The position numbers and the translations under genes are program-made. The notes beneath the pieces were generated by a model that worked only from the letters and a program-made list of their open reading frames with translations, did no database searches and was not told the DNA's origin. From positions 18,946 to 82,945 of the forward strand of contig JACAAZ010000022.1 in assembly GCA_013376995.1 (NCBI GenBank): 64,000 nucleotides of DNA. The letters are read 5' to 3'. The stretch comes from Bacteroidota bacterium (GTDB lineage Bacteria; Bacteroidota; Bacteroidia; Bacteroidales; UBA4417). Shown one piece after another: positions 1-64,000 of the stretch (the stretch's first letter is position 1; each line of letters begins with the position of its first letter).

Positions 1-147
1 TTTTTTACTTTTCCCTGTATTTAAAGTTTAGGATCCGTCGGCTGACGGACTATCCATTGAACTACAGGGCCATCCTTTTTTACTTTTCCCTGTATTTAAA
101 GTTTAGGATCCGTCGGCTGACGGACTATCCATTGAACTACAGGGCCA
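1..147 (-). repeat. Tandem 75-bp repeat of tRNA-Arg-like remnants
   Basis: Positions 1-72 and 76-147 are identical copies with a 75-bp period. On the minus strand each copy begins like a tRNA (GGCCCTG acceptor strand, then GTTCAATGGATAG of a D-arm) and later has CCTAAACTTT, which resembles an anticodon loop with CCT followed by the 3' anticodon stem, then CAGGG that could close the acceptor. The 5' anticodon stem is replaced by the palindrome TCCGTCAGCCGACGGA (34-49 and 109-124), and no GTTCGA T-arm is present. This looks like a broken tRNA-Arg(CCT) fragment that took up a dispersed palindrome and was then duplicated. A 10-bp hairpin (150-173) lies just beside it. The tRNA identity is inferred. 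Confidence 0.5.
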
Positions 148-231
148 AGAAGTATCCCCTCTCGGGGGTACTTGATATATAGTGTGTCCGCCTTACTAGC
201 CTTAGTAACACCTACTCAAACTCAGCTCGCT

Positions 232-291
232 GAGTCAGACTGAGCGAGGTCGAGTCAGACTGAGCGAGGTCGAGTCAGACTGAGCGCAGTC
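232..291. repeat. Three tandem 20-bp repeats
   Basis: Units at 232-251, 252-271 and 272-291 read GAGTCAGACTGAGCGAGGTC, the last with two changes. The unit belongs to the dispersed 'tgagcg-agtcga' palindromic motif commonly seen between genes in Bacteroidota. The rest of 174-416 shows no gene, and nothing else could be assigned. Confidence 0.6.
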
Positions 292-464
292 GAAGGCTGA
301 CGGAACGCAGGGCAAACCGGTCGTGAGCTAAAACCCGCCCGAGCCGGAAAGCGGTGCAAAGATAATACTTTCCTCTAAAAAGCCAATTCCGCTTTTTAGA
401 TTCCAAAAGCACATCCTTGATGTATTCTGAGGGCTACTCCTGCCAACCTTATCACTTTTTTCAT

Positions 465-472
465 TATGTTTG
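465..472 (+). promoter_or_regulatory. Predicted -7 box TATGTTTG of the acyltransferase gene
   Basis: The sequence matches the Bacteroidota primary-sigma -7 consensus TAnnTTTG and lies 22 bp before the ATG at 495. It falls inside the longer reading frame that starts further upstream, which favours 495 as the start codon. Confidence 0.4.
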
Positions 473-494
473 TCCAAACTATGCAGGTACCATT

Positions 495-2297
495 ATGAAT
501 GGCAATGATCCGCTGAAAATGCTCCGGTCAACTTTCAGCTTCGACCGGAATCTCCGGTTGACGAAGTTGCTGCTCAGGCTCATGCGACTCAACCGCCTGA
601 ATGACCTCATGACTTCATCAGCCAATAAAAAAGGTCATGATTTCATTGATTCCCTATTCAAAGAGCTGGAAATTTCTTTTGAAGTCAGCGAAGAAGATAA
701 AAGCCGCATCCCTAAAACCGGGCCTTTCATTGTTGTTGCCAACCATCCATTCGGCGGGCTGGATGACCTTATTCTCCTCCGTATTTTTTCAGGCATCCGC
801 CCTGATTTCAAGATATTTTCAAACCCCATCCTTCAGAAATTCGGGGGACTTGACGAATTCGTCCTGCCAGGTACGGCTTTCTCATCATCCGGAAGGCATA
901 GGTCTACTCCAGGACAAATTATGGGGGTTGTCAGGCATCTGCAATCAGGATCACCCATCGGGATATTCCCTTCGGGTAAGGTTTCTGGCTATGACCTGAA
1001 CTCGAACGACATCACCGATAAGCAATGGGGCACCAATGCCCTTCGCTTTATCAGGAATGCCAAGGTACCTGTGATACCGGTATATTTTAAGGGATCTAAT
1101 AGCCTCTTTTTCCAATTGCTGGGAATGATCCATCCTTCCTTGCAAACCTTCAAACTGCCATCTGAACTTCTCAATAAGAAAAACTCTTCTATCGAACTAC
1201 GGATAGGTAAACCTATAACCGTTAAGGACCAGGAGGAATTCCAGGATATCTCCCGTTACGGGCGCTACCTGAGGGCAAAAACTTATGCGCTGGGAACCTC
1301 CCTCGAAGTCCGTAGGTTCTTTACAACTGTTGATGAACATCTACCGGAAGCAGAAGAAATTGTGCCCCCAATGCCAGTCCACCTGCTCGAGGCGGAAGTC
1401 AGAAGCCTGGAGGAAAACAACCTGCTCTTTGAAACAACGCCATTTAAGGTATACTGTGCACCTGCAAGTATGATCCCCAATATCATCCTGGAGATCGGCC
1501 GCTTACGCGAAGAAACATTCCGGCTTGTTGGAGAAGGCACAAACAAAAAGATCGACCTCGACGAATACGATATCTATTACCGCCACCTTTTCGTCTGGGA
1601 TGAAGAGGCCAGCCGCATTGTCGGAGCTTACCGTTTGGGCATGGGAAATGAAATCGTTGAAGAATATGGCATCAACGGCTTTTACATTTACAGCCTGTAT
1701 AAGATCAGCGAAGGATTCCGACCGGTGATGGGATCAGCTATCGAGCTTGGGCGTTCTTTCATCGTTCCCGATTACCAGAAGAAACCATTATCCCTCTTCA
1801 GCCTATGGAAAGGGATTCTTTACTTTTTGCTGAAACACCGCGAATGCCGTTATCTCATAGGACCTGTCAGCATCAGCAACCGCTTTTCGAAGTTCTCCCG
1901 CAGCCTGATGATCGAATATATCACCCAGCACTATTTCGACTACCATTATTCTCAGTTCGTTAAGCCACGCAACGAATTCATTAGCGATACGGGTAATATA
2001 GATGTTGAAATCCTGCTTGAAGAAGCAAAGGACCTCAGCAAATTTGATAAATGTATACGGGATGTAGATTTTGAAGATGCAGGAATGCCTGTGCTTCTGA
2101 AGAAATACCTTGGACTGAACGGAAAGATCGTTGCATTTAACGTTGACCAAAACTTTAATGATGCCCTGGATGGACTACTTGTACTGGATGTAATGGAAGT
2201 CCCCACCCAGGTGATCACCAACCTCTCAAAGGAACTGGAAGATTCCAGTATCATCGAGCGATTCAGTGAAGAGCAGAATTCCGTGCACCGGAAGTGA
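495..2297 (+). CDS. Bifunctional PlsC-type acyltransferase / GNAT acyltransferase (OlsF-like)
   Basis: About 600 residues in two parts. The N-terminal half is a PlsC-like O-acyltransferase with the active-site block NHPFGGLDD (His84) and a downstream FPSGKVSGYD block, where the family binds the acyl acceptor. The second half (roughly residues 310-520) resembles the GNAT-like 'putative hemolysin'/OlsB acyltransferases. This fusion matches OlsF-type enzymes, which make ornithine lipid by N-acylating and then O-acylating ornithine at the inner membrane. The frame is open from a TTG at 417 and an ATG at 420, but the promoter at 465-472 points to the ATG at 495. The neighbour downstream is a second acyltransferase on the same strand, across a repeat-rich gap. 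The ornithine-lipid role is inferred; other lipid acceptors are possible. Confidence 0.7.
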   Translation: MNGNDPLKMLRSTFSFDRNLRLTKLLLRLMRLNRLNDLMTSSANKKGHDFIDSLFKELEISFEVSEEDKSRIPKTGPFIVVANHPFGGLDDLILLRIFSGIRPDFKIFSNPILQKFGGLDEFVLPGTAFSSSGRHRSTPGQIMGVVRHLQSGSPIGIFPSGKVSGYDLNSNDITDKQWGTNALRFIRNAKVPVIPVYFKGSNSLFFQLLGMIHPSLQTFKLPSELLNKKNSSIELRIGKPITVKDQEEFQDISRYGRYLRAKTYALGTSLEVRRFFTTVDEHLPEAEEIVPPMPVHLLEAEVRSLEENNLLFETTPFKVYCAPASMIPNIILEIGRLREETFRLVGEGTNKKIDLDEYDIYYRHLFVWDEEASRIVGAYRLGMGNEIVEEYGINGFYIYSLYKISEGFRPVMGSAIELGRSFIVPDYQKKPLSLFSLWKGILYFLLKHRECRYLIGPVSISNRFSKFSRSLMIEYITQHYFDYHYSQFVKPRNEFISDTGNIDVEILLEEAKDLSKFDKCIRDVDFEDAGMPVLLKKYLGLNGKIVAFNVDQNFNDALDGLLVLDVMEVPTQVITNLSKELEDSSIIERFSEEQNSVHRK

Positions 2298-2369
2298 GGG
2301 GCGAAGGGCGGAGCGCGGAGGGCATAGGGCATGGCGCGAAGCGTTTAGCGCACAGCGAGTGGGGCAGGG

Positions 2370-2468
2370 TCATTCAATAGTCATACCATGGTCATTCGAT
2401 GGTCATTCAATGGTCATTCAGTAGTCATTCAATGGTCATTCAGTAGTCATTCAGTAGTCATTCGATTG
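2370..2468. repeat. Nine tandem 11-bp repeats
   Basis: Nine consecutive 11-bp units of the type TCATTCAATGG / TCATTCAGTAG, with one degenerate unit (TCATACCATGG). The surrounding gap 2298-2656 also holds G-rich and 'gcgcttagccct'-type low-complexity stretches on both sides and a small palindrome CCTGTCTGCCGACAGG at 2507-2522. No gene is seen in the gap. The units carry no spacers, so this is not a CRISPR array. Confidence 0.8.
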
Positions 2469-2656
2469 CAAGAAATGAATTAATTATCAGTTTCATCAGT
2501 ATAATCCCTGTCTGCCGACAGGTAGGAGTATCTTAATAAAATCAATCCTAAATCATAACCAGAACAACAAACAAAACCAGAACACCCTTTGCTCCCAGCG
2601 CTTTGCCCTATGCTCTTAGCGCTAAGCTCTTAGCCCTAAGCCAAACGCCACCCCGC

Positions 2657-3490
2657 ATGAAGCACATCGACGTCGCCGCCTCCATACAGAAAAGCAATTC
2701 GGATTTTCTTAAGAAACTCCCGCGTTTCCTGATCAGGATCGTTGAGAAAGTGGTCAAACAGGATGAGATTAATGCCATCCTCAATAAGTATGCAGATGCA
2801 AAAGGCGCTGAATTTCAAAGAGGAGTAGCAACGGAACTGAATATCACAATTAAGATTGATGGGCTGGAAAACCTTCCGGAATCTGGCCGCTGCTTCTTTG
2901 CAGCCAATCATCCCTTTGGAATTATTGACGGGATGGTCCTTACGAAAACCCTTCTTGAGAAATATGGCGACCTACGCGCAATCGGAAATGATGCTTTCCT
3001 GCTGATCCCCAACCTCCGCCCATACATTGCAATGGTTAACGTTTACGGACGATCATCCAGGGAATCCATAGCAGAACTCGATAAAATCTATAATTCAGAT
3101 CTTCCGATCTCCCATTTCCCGGCAGGTGAAGTCTCAAGAAGGTATCACGGCCGGATCCAGGATTGCGACTGGCAAAAAAGCTTCATATCCAAAGCTGTTT
3201 CCTGTAAACGGGACATCGTCCCCTTCTATTTTCATGGAAGGAATTCACTTTTATTTTATAGCATCAACCTCTTCAGGAGAGCATTGGGCATCAAGCTGAA
3301 TATTGAACTCATGCTCCTGCCATCCGAATTATTCAAGAAAAAGAACAAGACCGTCAGGCTTACCATTGGCCACCCTATTTGCTGGGAGAAATTCGACAAC
3401 TCTTCCACCCATCAGCAATGGGCCCAGAAAGTAAAGGCGTATGTCTACGGCTTGAAGGAAAACGGACCACATGGCCCGGAATTCAAATGA
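2657..3490 (+). CDS. PlsC-type lysophospholipid acyltransferase
   Basis: 277 residues of the 1-acylglycerol-phosphate/hemolysin acyltransferase family. The catalytic block is NHPFGIIDG (His85), followed by a FPAGEVSRR block that matches the FPSGKVSG block of the gene upstream, so the two proteins are distant paralogues. Unlike the first it has no GNAT half. The frame is open from 2603 through repeat-like sequence; the ATG at 2657 (MKHIDVAASIQKSN) is the first start that gives a normal N-terminus. The stop codon abuts the stop codon of the convergent hexosaminidase gene with no intervening base. Expected role: acylation of a lysolipid at the cytoplasmic face of the inner membrane; the exact acceptor is unknown. 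Confidence 0.7.
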   Translation: MKHIDVAASIQKSNSDFLKKLPRFLIRIVEKVVKQDEINAILNKYADAKGAEFQRGVATELNITIKIDGLENLPESGRCFFAANHPFGIIDGMVLTKTLLEKYGDLRAIGNDAFLLIPNLRPYIAMVNVYGRSSRESIAELDKIYNSDLPISHFPAGEVSRRYHGRIQDCDWQKSFISKAVSCKRDIVPFYFHGRNSLLFYSINLFRRALGIKLNIELMLLPSELFKKKNKTVRLTIGHPICWEKFDNSSTHQQWAQKVKAYVYGLKENGPHGPEFK

Positions 3491-6043
3491 TCATTTATCC
3501 AACTTTTCAACGCTGATCACCCTGCCTCGCCTTCCATCCACGGAAAAAGTGGCCATTTTGACCAAACCCTTAGCTGAAAAAGGACCGGTATATAATTTAC
3601 TGTTAATACCCGGCCAGGAACCATCTTCGGTATAACGGATCTGTATTCCCGGCATTTGGCAGTTGGCATGAATGAATCCATCTTTTACAACGGCTCCGGC
3701 AGGCGGGATCCGGTATTTGAATCCTCCATCCAGGTAACTTAGTCTTGTCAATTCCCTTTTCCCTGCTTCTGAAGCAAAAACAGACCAGGCTTCATTATAC
3801 ATTTCTTTATATTTTTCCTCATCCTTAATTGTAGCCCATTCTGGATCGGGAGCCCAGGCGCGCTCAGCCAGGGCCAGCAGTTTTGGAAGAAGAAGGTAGT
3901 CGCGGATTTCCGGATTTCTGACATTTTCCGCCCATAGCAAACCCTGTATCCCAAGGATATTTGATTTCCCGTAGTCCGTCAGGTGATCCTTGCCAACAAA
4001 CAGGGCCGGTGATATAGGATTTCCCCCTGTATCTTCCTGCGTATTCCTGTAATAATCGAAAGGAATAAAATAGAAAGGCTTATCCACATCGTGGAACCCT
4101 CCCCAGTAATAACCCGGCTCATCGGCTGATTTTTCATAGGCCAGATCGAAATACTGGTTACTGACACAGGAAAGAACGACTTTATATCCTGCATTGGCCA
4201 GGCGGTAAGGGAGATCTTCCGAACCCCAGCCTATTCCATTGTTCCATACATCCACATGAAAATCATCACCGACAAACTGCGGATTTGGAATATAATGCTT
4301 CTGCCCTTCCAGCATGGTTTTCCGCATAGCGATTTCCTCCCATCCGGAAAGCACAAGTTTCCTGGATTTTAGCAGATCATGAACCTTAGAAAAGTAATAA
4401 TACCATAGTTCATCTACTGATGCCATGCCTTCCTTTTTCATCAACTCTTCACAAAGCGGGGAGTTCTCCCAAACACCGGCGGGTACCTCATCACCGCCCA
4501 AATGGATAGTGGTAAGAGGGGCCTTTGCTTCAGCATACATGGCGATCAACTCATCGAATACTTTTTCAAGAAAGGTATAAACTGAAGGCATCGCCACACA
4601 CATAACATTGTCAGTCCAGAGTTGGGCTGATGAATAAACAGATTTGTCATTCCTGTCGCGAAGCAAATAACGTTTAGCTTCTGCCTCGTTGCCCTGGCTG
4701 ATATATTTTTCATAACGTGCATCCATGGCTTTAATGGCAGCACGGCCATGCCCTGGTGATTCAATCTCAGGGATTACCTGGATATGCCTTTCATTCGCGT
4801 ATTTCAGGATATCGATAAAATCAGCCCTTGTATAAAACCCGCTTGCCGGCATATGGCCCGCATCCGGCCCTGAACTATAGGACGGAGGAAGAAACTCTTT
4901 GCTATCTAGAGTATGCCCACGGTTAGCCCCAACCTGTGTAAGTTCCGGAAGTGAAGGAATTTCTATTCGCCAACCTTCATCATCTGTGCAGTGGAGATGA
5001 AGCACGTTGAGTTTGTAGAATGCCATGAGGTCCAATATCCTCTCCAGCTGATCCTTCGTTTGAAAGTTCCGGGCAACATCTATAAGTAACCCCCGGTACC
5101 CAAAACGAGGAGCATCCCTAACTTCGATACAGGGAACCACAAGGGCTTCATTCTTCTTAGCCCGGGAATCTGGCGGGAAAAGGGATAGTAGCGACTGAAT
5201 CCCATAAAAGATCCCGGATCCACTTCCTGCAGAAATATAAATTGAGGTTGGAGTGACCGTTAAAGCATATGCCTCATTTGGTAAATCAGCAAATTCAAGG
5301 TTAATAACGGCAGAAGACTCTGCATCCTCTGCCACTTCTGCTTTGTTCAAAGTCAGTGATGATATCTCATTTGCCAGGTAATCAGACTCCTTTGGGAATT
5401 TTGATTTTCCAAGGATTGGTGTCCTGCTGTCCAATACACAATTTCCGCTCTGTTTCCTGTATACCGCGGGAGTCGGGAGAATTGGCGGAAGCTCGTCTAC
5501 CGGGATATCCCTGACAAATTCATTTTCCTTATATGTATCAGCCGGGGTAACAAAATGAACCGTAGAATCCACAATCGGAAGATCGGTGACTTGTGTAAGA
5601 CTGTAACCATGAGAGGGATCCTGGTCAAAAACTATATAGTAACCATCAGGAGCGGCAGTATAATTCAAAACTTCGCCTTCCGAGACAAAGGAAATAATAT
5701 TAGTTGCTTTGGGTTCCAGGCTAAATGAGCCGGAAGTTGGAATTAAGCGGAAGATATCCCCGTTCACATGCTCAATGCTCACATTCCCGATGACTGAGCC
5801 AGGGGTTATATGCCTTCCGTAATTGAAAAAAAGGGTCCAGCCTGAGGATGGAATAGTTTTCTTCCCTGTATTTTCAAGGGTTATGGAAGAAAGATTTTCG
5901 GGCTTTTTCTCATAATTGTTGGTCAGGAGTTTCCAGGTAATCTTCAGGTCCTTGACAGGGAAAAGGCTGTTTTTCTGTCCAAAGGCTGATATGGTAAGGA
6001 GAAAAACTAAAATGGGAACGAATCCCGCGTTTGAATATTTCAT
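3491..6043 (-). CDS. GH20 beta-N-acetylhexosaminidase, chitobiase type
   Basis: 850 residues, close in size and layout to bacterial chitobiases. A signal peptide (MKYSNAGFVPILVFLLTISA) is followed by a CHB_HEX carbohydrate-binding domain (about 30-170), a GH20b domain (about 190-310), the GH20 barrel (about 320-720) and a C-terminal beta domain. The catalytic pair is Asp518-Glu519 in HLGGDEVP; GH20 enzymes use substrate-assisted retention through the N-acetyl group and release terminal GlcNAc or GalNAc. It is exported and probably periplasmic. The gene has its own -7 box and lacks the shared operator found at the susC promoters. It lies on the same strand as the sugar locus that follows but is separated from it by a terminator. 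Confidence 0.9.
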   Translation of the reverse strand: MKYSNAGFVPILVFLLTISAFGQKNSLFPVKDLKITWKLLTNNYEKKPENLSSITLENTGKKTIPSSGWTLFFNYGRHITPGSVIGNVSIEHVNGDIFRLIPTSGSFSLEPKATNIISFVSEGEVLNYTAAPDGYYIVFDQDPSHGYSLTQVTDLPIVDSTVHFVTPADTYKENEFVRDIPVDELPPILPTPAVYRKQSGNCVLDSRTPILGKSKFPKESDYLANEISSLTLNKAEVAEDAESSAVINLEFADLPNEAYALTVTPTSIYISAGSGSGIFYGIQSLLSLFPPDSRAKKNEALVVPCIEVRDAPRFGYRGLLIDVARNFQTKDQLERILDLMAFYKLNVLHLHCTDDEGWRIEIPSLPELTQVGANRGHTLDSKEFLPPSYSSGPDAGHMPASGFYTRADFIDILKYANERHIQVIPEIESPGHGRAAIKAMDARYEKYISQGNEAEAKRYLLRDRNDKSVYSSAQLWTDNVMCVAMPSVYTFLEKVFDELIAMYAEAKAPLTTIHLGGDEVPAGVWENSPLCEELMKKEGMASVDELWYYYFSKVHDLLKSRKLVLSGWEEIAMRKTMLEGQKHYIPNPQFVGDDFHVDVWNNGIGWGSEDLPYRLANAGYKVVLSCVSNQYFDLAYEKSADEPGYYWGGFHDVDKPFYFIPFDYYRNTQEDTGGNPISPALFVGKDHLTDYGKSNILGIQGLLWAENVRNPEIRDYLLLPKLLALAERAWAPDPEWATIKDEEKYKEMYNEAWSVFASEAGKRELTRLSYLDGGFKYRIPPAGAVVKDGFIHANCQMPGIQIRYTEDGSWPGINSKLYTGPFSAKGLVKMATFSVDGRRGRVISVEKLDK

Positions 6044-6069
6044 AGCGATTGCATTACTATACAGAATTT

Positions 6070-6077
6070 CAAAGTTA
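6070..6077 (-). promoter_or_regulatory. Predicted -7 box TAACTTTG of the GH20 gene
   Basis: On the minus strand TAACTTTG matches TAnnTTTG and lies 26 bp upstream of the ATG at 6043. Confidence 0.5.
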
Positions 6078-6119
6078 TTATTTCTGTGCAGAAATTAGAG
6101 ACAAATCAGCAGTTTTAGG

Positions 6120-6280
6120 CCACAATCCGTCTGAGGCGGACAAAGACACAAAGAAAGCACAAAGAAAAAACCAGCTGGAATTCTTCGATGATTTATGGAA
6201 TGGAGTGTTGATTTACTTCGAAAAGAATAGATAAACCGGAAAACCTTAGTGACTCTTCGTGGCTTTGTGGCTCATATTCT
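6120..6280. repeat. Degenerate intergenic inverted repeat
   Basis: The gap 6078-6404 contains a degenerate palindrome TCCGTCTGAGGCGGA (6126-6140), a purine-rich CACAAAGAAAGCACAAAG stretch and, about 80 bp on, the partly complementary CTTCGTGGCTTTGTGGCTC. It looks like a decayed member of the genome's intergenic inverted repeats. No gene is seen. Confidence 0.4.
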
Positions 6281-6404
6281 TCATTTAATCACAATCACCC
6301 GAGGAAAGCAATATTCTTAATATCTATGAGTAACTGCTTAATTTGCAATATCTAACAGGATGTAACTCGGACAAATAACGGAACTATTCCGATAGAAAAA
6401 ACCA

Positions 6405-6436
6405 GCCTGCTAGTTTAGCAGGCTGGCGGGTTTTTG
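6405..6436 (-). terminator. Rho-independent terminator of the first susCD operon
   Basis: A perfect 11-bp stem (6412-6422 with 6426-6436, CCAGCCTGCTA) with a 3-base loop. On the minus strand it is followed by six T residues, and it sits 95 bp after the susD stop codon. On the plus strand a CGGGTTTTT tail follows, so it may also work for read-through the other way. Confidence 0.85.
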
Positions 6437-6531
6437 GTTAATCTTCCTGTTTTGAAACATTCTCTCCATCAATCTGAAACAGGAAAAACCGTTAGTTGGC
6501 TATCATAATCATATGACAGCGGTCCAAATGA

Positions 6532-8064
6532 CTAATACCCGGGGTTCTGTTCCAGGTTAGGGTTTGCATCCCGTTCAAGTTGCGGGATAGGCATGATCCA
6601 GTGGTTCTGGTCGCACTTTGAATAATCCATCTTTACAGGGCTACCGGGGGCTCCATCAACACATGAATAGGTGTATTCATTCAAACCTTGCATAACCGTA
6701 GTTGCAACACCATTTCTAACCAGGTCATCCCACCGCTGGGCTTCAAAGGCTAATTCAAGGCGCCTTTCCTTCAGGATGGCAGTCTTCATGTCAGCCTGTG
6801 ATAAACCTGAAGATATAGCTGCAAGTCCTACCCTGCTCCTGATCTGGTTAACCAGGGCAGCAGCTTCGGCCTGATTACCGGATTCATTTTCAGCTTCAGC
6901 TTTCAAAAGGATAATATCGGCCAGGCGGATCAGGTAATAATCATCACCTGAACCCCATCCTGCAGGATGTTTCTGCTTATAATTGAAAGGAATGCCAACA
7001 GTAGAATCCATGCAAGGATTCCAGTTTTCATCAGGCCAACTTATGTTCTGACCATTTGCGTCCTTGGTCATAAAAATGATACTGGCATCTTTCCTCACAT
7101 TATCTCCTTCAGCATCATAGGCTGCAACGAGGTCCTTTGAAGGGACACAGTATTTCTGCCATCCGTCTTCAGGAGCGAGGTACAATTCAATACCCCAGCT
7201 GGATGCAGACGAGTTGCCTTCCTGGAATGGAATTTCAAGGATGGATTCTGAATTCAGGTAATGTGAACCATCAAAAAGATCGGCGTAATTGGCCATAAGG
7301 GAATAGCCTGCAGAACTATTAATAACGGCATCGCAATAGGTAATAACCTTGGAATAATCGCGGTCGCTGCGCTGTGCCCAGATTTTGGCCAAAAGGGCAT
7401 TTGCGGATCCCTTTGTTGCGCGTACCTTATTAACTGAAGCTTCTGAACCATAGGTATCCGGCAGGTTAGTAAGCGCAACATCCAGGTCTTTCACAATCTG
7501 GTCGTAGACTTCCTTTTCGGAAGCCCTGGCTTTCCTTGTTATACTTGGATCAGCAGTATTGGATTCAAGTTCAATGGGAACTCCGCCATACATTTTTACC
7601 AGTTGATAATAATGAAAAGCCCTTAGGAAACTGGCTTCGCCGATGATCTGCTGACGCCTGGTGTCGGTAAGGGCAGCATCGGTTACATCACCAATCTTGG
7701 CAAGCAGGATGTTGCAACGGGCAATGCCATTGTATAGTGCACCCCAGTTAACGTAATTGTGATGATTGCTGGGAGGCAGAATGAAACGGTCATAATCGAA
7801 GAAGGTCTCTTCATTGTTTCCCCCGGGATAGGCATTATCGGAACGCACATCGGAAAGCATTACATACTCCCATTGATAATAATCCGTGCCATAGAAAGTA
7901 TTATAACAACCGGCAAGGACATTCTCCATATCGGAAGCTGTGTTATAGGAATTACCGGTGGTGAGCGAGGTTACCGGCTTATCCTCTATGAACTTTTTAC
8001 AGGAGCCCAGCAAAACTACTGCCAACATAAGGTAGAGGGCATGATTGAAGTTATATTTATTCAT
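6532..8064 (-). CDS. SusD/RagB family outer-membrane lipoprotein (pair 1)
   Basis: 510 residues. It has a lipoprotein signal ending in LLGSC (Cys22), so it is anchored to the outer membrane, and the typical SusD features: an early SYNTASDMENVLAGCYN segment, tetratricopeptide-like helices, and a C-terminal RRLELAFEAQRWDDLVR block ending in PIPQLERDANPNLEQNPGY. SusD proteins form the lid that captures the glycan over the SusC channel. The gene follows its susC partner after 19 bp and ends before a strong terminator, so the two form a transcription unit. Sequence alone does not give the glycan; neighbours point to amino-sugar oligosaccharides. Confidence 0.92.
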   Translation of the reverse strand: MNKYNFNHALYLMLAVVLLGSCKKFIEDKPVTSLTTGNSYNTASDMENVLAGCYNTFYGTDYYQWEYVMLSDVRSDNAYPGGNNEETFFDYDRFILPPSNHHNYVNWGALYNGIARCNILLAKIGDVTDAALTDTRRQQIIGEASFLRAFHYYQLVKMYGGVPIELESNTADPSITRKARASEKEVYDQIVKDLDVALTNLPDTYGSEASVNKVRATKGSANALLAKIWAQRSDRDYSKVITYCDAVINSSAGYSLMANYADLFDGSHYLNSESILEIPFQEGNSSASSWGIELYLAPEDGWQKYCVPSKDLVAAYDAEGDNVRKDASIIFMTKDANGQNISWPDENWNPCMDSTVGIPFNYKQKHPAGWGSGDDYYLIRLADIILLKAEAENESGNQAEAAALVNQIRSRVGLAAISSGLSQADMKTAILKERRLELAFEAQRWDDLVRNGVATTVMQGLNEYTYSCVDGAPGSPVKMDYSKCDQNHWIMPIPQLERDANPNLEQNPGY

Positions 8065-8083
8065 ATCGTTCAGTTTTTTGGAG

Positions 8084-11080
8084 TTAGAAAGAAACTTTTA
8101 CACCTAACATGAAATCACGTGATTGCGGATATGTACCGTAATCAACACCTAATGCTGTATTTTGGTTCGTAGCATCCTGGTTATTGCTGCTAAATGTGCT
8201 AACTTCAGGATCAAAACCGGAATACTTGGTAAAAGTCAGGAGATTCTCAGACGTCAGATAAACTGAGAAATGAGGAATATGCTTCATGGAAAGTGAAGCC
8301 GGGTTAATATTATAGGTAAGTGTAAGCGATTTCACCCGGATATAGGATCCGTCTTCAAGATAGCGGGTTGAAGGATTGGAATTGCTCCAATCGTTTGGTG
8401 TAACCTTAGGCATATCCGTAATATCGCCTTCGTGCTTCCACCTGTTTTCAACAGTAGCTGACTGGTTCATAACCAATGCCATGGATTCAGTGAGAACACG
8501 GGTTGCATTCATGATCTGGTTACCCTGGACACCCTGGATGAAAATATCCAACTGGAACCTTTTGTAGGTGAACGAGTTGGTCAAACCAAAGATATAGTCA
8601 GGATTAGCATTGCCAATAATACCAATGCTATCAGCAGAACCATCGGCTGTTTTCATGAAGTTGATCATACCTGTTGCCGGATCAACACCCTGGGAGATTT
8701 TACCGTAGAATGAACCCAACGGTTTTCCTTCCTGGACAACGGCTGTGTTAAAGTCGTCACCGGCAGGATTTATACCACCTGAATGAATGGTATTCCCTAT
8801 GATGTTGAGTACTTTATTCCTGTTAAACGAAATATTGAAATCGGTACTCCATTTAAAATCATCCCTTACAAAGTTGCGGGAGCTGACCATGAATTCAAAC
8901 CCCTTGTTTTCAAGGCTTCCGGCATTCTGAAGAGCTGTGGGGAAACCTGTACTGGTAGGTTGGGGAACTTCCAGCAGCAGATCTGTGGTTTTCTTGTAAT
9001 AATAATCCAGCGTAAACATCAAACGGCTTTCCAGCAAGGCCAGGTCAATACCGATATCAAGTTGTTTGGTCTTTTCCCAGCGAAGGTCTTTGTTTTCAAG
9101 TGTAGAGGGTGTAAAAGCAGTGTGGGTTATTCCTCCAAGCAGGTATTTGGCACTGATTGTATCAACAATTCCGTACCAGGCATAGGGCTGAGCCCTGTCA
9201 TTTCCAACAATGCCCCAACCAACCCTGAACTTCAGGTCGTCGATGGCAGAAACATCTTTCAGGAAATCTTCCTGAGATATCCTCCAACCTGCTGAAAATG
9301 AAGGGAAGTAACCCCATCGATGCTGAGGTGAAAATTGTCCTGAACCATCAGCCCTGAAATTGGTGGTAAAAATGTATTTATTCTTATAGGAGTAGTTCAC
9401 CCTGCCGATGTAGGCAACATGTGATTTCTGAGCTTTGTAGGGAATATCCGGGTTTTTGACGGCACCGCCATCAACTGATTGATCACCGTTGAGAGCAGTG
9501 CTGAAATCGTGGGATGACCTGTAAACATTATCCGTGTTCTCCCTCGAAACAATAAAACCAGCCATGGCAGCAATGGTGTGATCACCAACGACTTTGTCAT
9601 AGTTGGCTGTATTTTCCGAAACCCAATATTTATAGTCGTAGGTATTCTTTGCAGCTATACCGCCCAATGATTTGCCATATCTGGTCTGAACAGAATCCTG
9701 GAAGGAAGTATACTCACCGCTCGATTTCTCAAAACCATAAAGGCTCTTAACTTTCAAGCCTTCCATAAGTTTGGCTTCTGCAAAAACATTACCGTGGAAC
9801 CTGCCATTTTTGTAAAGATGTTCAGGCTGATAAACGGTTGATACAGGGTTTTCAAGGTCATTGATAAACGGGCTCCTGGCATACATTTCAGGATTGTCCT
9901 TATCCCTGATACCTATATTGGGGATCGAAGTATACAAGCGGGTGATAACACCGTTCCTGTTGCCTTCCGAAACATCAACATCTTTCCAGTTATCGTATGA
10001 CAGGCTGGTTCCGAGTTTCAGGAATTTCGTCACCTGCTGGTCAATATTGGCTTTAAAAGTATTCCGCTTTACCGTGTTATTTAATACAATTCCCTCCTGG
10101 TCAACTCTGGCAAAGGAAAAATAATAACCGGTATTCTTGGTACCGCCGGTAGCAGAAAGCTGGTAGTTCTGGGTGATTGCATTCCTGAAGACTTCCTTCT
10201 GCCAATCCGTATTTGCATTATACTTCTCCCAGTCAGTTGAAGCATCCATTTCGGTAGCCAGTTGCTGGAATTGTGTTCCGTTCAGGACTTTCATTCTTTT
10301 CCATGCCTGTGACATCATCATGGAGGCATTGAGGTCAAGCCTCAGTTTCTGGTTTTTCCCTCTCTTGGTGGTGATGAGCACAACACCGTTGGCGCCGCTG
10401 CTACCGTAGATAGCTGCAGATGATGCATCTTTCAGGATTGTAAAACTCTCAATGTCATCGGGGTTGATTTCATTTGTATTATAGGTCTGAACCCCATCAA
10501 CTATATACAGAGGCTCACTGCCTGACGTAATGGATGATGTTCCTCGGATACGTAGCGAAAATCCTGCCTGTGGCTGGCCTGATGACCTGATAATCTGGAC
10601 ACCGGCAGCTTTTCCTTCCAGTAAGTTTCCAAACTGAGTCTGCGGGCGGTTTTCAAGTTCTTTGTTACTGACTACAGAAACGGAACCTGTCAGGTCTTTT
10701 TTCTTCTGCGAGCCGTAACCAACAACCACGACTTCACCAAGGTTCTTGACGGATTCAACAAGGGTAACATCGATGGTGGTTCGTCCATCTACAGGTACTT
10801 CCACTTTTTCATAGCCTAAGAATGAAAACACCAGGGTGCTGGCTGAAGGGAGTGAAACAGAATATTTTCCATTCACATCGGTTGTCGTTCCAACAATGGT
10901 TCCCTTGAGAATTACATTCACTCCAGGTAAAGTTGCCCCGTTGTTTGAAGTAACCGTTCCTTTAACGGTAACATTCTGAGCAAAAAGATTCAACTGCAAC
11001 ATCATCAATACCAGGAGAATGAGTCCTGGCAGTTTTAAGAATGAAGTCACAGAAAGATTGGTTAGTAGTTTGTTTTTCAT
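8084..11080 (-). CDS. SusC/RagA TonB-dependent outer-membrane transporter (pair 1)
   Basis: 998 residues. A signal peptide is followed by a carboxypeptidase-regulatory-like domain (VTVKGTVTSNNGATLPGVNV, about 35-110), a plug domain beginning near VVVVGYGSQKKKDLTGSV, with LYIVDGVQTYN and ASSAAIYGSSGANGVVLITT, and a large beta-barrel ending in MLGVKVSF. This is the energised channel that imports oligosaccharides captured by the SusD partner encoded 19 bp downstream. The mRNA leader should be about 200 nt, because the -7 box is at 11297-11304. That promoter carries the operator shared with two others in the locus, so expression should follow the same inducer. Confidence 0.93.
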   Translation of the reverse strand: MKNKLLTNLSVTSFLKLPGLILLVLMMLQLNLFAQNVTVKGTVTSNNGATLPGVNVILKGTIVGTTTDVNGKYSVSLPSASTLVFSFLGYEKVEVPVDGRTTIDVTLVESVKNLGEVVVVGYGSQKKKDLTGSVSVVSNKELENRPQTQFGNLLEGKAAGVQIIRSSGQPQAGFSLRIRGTSSITSGSEPLYIVDGVQTYNTNEINPDDIESFTILKDASSAAIYGSSGANGVVLITTKRGKNQKLRLDLNASMMMSQAWKRMKVLNGTQFQQLATEMDASTDWEKYNANTDWQKEVFRNAITQNYQLSATGGTKNTGYYFSFARVDQEGIVLNNTVKRNTFKANIDQQVTKFLKLGTSLSYDNWKDVDVSEGNRNGVITRLYTSIPNIGIRDKDNPEMYARSPFINDLENPVSTVYQPEHLYKNGRFHGNVFAEAKLMEGLKVKSLYGFEKSSGEYTSFQDSVQTRYGKSLGGIAAKNTYDYKYWVSENTANYDKVVGDHTIAAMAGFIVSRENTDNVYRSSHDFSTALNGDQSVDGGAVKNPDIPYKAQKSHVAYIGRVNYSYKNKYIFTTNFRADGSGQFSPQHRWGYFPSFSAGWRISQEDFLKDVSAIDDLKFRVGWGIVGNDRAQPYAWYGIVDTISAKYLLGGITHTAFTPSTLENKDLRWEKTKQLDIGIDLALLESRLMFTLDYYYKKTTDLLLEVPQPTSTGFPTALQNAGSLENKGFEFMVSSRNFVRDDFKWSTDFNISFNRNKVLNIIGNTIHSGGINPAGDDFNTAVVQEGKPLGSFYGKISQGVDPATGMINFMKTADGSADSIGIIGNANPDYIFGLTNSFTYKRFQLDIFIQGVQGNQIMNATRVLTESMALVMNQSATVENRWKHEGDITDMPKVTPNDWSNSNPSTRYLEDGSYIRVKSLTLTYNINPASLSMKHIPHFSVYLTSENLLTFTKYSGFDPEVSTFSSNNQDATNQNTALGVDYGTYPQSRDFMLGVKVSF

Positions 11081-11124
11081 CTGCTTATGATTTTTATGTT
11101 AAGGTTGGATGGAACTCGCATGTG

Positions 11125-11140
11125 TCCGTCAGCTAACGGA
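11125..11140. repeat. Dispersed palindrome in the susC leader
   Basis: TCCGTCAGCTAACGGA, a member of the palindrome family also found at 34-49, 109-124, 40341-40356 and 40390-40405. It falls in the untranslated leader of the first susC transcript, where it could fold as a hairpin. The rest of 11081-11460 holds only the promoter region and a weak hairpin (11435-11453). Confidence 0.6.
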
Positions 11141-11296
11141 TCATCCTGATTTATGTTAACCGAACATACTCGTTTCATGTACTGTGGTTTTGGTTTGTTT
11201 TCTATTAATATACTCAATTTCTATGAAGTACCAATCATACTGAGGATTTTGTCAACTATTTAAAGTATATGGGAAAGACTGGACATCTATAATATT

Positions 11297-11361
11297 CAAA
11301 GATATAAGATGTTACATATGTTTGCGCATAGATTTGCGCATGATTATCTTCGATTTGCGCA
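11297..11361 (-). promoter_or_regulatory. Operator-promoter of susCD pair 1
   Basis: A -7 box TATCTTTG (minus strand, 11297-11304) is preceded upstream by two direct repeats, written on the plus strand as ATTTGCGCA at 11332-11340 and 11353-11361. They are 21 bp apart start to start, and the nearer lies 27 bp from the -7 box. The 12-bp spacer contains ATCTTC, also conserved at the other two sites. An extra half-site, TTTGCGCA at 11321-11328, overlaps the region where a -33 element would lie. No TTG is seen there, which suggests dependence on an activator. The XylR-like protein encoded at 16321-17487 is the likely binder. Confidence 0.75.
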
Positions 11362-11460
11362 AAATGATAAAAATACATCCACAGGGAGATTGACTTTCAA
11401 ATCCCCATGGAAGTATTTGATGTTAGTAACAAGAACCGGGGCAAAGACCCGGTATCATCT

Positions 11461-12918
11461 TTAATTTTTCAGGATACCGTTACTAAGGTCTATTTGGGTT
11501 TGAGGTATCGGGTAATAGTTGTTAACACCCTCAACATATCCATACTTGCCCAAAACCTCGGCTCCCCTGCCCTGGCGGATAACATCCCATAAGCGTTGTC
11601 CTTCCATTCCCAACTCAACCTGGCGTTCGTGGTAAACAGCCTTAAGCGGATCAGTGAAAGGGGTAGCCGGCATCCCTACTCGATCCCTTACCTGCTGAAG
11701 GTAAGAATTCCAGTCTCCACCTGTATGTGCTGCTGCTTCGGCCGCCCATAGCAAGACTTCTGAGTACCGGATCACTTTCCAGTTATTCGGATCATCGCTC
11801 ATATCGGCCTGTTCACTTGGTGGCAACTGGTATTTCCTGGTCATATATCCATCAACACAGGTTGGGACTGAATTATCAGCTACCGTTTCATCTGCAGTCC
11901 CGGGCCAAAGGACCTCCCCGTTGTAGATAATAGTTGCATCTTTTCTTGGATCACCAGGTTCAAATTCATCTACGTATTCCTGTTTAGGGCAATCAAAGCC
12001 CCAACCGTCATAATTATTCCGGCTACGGGTATAGATAACGAAGACATTCCCTTCATTGTCATCACCCCAATCACCTGTCCCCGATGAAGTGAATTGTATC
12101 TCAAAAACAGATTCCTGCCCGTTTTCATGATCAAGTTTCCAGTTATCTGAATAATTGGTTTCAAGCGAATATTCACCGGATTGAATGATTTCATTTGCCA
12201 ATCCGAGTGCTGCATCCCATTTCTTCTCAAAAATGTAGGCTTTACAAAGGAATGCTTCAGCGGCACCTTTTGTAGCCCTTCCCAATTCACTGGCGGCCTC
12301 TTCACTCTTATTCGGAAGGACCTGGGCTGCTTCAGAAAAATCCTTTTCAATCTGCTGCCAGATTTCGGCATTGGTGGCTTTAGGAATATTATACTGCCCG
12401 GGCTCAAGTATAGTGGTTACCAGCGGCACTTCTCCAAATAGCTTCTCCAATTCGAAATAGAAATATCCCCGGATAAATTTAGCTTCCCCAACGATCCTCT
12501 CACGTATTGCCGGATCAATCTGCTTATCCGTCATTAGTGCAACATTGCCAACCACCCTGTTGCAGCGGTTTATAGCAATATAATATTGTTGATATGGGGT
12601 ATTGAGTTCAGCGATATTGGCATCGTACTGGAATTTCAAAAGGGGTTCGATCCAGGGCTGATCCCCTGCACCTTCACCACCTTTATAGGAATCATGGCCA
12701 AGTATGTCACCCAACCAGAACGGGAAATAATTGTCAGCATCCCATCCCATTACATCATAACATGCTGTTAATGCTGAATTGGCATCTGCTTCGGAAGTGA
12801 AAAAATCGTTCAATGCGACTTTTGGCGATTTCGTGTCCAGGAAATCCTTCGAACAGGATACATTCATGAGTAACAGGACGAATGTTGCCAGGACTATTAT
12901 TGTTGTTTTTCTTTGCAT
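11461..12918 (-). CDS. SusD/RagB family outer-membrane lipoprotein (pair 2)
   Basis: 485 residues. A lipoprotein signal ends in LLMNVSC, followed by SKDFLDTKSP, a very common SusD start. Other SusD blocks are EADANSALTACYDVMGW, IVGEAKFIRGYFYFELEKLFG and a C-terminal HERQVELGMEGQRLWDVIRQG, ending in NYYPIPQTQIDLSNG. It is the glycan-capture partner of the SusC protein encoded 17 bp upstream. It shares family architecture with pair 1 but is not a close copy, so the two pairs may bind different lengths or forms of the same glycan. Confidence 0.92.
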   Translation of the reverse strand: MQRKTTIIVLATFVLLLMNVSCSKDFLDTKSPKVALNDFFTSEADANSALTACYDVMGWDADNYFPFWLGDILGHDSYKGGEGAGDQPWIEPLLKFQYDANIAELNTPYQQYYIAINRCNRVVGNVALMTDKQIDPAIRERIVGEAKFIRGYFYFELEKLFGEVPLVTTILEPGQYNIPKATNAEIWQQIEKDFSEAAQVLPNKSEEAASELGRATKGAAEAFLCKAYIFEKKWDAALGLANEIIQSGEYSLETNYSDNWKLDHENGQESVFEIQFTSSGTGDWGDDNEGNVFVIYTRSRNNYDGWGFDCPKQEYVDEFEPGDPRKDATIIYNGEVLWPGTADETVADNSVPTCVDGYMTRKYQLPPSEQADMSDDPNNWKVIRYSEVLLWAAEAAAHTGGDWNSYLQQVRDRVGMPATPFTDPLKAVYHERQVELGMEGQRLWDVIRQGRGAEVLGKYGYVEGVNNYYPIPQTQIDLSNGILKN

Positions 12919-12935
12919 GGCTGTTCTTTTTTCAG

Positions 12936-15900
12936 TTAAAATGTCAGATTTAATCCTGCGACGAAAGTCCTGGGCTGAGGATAAAAAGCCCTGTCAACTC
13001 CAAGATCGAGGGAACCGAAGTATCCTGTCCCGATTTCAGGGTCAAAACCATCATACTTGGTGAAAGTGAGGAGATTGGTCGCGCCGACATAGAAGCGCAG
13101 CTTAACTATTTTCAAGGTATTACTTAATTCCTGAGGTAAGGTGTACCCTATTTGCAGGTTTTTCACCCGGGTATAGCTCCCTTTTTCGACATAACGGTCA
13201 GAAAAAGCAAGGTTGTTTGCATCAGCAGCATTCAGCCTCGGGAAATGGGCATCGTTTGTAGACCCTTCAACGGTCCATCGGTTGAGCATCCTCACGCTCA
13301 TGTTGTGCGAAGCATCCGGACGGTCAGTATAAACCTTTGTGCCGTTAAACACATCATTGCCATATACTCCCTGGACGAACAATGTAAGGTCAAATCCCCT
13401 GTATTCCAGGTTCAGGTTCATTCCAAGCGTGAAATCCGGTAATGGGTTCCCAATTACTCCATAATATAAATTACCGTTTTGGTCTTTTGCGTAGCGAATG
13501 TCACCTGGCCCGGCATTGGGTTGAAGTGGATTACCATCCGGATCTACCCAGGCATCAACTTCGGCCTGGTTCTGAAACAGTCCGTCGGTTTTATATCCCC
13601 AGAATTGAGCAATCGGGTAACCTACCATAGTCCGGGTGACAAAGCCATTGTCGCGCAAAGGAGCTGACAATATGGACGCCTGGGTTCCCAGGTCTGTAAC
13701 TTCATTGGTATAAGTTGAGAAATTGAACCCGATGTTATAATGCAATTTATTCCATTCATCAGTGAAATTCAATTCCGCCTCGAAACCATTGTTTTTCATC
13801 CCCCCTATATTTACCCAGGGATTTTCCTGTATGCCGACATGCGCGAGAATAGGTGCGTCAAGCAGCATATCGCTGGTCTTTTTGATGTAATATTCCAGCA
13901 CGAGTGTTAGTTTATCCTGCCAAAATCCGGCATCTACACCAATATTGGTAGTTGTAGTGGTCTCCCAGTGCATATCCGGATTTCCCATACCCGGGAAAGA
14001 AATACCATCCTGGATCACCCCTCCAAAGCTGTATCTTTTACCGGATGTGGCCAGGGTTGAATACCCGTAGGGAGGGATCTTGTCATTTCCAATTTGCCCC
14101 CATCCAGCTCTCAGTTTGAGATTGCTGATAAAAGAAACATCCTTCATGAAATTCTCCTGGTTTATCCTCCAACCTGCCGAAAAAGAAGGAAACACGCCGA
14201 AGCGGTGATCGGGTCCAAAAACAGAGGAACCATCTCTCCTGATATTGGCCGTAAGCAGGTATTTATTGTTAAATGTATAATTCAACCTGCCAAAATAGGA
14301 GAAAATGCGCTTGTCGTTCATCAGTCCGGAGGAAGTTGAATTGGGGTTTGTGGCATTGCTGATGTAGATCAGGTGCGAGAACTCCTTTAGCAACTTTGTA
14401 GCCCGGGTCGAAAACCATTCGCTGTAATCCTGGGAGGCTTCCATACCAGCCATTAGCTGAAGATCATGCAACTTGATTTTCTTAGTATAAGTGAAGAAAT
14501 TTGACCAGCTCCATGAACGGTCCTGGCTGCTGCCACGGTAAACAGCACTCACATCATTGCTTTCAGAGCCCGAGATGAAATAGGTGGGAGAATAGTCATA
14601 ATCATTCCCGAAATTGTAGTTCAGCCCCAGGTTCGACTTAAATACCAGGTCCTTAAAGAGTATGATATCCCCGAAAACATTTCCGGTTACCCTGAAATTT
14701 TTGGCCTCATTATGCGTCCGGTCGATATGGGCCACCGGGTTATTCATATCAACATAATTGGAAGGTGCAAAGTTCCCATCCGGCTGGTAAACTTTTGTCA
14801 CCGGGTCGATAGCAACTGCCTGTATCAGTATTGCACTCCATTCATCATCTTCATTGATCCTGTGATTTTTCCCTGATTCGAGAGAAAGGTTCTCCCCGAA
14901 TTTTAGCCAGTTTTTTACGGTGAGGTTTGTGTTGAGCCTGACGGAAGTCCTTTCGAAATCGGATTTCTTTACGATTCCTTCCTGTTTATAGTTATTGGCA
15001 CTTAGGAAATAGGTAAACATATTACTTCCGCCTGATAACGAAAAATTCAGGTTCCTGGTAGCTGCCGATTGGGTAACCTCTTTAACCCAATCGGTCCCTT
15101 TCCCTAAACTCTGGTAATTGGCAAGTTCAGGAAGGGGATCCAGGCCGGCATTTGTGAGCGCTTCATTTTTAAGCATTGCCCACTGGGACGCATCAAGCAA
15201 CTCAGGCTTTTTCCACATGCTGGATGTCCCTAAATAGGTGTCGAATGTGACAACCGGGGTTCCGGCTTTGCCATTCCTGGTAGTGATCAGGATGACGCCA
15301 TTTGCACCCCTTGATCCATAAATGGCGGTTGCTGATGCATCCTTAAGGATTTCCAGCGAAGCAATGTCTGCCGGGTTGATATAGCTGATATCATCAACCG
15401 GGAACCCATCGACAACAAAAAGCGGAGATGCATCATTAATGGTTCCTACACCACGTACCCTCACCTGGAAAGGTGATCCCGGGGAACCAGAATTGGATGT
15501 GATTGTAACCCCGGCAGCCCTTCCCTGCAAAGCCTGGTCAGTAGTAGCTGACGGCATCCGTTCCATGTCATCCGCCTTTACAGACGATACAGCACCGGTA
15601 AGATCGCTTTTGCGTTGTGTTCCATAGCCAACAACCACTACCTCATCGAGGTTACGGCTGGATTCCTGTAGAACAACATCTATGACAGATCTGCCCTTAA
15701 TCTCAATCTCCTGTTTTGTATATCCCAGGAATGAAAATACCAGCACCTTATCACTGCCGGCACTGATTGAAAAGGATCCATCACCCCCTGTGCTGGTGCC
15801 AGTCGTGGTTCCTTTAATCACAACGTTAACTCCCGGAAGGGTAGCACCAGATTCTGTCCTGACAACACCTTTGAGATGAAGCTCCTGAGCAATAGCAAAA

Positions 15901-15986
15901 AAGGATGCCCCAAGAAAGATGATGACAAGCAAAACTGCTTTGGCAGCGGGGTTCAACAATAAAAATAGAGGTAACTTTTTTTCCAT
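12936..15986 (-). CDS. SusC/RagA TonB-dependent outer-membrane transporter (pair 2)
   Basis: 1016 residues. Signal sequence, carboxypeptidase-regulatory-like domain (HLKGVVRTESGATLPGVNVV), plug domain (DEVVVVGYGTQRKSDLTGAV, SPLFVVDGFPVDD, ASATAIYGSRGANGVILITT) and a beta-barrel ending in FVAGLNLTF. It imports glycan fragments in the TonB/ExbBD-driven manner of the family. The upstream intergenic region 15987-16320 holds a leader of about 185 nt, the -7 box and the two-repeat operator, and begins directly after the regulator gene. The stop codon is 17 bp before the susD start, so the two are co-transcribed. Confidence 0.93.
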   Translation of the reverse strand: MEKKLPLFLLLNPAAKAVLLVIIFLGASFFAIAQELHLKGVVRTESGATLPGVNVVIKGTTTGTSTGGDGSFSISAGSDKVLVFSFLGYTKQEIEIKGRSVIDVVLQESSRNLDEVVVVGYGTQRKSDLTGAVSSVKADDMERMPSATTDQALQGRAAGVTITSNSGSPGSPFQVRVRGVGTINDASPLFVVDGFPVDDISYINPADIASLEILKDASATAIYGSRGANGVILITTRNGKAGTPVVTFDTYLGTSSMWKKPELLDASQWAMLKNEALTNAGLDPLPELANYQSLGKGTDWVKEVTQSAATRNLNFSLSGGSNMFTYFLSANNYKQEGIVKKSDFERTSVRLNTNLTVKNWLKFGENLSLESGKNHRINEDDEWSAILIQAVAIDPVTKVYQPDGNFAPSNYVDMNNPVAHIDRTHNEAKNFRVTGNVFGDIILFKDLVFKSNLGLNYNFGNDYDYSPTYFISGSESNDVSAVYRGSSQDRSWSWSNFFTYTKKIKLHDLQLMAGMEASQDYSEWFSTRATKLLKEFSHLIYISNATNPNSTSSGLMNDKRIFSYFGRLNYTFNNKYLLTANIRRDGSSVFGPDHRFGVFPSFSAGWRINQENFMKDVSFISNLKLRAGWGQIGNDKIPPYGYSTLATSGKRYSFGGVIQDGISFPGMGNPDMHWETTTTTNIGVDAGFWQDKLTLVLEYYIKKTSDMLLDAPILAHVGIQENPWVNIGGMKNNGFEAELNFTDEWNKLHYNIGFNFSTYTNEVTDLGTQASILSAPLRDNGFVTRTMVGYPIAQFWGYKTDGLFQNQAEVDAWVDPDGNPLQPNAGPGDIRYAKDQNGNLYYGVIGNPLPDFTLGMNLNLEYRGFDLTLFVQGVYGNDVFNGTKVYTDRPDASHNMSVRMLNRWTVEGSTNDAHFPRLNAADANNLAFSDRYVEKGSYTRVKNLQIGYTLPQELSNTLKIVKLRFYVGATNLLTFTKYDGFDPEIGTGYFGSLDLGVDRAFYPQPRTFVAGLNLTF

Positions 15987-16177
15987 GAATTATGATTTTT
16001 AGTTTGTCTGAAAAGTCAAATCGTCAATAATTCAAAACTCCCGGATAAAATCTTCGCTATCCAGGGAGTGCCGGGAAGGCTCAAGGAAAGCAATTGAATA
16101 GATAAAACCAGAGCAAAACAATTGTTTTAAAAACAATGCCCTGATTTGAATATGAGCAAATTACCCTTGCCTTTACT

Positions 16178-16242
16178 CAAAGATATGCCAGAAAGCCAGA
16201 TTCCATCTACTGATTTGCGTATAATTATCCTCAATTTGCGAA
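16178..16242 (-). promoter_or_regulatory. Operator-promoter of susCD pair 2
   Basis: A -7 box TATCTTTG (minus strand, 16178-16185) with direct repeats ATTTGCGTA (16213-16221) and ATTTGCGAA (16234-16242, plus-strand view). Repeat spacing (21 bp) and the 27-bp distance to the box are identical to the sites at 11297 and 23493. The 12-bp spacer TAATTATCCTCA is close to the TGATTATCTTCG of pair 1. No -33 TTG is present. It lies in the gap between the regulator gene and susC. Confidence 0.78.
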
Positions 16243-16320
16243 AATGTTGTACAATTGTGGATTAGCAAGGCTTCCAAATTATCGAGAGCCTAAGGTTTAT
16301 TGGAATAACTGAGCCAGGCA

Positions 16321-17487
16321 TTATTTTTTGATGGCAAGATGTTTTATCCTGTATTCATTGGGGGTACAACCCTTAACCTGCTTAAACTGCCTGGAAATAT
16401 TCTTGCTATTGCCAAAACCTGCCTCCAGTGCAATTTCGAAGATAGTTTTATCTGTTTCCAGCAGCCGCTGTGCGAATTTCTGTATCTGTAAATTGTAGAT
16501 GTATTTATAAACACCGATTCCTGTTGTTTCCTGGAAACGCTTCTCAAGGGCTCTTCTCGAAAACGGAACCTCCCTCAGCACATCGGCTACATTGATCCTG
16601 TTATCAATATTTTGATGGATGAATTTAAGAGCCTTAGCCATATATTTGTCAGAAGCGGAAGCAATATCGGTAGACTGCCTTGTTATAACCTGGGTAGGCC
16701 CAACAATGATATCCTGCGGGATTACCACCTGCTTATTGATCATCAGGTCCATCAGCCGCGCAGCTTCATAGCCACCCCTTACGGTATCCAAACCAATGCT
16801 TGACAATGGGGGATCTGATAGGTTACAGGTCATCTCATCATTATCTACCCCCAATACGGCGATCTCTTCCGGAATCTGGATCTTTGCATGCTTACATGCT
16901 TCTGTGATGTGCTGCCCGCGCTCATCGTCGCAAGCCATGATGGCTACAGGTTTTGGAAGCGATTGAAGCCACTGGCTGAGTGCCGAAGGCTTATAATACC
17001 AGAGTTCGCGCGATGGGGCCTGTTCCTGGTCAAAATGATGAACCGTATACCCCTGTGCAGTAAGATGTCTCTCATAACCTTCGGCACGTTCCCTCGACCA
17101 AACTATATTCTTGAACCCATAAAATGCAAAATTCCGGAAGCCTTTCTTCAGAAAATACTCGGCACCGAGTTCGCCGGTTTCAAAATAGGCCCCGGTAATA
17201 TTGGGAATATCAGAAAAACGTTCCTTGAAATCTTCAGCAATTACACATATCCCCGCATCAACCAGCTTTTTAGTATCCAGGTCATTGTACAATTGTGCAA
17301 AGATCCCATCGGCACCCCATTCTTTTGCGAAATTTACTATGCCTTCCATCCCCAGGGTTTCCCTGTAGAATAGCGGCATCTTACAGAACACCCAAGGCCC
17401 ATGCTCTTTGGAATAGCGGGTTATTCCCTTGAGGAGTGCCTGCCCGTACTCTTCCGAAATATCAATCAGCAGAATGATCTTATGCAT
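16321..17487 (-). CDS. XylR-like transcriptional regulator (LacI-type sensor + AraC DNA-binding domain)
   Basis: 388 residues. The N-terminal 275 form a periplasmic-binding-protein-like sugar sensor (ILLIDISEEYGQALLKGITRYS start, then GADGIFAQ, MACDDERGQHITEACK, VLGVDNDEMTC and GPTQVITRQSTD). The C-terminal 105 are an AraC-type double helix-turn-helix (NVADVLREVPFSRRALEKRF, then IFEIALEAGFGNSKNISRQF). This is the arrangement of E. coli XylR, which activates genes by binding direct repeats. It follows the alpha/beta hydrolase gene by 1 bp and precedes the susC promoter. The three ATTTGCGYA repeat sites in the locus are its predicted targets, and its ligand is probably GlcN, GlcNAc or a derivative. 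Both assignments are inferences. No such site is seen at its own promoter. Confidence 0.85.
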   Translation of the reverse strand: MHKIILLIDISEEYGQALLKGITRYSKEHGPWVFCKMPLFYRETLGMEGIVNFAKEWGADGIFAQLYNDLDTKKLVDAGICVIAEDFKERFSDIPNITGAYFETGELGAEYFLKKGFRNFAFYGFKNIVWSRERAEGYERHLTAQGYTVHHFDQEQAPSRELWYYKPSALSQWLQSLPKPVAIMACDDERGQHITEACKHAKIQIPEEIAVLGVDNDEMTCNLSDPPLSSIGLDTVRGGYEAARLMDLMINKQVVIPQDIIVGPTQVITRQSTDIASASDKYMAKALKFIHQNIDNRINVADVLREVPFSRRALEKRFQETTGIGVYKYIYNLQIQKFAQRLLETDKTIFEIALEAGFGNSKNISRQFKQVKGCTPNEYRIKHLAIKK

Positions 17488-17488
17488 A

Positions 17489-18517
17489 TCAATGGTTAAG
17501 GAAATCCAGGATTGTTGAAATATATACAGTGGGCTGTTCTACTGAAATCGAATGACCGGCCCCGGGAACGATAACCAGCTTGTGATCCTTGAAAAGCTCA
17601 AGGTATTCAGTCGAAAAGCCCCATTTCAGGTTATCACATTGCCCTTTCATCTCAAGCAGGGGAACTTTGCAATTTCTTAGCAACGGCCGGGGATCCCTGG
17701 TAGCAGACAGACTGGCCAGCGTCATTAGCTGAACATAAAATCCACCTCCGCCCTCAGCCTTAGGTGCGAGGGTTGTATCACAAACCACTGATTTATTAAG
17801 CTCCTGGTTCAGGAATGTTTGGTAACTATCGGCTTCTTCATCGGGAATAAGTTTCTTGCCAAATGCAACCGAATACCAGGATGTAAACCGCATCCGCAGG
17901 TTGCCGGCTTTCCTGTTTCCTTCTGCATTTGATGCCTGGGGAGTTTTCAAATGAAGACTGTCAGGGGCATTGAGCCCTGCCAATTCCACCCTGATCGGAG
18001 GGATGGGCCCCGGCCCGGTGAGGATAAGCTTTTCAACCCTGTCCTGGTGCCTGGCAGTATATAAAACAGCAAGCATGGCGCCCCAGGATTGCCCAAGAAG
18101 AATCACCTTTCCTGTTCCTATTTTATCAATGATTGCTGCCAGGTCTCTTACATGCCGTTCAGCTGTATAATCCTCAATATTATGCAGTTTCCCGGATGAG
18201 CCACTTCCTGCCTGGTCGTAGAGGTAAATATCAAATCCTGCATCTGCGAGGGGCGCTAATGAATTTACCCTCCGTTCAGAAATAAACCCTCCGGGGCCGC
18301 CTTGCAGGAAAATGACTGGAGTAGGGCGATGCAGGCCTTTGGCGGGAATATGAATAAAGCCGATCTTCGAGCCGGTTGTCAATGACCAGAATTGAGTCCC
18401 CGGAACCTGATGAAAAGCCGGGACATTATAGTGCCTTGGGTTGAAAATGATTCCTGACAGAATACCAAGCATCAGCAATACTCCCAATCCAACTAATCGC
18501 CAAAAATTCCTCTTCAT
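17489..18517 (-). CDS. Alpha/beta hydrolase, proline iminopeptidase-like (S33)
   Basis: 342 residues with an N-terminal hydrophobic segment (LVGLGVLLMLGILSGIIF) that should anchor or export it. The fold is shown by the HGGPGG-type oxyanion block (FLQGGPGGFIS), the nucleophile elbow GQSWGAML, a late Asp region and the final GAGHSISVEQP containing the catalytic His. Proline iminopeptidases and related S33 hydrolases share these blocks. It forms an operon with the regulator (1-bp gap), behind a -7 box at 18589-18596. In a glycan locus it might remove an acyl group or peptide from the substrate, but nothing in the sequence fixes this. Confidence 0.75.
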   Translation of the reverse strand: MKRNFWRLVGLGVLLMLGILSGIIFNPRHYNVPAFHQVPGTQFWSLTTGSKIGFIHIPAKGLHRPTPVIFLQGGPGGFISERRVNSLAPLADAGFDIYLYDQAGSGSSGKLHNIEDYTAERHVRDLAAIIDKIGTGKVILLGQSWGAMLAVLYTARHQDRVEKLILTGPGPIPPIRVELAGLNAPDSLHLKTPQASNAEGNRKAGNLRMRFTSWYSVAFGKKLIPDEEADSYQTFLNQELNKSVVCDTTLAPKAEGGGGFYVQLMTLASLSATRDPRPLLRNCKVPLLEMKGQCDNLKWGFSTEYLELFKDHKLVIVPGAGHSISVEQPTVYISTILDFLNH

Positions 18518-18588
18518 TATGCTAGCTTATAAGACCGGGGTACAACCCGTTTAAGATCAGTCTTTCTGGATGTGAAATCCATACTCCC

Positions 18589-18596
18589 CAAATTTA
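18589..18596 (-). promoter_or_regulatory. Predicted -7 box TAAATTTG of the hydrolase-regulator operon
   Basis: Minus-strand TAAATTTG matches TAnnTTTG and lies 71 bp upstream of the hydrolase ATG. The two-repeat operator is not present upstream of it, so the regulator operon appears to be expressed independently of its predicted targets. Confidence 0.45.
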
Positions 18597-18654
18597 AAGC
18601 AAAATGGGTGGAATAACAGGTTCCCCTAAGAAAACTGAAAATTTACAGGAAAAC

Positions 18655-19884
18655 CTAGAATGTCTTGTTTTTTACCAATGGTCGGGCCCATATCCCGATA
18701 CTGAAAATATATCCGAGTGTGATAAAAAGGAAGAACATTGCACTTTTCAGCCCTATCAACTCACCAAGTCCGCCAATAAGCAAGGGAACAACTGCACCGC
18801 CCAGGATTGCAGTACAGAGTATTCCTGAAAAGGTACCATGATGAGATTCAACAGAGTTGAGTGCCAGTGAAAATACCACCGACCACATGACGGAAGCAAA
18901 AAAACCAGTTACCGGGAATGCGATTATAGCTACCGAAGCGCTTCCGGTCAAGGCTATGACAAGGGATAGGATTGCCCCCGTAGTGAAGATCAGGAGGACT
19001 TTCCGGCTATCCATGAGTTTTAAAAGCAGAAGTCCCAATAAGCAGCCAACTGTCAATAGTCCCCAGAAATAGGAGATAACATCAGCTCCTGTAGTTTCTG
19101 GATTCACCCCATGATATTGCTGAAGGAATTTGGATGCCCAGTTGGCAATTCCCTGTTCAGTCCCAACATAAGCAAATATCCCGATGAAGAAGAGAATCAC
19201 GTACCTGTTCTTAAGCAGCTCTTTGAAAGCCTTGCCGGTATCAATTTTTTCATCTTCCTTTAACTCTACCTTTGGGAACTTAACAAGCCATATAACCATT
19301 ATAATGACCAGCACAGTGAGGGCAAAAACCCAGTAAAGTGATGCCCATTCCAGGTGAACCGGGACAATAGGATCCAGGATGCGGGTAACGAATGAACTCT
19401 GGCCGGAATGTAAATTCTTGACCAGGTAACTGTATAACTGCGGGCTTAGAAAAGATGCTGATCCAAAAACAAGCTGTGCAAGTACGGAATAAAACGCAAA
19501 ATGTTCTTCTCCGCCGGATTCCCTCAACAATGGATTGATTGCTACCTGCAGCATCGCCATACCTATGCCGATTAGGAAAAGAGACGGCAGGGCCACTGAA
19601 AACCTTGGAAACAGGGCAAACATCAACGCGCCAATAAAAGCCAGGCAAAATGCCATGATCATGACTGTCTTTTCCGAATATTTTTCTATGAGCACACCGG
19701 CGGGAATAGACATGAAACCATATGCCACAAAAAACGAGAATGGAAGAAATCCCGCCAGCCCGATCCCAAGATTGAAGCTCTTAATCATATCCGGAATGAG
19801 CGGGCCAAGAATGTTTGTTAGAAATGATATTACAAAAAATATCAGTAGTATCAGGATGACCATTACAGCACTCTTCTGTTTCAT
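18655..19884 (-). CDS. MFS sugar transporter (FucP/NagP-like)
   Basis: 409 residues with about twelve predicted membrane segments in two halves of six separated by a loop near KFPKVELKEDEKIDTGK. The overall pattern is that of the FucP/NagP sugar:proton symporters that Bacteroidota use to carry monosaccharides over the inner membrane. The start at 19884 is chosen because ATGA overlaps the stop codon of the GH2 gene, a sign of translational coupling; an upstream ATG in the same frame at 19917 would give an overlap of 37 bp. As the third gene of the ROK-GH2-MFS operon it probably imports glucosamine or GlcNAc released in the periplasm. Confidence 0.85.
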   Translation of the reverse strand: MKQKSAVMVILILLIFFVISFLTNILGPLIPDMIKSFNLGIGLAGFLPFSFFVAYGFMSIPAGVLIEKYSEKTVMIMAFCLAFIGALMFALFPRFSVALPSLFLIGIGMAMLQVAINPLLRESGGEEHFAFYSVLAQLVFGSASFLSPQLYSYLVKNLHSGQSSFVTRILDPIVPVHLEWASLYWVFALTVLVIIMVIWLVKFPKVELKEDEKIDTGKAFKELLKNRYVILFFIGIFAYVGTEQGIANWASKFLQQYHGVNPETTGADVISYFWGLLTVGCLLGLLLLKLMDSRKVLLIFTTGAILSLVIALTGSASVAIIAFPVTGFFASVMWSVVFSLALNSVESHHGTFSGILCTAILGGAVVPLLIGGLGELIGLKSAMFFLFITLGYIFSIGIWARPLVKNKTF

Positions 19885-22517
19885 AAGATCTCTATTTTTT
19901 GATTTGAGATATTCCAACCTGAAATTGTCAACCTGGGTTCACTTCCTTTTAACGAACCTTGTGGAACCAGGCACTTGATACTTCGCTTTTCACCAGGCAT
20001 CAGGCTGAAAAAGTTGTCGTCCCAGAACAAGGGATATATCAGTTCCCCTTTATCATTTTTCAGTTCAAGGTGGCAGAAGAAAGCGACATTACTGCCGGGA
20101 TTTTCAAGCTGAACATCCAAAACCTGCTCCTTACCTTTCAGGGATTTTTTGCATGAAGTTCCGAGTTTCGCCGCTGGCATTGAGGATAAGGCAGAATAAT
20201 CAGCATAATCTTTCATGGGAGTATAGGCCCAAAAGGTTTTGTCCCAGGCATATTCATCTTTTTTATCGGATAGCCAGTAGAAATTATCTGAGATTCTTTT
20301 GCCCGTTTTGTCAGTGATTACAAGCGAAAGGAACGATGCACCTTTTATGAAACCAGGTTTATAAATCAAGCTGGAAGTATTGTACCGCAAGGCAACATCT
20401 ACATCTTTTCTGATAATTTCATGTGACTGTGCATTCAGCCAGGTCATGCTTGCTTTAACAACACCATCTCCCTCTGCATGAAGCGGAGACTCATTGACAA
20501 GGTAAATCTCCCCTGATCCATAATCATACACCAGCTGAATAGGTTCATTTGCCTTTTTTGCAGCGTAATATGCAGAGGTAGGAAGGAGGTTATAATCATA
20601 TAACTGCCAGAATAGTGAAGGCCATGCCGAATTCAACATCCACTGGATAATGCCTGTTGTTTTGGGTATCCTGCTTCTGAAAGCCTCAAACATAGCCTTC
20701 AGGGCTTCGTAACCCTGCATATCGGATTTCACAAGGTAATCGTCAAGACTAGCAGGCTTACCATACCTAGCAGTCAGTGCATCATTAAATACATTCATAG
20801 TGTTGAATGCCTGTTTCGAATGAGTGCAATGATAATTCCAGGTATCATTTAACGGCCATAATTTATCTGCAGGGATCATTTTCCGGACAGATTCCAGGAC
20901 CGGAACCTGCGGGCCCGGGCCAGTCTCGGTATTGAACCCGAAAGCACCGCCATTGATCGTATCTGTATACCAGTAATTGGGGGCCACATATTCATAGGGG
21001 CCATTCATTTTAACACCGGTGGGGCCACTAACCTCACTCTTCCGTGTGCTGGCAGCAGAAAGGTACGGCCTGTTGTCAAGGCTGCTTATCATACCGGCAT
21101 ACTGTTTCTCCAGTTCCGGCCTCGGGCATTTGTCGGATCCTACAAACCACACAAATATACTCGGGTGATTTCTAAGCCAGAGAAGCTGGTCACGGAAAGA
21201 ATTTATTGCAAGGCCCATATCTTCCTTCGACTGTATCCCGCCAAATTCATCGCAGGCTTTTCCGAGGTATTCATCCCATTCCCAATGACAGCTCCATCCA
21301 ACCATAGCAAGAATCCCGTACTTGTCGCAGAGATCATATATTTCGGAAGAATTCCCCCAAAACCCCTCAAAACGGATTGTGTTCAGGTTCATGTGCTTCA
21401 CATATTGCACCTGGATTTCCAGGCTTGCTGAACTGTCGCGGAGAAAAATATCGTCAGCCCAGCCAGCACCTTTAATAAGAACTTCCTTGCCATTCAGTTT
21501 AAAGCCCTTATAACCGTGTTCATTCACATACGATTGTATATCCCTGATCCCGAAGGTCACCGACCTTTGGTCCGAAAGCTGCTCATTGGTAAGCAGAGAC
21601 AATTCAAGATGGTATAGTTCCGGGGTCCCGAGATTGTTGCACCACCAGATTCGTGGGTTCAGAATCTTCAGGGCCGGGATATTGGAAGGATCCAGGGAAA
21701 TAATTCGGGTTTCCAGAGGCTTGAGGTTGACAGGAAAGCTGAATTCAATTTTGCCAATTTTACCTTTGAGCAGGCAATTTCGCTTTTTAGGGGAGAGATT
21801 ATGAATTTCTGTTGATATGGTTAAATCGGCTTCTTTAAGGGTTTGGATATTTAGACTTGGCTGGACATGGTTGTTTTCAAGTATTACAGGTCCTGTTGTT
21901 TCCAGGTAAACTCCACGCCAGATTCCCATATTTTCATCTGTCGGCCTTGGATTCCAATCAACAAAACCAATATTGAAATCCCCGGGTTTAGCTTTACTCA
22001 CCTCTACGGCCAGGACATTTATACCTTTTCGAACCAGTGAAGTAACATTCAGCTCATATCTTCTGAAAGGGCCAAAAATGCTATCGCTTGACGCAATCTG
22101 CTTCCCATTCAGCCAGATATTTGCGTAATAATTCAAGCCATCAAACCGAAGAATGACCTGTTCTTCCTGGTATTTTTCATTTATACGGAATTCTTTTCGG
22201 TACCACCAGGAATCATCGAAAGGGGTTTTGTCAATATCCTGGTAGTTTTTACCCATGAAAATATCATGATACAGCCCGTTTCGGGTTAGATTGCCCATAA
22301 CGGTACCCGGAACCTCCGCCGAATACCAACCTTTTGTGCTTATTCCGGGTGAGGAGATAGAAGCTCCCTCTCCCTTGATCTTGCCTGATTGCTGTAAACT
22401 CCATCCCTTTTTCAACTCAATGTTGCCTGGTTTCAGTTGTTTGTTTTGTGCCACTGAGAAAAGTGCCAGGAACAGGATCAGGGATAACAAGGTAGAAAAT
22501 CGGAAGATGATGGTCAT
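19881..22517 (-). CDS. GH2 exo-beta-D-glucosaminidase-like glycosidase
   Basis: 878 residues with a signal peptide and the GH2 order: jelly-roll (about 40-210), immunoglobulin-like domain, TIM barrel (about 330-650) and C-terminal beta domains. In family 2 the acid/base is usually in an Asn-Glu pair; here it is Ser461-Asp462 (VGSDKCP), the pair that defines the CsxA-type exo-beta-D-glucosaminidase subfamily. The nucleophile is Glu531 in NTETGPG, 69 residues later, close to the spacing known in CsxA. The VDWNPRP...NMGIWRGV segment is also typical of that subfamily. It should release GlcN from the non-reducing end of chitosan-type oligosaccharides in the periplasm. It is co-transcribed with the ROK kinase and MFS transporter. 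Confidence 0.82.
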   Translation of the reverse strand: MTIIFRFSTLLSLILFLALFSVAQNKQLKPGNIELKKGWSLQQSGKIKGEGASISSPGISTKGWYSAEVPGTVMGNLTRNGLYHDIFMGKNYQDIDKTPFDDSWWYRKEFRINEKYQEEQVILRFDGLNYYANIWLNGKQIASSDSIFGPFRRYELNVTSLVRKGINVLAVEVSKAKPGDFNIGFVDWNPRPTDENMGIWRGVYLETTGPVILENNHVQPSLNIQTLKEADLTISTEIHNLSPKKRNCLLKGKIGKIEFSFPVNLKPLETRIISLDPSNIPALKILNPRIWWCNNLGTPELYHLELSLLTNEQLSDQRSVTFGIRDIQSYVNEHGYKGFKLNGKEVLIKGAGWADDIFLRDSSASLEIQVQYVKHMNLNTIRFEGFWGNSSEIYDLCDKYGILAMVGWSCHWEWDEYLGKACDEFGGIQSKEDMGLAINSFRDQLLWLRNHPSIFVWFVGSDKCPRPELEKQYAGMISSLDNRPYLSAASTRKSEVSGPTGVKMNGPYEYVAPNYWYTDTINGGAFGFNTETGPGPQVPVLESVRKMIPADKLWPLNDTWNYHCTHSKQAFNTMNVFNDALTARYGKPASLDDYLVKSDMQGYEALKAMFEAFRSRIPKTTGIIQWMLNSAWPSLFWQLYDYNLLPTSAYYAAKKANEPIQLVYDYGSGEIYLVNESPLHAEGDGVVKASMTWLNAQSHEIIRKDVDVALRYNTSSLIYKPGFIKGASFLSLVITDKTGKRISDNFYWLSDKKDEYAWDKTFWAYTPMKDYADYSALSSMPAAKLGTSCKKSLKGKEQVLDVQLENPGSNVAFFCHLELKNDKGELIYPLFWDDNFFSLMPGEKRSIKCLVPQGSLKGSEPRLTISGWNISNQKIEIL

Positions 22518-22610
22518 GTTAACACGGTTGACAGAATGTGACTACAAAAGAAACCAGCTTGTTAATAATTCCCCCTCATAAAGATAGGAATGATAAGGAT
22601 TAACTATTAC

Positions 22611-23438
22611 TTATTTCACTAAGGCAGCGGCTCCAAGAATTGCAACATTTTCAAGTTTCGACTGCAGGATATTTAGCCGTTTAACAGATTCCGGGTAAGG
22701 AAACCCTGCGACGATTTCACGCATTGATTTTTCAAAATATGGATAGGCCTTCGAAATTGATCCTCCCAACATAATAAGCTGAGGATCAAAGGCAAACATT
22801 ACAGTTTGTATTAAAATACCAAGGTGGTGACCAAAGTCTTCCCAGATCAGCTTTGCCCGTTGTTCTCCGCGTATTGCTTCCGAATTAGCCTCAGCGGCTG
22901 TAATTCCAAAGTGCTTTTCAAAAAACCTGCTGCTTGTATAATCCTCAAAAATAGAATCCAGGTAAGGAATAGAACCTACTTCTCCTGCACCACAGTTATT
23001 TCCCTCATAGAGTGTGTCATTGATTATGATGCCCGCTCCAAGACCTGTCCCCATAGCAAGGGCAACAATTGAAGAGCAGGATTTTGCTTCGCCATAAAGA
23101 TGTTCGCCCAAAACAAGGCAGTTAACATCATTATTCACAAATACCGGGATGTGGAATTCGTCTTCGAGTATCTTCTTTAAAGCAACCTCTTTCCAGGAAG
23201 GAATATTAGCCACCTCGTATACAATACCATTCTTGCTGTCAACCAGCGAAGGAACTCCGATCCCCAGGCCTTTCACCTTTTCATTCACCAGTGGGGCAAT
23301 TGAATTTATGAGTTGCCGGATGGTAGATGAAAATGAATCCTTCTCTGTAAGTGATGATTTATTCAGGGAGATAATTTCTCCATCATTCACTAATCCTGAC
23401 CTGATATTTGTACCTCCTAAATCAACGCCAATGATCAT
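22611..23438 (-). CDS. ROK family sugar kinase, probably acting on an amino sugar
   Basis: 275 residues, no DNA-binding domain, so an enzyme and not a NagC/Mlc-type repressor. The phosphate-binding DLGGTNIR is at residues 6-13, the catalytic Asp104 is in VNNDVNCLVLGE, and a second glycine-rich block GTGLGAGI follows. The usual zinc site (His of GExGH plus the CxCGxxGCxE motif) is missing: the region reads GAGEVGSIPY and no Cys cluster follows. Some ROK kinases lack this site. First gene of the operon with the GH2 enzyme and the MFS transporter; expected to phosphorylate incoming GlcN or GlcNAc in the cytoplasm. The specificity is inferred from context. Confidence 0.82.
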   Translation of the reverse strand: MIIGVDLGGTNIRSGLVNDGEIISLNKSSLTEKDSFSSTIRQLINSIAPLVNEKVKGLGIGVPSLVDSKNGIVYEVANIPSWKEVALKKILEDEFHIPVFVNNDVNCLVLGEHLYGEAKSCSSIVALAMGTGLGAGIIINDTLYEGNNCGAGEVGSIPYLDSIFEDYTSSRFFEKHFGITAAEANSEAIRGEQRAKLIWEDFGHHLGILIQTVMFAFDPQLIMLGGSISKAYPYFEKSMREIVAGFPYPESVKRLNILQSKLENVAILGAAALVK

Positions 23439-23492
23439 ATTTCTTTTTATTTGGAATAGAATGAAACTGGATTATACATTTCTTACTACATA

Positions 23493-23557
23493 CAAATCTA
23501 GGTGATCTGTGAGAAAAAGACGCAGGAAAATGCGTATCAAAATCTTCAATTTGCGCA
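23493..23557 (-). promoter_or_regulatory. Operator-promoter of the ROK-GH2-MFS operon
   Basis: A -7 box TAGATTTG (minus strand, 23493-23500) lies 54 bp upstream of the kinase ATG. Direct repeats AAATGCGTA (23528-23536) and ATTTGCGCA (23549-23557, plus-strand view) are again 21 bp apart and 27 bp from the box. The spacer shares ATCTTC(A) with the other two sites. The farther repeat is perfect while the one nearer the promoter has two changes, so this site may be weaker. No -33 TTG is present. Confidence 0.72.
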
Positions 23558-23592
23558 AAACAAGATTCTGACTTATCCACAAGCAAATGACT

Positions 23593-25254
23593 TTATTGCT
23601 TCCATTTAGGTGTTCGGTAATGAATTCCCTGATCATCCATATAATTGAAATGAGGCTTCATCCGCGCCTGAAACGACTGCCAGGCCTGGGTGGAAGACCA
23701 ACTTGCTTCGGATAATGCCTGCAATGCAGGGAAAACAATCTGTTCGAACTTAGCCTCCGAAGGAATAATCTCTGTCCAAACACAACCTTGCAGGCCAATG
23801 GTCTTACCTGAAACAGCGGCATTGTATTGATCTGATGGTTTGAAATTATACAGGTCCTCCAATGACTGGTCATCATTATTACTGGAGAAATAAAAAGGAT
23901 ATGCCGCACTTATAATAAGAGAATTCCCGTTAGCCGCACACCTGGCGGGAGAATCGGTAACCCAGTCGCGCCAATACATCAGAAGCAATTGGTTGTCAAT
24001 TGTGCCTTCAATTACGTCATCCCAGGCAATCACTGTTTTCCCTTTTGATTGAAGATGTGACTGCAATTGTTTCACGAAATAGTTTTGTATTTCCTTGGCA
24101 GAATGCATATTATGTTCCAGCATAAACGCGTGGCATTCCGGAGAAGCTGACCAGGTTGTAGTTTCAACTTCATCACAACCAATATGCACCAGGTTTGAAG
24201 GGAAGAGCGCTATGATTTCATCCCATATATTAAAAGCAAAATCCATAGTTTGCTGGTTGCATGGACAGATTGGATAAGAAAAATCTGCTCCCCAACCGGT
24301 TGAATCTGTACAGGATAACCAGGGATATGCCCTTATGGCAGATGACATATGGCCTGGCATGTCGATTTCAGGTATAATCTCAATGAAATGAGCAGAAGCA
24401 TACGTAATAATTTCTGCTAAGTCTTGTTTCGAATAATATCCCCCATATTGCCTTTTCCCATTGTGTTCCCTGGTAAACCTCTCATCCAGCGTATAGGACG
24501 GGTCTGTCTTTGCCAATTCAAGACAGGTAGAGTCATAGGAATTAAAATCTCTCCAGGCTCCTGTTTCTGTAAGTAAAGGATACTGATCAATTTGTATTCG
24601 CCAGCCCTGATCGTCGGTCAGGTGAAGGTGAAGTTTATTAAGCTTGTAATATGCCATCCAATCAATGACCTTTAAGAGGTACTCTTTTGTAAACATATGC
24701 CTGGCCAGGTCTACATGTAATCCCCTCCATACAAAAGCTGGTTGATCATCAATTTTCAAACAGCCAAGTTCAATTTCGTTCACCTTCTTACCGGCACAAG
24801 CATTCCAAACCATTTGCCTCAGTGATTGAGCAGCATAAAATGCAGCTCTTGGGCTTCCAGCCCGGATATTGATATCCTGCTTCCCAATCTCAAGCTGATA
24901 CTGTTCTTCCAAAAGATTTCCATCCAGGGTAAAAATGATATTTGCACCAGTTCCCGGGTTATCTTTCCTTTCAATTTTGACCCTCATTATATCAGAAAAG
25001 GTATTTTCTATGAGGTCGATAGCCCGGGTAAAAATCGTATTGTTAACAATAACAGTGGTACTGTCGATTTTAAGATATCCTTCAGAAGAGATTACACTTT
25101 TAGGCAAAGGAATGATACCATGAAAATGGTAGGGAATCGCCGGTTGATTTTCCGAATTCTTTTTACAGGAATAACAGAAGCTGGCAACAACAGCTATACC
25201 AATCAAAAGGCAAAACAATCCAACCGTATGCCTCAAAATTCCAGTTATTGACAT
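23593..25254 (-). CDS. GH20 beta-N-acetylhexosaminidase (lipoprotein)
   Basis: 553 residues: hydrophobic N-terminus ending in FCYSCKK, which looks like a loose lipoprotein box; a GH20b domain (about 45-160); and the GH20 barrel with the catalytic pair Asp361-Glu362 in HIGCDEVE and the substrate-binding LHLHLTDDQGWRI block. It should trim GlcNAc or GalNAc from the non-reducing end while anchored to a membrane. It is a tandem paralogue of the next gene. A -7 box TAAGTTTG lies 37 bp upstream of the start codon, without the shared operator. It precedes the ROK operon promoter on the same strand. Confidence 0.88.
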   Translation of the reverse strand: MSITGILRHTVGLFCLLIGIAVVASFCYSCKKNSENQPAIPYHFHGIIPLPKSVISSEGYLKIDSTTVIVNNTIFTRAIDLIENTFSDIMRVKIERKDNPGTGANIIFTLDGNLLEEQYQLEIGKQDINIRAGSPRAAFYAAQSLRQMVWNACAGKKVNEIELGCLKIDDQPAFVWRGLHVDLARHMFTKEYLLKVIDWMAYYKLNKLHLHLTDDQGWRIQIDQYPLLTETGAWRDFNSYDSTCLELAKTDPSYTLDERFTREHNGKRQYGGYYSKQDLAEIITYASAHFIEIIPEIDMPGHMSSAIRAYPWLSCTDSTGWGADFSYPICPCNQQTMDFAFNIWDEIIALFPSNLVHIGCDEVETTTWSASPECHAFMLEHNMHSAKEIQNYFVKQLQSHLQSKGKTVIAWDDVIEGTIDNQLLLMYWRDWVTDSPARCAANGNSLIISAAYPFYFSSNNDDQSLEDLYNFKPSDQYNAAVSGKTIGLQGCVWTEIIPSEAKFEQIVFPALQALSEASWSSTQAWQSFQARMKPHFNYMDDQGIHYRTPKWKQ

Positions 25255-25291
25255 ATTCTATATTTTTAGATTCAATCGCGTTTCATTTCTA

Positions 25292-25299
25292 CAAACTTA
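25292..25299 (-). promoter_or_regulatory. Predicted -7 box TAAGTTTG of the second GH20 gene
   Basis: Minus-strand match to TAnnTTTG, 37 bp upstream of the start codon at 25254. No ATTTGCGYA repeat is present at the expected distance. Confidence 0.45.
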
Positions 25300-25496
25300 A
25301 TTGAGTATTAGGAATAAATCACAGGAATATACATGTCAAATCCTTCGACTTGTTAAAACGTCTTATCAATTCTAAATTGAATGAACTTTAGCGAGTAATA
25401 AGGTGTTCGGGGAAATTATTCTAATCGTTCCTAAGGTCAGGGAATAAGCTAAAATTGGTTTAAGAATGAATACCAGAATTTCTAAAAGCCGCTGTC

Positions 25497-27098
25497 TTAT
25501 TGAGAAGGCTTTCGATAATTGATCTTACCTGCATCCATATCTTTCATCCTGACATCCAAACGTTGCCGGAATCCCAACCAATCGCGCCCCTTCGACCAGC
25601 AAACTTCCGACAGCGCCTGTAACCTGGGGAATACAAGGTATTCAAAACGTTCTTCTGATGGGATCTCTTCAGTCCACACACAACTTTGCAGCCCTATTAC
25701 TTTATTCATTACCTCTTTGGGAAAATGAGTTTTAGGGTCATATTCATAAAGTTCCCTGAATGTTGAATCCGAATGGTGACCGCTGATGTAAAACGGAGAC
25801 CAGGGTGTCAGGATGATACTGTTTCCATTCCCGGCACATCGTCCGGGCGAATCCTTTAACCAATCACGCCAGTACATCATAATGAGATTACTGTCAACCT
25901 TACCATCAATCACATCATCCCAGGCAATCACTTTCTTTCCTTTCGACTCCAAGTGTTGCTGAAGTTGCCTGACGAAATAATTCTGAACTTCCTTTATATC
26001 AGTTAAAGCATGTTCCTTCATAAATTGCCTGCAAATTCCGGATGATTCCCAGGTATCTTTTTCTACTTCATCACTGCCAATATGAACATAAGGTGAAGGA
26101 AAAAGCGAGGCAATTTCATCCCAAACTGCAAAAGCGAATTGCATGGTTTCCTGTTTGCATGGGCATATTGGATACGAGAATTCCTTCCCCCATCCTGTTG
26201 AGCCTGTACATGAAAGTTCCGGGTAAGCCCTGATGGCAGCCGACATATGCCCGGGCATATCGACTTCCGGGATAACTTCAACATAGTGTGCTGTTGCATA
26301 GTTAATGATTTCCTCCAGTTCCTTCTTTGAATAGAATCCCCCATAGGTCTCATCAGCCCTGACAAATCGCCTGTCAATTGCGAAATCGGGGTTTTTTTTT
26401 GCCTGAAGCAAACAAGCTGAATCCAGGTCGTTGAACGTCCGCCAGGAACCTGTTTCATTCAACAGGGGAAATTTTTCAGATTGCACCCTCCAACCCTGGT
26501 CATCAGTGAGATGTAAATGCAGCTTGTTCAGCTTGTAAGAGGAAATCCAGTCGATGAGTCTTAGAATATATTCTTTTGTGAAAAAATGCCTTGAAACATC
26601 AAGATGAAATCCTCTCCATTCGTATGCCGGGGAATCACGAATTTCGCAGCAAGGAATTACATAATTTGATTTATGCTGCTTTGCATCCAAAACATACAAA
26701 GGTTGAATCAACTGCTTTATTGATTGAAAAGCATAGAAAGCACCGGCTGCATCACTATATGATATAATGATTTTTGACGGAGTTATCCGAAGTATATAAC
26801 CATCCTTGGGGATAGAAACATCCTTTGCAAAACATATGGAATTCCTGCTGCCTGCTGAATGATACTTGATTGGAAAGTGCGTCAATCCAGAAACATACTT
26901 TACCAGGCTATCTGAAACAGGCCGGAGCAGCTTGTTGGGAGTTGCAAATTTTAAATTGTGCGAAAGGTGGAAATAACCTTCGGAAACCTGGATGGAAACC
27001 GGTTTGGGGATTACAGGATACCGTTGGTCAACAGTCTGGCCCTGGCATATACCTGCTGATAGAAATGCAATAAAGAGTGTGGAAAGAAATCGTACCAT
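25497..27098 (-). CDS. GH20 beta-N-acetylhexosaminidase (secreted)
   Basis: 533 residues with a normal signal peptide (MVRFLSTLFIAFLSAGICQG), so periplasmic or secreted and not lipid-anchored. GH20b domain (about 30-150) and GH20 barrel with Asp343-Glu344 in HIGSDEVE. Large blocks match the neighbour at 23593, such as KLNKLHLHLTDDQGWR, so the two arose by tandem duplication and then diverged in localisation. The reading frame is open to a TTG at 27134, but the ATG at 27098 gives the proper signal peptide and lies 60 bp after a -7 box. Expected to act on terminal GlcNAc or GalNAc. Confidence 0.88.
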   Translation of the reverse strand: MVRFLSTLFIAFLSAGICQGQTVDQRYPVIPKPVSIQVSEGYFHLSHNLKFATPNKLLRPVSDSLVKYVSGLTHFPIKYHSAGSRNSICFAKDVSIPKDGYILRITPSKIIISYSDAAGAFYAFQSIKQLIQPLYVLDAKQHKSNYVIPCCEIRDSPAYEWRGFHLDVSRHFFTKEYILRLIDWISSYKLNKLHLHLTDDQGWRVQSEKFPLLNETGSWRTFNDLDSACLLQAKKNPDFAIDRRFVRADETYGGFYSKKELEEIINYATAHYVEVIPEVDMPGHMSAAIRAYPELSCTGSTGWGKEFSYPICPCKQETMQFAFAVWDEIASLFPSPYVHIGSDEVEKDTWESSGICRQFMKEHALTDIKEVQNYFVRQLQQHLESKGKKVIAWDDVIDGKVDSNLIMMYWRDWLKDSPGRCAGNGNSIILTPWSPFYISGHHSDSTFRELYEYDPKTHFPKEVMNKVIGLQSCVWTEEIPSEERFEYLVFPRLQALSEVCWSKGRDWLGFRQRLDVRMKDMDAGKINYRKPSQ

Positions 27099-27158
27099 GG
27101 CATTGGGGAGGGCCAGGAAAAAAGAGAGAAACAACCTTTCTTTTCAGGCAACTCAAAC

Positions 27159-27166
27159 CAAAAGTA
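27159..27166 (-). promoter_or_regulatory. Predicted -7 box TACTTTTG of the third GH20 gene
   Basis: Minus-strand match to TAnnTTTG located 60 bp upstream of the ATG at 27098 and just after the stop codon of the small gene at 27178-27558. Confidence 0.4.
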
Positions 27167-27177
27167 CGGAATTGGAT

Positions 27178-27558
27178 TTAGACAGCCTTCAGGTGCTTAA
27201 CCCTGCTTATCAGGGCATCCTGCTCCATGTTGTCTTTTTGTGCAAGCAGGCGGATAATCCTGTTGCGATGGATAAGTCTTTTCATCAACTGATAATTTCC
27301 CATTCCTTTGAGGAATTTCATCATCAGTTCGGTTGATTGTGCTTCTGCATTATCTTTTGCAGCCTGGATAATCCTTGAATTTACCTGGAAGGCATAATCA
27401 CATAATCCTAAATCTACAATATCTTTAATCTGTTTTCTAAGATCAGCATTCAGTTGAATAGCTTTCTGAAATAAAGTGAATGAAATTTTTCTGTCTTCTA
27501 CTAATGAGAATACTCCTGCAGGATGATTGTCACCTTTTAAATAGTCAATTTGGTTCAT
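27178..27558 (-). CDS. Small helical protein of unknown function
   Basis: 126 residues, no signal peptide or membrane segment. The sequence is rich in Lys, Gln, Asn and Leu and reads as mostly alpha-helical, with a basic C-terminal part (NYQLMKRLIHRNRIIRLLAQKD). No family was recognised. It has a proper ATG at 27558, and its codon usage and composition look like its neighbours, so it is probably real. It stands between the DUF4403 lipoprotein gene and the third GH20 gene, on the same strand, with gaps of about 140 and 80 bp. Confidence 0.55.
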   Translation of the reverse strand: MNQIDYLKGDNHPAGVFSLVEDRKISFTLFQKAIQLNADLRKQIKDIVDLGLCDYAFQVNSRIIQAAKDNAEAQSTELMMKFLKGMGNYQLMKRLIHRNRIIRLLAQKDNMEQDALISRVKHLKAV

Positions 27559-27696
27559 AGTGTTTGGGCGTTTAATTTATTGTTTATAGCCCAGTCAAAA
27601 AATAGTAATAGTGAGAAGTAGAAAAAAATCTACTTTCTAAATAAGAAATAATCATAATTATTTCTGGAACAACAACTTATAAATTGGGCCTGAAAC

Positions 27697-29097
27697 CTAT
27701 TTATTTTCCAGGCCTATCATTAACTTACCTTGCAATGAGACCGGGGCAACGATAGAATCCTGTGTAAGAACAGGTTGCAAGACTTCCATTTTTGTCAGGT
27801 TTCCACTCAGGAAAAAACCTTCAGCAATGTCATAATGTTTCAGGTTTTTCTGGATAAGGTCATAGGTCTCACGCAGACTAGCTCCTGCAGGATATACCAT
27901 TTTCTTTTCAAGTATGCGTTCAATACCTCCATTGGCAAGCCAGGATGCAGATTCCAGTAAGAGATTACGGGTTTTCATGTGAAACTCCAGGTCATTCATT
28001 ACAATACATGAATCTGATGAACGATATGCAGGTTTGCCGGCAAAATACAATTTTCCTGTTAAACTTCCGGTAACATCCGTTTCGACGATCATTTTATCAT
28101 CGCCACCATACACTTTGACCCCGGTTATGGTAATGTTCTTATTCCCAAACTTATAACTGGTATTCAGCAATTGTGCTTTCGATATGGAGTCGATATAGGG
28201 ATAATAAATATAGGAAGTCACATTAATTACGAAGTCATCACTCAGCTTTGAAGCAGGTACCAGGTCAGGAAGGGTAGAATTGACGGTGTAGGGAGGTTGC
28301 TTCCCGGTAAAGCACTCTGTAACGGCTTGAATAGATGAAGTATGACGAATAATGCCTTTCCCTCCAGTAATCGGGCTGGCAGATATGGTCTTAGGAATGA
28401 CTCTCAGCCATAGTCCATAAGTTGGATCCAGCAACATGGGTTTCTGAATGTCGGTCCATGCTTGTTGAGCATTGGTTCTCAAATCCAGGCTTGCCTTCAT
28501 TCCATCATCAATCGCTGAACTGATTGTTTCCATATTGTATTTGATGATGAGGTCAGCAATAAAAGTGATGGGTAGGTCAATTGGGCCTATTTTCAAGACT
28601 GGCTTGCTTAACCATTTGTAGCCATCAGAAACCGTTTTGGTTGTAATAGTCCAATCCTTATTAACAGATACCGAAGTATGAAAATCCAGGGCTATCTCCG
28701 CATTTACCTCACGGTAATCCGACAGACTGATACCGAACTGTTCTACTTTCCATCCTGCCTTGATCCACAATTTAAGCGGAACATTATATACAAACTGTCC
28801 TTTGTCAAAACTCAGCTTAATGTTGTCCTTTTTCCAGGCCTTAACCATCATGTTATCTCCTCCATTGTTATCAAGGCTGTTGTCGTCGTAGATAAGTCCG
28901 GTAAGTTGCTTGTTAAGGAATGTTTCCAGCTCTGGAACCTTCATCTCCACCGGAAGGTTAATCAGGGAAGGTTTAGGTTGATAGTTGAAAGGCTGATAAG
29001 ACTCTGCCGGTTTTTCAGGTATAAAAGTACTCTTGCAGGAGCCTAACACTAGAATTAATAAGCTGAAATAGAAGACATTACAAATTAATGATCTCAT
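27697..29097 (-). CDS. DUF4403 family lipoprotein
   Basis: 466 residues with a lipoprotein signal (LILVLGSCKSTF, Cys21). The body is a single beta-rich domain characteristic of DUF4403, a family of envelope lipoproteins of unknown function in Gram-negative bacteria; recognisable stretches are IPEKPAESYQPF, LNKQLTGLIYDD and the region around SAIDDGMKASLDL. The C-terminus ends in VSLQGKLMIGLENK. A -7 box TAACTTTG is 16 bp upstream. No functional partner is apparent from the neighbours. Confidence 0.75.
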   Translation of the reverse strand: MRSLICNVFYFSLLILVLGSCKSTFIPEKPAESYQPFNYQPKPSLINLPVEMKVPELETFLNKQLTGLIYDDNSLDNNGGDNMMVKAWKKDNIKLSFDKGQFVYNVPLKLWIKAGWKVEQFGISLSDYREVNAEIALDFHTSVSVNKDWTITTKTVSDGYKWLSKPVLKIGPIDLPITFIADLIIKYNMETISSAIDDGMKASLDLRTNAQQAWTDIQKPMLLDPTYGLWLRVIPKTISASPITGGKGIIRHTSSIQAVTECFTGKQPPYTVNSTLPDLVPASKLSDDFVINVTSYIYYPYIDSISKAQLLNTSYKFGNKNITITGVKVYGGDDKMIVETDVTGSLTGKLYFAGKPAYRSSDSCIVMNDLEFHMKTRNLLLESASWLANGGIERILEKKMVYPAGASLRETYDLIQKNLKHYDIAEGFFLSGNLTKMEVLQPVLTQDSIVAPVSLQGKLMIGLENK

Positions 29098-29113
29098 AAT
29101 CCGGAAATTTCTG

Positions 29114-29121
29114 CAAAGTTA
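29114..29121 (-). promoter_or_regulatory. Predicted -7 box TAACTTTG of the DUF4403 gene
   Basis: Minus-strand match to TAnnTTTG, 16 bp upstream of the start codon at 29097, leaving a very short leader. Confidence 0.5.
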
Positions 29122-29330
29122 AGTTGAATCTCTTTTATATCATGAAGTAAAATGCCTGAAAGTGCTAATACCATTGTTTATCAGATTCAAGAAACCAGGT
29201 TTCTGCAAAATTCACAATTTTCTATTTCCTCTATAGATATTGATCATCATCCCATTGCTTTTTCCTGACGGGAGATTCATTCATGCTTGCCCCTCATTTA
29301 CTCAGGGCTGGTTTCAAAATGGGATAAAAA

Positions 29331-29358
29331 AGAAAGACCGGGAATCATCTCCCCGGTC
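29331..29358 (-). terminator. Rho-independent terminator
   Basis: A 7-bp GC-rich stem (GACCGGG, 29336-29342 with 29352-29358) with a 9-base loop, followed on the minus strand by TTTCTTTTTTAT. It probably ends the transcript of the exonuclease/GIY-YIG gene, about 330 bp after its stop codon. The gap 29122-29684 shows no other feature. Confidence 0.7.
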
Positions 29359-29684
29359 CTCTTCATAGTTTGGTTTCTGGTTATTGGGTATCTTTCGTAT
29401 TGTAAATCCGGTAGTTAGAAAATATATGTATTTGCTTCCTCCTGTGAACTACTGATTACAATTAATTTATCTAAACACAATTGCATAATCATGATACTAG
29501 AAAGCCAACTATTATGCCATGAATTGTATGCAGTTGTTTGTCATGTATTTAATAGTGCAATCCCAATGAATCCGGAATTAAAAGTGTCCCAAAACAGAAA
29601 AGTCGTTCCCAAAATGGACGAATCCGCAAAAAAACAGATTTGTATAACTGAAAATAAGGTGACTGGAAACAATCCCAGGGGAGA

Positions 29685-31031
29685 TTAGAACCTGATGAAT
29701 CGCAAGCCTTTCCTGCTCCTGGTGAAATGCCTCAGGATCTGTTGAATATCGCGGTTGTCCTGGTACGGCCGGATGCATTCCCGTAAATGCTCGGGAGATC
29801 CATTGCTCCCTGATTTGTCGAACCAACCGAACCCGGAATATTTTCCATTCTCGATAAGTACAACCGAGCCTTCATCTTCATGCCGGCCCCTGTCAACGAT
29901 TAGAACATTCTGCCAGTTATGGCTGAATTGAGCAAGCGCTTTATTCACGCGTTCGTTATAAATATCCGCAGCTTCCTTTCCGATGCATGCCCCGCTACAC
30001 TGTCCGATGGAATGATGGAAACAAGCTCCCTGGCTTTGATATAATCCGCAAAGCTTCTGACAAAGTTCGAATTTATCCACCAGGCGGTAAAGGGCGGAAT
30101 TGGCTTCTTCATATGAGGTAAATACAGCTTGCGCAGAGGCGTTTCCCTTTAGTTTGGTTAACTGGAGGTTGATATAACCAGCCTGGTTCATAAATGAAGT
30201 AAGCCCGAATTTGTAAAGCGTCCTTCTTTGGAGTCGGTTGTATAAGGGCAGATGCTTTTTGATCTCATCCGATTCAAGCAATAAGGCAATGAGTTCGCTA
30301 CCGGTTTCTTCAAAAGAAATATCGGCAGTCCGCTCACACATCTGCTGAGCTTTCGGTGACTGCCGGTTTGTAAAATGTGAGAGCACCCTCGTTCTTATAT
30401 CCCGGCTCTTCCCGATATAGAGGATAGTTCCGTTTTCGTCATGGAAATAATAAACTCCTGCTGAATGGGGTAATTTGGAAAACAAGGTTTTATTCAGTGA
30501 GGGGTTTAATCCCGAAAGGTTTACCCCACTCAGGGACGGATCAGCTTCAATCAGTTTTTCAAAGACTTTTACCGTTGCGAGTGCATCCCCGGCAGCACGG
30601 TGCCTGTTCTCAATGTTAATGTCAAGGCTTTGGCAGAGATTACCAAGGCTATAGGAGTTAAAGCCTGGCAGAAGCTTCCTTGAAAGTTTCACAGTACACA
30701 ACGTCGGACGATGGTATTTGTATCCCAGTCGTTGGAACTCCTGCCTCAGGAAACCATAGTCGAATATTGCATTATGGGCAACAAATACGCAATCCTGGGT
30801 TAATTCAACAATTTTCCTGGCCACCTCGAAAAACTTTGGCGCATCCTGTACCATCTCGTCAGTTATTCCGGTAAGCCGGCTCACAAATGGAGGGATTCTC
30901 TTTTCAGGATTTACCAGGGTGGAGTACTCATCCGTGATCTTTGTTCCATCGTGGATATAAATGGCAACTTCCGTTACCTTTTCATGGAGTGCGCTTCCAC
31001 CTGTTGTTTCTATATCGATAATGGCAAACAC
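29685..31031 (-). CDS. DnaQ-like 3'-5' exonuclease fused to a UvrC-type GIY-YIG nuclease domain
   Basis: 448 residues. The N-terminal 170 are a DEDDh exonuclease: DIETTG at residues 5-10, HNAIFDYGFL in the middle and HRAAGDA near 145. A GIY-YIG domain follows (about 195-275) with AGVYYFHDENGTILYIGKSRDIRTR split around its two signature strands. The C-terminal third resembles UvrC/Cho sequences, including CSGACIGKEAADIYNERV. Such fusions are widespread in Bacteroidota and Actinobacteria and are thought to act in nucleotide excision or mismatch repair; their exact job is not settled. A -7 box TACATTTG lies 22 bp upstream. Confidence 0.85.
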   Translation of the reverse strand: MFAIIDIETTGGSALHEKVTEVAIYIHDGTKITDEYSTLVNPEKRIPPFVSRLTGITDEMVQDAPKFFEVARKIVELTQDCVFVAHNAIFDYGFLRQEFQRLGYKYHRPTLCTVKLSRKLLPGFNSYSLGNLCQSLDINIENRHRAAGDALATVKVFEKLIEADPSLSGVNLSGLNPSLNKTLFSKLPHSAGVYYFHDENGTILYIGKSRDIRTRVLSHFTNRQSPKAQQMCERTADISFEETGSELIALLLESDEIKKHLPLYNRLQRRTLYKFGLTSFMNQAGYINLQLTKLKGNASAQAVFTSYEEANSALYRLVDKFELCQKLCGLYQSQGACFHHSIGQCSGACIGKEAADIYNERVNKALAQFSHNWQNVLIVDRGRHEDEGSVVLIENGKYSGFGWFDKSGSNGSPEHLRECIRPYQDNRDIQQILRHFTRSRKGLRFIRF

Positions 31032-31053
31032 GGTAAGAGAAATGTTGAGTCGT

Positions 31054-31061
31054 CAAATGTA
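31054..31061 (-). promoter_or_regulatory. Predicted -7 box TACATTTG of the exonuclease/GIY-YIG gene
   Basis: Minus-strand match to TAnnTTTG, 22 bp upstream of the ATG at 31031. Confidence 0.45.
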
Positions 31062-31180
31062 CGTTTTAGCAACATATCCGTGGAGGTTTGGCTCTGATTT
31101 TTCATATCATCAAAGTTTAATGAAAAGAAAGAAACAAGAGATGTCTGGTGAACTGTTTAAACAGTTGAAAAGGTAAAGGA

Positions 31181-31515
31181 ATCAGCGCTTTTCAGCGTAA
31201 TCTGGTCTTTATTCAAATTTGGAACGCTGATAACGCGGAAAGACGCGAAAGATCAAGGATCATTTATTATCTCCATATTCCTGGCACCAAATAGGAATGA
31301 CAATCAGCGCTTTTCAGTGCAATCTGCGTCTCTATTCAAATTTGGAACGCTGATGACGCGGAAAGACGCGAAAGATCATGGATCAATTATTTTTTATCCT
31401 CCATATTCCTGGCACCAAATAGGAATGACAATCAGCGCTTTTCAGCGCAATCTGCGTCTTTATTCAAAATTTGGAACGCGGAAAGACGCGAAAGATCAAG
31501 GATTGATTAATTTTT
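31181..31515. repeat. Three tandem copies of a 122-128 bp intergenic repeat
   Basis: Copies begin at 31181, 31303 and 31431 with ATCAGCGCTTTTCAG and contain GGAACGCTGATAACGCGG and CTGGCACCAAATAGGAATG blocks; the third copy is truncated. The GGAACGCTGA-ACGCGG core recurs at 60725, so it belongs to a dispersed family. The repeats fill most of the 31062-31641 gap upstream of prs. Short open frames inside them are not genes. Confidence 0.85.
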
Positions 31516-31617
31516 TTACAACAGTTTTCAGGCAACAAACGTCGAACGCCGAACCATTTAACCCTTTTAACCCTGTAAACACTTAGAAAGCTTTCCCTGA
31601 ATATCACTGTAAATCAG

Positions 31618-31649
31618 TTTGGAAGCTTCAGAAAAACATTCTATCTTTG
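31618..31649 (+). promoter_or_regulatory. Promoter of the prs-rplY operon
   Basis: TTTG at 31618-31621, a 20-bp spacer, and TATCTTTG at 31642-31649 give a complete Bacteroidota -33/-7 promoter. The ATG at 31677 is 27 bp downstream. The longer reading frame begins inside the -7 box, so it is not the true start. Confidence 0.75.
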
Positions 31650-31676
31650 CAACCCATCCGTGATAATTCCTGCACC

Positions 31677-32612
31677 ATGAACAAGCCCATCAAGATCTTT
31701 TCGGGTAGGCAGACGCGCTACCTGGCAGAAAAAATTGCAGAATCCTATGGGCAAAAGCTGGGCGAAATCCAGGTGACGGAATTCAGCGATGGAGAATTTA
31801 CAACGTCCTTTGAAGAGAATTTGCGTGGTAGCGATGTGTTTATTGTCCAGTCCACTTTCCCACCGGCCGAAAACCTGTTGGAATTGCTGATGCTGGTCGA
31901 TGCTGCTAAAAGAGCCTCTGCTAGGCATATTATAGCCGTTATTCCTTATTTCGGCTTTGCCAGGCAGGACAGGAAAGATAAACCCAGGGTTCCGATAACA
32001 GCCAAGCTAATTGCCAACCTTATATCCAAAGCCGGGGTTCAGCGTATAATTACCGTTGACCTGCACGCGGACCAGATCCAGGGCTTTTTTGACCTGCCGG
32101 TTGACCATCTGTATGCCTCATCCATCTTCCTGCCTTATATCAAGGAGATGAACCTGCCTAACCTGATCATGGCTTCGCCCGATACAGGAGGGACCCGGAG
32201 AGCCGGAGCATATGCCAAAGCCTTGAATACCGGGTTTGTAATTTGCTACAAACAACGCTCCAAGGCAAATATGGTAGAAACTATGCAACTCATCGGGGAT
32301 GTTACAGGGAAAGACGTAATACTGTTGGATGACATTATCGATACAGGCGGAACATTTACTAAAGCCGCTCAGATCATGATGGATAACGGAGCTGCTAGTG
32401 TAAGGGGATTTTGTACGCACCCCATACTATCGGGCCCGGCAATCGACAGGATCGAAAAGTCTGCTTTTACTGAGGTTGTAGTGACAGATACTATTCCTCT
32501 TAAACGAACCTGTTCCAAGATTAAAGTTCTGACAACTGCACACCTGTTGGCAGATGTGATCAAGAGGCTTCAAAATTATGAATCCATATCATCATTGTTT
32601 AAATTCAATTAA
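31677..32612 (+). CDS. prs: Ribose-phosphate pyrophosphokinase
   Basis: 311 residues, the usual length. It makes PRPP from ribose 5-phosphate and ATP for nucleotide, His and Trp synthesis in the cytoplasm. Visible family blocks are KIFSGRQTRYLAEKIAE at the start, DGEFTTSFEENLRG, YFGFARQDRKDKPR, the flexible-loop and metal-site segment DLHADQIQGFFD, and the PRPP-binding DDIIDTGGTF. The start at 31677 is fixed by the promoter directly upstream. The L25 gene follows after 24 bp, a pairing common in Bacteroidota. Confidence 0.95.
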   Translation: MNKPIKIFSGRQTRYLAEKIAESYGQKLGEIQVTEFSDGEFTTSFEENLRGSDVFIVQSTFPPAENLLELLMLVDAAKRASARHIIAVIPYFGFARQDRKDKPRVPITAKLIANLISKAGVQRIITVDLHADQIQGFFDLPVDHLYASSIFLPYIKEMNLPNLIMASPDTGGTRRAGAYAKALNTGFVICYKQRSKANMVETMQLIGDVTGKDVILLDDIIDTGGTFTKAAQIMMDNGAASVRGFCTHPILSGPAIDRIEKSAFTEVVVTDTIPLKRTCSKIKVLTTAHLLADVIKRLQNYESISSLFKFN

Positions 32613-32636
32613 TAATTACTAAAACCTGATTAACAA

Positions 32637-33209
32637 ATGAAAACAGTATCTATGAGCGGTTCTCTTCGCGAGAACGTAGGGAAAAAAGATGCTAAGAAAA
32701 ACCGTGCAGAAGGCAAGGTGCCTTGTGTCCTTTACGGAGGCAAGGATGAAGTCCATTTCTCAGTTACCGAAAAGGATTTTGGCCCGGTTATCTTTACCCC
32801 TTATGCACATCTTATTAATCTTACCATAGCTGGTAAGGAATATCAAACCATCCTTCAGGATGTACAGTATCACCCGGTTACGGATAAAATTCTCCATGTT
32901 GACTTCCTTGAAGTACTCCCTGGTAAGCCTGTTGTTATTTCGATTCCAATTCGTATCGAAGGCGTTTCTGAAGGTGTTCTCCGTGGTGGTAAGCTGGTTA
33001 AGAAATTCCGCAAGCTGAAAGTTAAAGCGCTGCCTAAGGATTTACCAGATGAAATCAAAATTAACATTTCGCCACTCGATATCAACGATATTGTTAAAGT
33101 TAGTGACATCGTTCTTGACAATGTAATCCTCCTTGATGCTCCTTCAAGCCTTGTTTTAACAGTACTCCCAACCCGTGCCGTTGAAGCTGAAGTTCCAGGT
33201 AAGAAATAA
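32637..33209 (+). CDS. rplY: 50S ribosomal protein L25/Ctc
   Basis: 190 residues, so the long Ctc-type form: an N-terminal L25 domain that binds 5S rRNA (MSGSLRENVGKKDAKKNRAEGKVPCVLYGG) in two stretches and a C-terminal beta domain (about 95-180) containing VPIRIEGVSEG-like sequence. It is a peripheral component of the large subunit. It is co-transcribed with prs and followed by a hairpin terminator and then pth, the usual prs-rplY-pth order of bacteria. Confidence 0.93.
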   Translation: MKTVSMSGSLRENVGKKDAKKNRAEGKVPCVLYGGKDEVHFSVTEKDFGPVIFTPYAHLINLTIAGKEYQTILQDVQYHPVTDKILHVDFLEVLPGKPVVISIPIRIEGVSEGVLRGGKLVKKFRKLKVKALPKDLPDEIKINISPLDINDIVKVSDIVLDNVILLDAPSSLVLTVLPTRAVEAEVPGKK

Positions 33210-33230
33210 GATCCCATATTGCTTTTTTTG

Positions 33231-33268
33231 AAAGGTGCAGAGTGTTTAACTTTGTACCTTTCTTTTTG
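33231..33268 (+). terminator. Probable terminator after rplY
   Basis: AAAGGTGCA (33231-33239) can pair with TGTACCTTT (33253-33261), allowing one G-U pair, followed by TCTTTTTGG. The loop also contains TAACTTTG (33247-33254), a -7 box match, so the same stretch might start transcription of pth. Confidence 0.5.
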
Positions 33269-33373
33269 GAACACGGTCAGTATTCGGCTTCACTCAACCT
33301 GACCTAATTTATTTACCCTGGGCAGAAGTTCAGTAAACTGAATGAAAACAATTTAGATTTCCGTACTAAATTT

Positions 33374-33937
33374 ATGAAGTACCTCATAGTTGGACTAGGA
33401 AATGTCGGTGATGAGTATGCAAATACCCGTCATAATATTGGATTTATTGTTTTGGATGCTCTTGCACAAGACACTTCCGCCAGGTTCTCAATAGGTCGGC
33501 ATGCTTTCGTTGCAGAAACCAGGATAAAGAACAAGGAGCTCATCCTGCTGAAGCCTACTACGTTTATGAATCTCAGTGGCAAAGCTGTTAAATACTGGCT
33601 CGATAAGGAAAAGATTCCCCTCTCAAACCTGCTTGTCATCACTGATGATGTAGACCTTGACCTTGGAGTGCTGCGCCTTCGCTCTAAAGGTAGCGGCGGG
33701 AGCCACAATGGCCTCAATCATATCATCGAAACCTTACTGCTAACGGATTTTGCCCGCCTCAGGGTGGGGATCGGAAAGGACTATGCAAGGGGTTTCCAGG
33801 TGGATTATGTGTTGGGAAGGTGGACCTCGAAAGAAGAAAAGACATTAATACCGCGCATTGAAACAGCTGTCGAAATGATCAAAAATTTCGTTCTTGCCGG
33901 AGTGGATCGGACGATGTCAGAGTTTAATAACAAGTAG
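33374..33937 (+). CDS. pth: Aminoacyl-tRNA (peptidyl-tRNA) hydrolase
   Basis: 187 residues, the usual length. It recycles peptidyl-tRNA released from stalled ribosomes. Visible features are MKYLIVGLGNVGDEYANTRH with the catalytic His (residue 20), LLKPTTFMNLSGKAV with the substrate-binding Asn, DDVDLDLGVLRLR with the catalytic-site Asp, and GGSHNGLNHI. The gene follows prs-rplY on the same strand after 164 bp. Confidence 0.95.
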   Translation: MKYLIVGLGNVGDEYANTRHNIGFIVLDALAQDTSARFSIGRHAFVAETRIKNKELILLKPTTFMNLSGKAVKYWLDKEKIPLSNLLVITDDVDLDLGVLRLRSKGSGGSHNGLNHIIETLLLTDFARLRVGIGKDYARGFQVDYVLGRWTSKEEKTLIPRIETAVEMIKNFVLAGVDRTMSEFNNK

Positions 33938-34047
33938 TCCAAGGTTAATCCGCCTTCTGCAGAAGCGTTGTATAGATTAATGTTGATTAAAATATTGAAC
34001 ATCCAACATATATGAAGAATTAATGACTCTGTTGTAACTCTAAGGTT

Positions 34048-34110
34048 AACCACAATAGGCACGTAGAACACAATAGAAAACTAGTGTGACCTATTGTGCC
34101 TATTGTGTTT
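34048..34110. repeat. Intergenic inverted repeat
   Basis: CACAATAGGCAC (34051-34062) is repeated as GTGCCTATTGTG (34096-34107), forming 12-bp arms around a 33-bp loop in the 270-bp gap between pth and the convergent papain-like gene. It may act as a bidirectional terminator, but there is no T-run. Confidence 0.6.
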
Positions 34111-34207
34111 AAAATATATACTTAAGAGAACTAGTGGAGACATTCAGTTGAAATACAAACACTTGTCATTGCTCCTGTAAACGCTGATAGCCAAACAGAA
34201 CGACTTT

Positions 34208-36451
34208 TTATGGCTTTATAATGGCAACCATATTCGCTGCATTGTTATCCACAATCACCAAATCCTGATAATCCACAATTCCATCCCCATTGGCGTCCTG
34301 TGGCAGGTATCCGAAACTAAACAACAAACAGCTTGTATTGACTGCAGAAATATCCAGGGAATTTACCTGGCCGTCCTGGTTTACATCGCCTCCAAAGAGG
34401 CAATACTTTGTTCCCGATAGGACCAGGTTATTACCATAGGCACTTGCATTATTTAAAGTGAAATTATAAGAAGCTGCATCCCCGGTAAATGAAACAGGTG
34501 TGGCAGACCATGTTGCAATACTATTCCTGTGATTCACTACTATGTAATAATCTCCATTAACTGAAGAAGGAAGGATTGCCGTACAGTTGCCTGATTTATC
34601 AAGGTTAACATTCGCAACCTGGGCTATTATAGTAAAAGGAGAAGATACTTGGGTCAATTTTACAGTTAACTGATCTGCAATTGTACCGGTAAAATGATTG
34701 CCCGATGCGTCCTTTGCCTGACTCATCTCCCCGCTGCTTTCAATGTATAAACCCTGCAGGAATACTTTTAAATTCAATACCTTGCTTGTTGAATTAGGCA
34801 ATATACAAACCGTATAATCTTCTGTTTCTCCCCAATCAACTTGTCCGCATGGAACTATGGATCCTGAATAAAGAATCCTTGCACGAAGCCTGGTATTTCC
34901 GAGTGTCGCACCTGCAGGAACTGTAAAAGTAGCAGAGTAAGGGCCACCACCAGGACTGTTAACCATTGTCACAAACTCGCCTGCATCGTCAAAATCTGTA
35001 TCCTTGTTCCAGTCGATCCAAACTCCACATTGATCATCAGTATAGGGATTCCCGTTAACAACTGAAATTGTATAGGTTTGACCGGCTACCAACACCGTGG
35101 ATATTCCAGTATAATCAGTATAGCCGTTGGTGCCGCAACTACTCAGGTTATTGATGTTTCCAAGGTGCAATTCGGAAATATATTCATCACAGGCTCCTGA
35201 TGCATGGCAGTAAGATTGTTCTGATACCAGGATATAATTCACTTTGGTTTCTGCAGTCGAACCATTTGAATTAGTTGCTACCAGGGAAACATCGTATGAG
35301 CCAGGCACATTATAGGCAACAACAGGATTCCGTAGCGCTGAAGTTGCTGGAATTCCACCTGGAAAACTCCATGCCCAGGATGTTGGGTTCCCTGCTGAAA
35401 GATCAGAGAAACTTACATTTCCACCTGCAGTTACAGTTGTAGGGCTTCCTGTGAAATTCGTCACTGGATTTGAATTGTTGGAAAGCAACTGGACAACCGT
35501 AACACCCCACTGATTCAAGCCGGCATAACTTCCACCCCATGTCATGGAATGATTACTATAATCCCAGGTGTCATGAACATAAACTGTTGAACCTAAGTCA
35601 TCATATCCAAAACCAAGCATGGTATGGCCTGTCACCTGGATCAAAACAGGCCTCCCATTATCAATTTCATTCTTATATTGCTCAAATGTAAAACCAAGAG
35701 TATTCCCATCAACTCCATAAATGAGCTGGGTATAATTCTCAACAACTGTATACCCACGCGATTGATAGAATAACCGCATGCCGTGACAGCCATCCCTGTA
35801 ACCGGGCTCTCCCGAAGAATAATCATAAATAGGGGACCCGTCAGTATAATATACAAATGAGGTTGATCCGTCAGAATTTCCCAGAACGGATTTATTTGAA
35901 CCCATATAGTCTGCCAGACATTCCCCTTGCTCATGCTCTACCCAGCCATTTGTAAGGTAGGGATCCGGGTCATTATTACCGTAAAGTATCCAGTAATCAT
36001 CAATATGCCCGCGCGTCAGGCGGCCATCTATATTCATACCGGTAGCACTTAAAGGACAAAGATCCCTGGATTCCCCGTTGATTATAACAGAGCCCCAGCT
36101 GGCATTTGTCATTGGCATCACTCCCCCATTGGTAGGACCGGTATACATATTTGCATATCCATGATTATCATAGTACCCGGCTGCCATTGAAGCGGCAGTT
36201 GGGGAACAACCAAAAGACCAACTGAACGCAGGAACATTGTTAAGAACAACTGAGCCGCTCTTCATATAACACGAAGGTGCCCTGTAATCCTTTGGAGGTT
36301 TGCCCGGGACAACTACCTGGTTAATTTCTTTACCCTGAGGGTCTTTAAAACGTTTCGTGATAAACTGCTCCAGGGTCTGGTGCTCAAATTGAGAGAATGC
36401 GAAAGAATAGAAAAATAGAACGATAATTGGGAGTAGAAAAAGTTTTTTCAT
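34208..36451 (-). CDS. Secreted papain-like (C39-like) multidomain protein with PKD, GEVED and dockerin-like domains
   Basis: 747 residues. A signal peptide is followed by a papain-like domain (about 55-325) with the nucleophile block WSFGCSPTAASMAAGYYD, a His in GHTMLGFGYDD and a VYVHDTWDYS block. Next come a PKD domain (about 330-405, TSWAWSFPGG, YNVPGSYDVSLVATN), a GEVED domain (about 415-545, WIDWNKDTDFDDAGEFV and GQVDWGETEDYTV), a beta domain, and a C-terminal dockerin-like pair of calcium loops (DVNQDGQVNSLD and DANGDGIVDYQD). It should be an extracellular or surface protease, or a protein derived from one. No type IX sorting domain is seen at its end. Its neighbours give no hint of its target. 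Confidence 0.72.
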   Translation of the reverse strand: MKKLFLLPIIVLFFYSFAFSQFEHQTLEQFITKRFKDPQGKEINQVVVPGKPPKDYRAPSCYMKSGSVVLNNVPAFSWSFGCSPTAASMAAGYYDNHGYANMYTGPTNGGVMPMTNASWGSVIINGESRDLCPLSATGMNIDGRLTRGHIDDYWILYGNNDPDPYLTNGWVEHEQGECLADYMGSNKSVLGNSDGSTSFVYYTDGSPIYDYSSGEPGYRDGCHGMRLFYQSRGYTVVENYTQLIYGVDGNTLGFTFEQYKNEIDNGRPVLIQVTGHTMLGFGYDDLGSTVYVHDTWDYSNHSMTWGGSYAGLNQWGVTVVQLLSNNSNPVTNFTGSPTTVTAGGNVSFSDLSAGNPTSWAWSFPGGIPATSALRNPVVAYNVPGSYDVSLVATNSNGSTAETKVNYILVSEQSYCHASGACDEYISELHLGNINNLSSCGTNGYTDYTGISTVLVAGQTYTISVVNGNPYTDDQCGVWIDWNKDTDFDDAGEFVTMVNSPGGGPYSATFTVPAGATLGNTRLRARILYSGSIVPCGQVDWGETEDYTVCILPNSTSKVLNLKVFLQGLYIESSGEMSQAKDASGNHFTGTIADQLTVKLTQVSSPFTIIAQVANVNLDKSGNCTAILPSSVNGDYYIVVNHRNSIATWSATPVSFTGDAASYNFTLNNASAYGNNLVLSGTKYCLFGGDVNQDGQVNSLDISAVNTSCLLFSFGYLPQDANGDGIVDYQDLVIVDNNAANMVAIIKP

Positions 36452-36601
36452 GTAGTAAGGAGTTGACTATACAATAATAAAGAATAATTAGATATATCAC
36501 ATCAGGATTCGTGAAATGATGTTAACAACCTGATGTGTATAGTGCTGATTGCATGCGACTTGTTTTGTACACTATTACGACGTACATTTTGCTGGATTTT
36601 C

Positions 36602-37537
36602 CTACCCGCCTATAACAGCATTTATGCCCGCCTTGTTAAATTGATCCTGAATAGCAAGTTGCCGATCATGACCTGGTTCATTCAGATTCTCATGATTATA
36701 TGTTCCTCCCAATCTTGCGTATTTTACAGCAGCAATTGAATGGTAAGGAAGAAGGTTTACGTGTTTTGTAAGCCCCGGTAAGGAAACAATATAATCAATC
36801 ATCTCTTTTATGCTTTCCTCATCTGTATTAATCCTTTCGATCAATGGAACCCGCAGAATAATATTCTCATGGATTTTTGAAAGTTCCTTCAAATTTTCAA
36901 GGATGATAGTATTCGAAGCCCCAGTATATTTTTTGTGACGCTCAGGATCTATCAATTTCAGGTCATAGAGAAAGAGGTCAGTAACTGTTGCAATCTTTAA
37001 CAGAATGTCTTTTTTGGCAAAGCCTGAAGTGTCGACAGCCGTATGTATTTCTTCTGCTTTGCAGGCTGAAAGTAATTCCACCAGTAATTCAGGATTTGCT
37101 AATGGTTCCCCACCCGAAAAAGTGACACCTCCGCCAGAGGTCTTCATAACTAACATTTCTTTACGGATCTCTTTCATTACTAACTCAGCGCTCCACTCCT
37201 TCCCACACATTTCAACAGCCTTTGAAGGGCAAACTTCAGCGCAGACTCCACAGTTATCGCATAGATCCTGTTTGGTTTTTATCCCTTCTCCATTGCTGAG
37301 GGAAAGAGCCTGGTTAGGGCAAGCCTGAACACAGGAATTACAGGACATGCACCTTGCAATAGTATAGAGCTTCTGAACGTCGAATGATTGGCTCTCCGGA
37401 TTGTGACACCAGGCACAAGATAACGGGCACCCTTTGAAAAAGACCGTCACTCTAATTCCAGGCCCATCATTGATCGAATATCTCTTAATATCGAAGATTA
37501 ATCCCTGTTTTCCAGTAGAACCATCCATTTTCATCAT
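36602..37537 (-). CDS. Glycyl radical enzyme activase (radical SAM)
   Basis: 311 residues. The radical-SAM cluster motif is C37-x3-C41-x2-C44 (FFKGCPLSCAWCHNPES); two extra 4Fe-4S ferredoxin motifs follow (CMSCNSCVQACPNQAL and CDNCGVCAEVCPSKAV), as in activases of PFL-like enzymes other than PFL itself. GGGVTFSGGEPL is the SAM-binding region. It takes a hydrogen from the glycine of its partner to create the glycyl radical and works only without oxygen. The partner gene is upstream on the same strand, 179 bp away across a long hairpin repeat. Confidence 0.9.
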   Translation of the reverse strand: MMKMDGSTGKQGLIFDIKRYSINDGPGIRVTVFFKGCPLSCAWCHNPESQSFDVQKLYTIARCMSCNSCVQACPNQALSLSNGEGIKTKQDLCDNCGVCAEVCPSKAVEMCGKEWSAELVMKEIRKEMLVMKTSGGGVTFSGGEPLANPELLVELLSACKAEEIHTAVDTSGFAKKDILLKIATVTDLFLYDLKLIDPERHKKYTGASNTIILENLKELSKIHENIILRVPLIERINTDEESIKEMIDYIVSLPGLTKHVNLLPYHSIAAVKYARLGGTYNHENLNEPGHDRQLAIQDQFNKAGINAVIGG

Positions 37538-37570
37538 ATTGCGAAATCAATACATTTATTGATAATGTTC

Positions 37571-37657
37571 CGCGAAAATCTGTGCTTTTTTGTGTCATCC
37601 GTGTGCTAGAATCATGAAATAGCACACGGATAACACTGAAAAAAAAGATTTTCACGG
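37571..37657. repeat. Long imperfect inverted repeat between activase and glycyl radical enzyme genes
   Basis: CGCGAAAATCTGTGC and CATCCGTGTGCTA on the left match TAGCACACGGATAACAC and AGATTTTCACGG on the right, forming a hairpin of about 87 bp. It is typical of this genome's intergenic inverted repeats. It might separate or attenuate transcription between the two genes. Confidence 0.7.
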
Positions 37658-37716
37658 ATTTATCCTTTATTTTCCCTCATATAACAATTCATATTATCAC
37701 AGATTATTTCAAAATG

Positions 37717-40176
37717 TTAACCAAAAGATTCATTTTCAGTGCGTTCAATCACCTCTTGCTTCAAGTCTTCATTCATATCGTTGAAATAATCACTATAGCC
37801 GGCCATTCTCACTAATAAATCACGGTACTCCTCAGGGTGTTCTCGCGCTGCAATCAGTGTTGATGTATCAACAATGTTGAATTGAACATGATGCCCTCCC
37901 ATGGCAAAATAAGAGCGGATAAGGCTTCCAAGTTTCCGGATGTCTGAATCCCGCTTCAGCAAAGAAGGAAGAAACCTAAGATTTAGCAAAGTGCCACCTG
38001 TAAGGGTATGATCCAACTTTGAAAGTGATTTGATAACAGCTGAAGGACCGTGAATATCACATCCATGGGAAGGTGAAGTGCCGTCAGAAATCGATTTCCC
38101 TGCCAGCCTGCCATTAGGTGTCGCGCCCAAAACTTTACCGAAATATATATGGCAGGTGGTTGAAAGCATATTCAGGTGGTATTTCCCTCCCTCCTTTCCG
38201 TTTGGACGTCCATCTATCAATCTGAACAAATCATTGAAAACATGAACAGCAATTTCATCAGCTGTATCATCATCATTGCCAAAGAATGGAGTGTAATTCA
38301 AGATGCGCTGACGCAGGATCTCTTCCCCCTCGAAATTCCTGCCAAGAGCCTCCAGCAGGTGATCCATCGTAACTTTCCTATCTTCAAAAACATGCTTCTT
38401 CAAAACAGATAGGCTGTCAGCAACTGTTGCCAGACCTGTACATTGAATATAAGTAGTATTGTAACGAGCTCCTCCATTATAGTAATCCTTCCCTTTCTTT
38501 ATGCAATCGTCAATAACAACGGATAAAAAGGTTGCTGGTGAATTCAATGCATACATCCGGTCAATATAGTTGTTGACCTTGATTTTGAGGTCTATGATAT
38601 ATTTTAACTGCTTGTTAAAAGCTTTACAGAATTGCTCATAGCTAACCATCAAACTGGGATCACCGGTTTGTATTCCAGGCTTTTTGCCGGAAACCGGATC
38701 AAATCCATTGTTTAGGGTCAATTCCAATATTTTCGGAACATTCAGGTAACCAGTCAGCAAGTAGGCTTCCTTCCCAAAAGCCCCGACCTCAATACAACCG
38801 CTGCAACCTCCTTCACGTGCATCTTCAAGTGTTTTACCCGATCGCAACATCTCTTTAATATAGATATCAGCATTGAATACGGAAGGATAGCCATGACCCT
38901 GGCGAATTACCTTCAAAGCGGAGTCAAGAAATTCATCAGGAGTAATTGTGGAAATATGGACAGAATTGCCTGGCTGAAGGATATGAAGTTCTTCAATGAC
39001 TTCCAGCATGAGATAGGAAACTTCATTAACAGCATCGTTTCCGTCAGGCTTTACCCCTCCAACATTAATGTTTGTAAAGTCATTGTAAGTCCCGCTTTCC
39101 CTTGCTGTAATTCCAACCTTGGGAGGTGCCGGCTGGTTATTTACTTTAATCCAGAAGCAGGACAACAATTCTTTGGCTTGCTCCCTGCATAGAGTTCCAT
39201 TCCTGACCCCTTCCTCATAAAATGGAATAAGGTGCTGGTCGAAATGCCCCGGATTCATGGCATCCCATCCATTCAATTCTATGATGGTCCCAAGATGGAC
39301 AAACCAGTACATCTGGATGGCTTCCCGGAAATCTCTCGGGGCATGAGCAGGTACCCAATTACATACATCAACGATTTTGAGAAGTTCAGACCTTCGCCCC
39401 GGGTCTTTCTCCTTGCCAGCCAGATCTTCTGCTTTCTTTGCATGGCGTTCGGCAAGCAAAATAATGGCATCACAGGATATTGCCATTGCCCTGAGCTGCT
39501 CTTCCTTATCCGTAGCCTCGGGATCTCCAAAATAATCGAGGTTAAGAATTTCCTGTTCGATTTCCTTTTTAAAATCCAGCATTCCTTTTTGATAGATCTT
39601 CCCATCCAGGCAAGTATGACCTGGCGCCCGCTGTTCCATAAATTCCGTGAAAAGACCTGCTTCATAAGCGGCTTTCCATTCCTCAGGGACATGGCTGAAA
39701 ATCCGGTCTCTCATAGACCGGCCTTCCCAAAACGGAATTACTTCGGAAGCATACTTTGAGATATCTTCATCGCTAATAAAATAGTTCTGCTGATCCCGGG
39801 TCCGGAGTACCCGCAAGTCCTCTGCAGAGTGACAATTCAGCTCAGGAAAAGTATATACTGCCCTTGGGCTGTCTCCTCGTTCTCCAACAATAAGCTCATT
39901 GTGTCCAATATAAATGGCTTTCTTTCTGCATATCTCAAGGAAATTAAGAGCCCTCATCACAGGGATCGAATATTTACCCTGGTTTTCCCTGTAGAATTCC
40001 GTTTCAATCAGGGCTCTTTCTATGGATATTGAAACAGGTGTATCAACACTTTCTGCACGCAACCGGCGGATTCGTTCATTCATTCCCGGGCCAGTACCCG
40101 GTTCTGGGTAAAAATTCCCTTCACTGCCCATCTGGCGCTCCGGTGAACTTGTATGTTGCTTTACTTTTTCGAACAT
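37717..40176 (-). CDS. Glycyl radical enzyme, HypD-like (trans-4-hydroxy-L-proline dehydratase type)
   Basis: 819 residues. The thiyl Cys461 lies in SGCIEVGAFGKEAYLLTG with Glu463 two residues on, the C-x-E arrangement of glycyl radical dehydratases. Gly793 is in VRMAGYSDYF near the C-terminus and is where the radical would be stored. YNGGARYNTTYIQ and GGTLLNLRFLP also resemble the HypD group more than PFL, CutC or glycerol dehydratase. HypD removes water from trans-4-hydroxyproline to give pyrroline-5-carboxylate. No proline reductase or P5C reductase gene is near, so the substrate remains uncertain. A second Met at residue 32 (MNERIRRLRAES) is a good alternative start. The activase follows downstream. 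Confidence 0.78.
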   Translation of the reverse strand: MFEKVKQHTSSPERQMGSEGNFYPEPGTGPGMNERIRRLRAESVDTPVSISIERALIETEFYRENQGKYSIPVMRALNFLEICRKKAIYIGHNELIVGERGDSPRAVYTFPELNCHSAEDLRVLRTRDQQNYFISDEDISKYASEVIPFWEGRSMRDRIFSHVPEEWKAAYEAGLFTEFMEQRAPGHTCLDGKIYQKGMLDFKKEIEQEILNLDYFGDPEATDKEEQLRAMAISCDAIILLAERHAKKAEDLAGKEKDPGRRSELLKIVDVCNWVPAHAPRDFREAIQMYWFVHLGTIIELNGWDAMNPGHFDQHLIPFYEEGVRNGTLCREQAKELLSCFWIKVNNQPAPPKVGITARESGTYNDFTNINVGGVKPDGNDAVNEVSYLMLEVIEELHILQPGNSVHISTITPDEFLDSALKVIRQGHGYPSVFNADIYIKEMLRSGKTLEDAREGGCSGCIEVGAFGKEAYLLTGYLNVPKILELTLNNGFDPVSGKKPGIQTGDPSLMVSYEQFCKAFNKQLKYIIDLKIKVNNYIDRMYALNSPATFLSVVIDDCIKKGKDYYNGGARYNTTYIQCTGLATVADSLSVLKKHVFEDRKVTMDHLLEALGRNFEGEEILRQRILNYTPFFGNDDDTADEIAVHVFNDLFRLIDGRPNGKEGGKYHLNMLSTTCHIYFGKVLGATPNGRLAGKSISDGTSPSHGCDIHGPSAVIKSLSKLDHTLTGGTLLNLRFLPSLLKRDSDIRKLGSLIRSYFAMGGHHVQFNIVDTSTLIAAREHPEEYRDLLVRMAGYSDYFNDMNEDLKQEVIERTENESFG

Positions 40177-40340
40177 GGGGCGGTCTAAAATAGAATTGTC
40201 TGTGCAACTATAGGAGATACTATAAATAGGTTAAGGGCTAAGCGCACTAAGCATCATGCATAGAGGAAAGGAGATTGGGCTTTGCCAGCTGTTCTGATTA
40301 TGATTTTCGAAGAAAACTATTTAGACGCAGATCACGCAGA

Positions 40341-40405
40341 TCCATCAGCTGACGGACTGATCTTAAACCACCATCAGACCAATGAATGATCCGCCAGCTG
40401 GCGGA
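40341..40405. repeat. Two dispersed palindromes
   Basis: TCCATCAGCTGACGGA (40341-40356) and the perfect palindrome TCCGCCAGCTGGCGGA (40390-40405) belong to the same family as those at 34, 109 and 11125. They lie in the 640-bp gap 40177-40816 between divergent genes, which shows no open frame worth calling. Confidence 0.65.
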
Positions 40406-40789
40406 AGTGTCTATTGTATGACAATTGATTGACCATTCTATCACAGCTCTCTGCCTTAGCTCTATGCGCTATGCAAAGGATTGCTGAATATTCAGGTCAT
40501 CCAACAGCAGTAGAGACCCTTGCCGTTGTTGTGGAATAAAGTGGAGATGGAGAATCGGTTCATTCCTGACACGAAATTAGAGTGTAAATATAAGCAGATA
40601 AAACGTTTATGGTTAATCGAAAATGCTTTTTAGAATTACGTTCAGAGAATTGGCTATCAATCAGAAAACGAATTACTATTTTCCCAATAACTTATCTCCC
40701 ACTAACAAATAACCAATTCCCCGATAACTAATTCCTAATAAATATTAACTTTTCACACCTTATTTCTACTTATTCCGCAATTTATCGCT

Positions 40790-40797
40790 TATTTTTG
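40790..40797 (+). promoter_or_regulatory. Predicted -7 box TATTTTTG of the AAA/DUF4143 gene
   Basis: Match to TAnnTTTG, 19 bp before the ATG at 40817. Confidence 0.4.
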
Positions 40798-40816
40798 CAT
40801 ATTCATTCTCGTTAAT

Positions 40817-42016
40817 ATGATAATTAGAAAACTGGAGAGCTTTTTTGGCGAACAAACTGGCAGTTCAAATGTAGTTCTGCTTTCCGGGCCTTCAGGATCG
40901 GGAAAAACTGCTGTAGTCAGGCAACTTTATGGAAGTTCTTTATGGTTGGATGGTAACTTGCCCGATGAAAGAGAATTCCTTAGAAGTATGGGAACAGCCT
41001 CACTTCTTTCAAGGCTGGGTGCCAACAAATGCCTGGTTATCGATAATGCCCAGCGGATCGAGAACCTGGAAACAACAGTTATTTCATTTGCAAAAGAATT
41101 GCCCGGATTCAGGTTCATTATTTGCAGTTCCTTCCCGGGAAATAAGGCTTCAATAAAGGAATCCATGAATTCGGGATCTATTTCAGATGTTAAACTATTA
41201 CCCTTGTCTTTCCAGGAACTGGTAAAACACCATAGCCTGGAAACTGAAATTCAACTAATAGATCACAGGATCATTTTCGGGTATTATCCTGAGGTTGTCG
41301 CAAATCCCGGGAATGAAATCTCCAAACTGCATTCCCTTGCTGGCCATGCTCTCATTAAAGACATCCTTTTAAGAGAGAAAATTCAGAAAACAGATGGACT
41401 TGAACATCTTATCCAATTGCTGGCTCTGAATATCGGCAGAACAGTTTCCAATCATGATCTTGGAAAACAAGCAGGAATGACAAATGAAACTGTCGATAAA
41501 TACCTGCAACTTCTTGAAAAAGCATTTGTGATCTTCCGTCTTGAAGGTTATGCGAAAGACCTTAAAAATGAATTGGTCAAAAGCAGGAAGTTCTATTTCT
41601 ATGATACCGGCATACGCAACGCGGTTATTAACCAGTTCGGAGCCTTTTCGCTTCGAAATGATGCAGCGGCTTTATGGGAGAATTTCATTATTGCCGAGCG
41701 GAGGAAATACCTTCTCAACAATTCCATCCAAGCGAATTGCTATTTCTGGCGCACAAAAGACAAAGCGCAGGTAGATTACATAGAAGAATACAATGGAAAA
41801 CTGGCTGCTTATCAAATCTTTTCAGCATCCGGAAAGAAAGTAAAGTTTTCAAAATCCTTCCTCGACTCCTATCATCCTACCGAAACAACAGGTATAAACA
41901 GAGAAAATTTCCAGGGTTGGCTTTGGGAAAACAAGGTGGAAAAACCAGACAGGAAAAAGATTGTCGTACGCAGGAAAGATCTCAGGCAGGACGACATCTC
42001 CATGGAAATAGATTAA
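40817..42016 (+). CDS. AAA-type ATPase with C-terminal DUF4143 domain
   Basis: 399 residues. Walker A is GPSGSGKT (24-31). The Walker B region reads CLVIDNAQRIE, with Asn where the catalytic acid is expected (family form D-E-x-Q). A winged-helix-like section (NHDLGKQAGMTNETVDKYLQ) connects to DUF4143 (about 250-370), recognised from KFYFYDTGIRNAV, AALWENFIIAERRK and the nuclease-like YFWRTKDKAQVDYIEE. Proteins of this kind are common and variable in Bacteroidota, often as mobile accessory genes; their role is not known. The gene is convergent with glycyl-tRNA synthetase, with a terminator between. Confidence 0.82.
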   Translation: MIIRKLESFFGEQTGSSNVVLLSGPSGSGKTAVVRQLYGSSLWLDGNLPDEREFLRSMGTASLLSRLGANKCLVIDNAQRIENLETTVISFAKELPGFRFIICSSFPGNKASIKESMNSGSISDVKLLPLSFQELVKHHSLETEIQLIDHRIIFGYYPEVVANPGNEISKLHSLAGHALIKDILLREKIQKTDGLEHLIQLLALNIGRTVSNHDLGKQAGMTNETVDKYLQLLEKAFVIFRLEGYAKDLKNELVKSRKFYFYDTGIRNAVINQFGAFSLRNDAAALWENFIIAERRKYLLNNSIQANCYFWRTKDKAQVDYIEEYNGKLAAYQIFSASGKKVKFSKSFLDSYHPTETTGINRENFQGWLWENKVEKPDRKKIVVRRKDLRQDDISMEID

Positions 42017-42043
42017 AAAAGGGATTGAAAATCTCAACCCCTT
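42015..42043 (-). terminator. Rho-independent terminator of glyS
   Basis: AAGGGATTGA (42019-42028) pairs with TCAACCCCTT (42034-42043), with one G-U on the minus strand, followed on that strand by six T residues. It lies between two convergent stop codons and probably works for glyS; a weaker function on the plus strand is possible. Confidence 0.72.
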
Positions 42044-42055
42044 AATAATCTTGTT

Positions 42056-43579
42056 TTAGTTTGCTTTCAGTTTCTTTCTGAGTATTTCATCGATCTTATC
42101 TACGCCTATCCTTTCCTGCTGCATACTGTCGCGGTCGCGGATAGTAACAGTATTATCCTCAAGGGTCTGGTGGTCGATGGTAATACAATATGGCGTACCT
42201 ATAGCATCATGGCGCCTGTAACGCTTACCGATGGAATCCTTTTCCTCGTAGAGGCACATGTAATCATACTTAAGCATATCCATGATTTCGCGTGCCTTTT
42301 CGGGGAGTCCATCCTTTGCAACAAGAGGCAGAATACCACATTTGATAGGAGCCAGGATTGCCGGTAGCCTGAGGACAACACGCTCTGAACCATCCTCAAG
42401 TTTTTCCTCTGTATAGGCGTGGCTGAGCATGGCTAAAAATGTGCGATCAAGTCCGATGGATGTCTCAATCACATACGGAACATAGGTTTCATTCAGTTCA
42501 GGGTCAAAATATGTGATCTTCTTGCCTGAGAACTTCTGATGGGATGAAAGATCAAAATCGGTACGTGAATGGATACCTTCCAATTCCTTGAAACCAATCG
42601 GGAATTCAAATTCTATATCAACGGCTGCATTAGCATAATGTGCCAACTTTTCATGCTTATGGAATTTATATTTCGAAGCCGGGATGCCTAATGAAAGATG
42701 CCAGTTGAGGCGGGTTTCTTTCCATTTCTCAAACCATTCAAGTTCGGTACCAGGGCGAACAAAGAACTGCATTTCCATCTGTTCAAATTCGCGCATCCGG
42801 AAAATGAACTGCCTGGCAACAATCTCATTCCGAAAAGCCTTGCCAATCTGGGCAATCCCGAAAGGTATCTTCATACGTCCTGTCTTCTGCACATTCAGGT
42901 AATTAACAAATATACCCTGGGCAGTCTCCGGGCGGAGATATAAAGTATTGGTTTCTTCACTCACTGAGCCCATCTGGGTGCTGAACATCAGGTTGAACTG
43001 CCTGACATCTGTCCAGTTGCGTGAACCACTTACCGGGCAAACAATTTCAAGCTCTTCAATAAGCTTTTTAACATCTGCCAGGTCATTCCGCTCCATGGCT
43101 GCATAGAAACGCTTTCCTGCTGCATCAATCTTGGCCTGGTATTCCAGAACCCTTCCATTGGTAGCCAGGAATTGAGCCTTATCAAATGTTTCCCCGAAAC
43201 GTTTTTCAGCCTTTTCAACTTCCTTGTCGATTTTATCCTGCCACTTAGCCATCTGGTCTTCGATCAGCACATCGGCGCGGTAACGTTTTTTGGAATCCTT
43301 ATTGTCAATAAGTGGATCATTAAAAGCATCCACGTGTCCGGAAGCCTTCCAGATGGTTGGATGCATGAAGATCGCGGAATCAATGCCAACAATATTCTCA
43401 TGGTGCTGAACCATGGCTCGCCACCAATATTGCTTGATGTTATTCTTTAATTCCACACCATTCTGACCATAGTCGTAAACAGCGCTGAGCCCATCGTATA
43501 TTTCGCTTGATGGGAATACAAACCCATACTCTTTTGCATGGGAAATGATCTTTTTGAAAAGTTCTTCGTTTTGTGCCAT
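42056..43579 (-). CDS. glyS: Glycyl-tRNA synthetase (single-chain class II)
   Basis: 507 residues of the alpha2-type (eukaryote/archaea-like) glycyl-tRNA synthetase used by Bacteroidota in place of the alpha2beta2 enzyme. Class II motifs are visible: motif 2 around FRNEIVARQFIFRMREFEQMEM in two stretches, SSHQKFSGKKITYFDPE, and motif 3 at ETSIGLDRTFLAML. The C-terminal anticodon-binding domain includes APIKCGILPLVAKDG. It charges tRNA-Gly in the cytoplasm. The -7 box TACCTTTG ends only 4 bases before the ATG. Confidence 0.95.
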   Translation of the reverse strand: MAQNEELFKKIISHAKEYGFVFPSSEIYDGLSAVYDYGQNGVELKNNIKQYWWRAMVQHHENIVGIDSAIFMHPTIWKASGHVDAFNDPLIDNKDSKKRYRADVLIEDQMAKWQDKIDKEVEKAEKRFGETFDKAQFLATNGRVLEYQAKIDAAGKRFYAAMERNDLADVKKLIEELEIVCPVSGSRNWTDVRQFNLMFSTQMGSVSEETNTLYLRPETAQGIFVNYLNVQKTGRMKIPFGIAQIGKAFRNEIVARQFIFRMREFEQMEMQFFVRPGTELEWFEKWKETRLNWHLSLGIPASKYKFHKHEKLAHYANAAVDIEFEFPIGFKELEGIHSRTDFDLSSHQKFSGKKITYFDPELNETYVPYVIETSIGLDRTFLAMLSHAYTEEKLEDGSERVVLRLPAILAPIKCGILPLVAKDGLPEKAREIMDMLKYDYMCLYEEKDSIGKRYRRHDAIGTPYCITIDHQTLEDNTVTIRDRDSMQQERIGVDKIDEILRKKLKAN

Positions 43580-43583
43580 GCGG

Positions 43584-43591
43584 CAAAGGTA
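43584..43591 (-). promoter_or_regulatory. -7 box TACCTTTG of glyS, placed for a leaderless mRNA
   Basis: Minus-strand TACCTTTG is followed by CCGC and then the ATG at 43579. In Bacteroidota the start of transcription is a few bases after this box, so the mRNA would begin at or next to the start codon. Confidence 0.6.
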
Positions 43592-43849
43592 AGGAAAAGC
43601 CGGAAATCAGGAAAATGTGTGCTGTTAAGTCGTGGAATTGAACGGAGAACACGAAAAAGATAAAAGACCAAAGGAAAAAGAAAATAGGAGGCGGTAGGCA
43701 GGAGGCGGAAAGCAGTTGGCAGTAGGGCGATAGGCGGGAGGGCGTGATAGCTTGATAGCAAAAAATTAAGTCGAATGTCAACCGGAACAAGGCACACGGC
43801 TTATGGTTATCGGTACCCGGAACTTGGAACTTGGAACCCCTTAAATGAA

Positions 43850-43857
43850 TATCTTTG
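43850..43857 (+). promoter_or_regulatory. -7 box TATCTTTG of the DUF3109 gene, placed for a leaderless mRNA
   Basis: TATCTTTG is followed by CTCC and the ATG at 43862. The arrangement copies that of the divergent glyS gene. The box lies inside the longer open frame, which rules out an upstream start. Confidence 0.6.
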
Positions 43858-43861
43858 CTCC

Positions 43862-44422
43862 ATGATAGCTGTCGACAAAACCCTCATATCTGATGACATC
43901 CTGAATGTCAGGTTCATCTGTGACCTTGAAAAATGCCATGGCGCGTGCTGTGTGGAAGGGGACGCAGGTGCACCCCTGGATGAAGAAGAAATTTCAATTC
44001 TTGAAGATAACATTGATGCCGTAAAACCCTATATGGTACAAGATGGAATAGAGGTTATTGAAAAGAACGGTGTCTTCGATTACGATATGTTTGGTCACTT
44101 CGTCACACCCCTGGTTCATGACAGGGAATGTGCATTCGTCTATTTTGAAGATGGAACAGCCTTTTGTGCCATAGAAAAAGCCTATCGTGAAGGTTTGATT
44201 CCCTTTACCAAACCCATTTCCTGTCACCTATATCCTATCCGCATCAGCGGTTATAAAGAATTCGAAGCCCTGAACTACCACGAATGGCCTATCTGTGACC
44301 AGGCATTGAAAAAAGGGAAGGTAAATAATGTACCTCTTTATATTTTCCTGAAAGATGCCTTGATCAGGAAATATGGTAAAGAATGGTATGAAAAGCTGCT
44401 GCTGACGATCGAAAAGGGATAA
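43862..44422 (+). CDS. DUF3109 family cysteine-rich protein
   Basis: 186 residues. The N-terminal CDLEKCHGACCVEGDAGAPL block, with four Cys, and further Cys in CAFV, FCAIEKA, SCHLYPIRI and ICDQ mark DUF3109, a family possibly binding a metal or iron-sulfur cluster; its function is unknown. The start at 43862 is chosen because the TATCTTTG promoter lies just before it and family members begin about 15-20 residues before the Cys block. The frame upstream is open to 43775 but runs through the promoter. It is divergent from glyS and convergent with ferritin. Confidence 0.82.
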   Translation: MIAVDKTLISDDILNVRFICDLEKCHGACCVEGDAGAPLDEEEISILEDNIDAVKPYMVQDGIEVIEKNGVFDYDMFGHFVTPLVHDRECAFVYFEDGTAFCAIEKAYREGLIPFTKPISCHLYPIRISGYKEFEALNYHEWPICDQALKKGKVNNVPLYIFLKDALIRKYGKEWYEKLLLTIEKG

Positions 44423-44487
44423 CAGCTACCTCTTGCCAGTAGTGAAGTTGTCATTAATGCTATCCTGCTTAATTACCAAAAAGAGTT

Positions 44488-44991
44488 TTATCCCCGACCG
44501 GCTGCAATCATTGCGAGTTCCCTGTCTATCCAATATACTCCGCCAGGCGTTGAACCTGTCATTCTCATTTTATCAAGTATATCCTGGAAGGTAGATTCTT
44601 CTTCAAGTTGCTCGGTTATAAACCATTGGATGAATGTAGCCGTTGCATAATCCTTTGACTTCATTGATTCCTCATACAGGTTATTGATTTCTGTTGTAAT
44701 GAACTCTTCATGCTTCAGTATCTTTTCAAATACTTCTATGAGCGTTTTATAATTGTCTGTAAGGTTATCAAGTTCTGATAACGTAGCATGGCCACCCCGT
44801 TCATTGACATAATTCACAATCTTGAGCATATGTGCACGCTCCTCATCGGACTGTTTAAAAAGGTATTTGCTTGCGCCATGGAAACCATTTGCATGACACC
44901 AGGATGCCATTGCCATGTATAAACGAGATGAATGTTCTTCATTCTTTATCTGGCCTATCAGGGCCTGTTCTATTTTCTTATTCTTGATCAT
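44488..44991 (-). CDS. Ferritin (non-heme)
   Basis: 167 residues in a four-helix bundle, typical of bacterial FtnA. Ferroxidase-site residues are visible: Glu in IKNEEHSSRLYMAMASWC, the ExxH in QSDEERAHMLKIVNYV, and Glu/Gln in QWFITEQLEEESTF. It stores iron in the cytoplasm as a ferric mineral and protects against oxidative damage. The ATG at 44991 (MIKNKKIEQALI) fits the family; an upstream in-frame start at 45009 adds six residues. The gap to atpG (44992-45365) holds only the atp terminator. Confidence 0.92.
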   Translation of the reverse strand: MIKNKKIEQALIGQIKNEEHSSRLYMAMASWCHANGFHGASKYLFKQSDEERAHMLKIVNYVNERGGHATLSELDNLTDNYKTLIEVFEKILKHEEFITTEINNLYEESMKSKDYATATFIQWFITEQLEEESTFQDILDKMRMTGSTPGGVYWIDRELAMIAAGRG

Positions 44992-45205
44992 ATCACTAAA
45001 GATTAGCACAAAATGAGTATTTATCTATTCCAGCCGTTTCAAAGATGAATACCCGGCCCCATCTGAACTTCAGGCAACAGGCAGAGTGCTGTTGGGATCA
45101 TAGAAATAACAAAGTAACCCTGGCATTGGTTGAGAAAGAGGAAAAATATTAGAAACAGAACAGTCAGTCCAAACCAGAAAACATTCCATTTCATTAATTT
45201 TTTCA

Positions 45206-45238
45206 TAAAAAAACAGGCTACCGGTTGCGGCAGCCTGT
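45206..45238 (-). terminator. Rho-independent terminator of the atp operon
   Basis: ACAGGCTACCG (45213-45223) pairs with CGGCAGCCTGT (45228-45238), with one G-U on the minus strand, followed on that strand by seven T residues. It lies about 130 bp after atpG. Confidence 0.85.
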
Positions 45239-45365
45239 CTATATATTATTGCATTCTTAGAATAAATTATCTCATTTCTTATCAACCTCTCTTCCCCTCA
45301 TTTTTCCAACCCCTTTTCTCCTTTTCACCCAGTCTCCCACTCCCCTTGTCTCCTTGTCCCAAAAA

Positions 45366-46253
45366 CTATCCCTTCAGCGCCTCGGCCCCGCTTACGATCT
45401 CAAGGATCTCCTTGGTAATAGAGGCCTGGCGTGCCTTGTTATATTGAAGGTTAAGTTCTTTGAGCAGGTCGCGGGCATTATCCGTAGCCTGGTGCATGGC
45501 TGTCATACGGGCACCATGTTCAGAAGCATAGGAATCGAGCAATGCTTTGTAGAACTGGATTTTCAGCGATTTCGGTATCAGTTCGGAGACGATCTCTTCC
45601 TGTGATGGTTCAAAGATATAATCCACCTGGCTGGCTTTAGCCGTTGAAGCATCTGATGAAGGCGGTTCAATTGGCAGGAACTGTTCAACGGTAATTTTCT
45701 GAACAGCTGCATTCCTGAACTGGTTGTATACAATATCGATCCGGTCGTAATGGTTCGTAGCAAACGACAGCATTAATGATTCTGCAATTACAGCAACATT
45801 TTCCCAGGTTAGCTGATCATACAAGGCATCATGCGATTCGATTACCTTATATCCTCGTTTTGTAAAGAATTCCGTTCCCTTCCGGCCAATGGTCATAAGG
45901 CTGAGGCTGTTATTTTCATAAGCCGGCCTGTATTTTTCATTGATGAGTTGGACAGCCGTCTTAATGATATTTGAATTGAATGCCCCGCAAAGTCCACGAT
46001 TTGAAGTAAGCACAATGATCAGGACTTTTTCAGGCTTGCTTTGCCTGGCATACACATTCTCCCCGGCGGAATCCACGCTTGCCGACAGGTTTTGCAAAAT
46101 CTCCTTGAGTTTTGCAGCATAAGGGCGCAATTTAAGGATAGCGTTCTGTGCCCGCCGCAATTTCGATGCAGCAACCATTTTCATGGCGCTGGTGATCTGC
46201 TGGGTAGATTTAACGGACGCTATCCGAATGCGGACTTCTTTTAAACTGGGCAT
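45366..46253 (-). CDS. atpG: ATP synthase F1 gamma subunit
   Basis: 295 residues. The N- and C-terminal helices that form the central rotor shaft are clear (LKEVRIRIASVKSTQQITSAMKMVAASKLRRAQ, in two stretches, and MTAMHQATDNARDLLKELNLQYNKARQASITKEILEIVSGAEAL). SNRGLCGAFNSNI is a family signature. It links c-ring rotation to catalysis in the beta subunits. It is the last gene of the atpBEFHAG cluster, 10 bp after atpA, and is followed by a terminator, so atpD and atpC must be elsewhere. Confidence 0.95.
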   Translation of the reverse strand: MPSLKEVRIRIASVKSTQQITSAMKMVAASKLRRAQNAILKLRPYAAKLKEILQNLSASVDSAGENVYARQSKPEKVLIIVLTSNRGLCGAFNSNIIKTAVQLINEKYRPAYENNSLSLMTIGRKGTEFFTKRGYKVIESHDALYDQLTWENVAVIAESLMLSFATNHYDRIDIVYNQFRNAAVQKITVEQFLPIEPPSSDASTAKASQVDYIFEPSQEEIVSELIPKSLKIQFYKALLDSYASEHGARMTAMHQATDNARDLLKELNLQYNKARQASITKEILEIVSGAEALKG

Positions 46254-46263
46254 CTGAGCTGTA

Positions 46264-47847
46264 TTATTTCACGTACTTGGATGAAATATCCTTTGCAATG
46301 GAATCAATTTTCCCCAGGATTTCGTCATCGAGCTTACCTTGCCTTAAATCGCCCAGGAGATCTGCTTGATTAACTTCCAGGAAGTGCAGGAATTCAACTT
46401 CGAAATCCTTTACACTCTTTACTGGAATACGTTGCAACAAACCACGGGTACCGCAGGCAATGATAGCAATCTGCTTTTCAACCGGAACCGGCGAATATTG
46501 ATCCTGTTTCAGGATTTCAACGTTACGGGCCCCTTTGTCAAGGATATTCTTTGTAGCGACGTCAAGATCGGAACCGAACTTGGCAAAAGCTTCCAACTCG
46601 CGGTATTCAGCCTGGGCAAGTTTCAATGTACCTGCAACCTTCTTCATCGCCTTGATCTGGGCATTACCTCCCACACGGGATACAGAAATACCGACATTGA
46701 TAGCAGGGCGGATACCTGAGTTGAACAGGCCTGTTTCAAGGAATATCTGGCCGTCGGTAATCGAAATTACGTTCGTCGGGATATATGCGGAAACGTCCCC
46801 GGCCTGAGTTTCAATGATAGGAAGCGCTGTAAGAGAACCTCCACCTTTAACCATCGGGCGGATGGAATCTGGAAGGTCGTTCATCTGTGCAGCGATTTTA
46901 TCACTCTGGATCACGCGGGCAGCACGCTCAAGCAAGCGTGAGTGGAGGTAGAATACATCACCCGGATACGCTTCACGTCCTGGCGGACGACGGAGCAGGA
47001 GGGAAACTTCGCGGTATGCAACAGCTTGTTTTGACAGGTCATCATAAATTACCAGGGCCGGGCGTCCTGAATCACGGTAGAACTCACCGATAGCAGCACC
47101 GGTAAAAGGAGCATAGAACTGCATGGCTGCAGGATCGGATGCGGTTGCACAAACGATTGTAGTATAAGCCATAGCCCCATGATCTTCCAGGGTCTTTACA
47201 ACATTAGCAACAGTTGAGCCCTTTTGGCCAATGGCAACATAAATACAGAAAACAGGTTTCCCTTTATCGAAGAATTCCTTCTGGTTGATTATCGTATCAA
47301 TGGCAATGGCAGATTTACCTGTCTGGCGGTCGCCAATAATAAGCTCACGTTGTCCCCTGCCAATTGGGATCATGGCATCAATAGCCTTGATACCGGTCTG
47401 CAATGGTTCGTTAACAGGCTGGCGATAAATAACACCAGGGGCCTTTCGTTCCAATGGCATTTCATAAAGGCTTCCCTTAATTTCACCCTTACCGTCAATG
47501 GGTTCACCAATGGTATTGATAACCCTTCCAAGGAGGCCTTCGCCAACTTTAACGGAAGCGATCCGGCGGGTCCGCTGAACGGTATCACCTTCCTTAATAT
47601 CATTGGATTCACCGAGAAGTACAACCCCAACATTATCTTCTTCCAGGTTCAGCACAATCCCCTTGATCCCGGTTTTGGTAAATTCAACCAACTCTCCGCT
47701 CTGGGCATTGGTCAATCCATATACACGGGCAATTCCGTCGCCTACCTGCAGTACGGATCCAATTTCCTGGATTTCAGCTTCCGTTTTAAAACCGGCCAGT
47801 TCCTGGCGCAAGATCGCGGTGACTTCTGCGGGCTTAATATCTGCCAT
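46264..47847 (-). CDS. atpA: ATP synthase F1 alpha subunit
   Basis: 527 residues. Nucleotide-binding P-loop [10 protein letters not shown] and the [14 protein letters not shown] signature, which contains the arginine finger for the beta-subunit site, are visible, along with GRVVN-type [17 protein letters not shown]. It forms the alpha3beta3 head of F1. Gap to atpH upstream is 66 bp, to atpG downstream 10 bp. Confidence 0.97.
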
Positions 47848-47913
47848 ACGTTTACTTTTTTACTGTTGAAATGCTTGTCAATATTGTATGTTTTCTATTT
47901 TTTCTCTGATCCG

Positions 47914-48471
47914 TTAAAAGCCTTTAACGTAAAGGTTTTTATCAAAATCTTTCTTAAGCCTTTTCACTTTTGCTGTAAGGCTTTGGTCAACCTGGTAATT
48001 ATCCATGCTCAGGATAAATCCGCCGATAATCTCGGTCTTGATGCTTTCAATGAGTTCTATTTCATGCCCGGTAAGGCTTTTGAGTATCACCGTCATGGTT
48101 TTCCTGTCGGTATCATCCAGGGCAACAGCAGAGGACACATAAGCCGTCTTTATTCCCTTGTACTCCTTGTAAAGACCAACAAAATCAGATGCAATTGCAT
48201 CGATATAAGATTCACGGCGTTTGCGGGAGATGATATCAAGGAATAGAGAAGTAAGCTTGTTGATATGACTGCCAAATATGCTTTTCAATACCTTCTGTTT
48301 CTTTTCAACGTTGATGACAGGGTTATGCAACATCCCCCTGAGTTCGCGGTTTTCGAGGCACACCTGGCTGATCAATGCCATATCGTCCTTTACCTGCTCA
48401 AGGACTTTTTGTTCCTGGGCAAGGTCGAAGAGCGCCTTGGCATATCGAATGGTTATCTTGGTATGATTCAT
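47914..48471 (-). CDS. atpH: ATP synthase F1 delta subunit
   Basis: 185 residues. The N-terminal helical domain (TKITIRYAKALFDLAQEQKVLEQV) and the C-terminal segment (GGFILSMDNYQVDQSLTAKVKRL) are typical of AtpH/OSCP. It connects F1 to the peripheral stalk. It lies 21 bp after atpF. Confidence 0.92.
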   Translation of the reverse strand: MNHTKITIRYAKALFDLAQEQKVLEQVKDDMALISQVCLENRELRGMLHNPVINVEKKQKVLKSIFGSHINKLTSLFLDIISRKRRESYIDAIASDFVGLYKEYKGIKTAYVSSAVALDDTDRKTMTVILKSLTGHEIELIESIKTEIIGGFILSMDNYQVDQSLTAKVKRLKKDFDKNLYVKGF

Positions 48472-48492
48472 CTGGTCAGATTGTCAGGGATC

Positions 48493-48987
48493 TTAATTGA
48501 TTTTTACCTCTTTCAGCAGCTTTTCAGTCAGCTCTTTCTGTTTCTCCTTGTTGGATAATTCCTGTCCTAACAGTTTTTCTGCGATTTCAATAGAGATAGA
48601 AGCAATCTGGTTTTTCAGGTCATTGATGGCGGCTAGTTTTTCATATTGAATGCTTTCGCGGGCATTTTCGATGATGCGGTTAGCCTCTTCGTTTGCCTTT
48701 GCCCTTGCCTCTTCAATAATGGATTCTTTCACCTTGCGGGCATCACGGAGCAGGGCATCACGTTCCTCTTTAGCCTCGAGCAATAGCTGTTCATTGCCGG
48801 CTTTGAGTTTCAACATTTCTTTCTTGGCATCTTCGGCAGCATTTAGCGCTTTATCGATAGATTCTTCCCTTTCATGAAGCATTTTCATGATAGGCTTCCA
48901 TGCGTACTTGCCTAAAATGAAAAGGAGGATACCAAACGTAAGGGTCATCCAAAACAACAGGCCGATATCGACTTTTACCAGTTCCAT
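48493..48987 (-). CDS. atpF: ATP synthase F0 b subunit
   Basis: 164 residues. One N-terminal membrane helix (IGLLFWMTLTFGILLFILGKYAW) is followed by a long charged coiled coil, as expected for the peripheral stalk (ALNAAEDAKKEMLKLKAGNE). It anchors F1 to the membrane part. Confidence 0.93.
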   Translation of the reverse strand: MELVKVDIGLLFWMTLTFGILLFILGKYAWKPIMKMLHEREESIDKALNAAEDAKKEMLKLKAGNEQLLLEAKEERDALLRDARKVKESIIEEARAKANEEANRIIENARESIQYEKLAAINDLKNQIASISIEIAEKLLGQELSNKEKQKELTEKLLKEVKIN

Positions 48988-49108
48988 AGTTCAATTTTTA
49001 CTTTTTGTTTAATCCCGGATTCTTAACCAGTATGACAATCCAATCAGTAACTATATGTCAGTCAGGTTCATCCCGGCCAATCGCCGGGATGCCCTGGTCT
49101 GACAAGTA

Positions 49109-49411
<303 letters not shown>

Positions 49412-49416
49412 TCAGA

Positions 49417-50589
49417 TCAATGTTGAATTTCATGCCCTTCAGCATGTTCATTGTGATGTTCTTCCACTGCCATTCCAAAGTATATAGCAGACAAAAGGGC
49501 AAAAACGTAAGCCTGGATAAAAGCTACCAATAGTTCCAGCAGGCTCATGAATACTCCGAAAAGTATGGAAACAGGGGAAACGGCAAATCCTATCCAGGCA
49601 GCCATTCCTCCAAAGATGAAGATCAGGCTCATAAAGCCCAGAAGGATAATATGCCCGGCTGTGATATTGGCGAACAAACGAACCATCAAAACGAAAGGTT
49701 TCGTTATAAGTCCGATGATCTCCACGATAGGCATAAGGGGAATAGGGATCTTTAACCACCAGGGAACACCGGGAGTGTTGACAATATGTACCCAGTAACT
49801 GCGGTTTCCGCTAAAAGTAGTTATGAGGAAAGTGAATATTGCCATCACCATGGTTATGGCCAGGTTACCTGTCAGGTTTACTCCCCCTGGAAAAAATGGG
49901 ATAAGCCCTAGAAGGTTATTAATAAAAATAAAAAAGAATATTGTCAGCAGGTAGGGCATGTATTTCATATACTTTGCCTTGCCAATGGCTGGAATTGCAA
50001 TGTCGTCGCGAACAAAAAGGATAAGTGGTTCAACCACGGACTGTATACCTTTGGGCGCCCTGTTCGGATTGGCAGTGTAACGTTTGGCTGCACTCAGGAA
50101 TATTATAAGAATCAGTGCTACCCCGATAAAAAGCGATAACACTGCCTTTGTAATAGAAAAATCAAGAGGGACTTTTGCTTCTTCATTTATTGTTCCGTCT
50201 TCCTTTACCTTAACAATCTTCCCTTTGTTTGGACCATCTTCTTCAAGTTTATAACCCTGGTAAGCTTCTTCACCATGCTTGAAATGTCCTGAACTAAATA
50301 CTACCAGTTTGCCCTCATCCAATAAAATCACAGGCAGGGGAATTGAAACAGGCTCTCCATGCCAATTGCAAATATGCCATTCGTGGGAGTCAATGATGTG
50401 CTCAATGATCATTTCACCTGCATTGAACTCCTGGGCTGAGGCAGCTGAATCCACCTTTTCAGCAGAAGTAGCAGAGTCCCTGTGCATAAGAGTATCAACT
50501 TCAGTAGCTTGCACCGATAAGGCCAGGGTTAGAAACACCCCAAAAAATGCGGAGGTGAGCTTGAGATTCTTAAGTAACTTTCTGATCAT
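49417..50589 (-). CDS. atpB: ATP synthase F0 a subunit with long N-terminal extension
   Basis: 390 residues, about 120 more than the E. coli protein. The extra N-terminus begins with a cleavable-looking signal (LKLTSAFFGVFLTLALSVQA) and an acidic, His-rich periplasmic-type segment (MIIEHIIDSHEWHICNWHG). Five or six membrane helices follow. Arg304 in VLMVRLFANITAGH is the conserved arginine facing the c ring. The C-terminus ends in a His/Glu tail (EEHHNEHAEGHEIQH). This long form is known in Bacteroidota. It is the first gene of the cluster, 14 bp before the longest possible atpE start. Confidence 0.93.
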   Translation of the reverse strand: MIRKLLKNLKLTSAFFGVFLTLALSVQATEVDTLMHRDSATSAEKVDSAASAQEFNAGEMIIEHIIDSHEWHICNWHGEPVSIPLPVILLDEGKLVVFSSGHFKHGEEAYQGYKLEEDGPNKGKIVKVKEDGTINEEAKVPLDFSITKAVLSLFIGVALILIIFLSAAKRYTANPNRAPKGIQSVVEPLILFVRDDIAIPAIGKAKYMKYMPYLLTIFFFIFINNLLGLIPFFPGGVNLTGNLAITMVMAIFTFLITTFSGNRSYWVHIVNTPGVPWWLKIPIPLMPIVEIIGLITKPFVLMVRLFANITAGHIILLGFMSLIFIFGGMAAWIGFAVSPVSILFGVFMSLLELLVAFIQAYVFALLSAIYFGMAVEEHHNEHAEGHEIQH

Positions 50590-50706
50590 TAGTCCACTTC
50601 TGATTGAAAGTGCAATATTACTAAAATTTTACTTTTATTTAAAATGGTTCTACTTATTTAATTATGTGCATTTGTAACCTGGAATGCGCAGTTGCAGACA
50701 TTTGAA

Positions 50707-50714
50707 TACCTTTG
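50707..50714 (+). promoter_or_regulatory. Predicted -7 box TACCTTTG of tadA
   Basis: Match to TAnnTTTG, 21 bp before the ATG at 50736. The longer frame starts inside this box and is not likely to be translated. Confidence 0.55.
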
Positions 50715-50735
50715 TATTACCTCAAAATAACAGGA

Positions 50736-51179
50736 ATGCTGACACTATTTTCAGATGACTCTTTTATGCGGGAAGCGCTCAAAGAGGCAAAAAAAGCAAT
50801 GGAGGAACATGAAGTACCCATTGGTGCTGTTATAGTTTGTGAAAACCGTATCATTGCCCGTGCTCACAACATGACCGAACGGCTTAATGATGTTACTGCT
50901 CATGCTGAGATGCAGGCTTTTACCTCTGCTGCGAATTTCCTTGGTGGCAAATACCTGGCTGATTGCACTTTATATGTAACTGTTGAACCCTGCCCCATGT
51001 GCGCAGGAGCCTCGTTCTGGACACAAATAAGCCGTATAGTTTATGGTGCAAAGGATGAAAAAAGAGGGTATTCCCTTCTTGGTGCTGCCGTTCTTCATCC
51101 CAAAACGCTGGTAACCTCCGGTGTGCTAGAAAAGGAATGCTCCGAAATTATCAAAACATTCTTTAAAAAGAAACGATGA
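50736..51179 (+). CDS. tadA: tRNA-specific adenosine deaminase
   Basis: 147 residues. Zinc-site motifs of the cytidine/deoxycytidylate deaminase superfamily are HAEMQAF, with the catalytic Glu, and PCPMCAG with two zinc-binding Cys. NxxH-type segments around RAHNMTERLNDVTAHAE are as in TadA. It converts A34 of tRNA-Arg(ACG) to inosine. The gene is divergent from atpB. Confidence 0.9.
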   Translation: MLTLFSDDSFMREALKEAKKAMEEHEVPIGAVIVCENRIIARAHNMTERLNDVTAHAEMQAFTSAANFLGGKYLADCTLYVTVEPCPMCAGASFWTQISRIVYGAKDEKRGYSLLGAAVLHPKTLVTSGVLEKECSEIIKTFFKKKR

Positions 51180-51228
51180 CCATCCTCTGTAATAACCTAT
51201 GAATACTGCAATTTAACAAAAGCTCATT

Positions 51229-52053
51229 ATGAAACGGTATGGCAATGAAAAGCTTAATAACATCATTTCTGAAATTGCAGAAACAGGAGAAATGTTATGG
51301 ACAAAAGACTGGGCCGAAAGAAATGCCGGAAACATCTCTGTCAATATAGAAGATTGCATTGATTCAAATGTAAAAAAAGAGTTGTCCGGTTTCCAGGTTT
51401 CTTGCTTCGATCTTGATAAATCCTACCCCGGAATTGCCGGTCATCATTTCATAGTTACCGGGACCGGGAAAAGAATGCGCGACCTGGCTAAAGATCCTGA
51501 CAAAAATTCGATTATTATCAGGATTAACAACGATGGAAAACGCTACGAAATTTTATCCCCTGCCGATTCTGACAGCCCCGTATTTCCAACCTCAGAACTG
51601 CCAACCCATTTAGCCATTCATGAACACATGGGCATCACAGGATCCCCTGAAAAAGCCCTTCTGCATACTCACCCAACCGAGTTGATTGCCCTAACTCAAA
51701 TCAAGGATTTTTGCAATGAAGAAGCGTTGAACCATCTGTTGTGGCAGATGCATCCGGAGACGATAATGATGGTCCCTGAAGGGGCAGGGTTCATCCCTTA
51801 TATCCTTCCAGGAACAAATGAAATTGCTGATTCCACCCTTATGAAATTCAAAGATCACAAAATAGTGCTATGGGAGAAACACGGATGCCTCGCCATTGGA
51901 AAAGATGTAGTTGAAGCTTTTGATCTCATTGACCTTGTAGCAAAATCAGCCAGGATCTACTTCCTGTGCAAAATGGCCGGTCATTCACCTCAGGGTTTTT
52001 CAGCATCGCAATTAGCAGAATTAAAGGAATTGGGCAAAAAGTTCCTTTCATGA
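51229..52053 (+). CDS. rhaD: Rhamnulose-1-phosphate aldolase
   Basis: 274 residues, the same length as E. coli RhaD. It cleaves L-rhamnulose 1-phosphate to dihydroxyacetone phosphate and L-lactaldehyde, using zinc. The class II aldolase blocks are ERNAGNISVNI, the zinc-site LLHTHPTELIALTQ, GAGFIPYILPGTNEIA and EKHGCLAIG, which together match RhaD better than FucA. No rhaA, rhaB or rhaT lies nearby, so the pathway must be elsewhere. It starts 49 bp after tadA on the same strand and may be co-transcribed. Confidence 0.87.
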   Translation: MKRYGNEKLNNIISEIAETGEMLWTKDWAERNAGNISVNIEDCIDSNVKKELSGFQVSCFDLDKSYPGIAGHHFIVTGTGKRMRDLAKDPDKNSIIIRINNDGKRYEILSPADSDSPVFPTSELPTHLAIHEHMGITGSPEKALLHTHPTELIALTQIKDFCNEEALNHLLWQMHPETIMMVPEGAGFIPYILPGTNEIADSTLMKFKDHKIVLWEKHGCLAIGKDVVEAFDLIDLVAKSARIYFLCKMAGHSPQGFSASQLAELKELGKKFLS

Positions 52054-52212
52054 TCTGCTGACGATTATCCTCCGGGTCCTTCAATATTATCCAGCCAGCA
52101 CCTACAAGGTTCACAAAATGACCCCATAGTTTCCGTGAGTAATCACTCATACATATTTTGATTCCTAAATATTACTATTTTAGCTTTCTGTTCTTCTCAT
52201 AATTCAAAACAA

Positions 52213-53001
52213 ATGGCTTCTATTTCTGTGCCGATCATGGCCGAACAGTTTGCAGCCGGCAACAAGCCGGAATATCTTTTTTGGGTTGGGTGTGCCGGGG
52301 CCTTTGATGACAGGTACAAAAAAGTTACCCGTGCTTTCACCAAGATCCTTCATGTTACTCAAACATCTTATGCTGTTTTGGGCACAGAGGAAATCTGCAA
52401 TGGCGATCCTGCCCGCCGAGCCGGGAATGAAATGCTTTTCCAGATGCAGGCACTGCAGGTGATTGAAATGCTAAACGCTTATGAAGTGAAGAAGATACTC
52501 ACCTGCTGCCCGCATTGCTTTAATATTTTCAAGAACGAATACCCCGACCTGGGCGGCAAATACGAAGTGATCCATCACTCCCAATTCTTAAAACAACTGA
52601 TGGATGACGGGAAATTAAAAGTAAGCCCTGACATCTTAAAAGATAAAACCATTACCTATCATGATCCATGTTACCTGGGCAGGGGAAACAATGAATATGA
52701 TGCTCCGCGTTCTGTCCTGAATGCGCTTCCCGCAAAGAAGGTAGAAATGGAAAAAAATAAAAGTTTTGCACTCTGTTGCGGAGCCGGTGGCGCCCAGATG
52801 TTCAAGGAAGCTGAACCCGGGAATAAAGAAGTATACGCTGAACGCACGGAACAGGCTCTTGAAACCAACGCCAATATTGTCGCTACAGCCTGTCCGTTCT
52901 GTATGACCATGCTCACGGATGGCATAAAATACAAGGATAAATCGGAAGAAATAAAAAACTACGACCTTGCAGAATTAATCGCAATTTCTTTGGGTATCTA
53001 G
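52213..53001 (+). CDS. Iron-sulfur (CCG-domain) oxidoreductase subunit, HdrB/GlpC-like
   Basis: 262 residues with two CCG domains. The first includes TCCPHCFNIFKNEYP, and the second SFALCCGAGGAQMF and ACPFCMTMLTDG. DPCYLGRGNNEY is the segment that often joins the two. This corresponds to the C-terminal half of heterodisulfide-reductase-like and LutA/GlpC proteins, which bind a noncubane 4Fe-4S cluster and pass electrons. The membrane or ferredoxin partner subunit usually encoded beside it is not present here. It could be a cytoplasmic electron carrier; substrate unknown. Confidence 0.78.
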   Translation: MASISVPIMAEQFAAGNKPEYLFWVGCAGAFDDRYKKVTRAFTKILHVTQTSYAVLGTEEICNGDPARRAGNEMLFQMQALQVIEMLNAYEVKKILTCCPHCFNIFKNEYPDLGGKYEVIHHSQFLKQLMDDGKLKVSPDILKDKTITYHDPCYLGRGNNEYDAPRSVLNALPAKKVEMEKNKSFALCCGAGGAQMFKEAEPGNKEVYAERTEQALETNANIVATACPFCMTMLTDGIKYKDKSEEIKNYDLAELIAISLGI

Positions 53002-53099
53002 GATAATTTTATACTAATTTCGATGCATCAAATATTCCTCCAATTCAAGAGGGAAAACTTTTGTTTCTGATACGATCTCAACCTTCTATTCAACACTCC

Positions 53100-53312
53100 G
53101 TGAAAAAGATACGGTATTTTACAAATGCATCCGGCACCATTAAATGGGACGAGAAAAAATGTGAACACAGCGGGAAATGCCTGGAAAATATGCTTCCGCC
53201 ACAGGGTGAACCCTCAAGTGTACCTGTTGAAGTTTCAGATAAATTGTTTGAAACCATGAAGACACAATCAAGTCTATGCCCATCAGGAGCACTTTGCCTT
53301 GTTATTAAGTAA
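53100..53312 (+). CDS. Divergent 4Fe-4S mono-cluster protein (YjdI/Fer4_19-like)
   Basis: 70 residues from a GTG start (MKKIRYFTNASGTIKWDEKKC...), chosen because the family begins just before the YTN motif; a TTG at 53061 in the same frame is an alternative. Cys residues in CEHSGKC and the final CPSGAL match the mono-cluster ferredoxin-like YjdI family. It is likely a small iron-sulfur protein. It lies 98 bp after the CCG-domain gene. Confidence 0.72.
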   Translation: MKKIRYFTNASGTIKWDEKKCEHSGKCLENMLPPQGEPSSVPVEVSDKLFETMKTQSSLCPSGALCLVIK

Positions 53313-53591
53313 CAGCCAGACTGCTGGTTATTCCGGGATTGCCTTTTGTCCTGAATCATTTTATTGTCTTCTTACAACATCTTTACCTCCCTGTATTTCT
53401 TCCCTTTATAAACCAGTTGGTGTTTAACTCTTAGATCTGCAAGATTTGTAAGAATATTGTATTAAAATCGGAAAATTGGCAATAGTATGCCATTTCAGGA
53501 AGTTATTACTTTGGAATGCTTTTTGAGTAATAGAAGCGACATTCTTTCCAAAACTTGGTTATATAATTAAGCAGAATGTCATTTTACATTC

Positions 53592-54398
53592 ATGCCAGTT
53601 TCTATGAATCGTTTATTTCTTGCAATATTATTGGTTGTTTCCTCCTGGCAATCGTTGTCTGCCCAATCGTACCGGAAGATCCCGAATAACTATTTCAATC
53701 GTGGAGAAAAGCTGAACTTTAAGGTCGCCTACCATTCATTGCTCACAGGTAATCTTACTGCCGGTAGTGCTACGCTCGAATTAACCCATGAGAATAAACA
53801 AATTGGGGGACGTGATACATACCATGCCATCGGATATGGGAAAACTACGGGTTTAATCGAGATGTTCTATCATATAGAAGAACGGTTTGAGAGTTTCTTT
53901 GACGAGGAAGCCCTTATTCCCTGGTATTTTTCAAGAAATACGATCGAGAATAAGTATCAAAAGAATGACATGGTGACATTCCGGCATAAAGAAAAGTTAG
54001 CTGTTAGCCCGAAAAAAACAACCACTATCCCGGAATATGTTCAGGATATCATCTCGGCTTTTTACTATGCACGTTGCCTTGACCTGACAAGTGCAAAGCC
54101 TGGCAGGGACTTTCCGGTCCCCTTTTTCCTTGACGACTCTGTTTATCATTCAAAAGTACGTTACATGGGGAAAGAGACCGTCAAAATCAAACTTGGAAAG
54201 TTTGATTGCCTTAAAATAAAGCCCATGGTTGCAACCGGTTATGTTTTTGATGATCCTTACCCTGTTTCAGTATGGGTAACCGATGATCAAAACCGCATAC
54301 CTGTCCTGATTGAATGTGAACTTAGTGTCGGAAGTGCAAGGGCTGAACTGGTCTCGTTTTCAGGGCTTGCAAACCCGCTAATGTTCCAGCCTAAATAA
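53592..54398 (+). CDS. DUF3108 domain protein
   Basis: 268 residues with a signal peptide (MNRLFLAILLVVSSWQSLSAQS, from Met5). The rest is a DUF3108 beta-rich domain (GEKLNFKVAYHSLLTGNLTAGSATLE near the start and VWVTDDQNRIPVLIECEL near the end, each a typical segment). Proteins of this family are exported, of unknown function, and often found with envelope biogenesis genes. The gene precedes a very large alpha-2-macroglobulin-like gene on the same strand; the gap is about 140 bp. Confidence 0.8.
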   Translation: MPVSMNRLFLAILLVVSSWQSLSAQSYRKIPNNYFNRGEKLNFKVAYHSLLTGNLTAGSATLELTHENKQIGGRDTYHAIGYGKTTGLIEMFYHIEERFESFFDEEALIPWYFSRNTIENKYQKNDMVTFRHKEKLAVSPKKTTTIPEYVQDIISAFYYARCLDLTSAKPGRDFPVPFFLDDSVYHSKVRYMGKETVKIKLGKFDCLKIKPMVATGYVFDDPYPVSVWVTDDQNRIPVLIECELSVGSARAELVSFSGLANPLMFQPK

Positions 54399-54541
54399 TT
54401 ATTCAATTTCCTATCCAGAAATACAGCTACCCGGATCAGCTACTCCATTTTTTCAACTTTTATGGAAAATGCGGTAGTTTGACATCTAAAGCATCTCCAT
54501 CCTGTTTAACTTTATTGATTAATCAACTTAAAATAAGCATA

Positions 54542-57500
54542 ATGAAAAGAGGACCTCTCTTCAATAATTCCTGCAAGTTCATTCATTCAACAATTCCTGG
54601 TTTCTATAACATGAATGCTCCCCGTTTATTTAGCGGAGTTAAACTATTGGCCGGGATCATAATAATGGGAATTACCTGGATAACTCCATATCAGGCACAT
54701 TCTCAAACCAATTCCTCCCTGCTTTGGGCTAAGGCCGATTCCTTGTCGAATATGGGCCAACCCAATGCTGCTCTCGAAATTGTTGAAAAGATCTATTCTG
54801 AAAATAAAGGAGGGAAAAATGATGCTGAATTCCTTAAAGCTTCTATTTACCGGATGGCCCTCATGAGTCATTTTGAAGAAGATTTCATGGAAAAGATCAT
54901 CAAAAACACTGAGTCCGATGTTCTCGCTGCTAAACAGCCCGCAAAGAATGTTTTGCACTCTGTTTTGGCTGAACTATACTGGAAATACTATGAGAATCAC
55001 CGCCCCCAATTTCTTAACCGGACTGAAACCAGGTCCGTCAAAAGCGATGACATATCCACCTGGGACCTGAGGACTATAGTGAGGGCCTGTATGGAACACT
55101 ATGCGCGCTCCCTTGAAAACCCAGGGTTATTGAAACTAACAGATCTTGGCGCCTATCAATCTATCCTGGTCAGTTTCCCGGAATCGAGAAAAATCAGGCC
55201 AACCCTTTACGATTTTCTCTACCATCGCGCCATCGATTTTTACATGAACAGCGAAACCGGGCTAACACAGCCTGCTTCTAGGTTCCTGGTGGATGATCCC
55301 CGCTATTTTAGCCCTACCGGGACATTCCTTGCACTTCCCATCCAATCAGCAGATACATTTTCGTTTCCCTACCATGCATTTCAACTTTTACAGGCTGTTG
55401 TCAATTTCCATTCTTCTGACGAGGATCCTTCCGCATTAATAGATGTTGAACTGAAACGCCTCAGGTTCATATATGATAATTGTGTTCTTCCCCAAAAAGA
55501 CAGTTTGTATTTTGAAGCATTGAGCGAGCTTGAAAAAAGGTTTATAGACCATGCGGCCTCGGCCGAGGTTTCATATGCAATGGCACAACTGCTTTCAACC
55601 ACAGCTGCTCAATACATCCCATTAGTATCAGACCTTCATAAATGGGATTACCAGAAGGCAAAATCAATTGCCCAGGCTGCGATCCGGAGATTCCCTGATT
55701 CTGATGGAGCCTATAACTGTAAAGGAATCATTGCACAAATTGAATTCCCCTCATTTGATATCACAACTGACCGCGCTGTAGTGCCCGGGAAACCAGCGCT
55801 TGCATTGGTTAATTACAGGAATATTTCCAACCTCTACCTGCGCATAATATTGATTGACCCCAAAACTGACAAGGAGAGAAGTGCCCTTGGACAAGAAGAA
55901 TTAATAAAAGATTATATAGAACAAAAGGCAGTAATGAGCTGGGAACAGATGTTGCCCAATGACCGGGATTTCCAGTTTCACAAAGCTGAAATACGTATTC
56001 CAGGCCTTGAACCGGGCTATTATGTTATGCTGGCTTGCGCTGACAAGGGTTTTTCAAAAGACTCCATTATAACCTTAAATCGATTTTGGAGTTCCAGGAT
56101 AAGTTATGTCAGCAGGAGGAATGTAAATGGTTCCTATGATGTATTTGTACTTGACCGGCAGGAAGGTAATCCTATTCAGAAGGTTAAAGTCGAGCAGTTT
56201 TACCAGGAATATGATTATATGCAGCGAAAGTTCAGGGATGAGCCCGGCGCTGTATTGACTACCGATAAAAATGGTTTTGTCAGGATCCCTTCAACAAAAT
56301 CAAGAAATAGTAATCAATACTATTTAGTTTTTACTTCAGATATGGATAAATGGATCACGGAGAACTATTTCTCAAGCTACAGCTATGAGCCCGGTGAACC
56401 AAAAGCATATACAACAACTCATTTTTTTACTGACAGGTCTATCTATCGTCCCGGTCAGACTATCTATTTCAAAGGGATTGTTATCGAACAAAAAGGAGAA
56501 GAAGTGAAGATCCGGCCCAACTTCCATTCTACGGTTACCTTTTATGATGTAAACGGGCAAAAGGTTTCTTCACAGGAACTTACAACCAATGACTTTGGTT
56601 CCTTTGCCGGGAATTTTACTGCCCCAATGGGTGTACTGACAGGACAAATGAGTATCCAATCAGAAACCGGCTCAACTACCATTAGAGTAGAGGAATACAA
56701 AAGGCCAAAGTTCGAAGTCACCTTCAAACCTGTTGAAGGTTCCTACAAGTTGAATGAAATGGTTACTGTTACCGGGAAAGCTATGGCTTATGCAGGAAAT
56801 CCCATTTCAGGTGCATCTGTCACTTTTCATGTTACAAGGATGGCCAGGTTCCCCTATATGTATTGGGGCTGGAGAGAATGGATGCCTGATTCTCCAAAAA
56901 TGGAGATAGTAAATTCAACTGCAACAACAGGAAATAATGGTGAATTTACGATAAGGTTTAAGGCTATCCCCGATCCTACCATCGACTGGAAATTTGACCC
57001 GGTATTTGATTACAGCATTTCTGCCACTATAACTGACCTGAATGGAGAAACACATGATGCCTCTGCAACTGTAAGTGTCGGGACAAAAGCATTGATAGTG
57101 TCAACGGATATTCCTGATGAGTTCAACATCGACAGCACTTTCAAATTTACTTTATCAACCACCAACTTGAATGGTCAGAAAGAACCCTCAAAGGGAATAC
57201 TAACCATAAGTAAAATGATGGAGCCTCAACGCATTCTGAGAAGTCGAAACTGGGGTCGTCCAGATCGTTTCACCATGGTAAGGTTGCAGTTTGAAAAAGA
57301 CTTCCCCAACGATGCTTATGATAATGAAGCTGATATAACAACCTGGCCTGTGGAAAAATCACTTTACTCCTATCACTTTGATTCAAAGATGGATTCTCTT
57401 ATCAAACCGGGAATTACCTTACCTGCGGGCACCTATATCCTGGAAATTGAAACCCGGGATGCCTTTGGGAGCACGGTCGTCAAAAAGCAATATTTTACAG

Positions 57501-60500
57501 CTTATGCCCCCGCATCCGGGACTATACCAGGGAAAAAACTCTATTGGTTAACACAATCAAAAACAAAAGCAGAGCCCGGCGAAACAATTTATGTTCAACT
57601 GTTCTCAGCTGCGAATAAAGTTCATGCCATTTACGAAATCAGCAAAAGGAATTCGCAGGTTCAGGCTGAATCGATTGATATACAAGGAAGCAAATCCTTC
57701 AGGATTCCTGTAACTGAAGATTGCCGTGGGAATTTCAACATTGCTTTCACCTTTATTAAGTATAACCGCAGCTTCCAGGTCCAGCAGTCAATCACAGTTC
57801 CTTATACAAACAAGACTCTTGATTTACAATTCTCAACCTTCCGGAATAAGCTGGAACCCGGGCAGGAAGAGGAATGGAACCTGACTATAAAGGATCCTAA
57901 CGGTGAAAAAGCCATAGCTGAATTATTGGCCGGTATGTATGATGCCTCTTTGGATGCATTTGCTCCACATACCTGGTCGCTGGATTTATTCAACAATTAT
58001 GGAATAACTCTGTACTGGGAAATTAACTCTTCGTTCGGAGCCCTTGGAAGTACAACAAACTACTATCGAAGTCCGCAAATCGATTACAGATCTAAAACCT
58101 ATGATTTTTTGAATTGGTTTGGCTTTGAGTATTATTCACCATACCGCCCGATATATGGAATAATGGATGTATCCAAAGCTGAAGGGATGCGGCTTAAGGA
58201 TGCAAGAAATGAAGATGAGTTAAAAATCCCGGCAAGGGCAGCTGAGGAGCAATCTGCAACCACCATTTCGAGAGAAATAGCAAACACCCCTGGCGATAAA
58301 GGAATTCACCAATCAAATGATAATAAAGTAAAACCAGTTTCGACAGCTGGGGGAGTAAAGGTGCGTTCCGATTTTAATGAAACCGCTTTCTTTTATCCTC
58401 AACTAGCTACCAATGCTGAAGGCAATGTAATCATAAAATTCAAAGTTCCTGAATCCCTTACCCGCTGGAAGATGATGGGGCTCGCTTATACAAAGGATCT
58501 GAAAATCGGCAAGGTTGAAAAATCATTGGTTACTCAGAAAGACCTGATGGTGGTTCCGAATGCTCCACGTTTTTTCCGTGAGGGTGACAAGATGCAGTTC
58601 TCGGTAAAAGTGTCAAACATCAGTAGTGTGGATCTGCCTTGCACCGCTAATATTCACTTTTTTGATGCCTTCACAATGAAACCTGTGGACAGCCTGCTTC
58701 TGTCAACCCCTTCAAAGAAAGACGTCCTGGTTAAGAAGGGCTCAAGCTCTGTGATAAGCTGGGATATTCAAATTCCGGAAGGAATTCAGGCAATAGTTTA
58801 CCGGGTTTCTGCCAGTAGCGATAATTTCAGTGATGGAGAAGAGGCTGCAGTTCCGGTTCTGACCAATCGTATGCTTGTAACTGAAAGCCTGCCTTTGCCC
58901 ATCAATGGAAATCAAAAGAAAGATTTTTCCTTTACAAAACTCTATAATTCAGGAAAAGCAGGAAGTACATTAAAGAATTACAAGCTTACGCTGGAATTCA
59001 CCAGCAATCCGGCCTGGTATGCTGTCCAGGCCCTTCCTTACCTGATGGAATACCCCTATGAATGCGCTGAACAGATCTTCAGCCGGTATTATTCCAACAG
59101 TATTGCTTCCTATATTGCCAACTCTGATCCGAAAATAAAACGTGTTTTTGAAAGCTGGAAGAACATCTCACCGGACGCATTGAAATCTAATCTGGAAAAG
59201 AACCAGGAGCTGAAATCTGTTTTATTGGAAGAGAGCCCATGGGTGAGGGAAGCCCATAATGAAAGCGAACAGAAACAAAGGATTGCCATACTGTTCGACC
59301 TGAACCGCATGAGCAATGAACTTGGGACTGCCCTTAAGAAACTGAAAGATATGCAAACGCCGAATGGCGGATGGCCATGGTTTCCCGGCAGCCCTGACGA
59401 CAGGTATATCACCCAGCATATCGTCACAGGATTAGGCCATTTGGAACACCTGGGTGTTACTTCTGTTTCTGAAGACGCAGGAATCAGTGAAATGGCTAAA
59501 AAAGCTATACGTTACATTGATCTGAGAATCGCTGAAGACTTCAGGTATATCAAGGAACATGACACGAATTACCTGAAAAATGATCACCTTGGATATGATA
59601 ATATTCAATACTTGTATGCCAGGAGCTACTTCATGAAAGAATTTCCAATGGAGGAAGGATCGATGGATGCTTTCAGGTATTTTAAGAAGCAGGCTGCTAC
59701 TTATTGGAAAAACAAGGGTCAATACCTGCAGGGAATGATTGCCTTAGCCCTCCAGCGCTTTGATGATACAAAGACACCGGCATTGATACTTCGATCCATC
59801 AGCGATAAAGCATTGCATAATGAAGAAATGGGTATGTACTGGAGAAATGAAACCAATGGCTGGTTCTGGTATCAGGCACCTATTGAAACTCAGGCTTTGC
59901 TTATTGAAGCATATGACGAAATCCTGAAGGATACAAAATCTGTGGATGAAATGAAGATTTGGCTGCTCAAACAAAAGCAAACACAGAATTGGGAAACTAC
60001 CAAATCCACCACGGAAGCTATCTATGCATTGCTTCTAAGGGGAACGGATCTCCTGTCCAGTGATAAACTTGCCCAGGTAAAAGTTGGCAATGAGCTGATC
60101 AACCCGGAACAACCTGATGCAGCAACTAAACCAGAAGCCGGTACCGGTTATTTCAAGACCAGTTGGGATGGACATGCTATAACCCCGGATATGGGTAAGG
60201 TAACAGTTACAAACCCCAATCCGACTGTTGCCTGGGGTGCAATGTACTGGCAGTATTTTGAGCAGCTGGACAAGATCACAGTTGCGAATACACCACTTAA
60301 ATTAAGCAAGAAGCTATTCAGGGAGGTGAATTCGGAAACCGGGCCTGTAATGGAAGAGGTAACTGAAAATTCACCTCTTCATCTGGGAGATAAAGTTGTG
60401 GTAAGAGTTGAATTGCGCTCTGACAGGGATATGGAATATGTTCATCTGAAGGATATGCGTGCAGCAGGTTTTGAACCGCTGAACACGATAAGCGGGTATC

Positions 60501-60712
60501 ACTGGCAGGATGGCCTGGGCTACTATGAAGCTCCACGTGATGCATCCACCAATTTCTTCATCAATTACCTTCCAAAGGGTACGTATGTATTCGAATACAG
60601 GCTATTCGCAACACAAAAAGGAGATTTCAGCAACGGGATAACCTCTGTTGAGTGCATGTATGCTCCTGAATTTTCGGCGCATTCGGAGGGGATAAGAGTA
60701 AGGGTCGAATAA
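54542..60712 (+). CDS. Alpha-2-macroglobulin-like protein with thioester
   Basis: About 2056 residues. The export signal is best seen from a Met further in (54611: MNAPRLFSGVKLLAGIIIMG). A long helical, TPR-like N-terminal part (about 50-420) precedes MG-type beta domains, including an MG2 region near THFFTDRSIYRPGQTIYFKG. The A2M domain begins around NETAFFYPQLATNAEGN and is followed by the thioester motif ECAEQ (Cys1508) and an alpha/alpha toroid. Bacterial relatives are periplasmic or surface protease traps that capture attacking proteases by reaction with the thioester. The preceding linker (about 1230-1290) is low in structure and could serve as bait. No penicillin-binding protein gene (pbpC) is near, which is its usual partner in E. 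coli. Confidence 0.85.
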   Translation: MKRGPLFNNSCKFIHSTIPGFYNMNAPRLFSGVKLLAGIIIMGITWITPYQAHSQTNSSLLWAKADSLSNMGQPNAALEIVEKIYSENKGGKNDAEFLKASIYRMALMSHFEEDFMEKIIKNTESDVLAAKQPAKNVLHSVLAELYWKYYENHRPQFLNRTETRSVKSDDISTWDLRTIVRACMEHYARSLENPGLLKLTDLGAYQSILVSFPESRKIRPTLYDFLYHRAIDFYMNSETGLTQPASRFLVDDPRYFSPTGTFLALPIQSADTFSFPYHAFQLLQAVVNFHSSDEDPSALIDVELKRLRFIYDNCVLPQKDSLYFEALSELEKRFIDHAASAEVSYAMAQLLSTTAAQYIPLVSDLHKWDYQKAKSIAQAAIRRFPDSDGAYNCKGIIAQIEFPSFDITTDRAVVPGKPALALVNYRNISNLYLRIILIDPKTDKERSALGQEELIKDYIEQKAVMSWEQMLPNDRDFQFHKAEIRIPGLEPGYYVMLACADKGFSKDSIITLNRFWSSRISYVSRRNVNGSYDVFVLDRQEGNPIQKVKVEQFYQEYDYMQRKFRDEPGAVLTTDKNGFVRIPSTKSRNSNQYYLVFTSDMDKWITENYFSSYSYEPGEPKAYTTTHFFTDRSIYRPGQTIYFKGIVIEQKGEEVKIRPNFHSTVTFYDVNGQKVSSQELTTNDFGSFAGNFTAPMGVLTGQMSIQSETGSTTIRVEEYKRPKFEVTFKPVEGSYKLNEMVTVTGKAMAYAGNPISGASVTFHVTRMARFPYMYWGWREWMPDSPKMEIVNSTATTGNNGEFTIRFKAIPDPTIDWKFDPVFDYSISATITDLNGETHDASATVSVGTKALIVSTDIPDEFNIDSTFKFTLSTTNLNGQKEPSKGILTISKMMEPQRILRSRNWGRPDRFTMVRLQFEKDFPNDAYDNEADITTWPVEKSLYSYHFDSKMDSLIKPGITLPAGTYILEIETRDAFGSTVVKKQYFTAYAPASGTIPGKKLYWLTQSKTKAEPGETIYVQLFSAANKVHAIYEISKRNSQVQAESIDIQGSKSFRIPVTEDCRGNFNIAFTFIKYNRSFQVQQSITVPYTNKTLDLQFSTFRNKLEPGQEEEWNLTIKDPNGEKAIAELLAGMYDASLDAFAPHTWSLDLFNNYGITLYWEINSSFGALGSTTNYYRSPQIDYRSKTYDFLNWFGFEYYSPYRPIYGIMDVSKAEGMRLKDARNEDELKIPARAAEEQSATTISREIANTPGDKGIHQSNDNKVKPVSTAGGVKVRSDFNETAFFYPQLATNAEGNVIIKFKVPESLTRWKMMGLAYTKDLKIGKVEKSLVTQKDLMVVPNAPRFFREGDKMQFSVKVSNISSVDLPCTANIHFFDAFTMKPVDSLLLSTPSKKDVLVKKGSSSVISWDIQIPEGIQAIVYRVSASSDNFSDGEEAAVPVLTNRMLVTESLPLPINGNQKKDFSFTKLYNSGKAGSTLKNYKLTLEFTSNPAWYAVQALPYLMEYPYECAEQIFSRYYSNSIASYIANSDPKIKRVFESWKNISPDALKSNLEKNQELKSVLLEESPWVREAHNESEQKQRIAILFDLNRMSNELGTALKKLKDMQTPNGGWPWFPGSPDDRYITQHIVTGLGHLEHLGVTSVSEDAGISEMAKKAIRYIDLRIAEDFRYIKEHDTNYLKNDHLGYDNIQYLYARSYFMKEFPMEEGSMDAFRYFKKQAATYWKNKGQYLQGMIALALQRFDDTKTPALILRSISDKALHNEEMGMYWRNETNGWFWYQAPIETQALLIEAYDEILKDTKSVDEMKIWLLKQKQTQNWETTKSTTEAIYALLLRGTDLLSSDKLAQVKVGNELINPEQPDAATKPEAGTGYFKTSWDGHAITPDMGKVTVTNPNPTVAWGAMYWQYFEQLDKITVANTPLKLSKKLFREVNSETGPVMEEVTENSPLHLGDKVVVRVELRSDRDMEYVHLKDMRAAGFEPLNTISGYHWQDGLGYYEAPRDASTNFFINYLPKGTYVFEYRLFATQKGDFSNGITSVECMYAPEFSAHSEGIRVRVE

Positions 60713-60720
60713 GCCCGGAA

Positions 60721-60826
60721 AAAATGGAACGCTGACAACGCGGATAATGACGCGGATTTACGCTGATAAAATCTGCGTTAATCCGCGTCCGCCAGCGGCA
60801 GTTCAGCGTATTCCGCGTTCCATTTT
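60721..60826. repeat. Intergenic inverted repeat of the GGAACGCTGA family
   Basis: AAAATGGAACGC (60721-60732) is repeated inverted as GCGTTCCATTTT (60815-60826). The left arm continues with GCTGACAACGCGG, the same core as in the triplicated repeat at 31181-31515. Confidence 0.75.
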
Positions 60827-60842
60827 CGTGAATTCTGTAATT

Positions 60843-60882
60843 AAAAAAGGCTATCCGTTCTATTCGGACAGCCTTCTTTTTT
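60843..60882. terminator. Bidirectional terminator between convergent genes
   Basis: AAGGCTATCCG (60847-60857) and CGGACAGCCTT (60865-60875) form an 11-bp stem with one mismatch (G-U on the minus strand). A T-rich tail follows on the plus strand, and an A-run precedes it that serves as T-run on the minus strand. It serves the macroglobulin gene and the EF-G2-like gene. Confidence 0.8.
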
Positions 60883-60898
60883 ATCATTGATCCCAGGA

Positions 60899-63031
60899 CT
60901 ATTCTTCGTCTTTTTCCTGTTCTTCGTAAGCCTTGAGAAGAGCGTTCTGTACATCGGGTGGAACCTGGGTATACTCGGCAAATTTAAGTGAGTAGGTACC
61001 GCTACCGGAAGTAATTGAGCTCAGAGCTGTGGAATAGCGGTTCATTTCTGATAGTGGAACCTTAGCCTTGATCTTCTGGTAGTTTCCTTCGCTATCCATT
61101 CCCATGATGATTGCACGGCGGCCCTGGAGGTCAGTCATGATATCACCCATACGGTCAGCAGGAACAATAACTTCTACATCGTAAATTGGCTCGAGAATCT
61201 TAGGGCCGGCATTCTTGAAAGCTTCCTTGAAAGCCTGGCGGCCGGCAAGTTTAAATGCCAGTTCGTTTGAATCAACCGGGTGCATTTTACCGTCGTAAAC
61301 ATTCACAACGATGTCGCGGGCATAAGAACCGGTAAGTGGTCCCTCTTCGATCTTTTCCATGATCCCCTTGAGGATAGCTGGAAGGAAACGTGCATCAATA
61401 GCACCACCAACGATACAGTTGTTGAAAATTAGTTTACCACCCCATGGAAGACTGTTTTCATCAGTTCCACGGATAGGATAGTTTGTCTGGAAGGTCATGC
61501 CTTCAGTATATGGTTCAATCAGCATATGGACTTCTCCAAACTGGCCGGCACCCCCTGATTGTTTCTTGTGGCGGTACATGGCAGTTGCTGATTTTGTAAT
61601 AGTCTCACGATAAGGAATCTTTGGTGCAATATAATCGATAGGAATTTTATCAAGAACTTCCAGGTGCCATTTAGCGATGTTCAGGTGGAGTTCCCCTTGT
61701 CCCTTAATAAGGATTTGTTTGAGTTCCTTGGAATATTCTACCTCGAGAGTCTGATCCATCTTATGCATCTCGTTGATGCGTGCCCCAAGTTTTTCTTCAT
61801 CACCAGTATTCTTGGCCTTGATGGCAAAACTAATCTTTGGAGCCGGGAATTCAATCGGGGTGATTACATCATCAGAATTTTTTGGAGAATTCAATGTATC
61901 GTTTGTACGGGTGTTCTTGAGTTTGATAGTTGCACCTATATCTCCGGCACATACCTTCTCAATTTTTTCACGTTTTTTCCCTGCAATGGCGAAAAGCTGT
62001 GGAAGGCGCTCCTTGCCTGCGTTGATGCCATTGATCATGTCCATGGCTTCTGTGACTTCACCAGCATAAACCTTGAAGAAAGCAATTTCTCCCAGGTGCT
62101 CTTCGATCGAAGTCTTGAAAACAAAAAGTGAAGGTTGATCAGCACTGTTGCATTTGAGTAATTTGCCACCCAGAGTTTTTACGCCAGGCATTTCGTTTGG
62201 GGAAGGAACGGTTGTGGTAATGAATTCCATCAGGCGGGAAACACCTTTGTTCTGCTTAGCAGAAAGACAGAAAACCGGGTACAGTCCGCGGGTGATGATA
62301 CCGGTTTTAAGACCTGTTTCAAGCTGCTCTTCAGAGAGTGTGCCATTTTCGAAAAAGGCTTCCATCAGTGACTCATCACTTTCAGCAGCTTTCTCAATGA
62401 GGGCATTCTGTAATTCTTCAGCCTTATCTTTTTCATTAGCCGGGATATCAATCACTTCAGCTTTGCCGGCATCATTGAATTTATACATTTTCATCTGCAG
62501 GAGGTCGATGATGCCATGAAAAGCATGACCGTCGCCGACAGGATATTGAGCAACAGTTACATTACCTCCGAATTGAGATTTCAACTGCCTGATAGCCTCA
62601 TCAAAATTGGCTTTTTCATGTTCGAGCTGGTTAACAACAAACACGACAGGAGTTTGATTCTTAACAGTATGCCTCCAGTTGATTTCAGTACCAACTTCAA
62701 CACCATTCTGGGCATTGACCAGCATAAGGGCTGTATCGGCAACTTTTAATGCAGCTACTACTTCTCCTATGAAATCATCAAATCCGGGGCAATCGATCAT
62801 ATTAATCTTCTTGCCTTTATACTCAGCAAATAGAACAGTTGAAGAAACCGAGTTCTGTCTTTCCAGTTCAATTTCCCTGTAATCGGATACAGTATTCTTA
62901 TCTTCTACAGATCCACGGCGATTGATAAGTCCGCCTTCGAACATGATAGCTTCGGCAAGAGTAGTCTTGCCGGATTTCGCGCTGCCAATTAACGCAATAT
63001 TTTTTACTTCGTTCGTTTTGTAAACCTTCAT
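60899..63031 (-). CDS. Elongation factor G paralogue (EF-G2 type) with altered GTPase motifs
   Basis: 710 residues with the five-domain layout of EF-G. The GTPase motifs are unusual: G1 is GSAKSGKTT (16-24) in place of AHIDAGKTT, G3 is DCPGF (80-84) so the catalytic His of DTPGH is Phe, and G4 is NQLE in place of NKxD. Domain IV is recognisable in RETITKSATAMYRHKKQSGGAGQFG, in two parts, and LPWGGKLIFNNCIVGGAIDARFLPAI. Bacteroides thetaiotaomicron EF-G2 is a known paralogue reported to promote translocation without GTP hydrolysis and to be important in starvation or gut fitness. This gene is probably of the same kind. A -7 box TAACTTTG lies 52 bp upstream. Confidence 0.87.
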   Translation of the reverse strand: MKVYKTNEVKNIALIGSAKSGKTTLAEAIMFEGGLINRRGSVEDKNTVSDYREIELERQNSVSSTVLFAEYKGKKINMIDCPGFDDFIGEVVAALKVADTALMLVNAQNGVEVGTEINWRHTVKNQTPVVFVVNQLEHEKANFDEAIRQLKSQFGGNVTVAQYPVGDGHAFHGIIDLLQMKMYKFNDAGKAEVIDIPANEKDKAEELQNALIEKAAESDESLMEAFFENGTLSEEQLETGLKTGIITRGLYPVFCLSAKQNKGVSRLMEFITTTVPSPNEMPGVKTLGGKLLKCNSADQPSLFVFKTSIEEHLGEIAFFKVYAGEVTEAMDMINGINAGKERLPQLFAIAGKKREKIEKVCAGDIGATIKLKNTRTNDTLNSPKNSDDVITPIEFPAPKISFAIKAKNTGDEEKLGARINEMHKMDQTLEVEYSKELKQILIKGQGELHLNIAKWHLEVLDKIPIDYIAPKIPYRETITKSATAMYRHKKQSGGAGQFGEVHMLIEPYTEGMTFQTNYPIRGTDENSLPWGGKLIFNNCIVGGAIDARFLPAILKGIMEKIEEGPLTGSYARDIVVNVYDGKMHPVDSNELAFKLAGRQAFKEAFKNAGPKILEPIYDVEVIVPADRMGDIMTDLQGRRAIIMGMDSEGNYQKIKAKVPLSEMNRYSTALSSITSGSGTYSLKFAEYTQVPPDVQNALLKAYEEQEKDEE

Positions 63032-63083
63032 TTGGTACTGAATTTATTGTGATTGAAACAGTTATTCCGCTAAAAAAGGGTTG

Positions 63084-63091
63084 CAAAGTTA
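63084..63091 (-). promoter_or_regulatory. Predicted -7 box TAACTTTG of the EF-G2-like gene
   Basis: Minus-strand match to TAnnTTTG, with a TTTG 18 bp upstream (63110-63113) as a possible -33 element. Confidence 0.6.
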
Positions 63092-63155
63092 TAAAATGGT
63101 TTGTGATTTCCAAATGGTTATTGTATTTAGGAAGAGGAGGAATCAATGCACAAAT

Positions 63156-63196
63156 AAAAAGCAGCAATTTGGCAATCTTCTATTACCAAATTGCTG
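63156..63196 (-). terminator. Rho-independent terminator of the small proline-rich gene
   Basis: CAGCAATTTGG (63162-63172) pairs with CCAAATTGCTG (63186-63196); on the minus strand CTTTTTATTTG follows. Confidence 0.75.
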
Positions 63197-63253
63197 AAAT
63201 TAAAAAGGATAAAAAGCTTAATTTTCTTTGTTAGAGCGACAAGTTTTATTGAC

Positions 63254-63475
63254 TTATCTTTTAACAAATATAAATCCAGAAGACTTATGCTTAAGGTATA
63301 TTAAACTGGAAGCAATTAATATTAATATTCCGTTACCAATAGGAGTATCTCCGCCAACAGGTCCGTTTGTACCGCCAGAGCTAGCTGAAGAAGGAGGTGG
63401 CGGTGGTGGAACCTGGGCCGGGAGAGAAAAGTAAACGAAAATTGCAAAAAAGCAGACGAGCAAAATCCTTTTCAT
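63254..63475 (-). CDS. Small exported proline-rich membrane protein
   Basis: 73 residues. A signal peptide or first membrane segment (MKRILLVCFFAIFVYFSLPA) is followed by QVPPPPPPSSASSGGTN, a VGGDTPIGNGI motif, a second hydrophobic stretch (ILILIASSLIYL) and a basic tail (KHKSSGFIFVKR). The arrangement of proline-rich linker, GxPIGNG and C-terminal hydrophobic segment with a Lys-rich tail is common in small Bacteroidota proteins next to secreted-protein genes. Function unknown. It follows the partial secreted-protein gene on the same strand after 64 bp and ends before a terminator. Confidence 0.65.
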   Translation of the reverse strand: MKRILLVCFFAIFVYFSLPAQVPPPPPPSSASSGGTNGPVGGDTPIGNGILILIASSLIYLKHKSSGFIFVKR

Positions 63476-63539
63476 GACTTGGAGATTATTAATTTTTAGA
63501 GTTTATATCATTGGTATTAATCAGGCAGGGACTATTGAT

Positions 63540-64000
63540 CTATTTGATTAGTACACCCTTGGCTGTAAGGATGGTATTCCCTTGAATTAACCTGGCAACT
63601 AATGGTCCTGTTAAATGAAGTGGTATTCTATTTAGACTTTCCAGGATTAGTTCAGTATTGAACACCTCCTGTCCTGCAGTATTCCAAAGCGTTAGACGGG
63701 ATGTTTTTCCTGACATTCCTGGTGATGAAATGTACAAGGTTTGGCCTGAGAACCACATTTCACAATCTGTTTTCTCAAGATCATCTTTCCCGAGAGGGCC
63801 GGCAAACTGAATTTTAAATCGGCCAGCTTCCTCGTTTTTGACATAATTGAAAGTGTATTCATTGCTGGTTCGCAAGTCAACAGACTGTGAAGTCTTGATA
63901 TCAATCAGGTGAATACTGATCCTAGGATCGAAGCTTCCAATGCTACTGAAATTCAGTTTAACCTCTGCATCTGAATCCAGGCTGAACCCCAGGTCGACAA
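63540..64000 (-). CDS. C-terminal end of a secreted protein, probably with a type IX sorting domain (partial)
   Basis: The reading frame is open through the right edge of the window, so the 5' part of the gene is missing. About 153 C-terminal residues are visible. The last 60 (LTLWNTAGQEVFNTELILES, then IPLHLTGPLVARLIQGNTI and KGVLIK) resemble the C-terminal domain that directs proteins through the type IX secretion system, with a Lys near the end. Upstream are beta-strand sequences such as EVKLNFSSIGSFDPRISIHL. The TTG at 63875, where a start could be read, lies within the coding frame and is not the real start. Confidence 0.65.
   Translation of the reverse strand, partial: VDLGFSLDSDAEVKLNFSSIGSFDPRISIHLIDIKTSQSVDLRTSNEYTFNYVKNEEAGRFKIQFAGPLGKDDLEKTDCEMWFSGQTLYISSPGMSGKTSRLTLWNTAGQEVFNTELILESLNRIPLHLTGPLVARLIQGNTILTAKGVLIK

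Follow-up and report, generated by a model that had tools for sequence, protein, structure and literature searches.

AraC-type activators control many glycan loci in the Bacteroidota. In class II activation by such proteins, the half-site nearest the promoter adjoins or overlaps the upstream core element of the promoter in a fixed register. To our knowledge, it has been poorly mapped how these proteins engage the unusual -33/-7 promoters of this phylum. XylR proper has xylose as its effector. A XylR-type protein of Vibrio, XylRA, has been described as an activator of a polysaccharide locus, with EMSA reported, and the XylRA homologs retrieved in that work are described as distributed in the Gammaproteobacteria (PMC12125979). 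Zobellia CgrA (ZGAL_3159) is an AraC-family positive regulator of a dispersed glycan regulon, as supported by a deletion mutant (PMC5698469).

We examined a window of 64,000 nucleotides from an uncultured member of the Bacteroidales, in which all of the features described here lie on the minus strand. The window encodes two SusC/D-like pairs: susC1 (8084..11080; SusC/RagA family TonB-linked porin, TIGR04056) and susD1 (6532..8064; SusD_RagB), with a GH20 beta-hexosaminidase gene downstream (GH20a, 3491..6043), and susC2 (12936..15986; TIGR04056) and susD2 (11461..12918; SusD_RagB). Two further GH20 beta-hexosaminidases are encoded at 23593..25254 (GH20b) and 25497..27134 (GH20c). Between these groups lies a run of five genes, predicted to form an operon, encoding a ROK sugar kinase (22611..23438), a GH2 exo-beta-D-glucosaminidase of the CsxA type (19881..22517; 2vzs, E 5.6e-152), an MFS sugar permease (18655..19917; GluP/FucP/NagP-like, under the NCBIfam cut-offs), an alpha/beta hydrolase (17489..18517) and, after a gap of 1 bp, a regulator that we call REG (16321..17487). 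ROK repressors of the NagC/NanR type carry an N-terminal HTH on the ROK protein; here the ROK domain spans residues 3-275 of 275 and no HTH match was found, so the protein is not a repressor of that type.

REG has 388 residues and only two kinds of domain, combining an N-terminal LacI/PBP-like sensor (Peripla_BP_3, 109-273) with a C-terminal AraC-type double HTH (HTH_18, 306-380) in one chain, which is the XylR-type architecture. It aligns with E. coli XylR (4fe4/4fe7) at E 1.7e-51 over positions 2-381 of 387. Because it lacks periplasmic sensor, histidine kinase and receiver domains, REG is not a hybrid two-component system (HTCS). The genome contains 18 HTH_18 matches, some of them in frames of 955-1399 aa, and the single one inside the window is REG, as a first-pass annotation of this DNA had supposed in naming it the only AraC-type protein present.

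That annotation had also described three promoters with a common geometry, and direct reading confirmed the sites and their spacing. At each promoter we found a minus-strand operator of about 39 bp, roughly TTTGCGCAAATTGARGATTATAATACGCAAATTCCTAC, composed of two CGCAAAT-type half-sites 21 bp apart, and the end of the nearer (second) half-site lies exactly 27 bp from a TAnnTTTG box. Operator S1 (11326..11364, with CGCAAAT at 11359-11353 and 11338-11332) precedes susC1 and its -7 box, TATCTTTG, lies at 11297..11304; S2 (16207..16245) precedes susC2, with the box TATCTTTG at 16178..16185; and S3 (23522..23560) precedes the ROK-GH2-MFS-hydrolase-REG run, with the box TAGATTTG at 23493..23500. A -33 TTG had been reported as missing, and indeed none of the three sites has a TTG anywhere within its 27-bp interval. 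The conserved spacer motif noted previously as ATCYTC is present and reads GARGAT on the coding strand. The TCCTAC of the nearer half-site falls 22-27 bp before the box, close to the expected -33 position. The description of two ATTTGCGYA-type repeats per site holds for S1 and S2, but the nearer half-site of S3 deviates (CGCATTT). S1 contains an additional CGCAAAC that begins 12 bp past the start of its nearer half-site. We also considered a palindromic operator of the LacI type, as suggested by TTTGCGCAAA in S1 and S3. The second half-site (TACGCAAAT) is non-palindromic and the domain search found no LacI-type HTH in REG, so the conserved feature is the direct repeat.

Three like sites within 12.3 kb could reflect chance or the recent duplication of one promoter segment. 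To see how rare the arrangement is, we scanned the 5,048,050-base genome (5.05 Mb) for CGCAAAT-N14-CGCAAAT-N27-TANNTTTG with at most 3 mismatches. There were four matches: S1, S2 and S3, with 0, 0 and 2 mismatches, and one chance-like match that lacks the spacer motif and has 3 mismatches. The reversed pattern gave 0 matches on both strands of the whole genome. The geometry is thus not scattered through the genome, in keeping with the earlier argument that it could not be fortuitous. A matrix for the operator, built only from sites outside the window, gave S1, S2 and S3 scores of 46.0, 40.0 and 39.2 bits, while the runner-up in the window reached 0.0 bits and the best score across ten Markov-1 random windows was 5.4 bits. 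Beyond operator and box, the flanks of the three sites are dissimilar, and the site is found again, in unchanged register, in diverged genomes. We therefore regard chance or duplication, which this conservation already contradicts, as having a negligible probability.

The first-pass annotation missed a fourth, degenerate site, S4 (25321..25359), upstream of GH20b. Its -7 box, TAAGTTTG (25292..25299), is again separated from the nearer half-site by exactly 27 bp. S4 is the fourth best place in the window with a 33-site matrix (2.4 bits) and the fifth with the matrix lacking the window's sites (-0.7 bits), and the GH20b genes of relatives have strong sites. Judged from its sequence, S4 is a decayed copy of the operator in the same register, before the GH20 gene that starts at 25254. 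The regulon would thus comprise four promoters rather than the three first described, if the decayed GH20 site counts. Among the top matches in the window there was no site upstream of GH20c.

If REG acts at these operators, the sites should be found where REG is found. We defined carriers as genomes with a match to an alignment of REG proteins (A1) at E <= 1e-100, weaker homologs falling outside the definition, and we surveyed 16 genomes of the genus, 295 of the order and 395 of the phylum. Within the genus, the site was present in 10 of the 16 genomes, exactly the 10 that encode REG (82-85% identity), with 24 sites found and 0 in the control. The orthologous susC promoters, including the positions corresponding to S2, and those of the ROK and GH20b genes carry the site, as would be expected of a conserved regulon. 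The order sample contained 7 carriers; an operator-only model, blind to the box, gave matches at E <= 5e-6 in four genomes, all of them carriers, and a fifth carrier has a match beside REG (E 4.6e-4). In the phylum sample, with 6 carriers, the same kind of model gave E <= 1e-3 in 3 genomes, again all carriers. In both samples the strongest matches were confined to carriers.

The register to the box behaves in the same way. In three held-out carriers whose sites were found without using the box (G074, G497 and G219), the box lies at exactly 27; two of these boxes fit TANNTTTR perfectly and the third has one mismatch. Of 20 loci returned by the model search of the order sample, 5 are from carriers and 15 are not; none of the 15 has a perfect box at registers 24-30, as checked at the model's own places, since the ungapped matrix had chosen another place in 5 of them (L110, L115, L117, L118 and L123). 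A further count, 40/46, uses distinct 39-mers, some loci being identical DNA fetched twice (e.g. L022 and L060), and covers mostly sites selected partly by the box. The genes behind the sites vary, and include differing susC, ROK, GH20, GH92 and NagB-like genes. In one genome (G605), REG-ROK is divergent from susCD, and the stretch between them holds a pair of overlapping operators, both of which have a perfect TANNTTTR at 27. At another locus (L070), REG and a distantly related susCD are the only ones of the window's genes to accompany the site.

Taken as a whole, a control site common to several operons that tracks a neighboring REG in related genomes suggests that REG switches these operons on together, and so supports the earlier proposal of REG as their regulator. 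Alternatively, one of the 17 other HTH_18 proteins of the genome, which probably include hybrid two-component systems, could bind the sites with REG as a passenger. The 21-bp direct repeats, first taken as a sign of an AraC-type activator, do not single out REG: repeats averaging 21 bp are already the rule for predicted Bacteroides HTCS sites (PMC3878776) and for RhaR. Strong sites occurring only together with REG in all three samples, the lack of any further AraC-type match in the window, and the position of the G605 sites make this alternative improbable. Some loci do have other regulatory genes in the neighborhood: at L070, for instance, a sigma factor and a Reg_prop/GerE protein are encoded at a distance of 5-10 kb.

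The coupling has its exceptions. REG and the sites mostly lie in one cluster and can be co-inherited, so co-occurrence alone is weaker than it appears. About half of the loci of more distant carriers have no nearby site: none was found at 16 of 36 public-genome REG loci, namely ten from Spirosoma (about 60-67% identity), L072 and L073 (71%) and the short contigs L068, L083, L086 and L091. Spirosoma has a different conserved block, with inverted CTTTAGTAC / GTACTATAAAG arms, upstream of a GH20-ROK-MFS-REG run, which is perhaps the operator of another regulator. Carriers without a strong site in the order sample are G120, with 2.2 bits beside REG, and G302, with none; in the phylum sample they are G120, G554 (no site in the 20 kb surrounding REG) and G605, whose sites reach only 9.0 and 7.1 bits. 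A few sites are distant from REG, by 16 kb in G074 and 35-40 kb in G002, or lie on other contigs (G007, G001 and G497); G497 (REG match E 8.5e-201) has no site within 19 kb around REG, and its site precedes a sigma factor gene and susCD-like genes. Conversely, the non-carriers G230, G095 and G301 have operator-like sequences at E 2.4e-4 to 3.7e-4, better than the carrier G219, with the two half-sites of G095 being 19 bp apart; the non-carrier G121 (L113) has a single half-site with a one-mismatch box at 27. At E <= 0.05, 61 of the 295 order genomes had model matches, mostly partial, which we did not count as sites.

We next asked how REG might act. Its LacI/PBP-like sensor and the closeness of the site to the core promoter would be compatible with a repressor that blocks the promoter and departs when sugar arrives, in the manner of LacI. 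Of the 33 sites listed (32 rows in alignment A2 once a duplicate operator, L067 = L061, is removed), only 2 have a TTG in the -33 range. The absence of this element suits an activator-dependent promoter, and a distance to the -7 box that is kept to the base pair is more in line with polymerase contact than with blocking. E. coli XylR and Vibrio XylRA are, moreover, described as activators (PMC12125979). Repression by REG is accordingly a reading to which we give little credence.

The best reading, to which we assign a probability of roughly 0.8, is that REG acts in the cytoplasm as an activator of the XylR type, that it probably senses an amino sugar, and that it binds in dimeric form, substituting for the -33 contact. 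One monomer would occupy each CGCAAAT half-site, on the same helix face and two turns apart, with the upstream monomer additionally reading GARGAT and the downstream monomer reading TCCTAC. The latter would occupy the -33 position in fixed register to the TAnnTTTG box and recruit RNA polymerase to a promoter that would be weak in its absence. The geometry alone, at 27 bp to the -7 box with the held-out sites included, is that of class II activation by AraC-type proteins. As the final gene of the run that follows S3, REG would also raise its own level.

The trigger for REG may be the uptake of an amino sugar, whether GlcNAc, GlcN or a derivative, that the enzymes of families GH20 and GH2 set free; the neighboring genes point to amino sugars rather than xylose as the effector. 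A different sugar, such as N-glycan mannose, would be compatible with the same role for REG, and a site beside REG in G002 precedes two genes of the alpha-mannosidase family GH92 (G007 has the same first gene behind its site, interrupted by a contig end). Weighed against the three GH20 enzymes and CsxA-type glucosaminidase of the window, and the glucosamine-6-phosphate-isomerase/PIG-L fusion encoded behind a site in L084 and L071, another ligand seems rather unlikely.

More broadly, and with confidence evenly balanced, we propose that a XylR-type amino-sugar regulon spans several Bacteroidota lineages, in which the promoter-proximal monomer replaces the -33 element and is locked in register to the -7 box, such that operator, 27 bp and TAnnTTTG together predict promoters even though the regulators are only about half identical. 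It would include the REG-ROK/susCD switch, divergent and with operators that overlap, as well as an ECF-type sigma factor gene that stands before susCD in one genome. In the literature searched, we found no description of this type of regulator, the regulon or the locked 27-bp register. A proposed activator positioned by a sequence rule to the exact base pair relative to the -7 box across diverged species makes the contact directly testable by changes in spacing, and the operator matrix recognizes the regulon in other genomes. The analysis also names a candidate regulator and promoter set for the scavenging of amino sugars (of the chitin or N-glycan type) in uncultured Bacteroidales.

By sequence alignment, E. 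coli XylR has the same two-domain order as REG, but it serves a xylose operon rather than amino-sugar SusCD loci of Bacteroidota. Vibrio XylRA resembles the REG system in that several promoters carry a motif made up of two direct repeats, and differs in its AT-rich repeats and xylose effector (PMC12125979). The HTCSs of Bacteroides share the AraC-type DNA-binding domain and predicted direct repeats of about 21 bp at glycan operons; they have the periplasmic sensor, kinase and receiver domains that REG lacks, and the available part of that report gives no fixed distance to a -7 box (PMC3878776). Bacteroides RhaR is an AraC-family protein for which a direct repeat with a periodicity of 21 bp was predicted, but it serves rhamnose (PMC3870299, where the word XylR does not appear). 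The first-pass annotation considered a LacI/AraC hybrid in control of a Bacteroidota glycan locus notable, which the precedent of CgrA as an AraC-family activator tempers; CgrA differs in serving carrageenan, and the accessible portion of its description gives no operator (PMC5698469). Lastly, the chitin utilization locus of Flavobacterium johnsoniae, like the window, addresses an amino-sugar polymer and has two SusC/D-like pairs, but is controlled by the two-component system CusS/CusR (PMC5127042), as compared with the XylR-type regulator proposed here.

The window corresponds to positions 18946-82945 of contig C15, in a genome of 5,048,050 bases and 43 contigs. The first-pass annotation had proposed that three promoters in it share one operator geometry. 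We found that the 39-bp operators S1 (TTTTGCGCAAATCGAAGATAATCATGCGCAAATC..., before susC1), S2 (ATTTTCGCAAATTGAGGATAATTATACGCAAATC..., before susC2) and S3 (TTTTGCGCAAATTGAAGATTTTGATACGCATTTTC..., before a run encoding a ROK kinase, GH2, an MFS permease, an alpha/beta hydrolase and the XylR-type regulator REG) do share it. All three are intergenic and on the minus strand, their half-sites are spaced 21 bp apart, and a -7 element (the box, TAnnTTTG) lies exactly 27 bp after the second half-site, reading TATCTTTG in S1 and S2 and TAGATTTG in S3. The half-site core CGCAAAT recurs after 21 bp, but the bases that follow it are unlike: GARGAT after the first copy, which is the previously described spacer motif ATCYTC on the minus strand, and TCCTAC after the second, 22-27 bp ahead of the box. 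The reported absence of a -33 TTG also held, as the 27-bp interval contains none in S1, S2 or S3, and only 2 of 33 sites have a TTG near that position. S1 carries an additional CGCAAAC (11320-11326, minus strand), starting 12 bp past the start of the nearer half-site and absent from S2 and S3. The stretches from box to start codon of the two susC genes (11081-11296 and 15987-16177, minus strand) span about 190-215 bases, long enough for post-transcriptional control.

This geometry is not random in the genome. When up to 3 mismatches were allowed, a genome-wide scan at fixed distances returned four matches: S1-S3, with 0, 0 and 2 mismatches, and one in C43 with 3 mismatches and no spacer motif. 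The reversed pattern matched nowhere in the whole genome. With an operator matrix trained on other genomes' sites only, S1-S3 scored 39-46 bits; no other place in the window exceeded 0.0. A weaker copy, S4 (25292-25359, minus strand), has drifted half-sites and TAAGTTTG exactly 27 bp on; its upstream end is 105 bp ahead of the GH20b start. At 25359 on the minus strand it ranks fourth in the window with the 33-site matrix (2.4 bits) and fifth (-0.7 bits) once the window sites are removed from the matrix. Among the top 300 window places, S4 alone besides S1-S3 has a perfect box at 27, an element (TANNTTTR) with a frequency of 6.7e-4 per position, and the GH20b gene has a strong site in the relatives L060, L063 and L065. 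We read S4 as a putative decayed fourth operator.

Within the genus, the operator-plus-box pattern (24 sites; control, 0) occurs in the same 10 of 16 genomes that encode REG at 82-85% identity. The other six have neither REG nor a site, and four of these are at least 90% complete. The sites lie upstream of orthologues of susC, ROK and GH20b. Other susC genes are preceded by additional sites, which in genome G002 lie 35-40 kb from REG and in G007 on a separate contig. In G007 (L026:7765-17124), a run resembling inositol catabolism lies between an MFS gene and REG; KduI/IolB, TPP enzyme and Gfo/Idh domains were found in it, and its remaining genes are named from sequence.

Among 36 REG loci of public genomes, 20 bear one or more sites: 9 of the 10 loci whose REG is 82-85% identical (L060-L069), and 11 of the remaining 26 (L070, L071, L074, L076, L079, L080, L082, L084, L085, L092 and L095, the last containing just the first 21 residues of REG). 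REG identity in site-bearing loci falls to about 65%, and their labels include Lentimicrobium and Flavobacterium. Scanning L072-L094 with a 71-bp matrix gave best sites of 39 to 69 bits in site-bearing loci (49.7 in L092, outside training) and at best -7.8 bits in site-less ones; a second site in L082 scored 6.9 bits with its box one base off. No site was found in 16 of the 36 loci, namely ten from Spirosoma, L072, L073 and the short contigs L068, L083, L086 and L091. The Spirosoma loci (L075, L077, L078, L081, L087-L090, L093, L094) share a conserved intergenic block upstream of a GH20 gene, with inverted CTTTAGTAC / GTACTATAAAG arms ahead of a GH20-ROK-MFS-REG run, perhaps another regulator's operator. 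Near the L070 site, only REG and a susCD pair are common with the window, its susC being 31% identical to susC2; a Reg_prop/GerE protein and a sigma factor lie 5-10 kb off. In L084, a glucosamine-6-phosphate-isomerase/PIG-L fusion behind one site and susCD-GH20a behind another flank GH2 and REG, a layout that L082 and L085 repeat, judged by size. Such isomerase and PIG-L deacetylase fusions stand directly behind the operator at L084:5188-7119 and L071:2994-4958.

Because many sites had been chosen partly by their box, we modelled the 39-bp operator from its sequence alone, leaving out gap and box, and applied this model to 295 genomes of the order and 395 of the phylum, calling carriers those with a REG match at E <= 1e-100 (7 and 6 genomes, respectively; G000, G074 and G120 in both). 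At E <= 5e-6, four order genomes were hit, all carriers (G000, G003, G011, G074); at E <= 1e-3, so were three phylum genomes, again all carriers (G000, G074, G497). Carrier G219 has a hit beside REG at 4.6e-4, slightly poorer than the best non-carriers (G230, G095, G301; 2.4e-4 to 3.7e-4). Across 15 non-carrier loci, no perfect box was found at registers 24-30, and in one locus a lone half-site is followed at 27 by a box with one mismatch. An operator-like sequence in the non-carrier G095 (L126:4061, minus strand), whose half-sites are spaced by 19 bp, lacks a box in register. Three carriers that were outside the training set have boxes at 27: TAATTTTG in G074, TTACTTTG (one mismatch) in G219 and TAATTTTA in G497. 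The regulators of G074 and G219 are 48% and 55% identical to REG, and the site in G074, at 16 kb from REG, lies ahead of a ROK gene and one of susC type. G120 (regulator 47%) has a 2.2-bit place adjoining REG with TTAATTTG at 27, and no site was found in G302 (regulator 43%) or in the 20 kb around the G554 regulator. Over the loci collected, 46 distinct sequences reached at least 12 bits; the box lies at exactly 27 in 40 and at 28 in one, two have it with one mismatch at 26 or 27, and three, all from non-carriers, lack it. Two oppositely facing operators that overlap, scoring 9.0 and 7.1 bits, separate REG-ROK from divergent susC/susD-like genes in G605 (L135:10555-17377). Both have TANNTTTR without mismatch at 27, and the arrangement would be a minimal form of the system. 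In G497 (L133:5500-11488), an operator with its box at 27 precedes an ECF-type sigma factor gene and then susC-/susD-like genes, which suggests a possible two-step cascade.

These computed tests support the proposal that an AraC-type regulator reads a three-promoter regulon, with binding, effector and activation as predictions. REG (16321-17487, minus strand) aligns to E. coli XylR over its own length and, as had been noted, is the only such protein in the window, holding one of the genome's 18 HTH_18 matches. It is the final gene of the S3 run, 1 bp past the hydrolase gene, which suggests that it may activate its own expression. AraC-type monomers use two HTHs each, and a core kept between half-sites whose following bases differ fits this. 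Since TCCTAC is near what we take to be the usual -33 position, the simplest reading is that REG would be an activator whose promoter-proximal monomer takes over the -33 contact. Its sensor, as in XylR, lacks a signal peptide or membrane part, so the effector would be an imported small sugar. The sites are surrounded by two susCD pairs, three GH20 genes, GH2 (a CsxA-type exo-glucosaminidase; match to 2vzs, E 5.6e-152), the ROK kinase, on which no HTH was found, the permease, the hydrolase and REG. The frequent companions ROK, MFS, GH20, GH2 and NagB-like genes suggest as candidate effector GlcN, GlcNAc or one of their phosphates. Mannose is a possible alternative: the site adjoining REG in G002 stands before two GH92 genes, and a site in G007 precedes the beginning of a gene of the same kind.

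Among the open-access papers listed, judged by title and start of abstract, none concerned an XylR-type regulator of Bacteroidota amino-sugar loci. The chitin locus of F. johnsoniae is described as run by a two-component system (PMC5127042), and a carrageenan regulon of Zobellia as having an AraC-family positive regulator, CgrA (PMC5698469). HTCS binding at susCD promoters is the subject of PMC11253607. Predicted HTCS sites of B. thetaiotaomicron are direct repeats with a mean of 21 bp (PMC3878776), and a 21-bp period is likewise predicted for Bacteroides RhaR (PMC3870299). In Vibrio, XylRA is reported as an XylR-type activator with direct repeats (PMC12125979).
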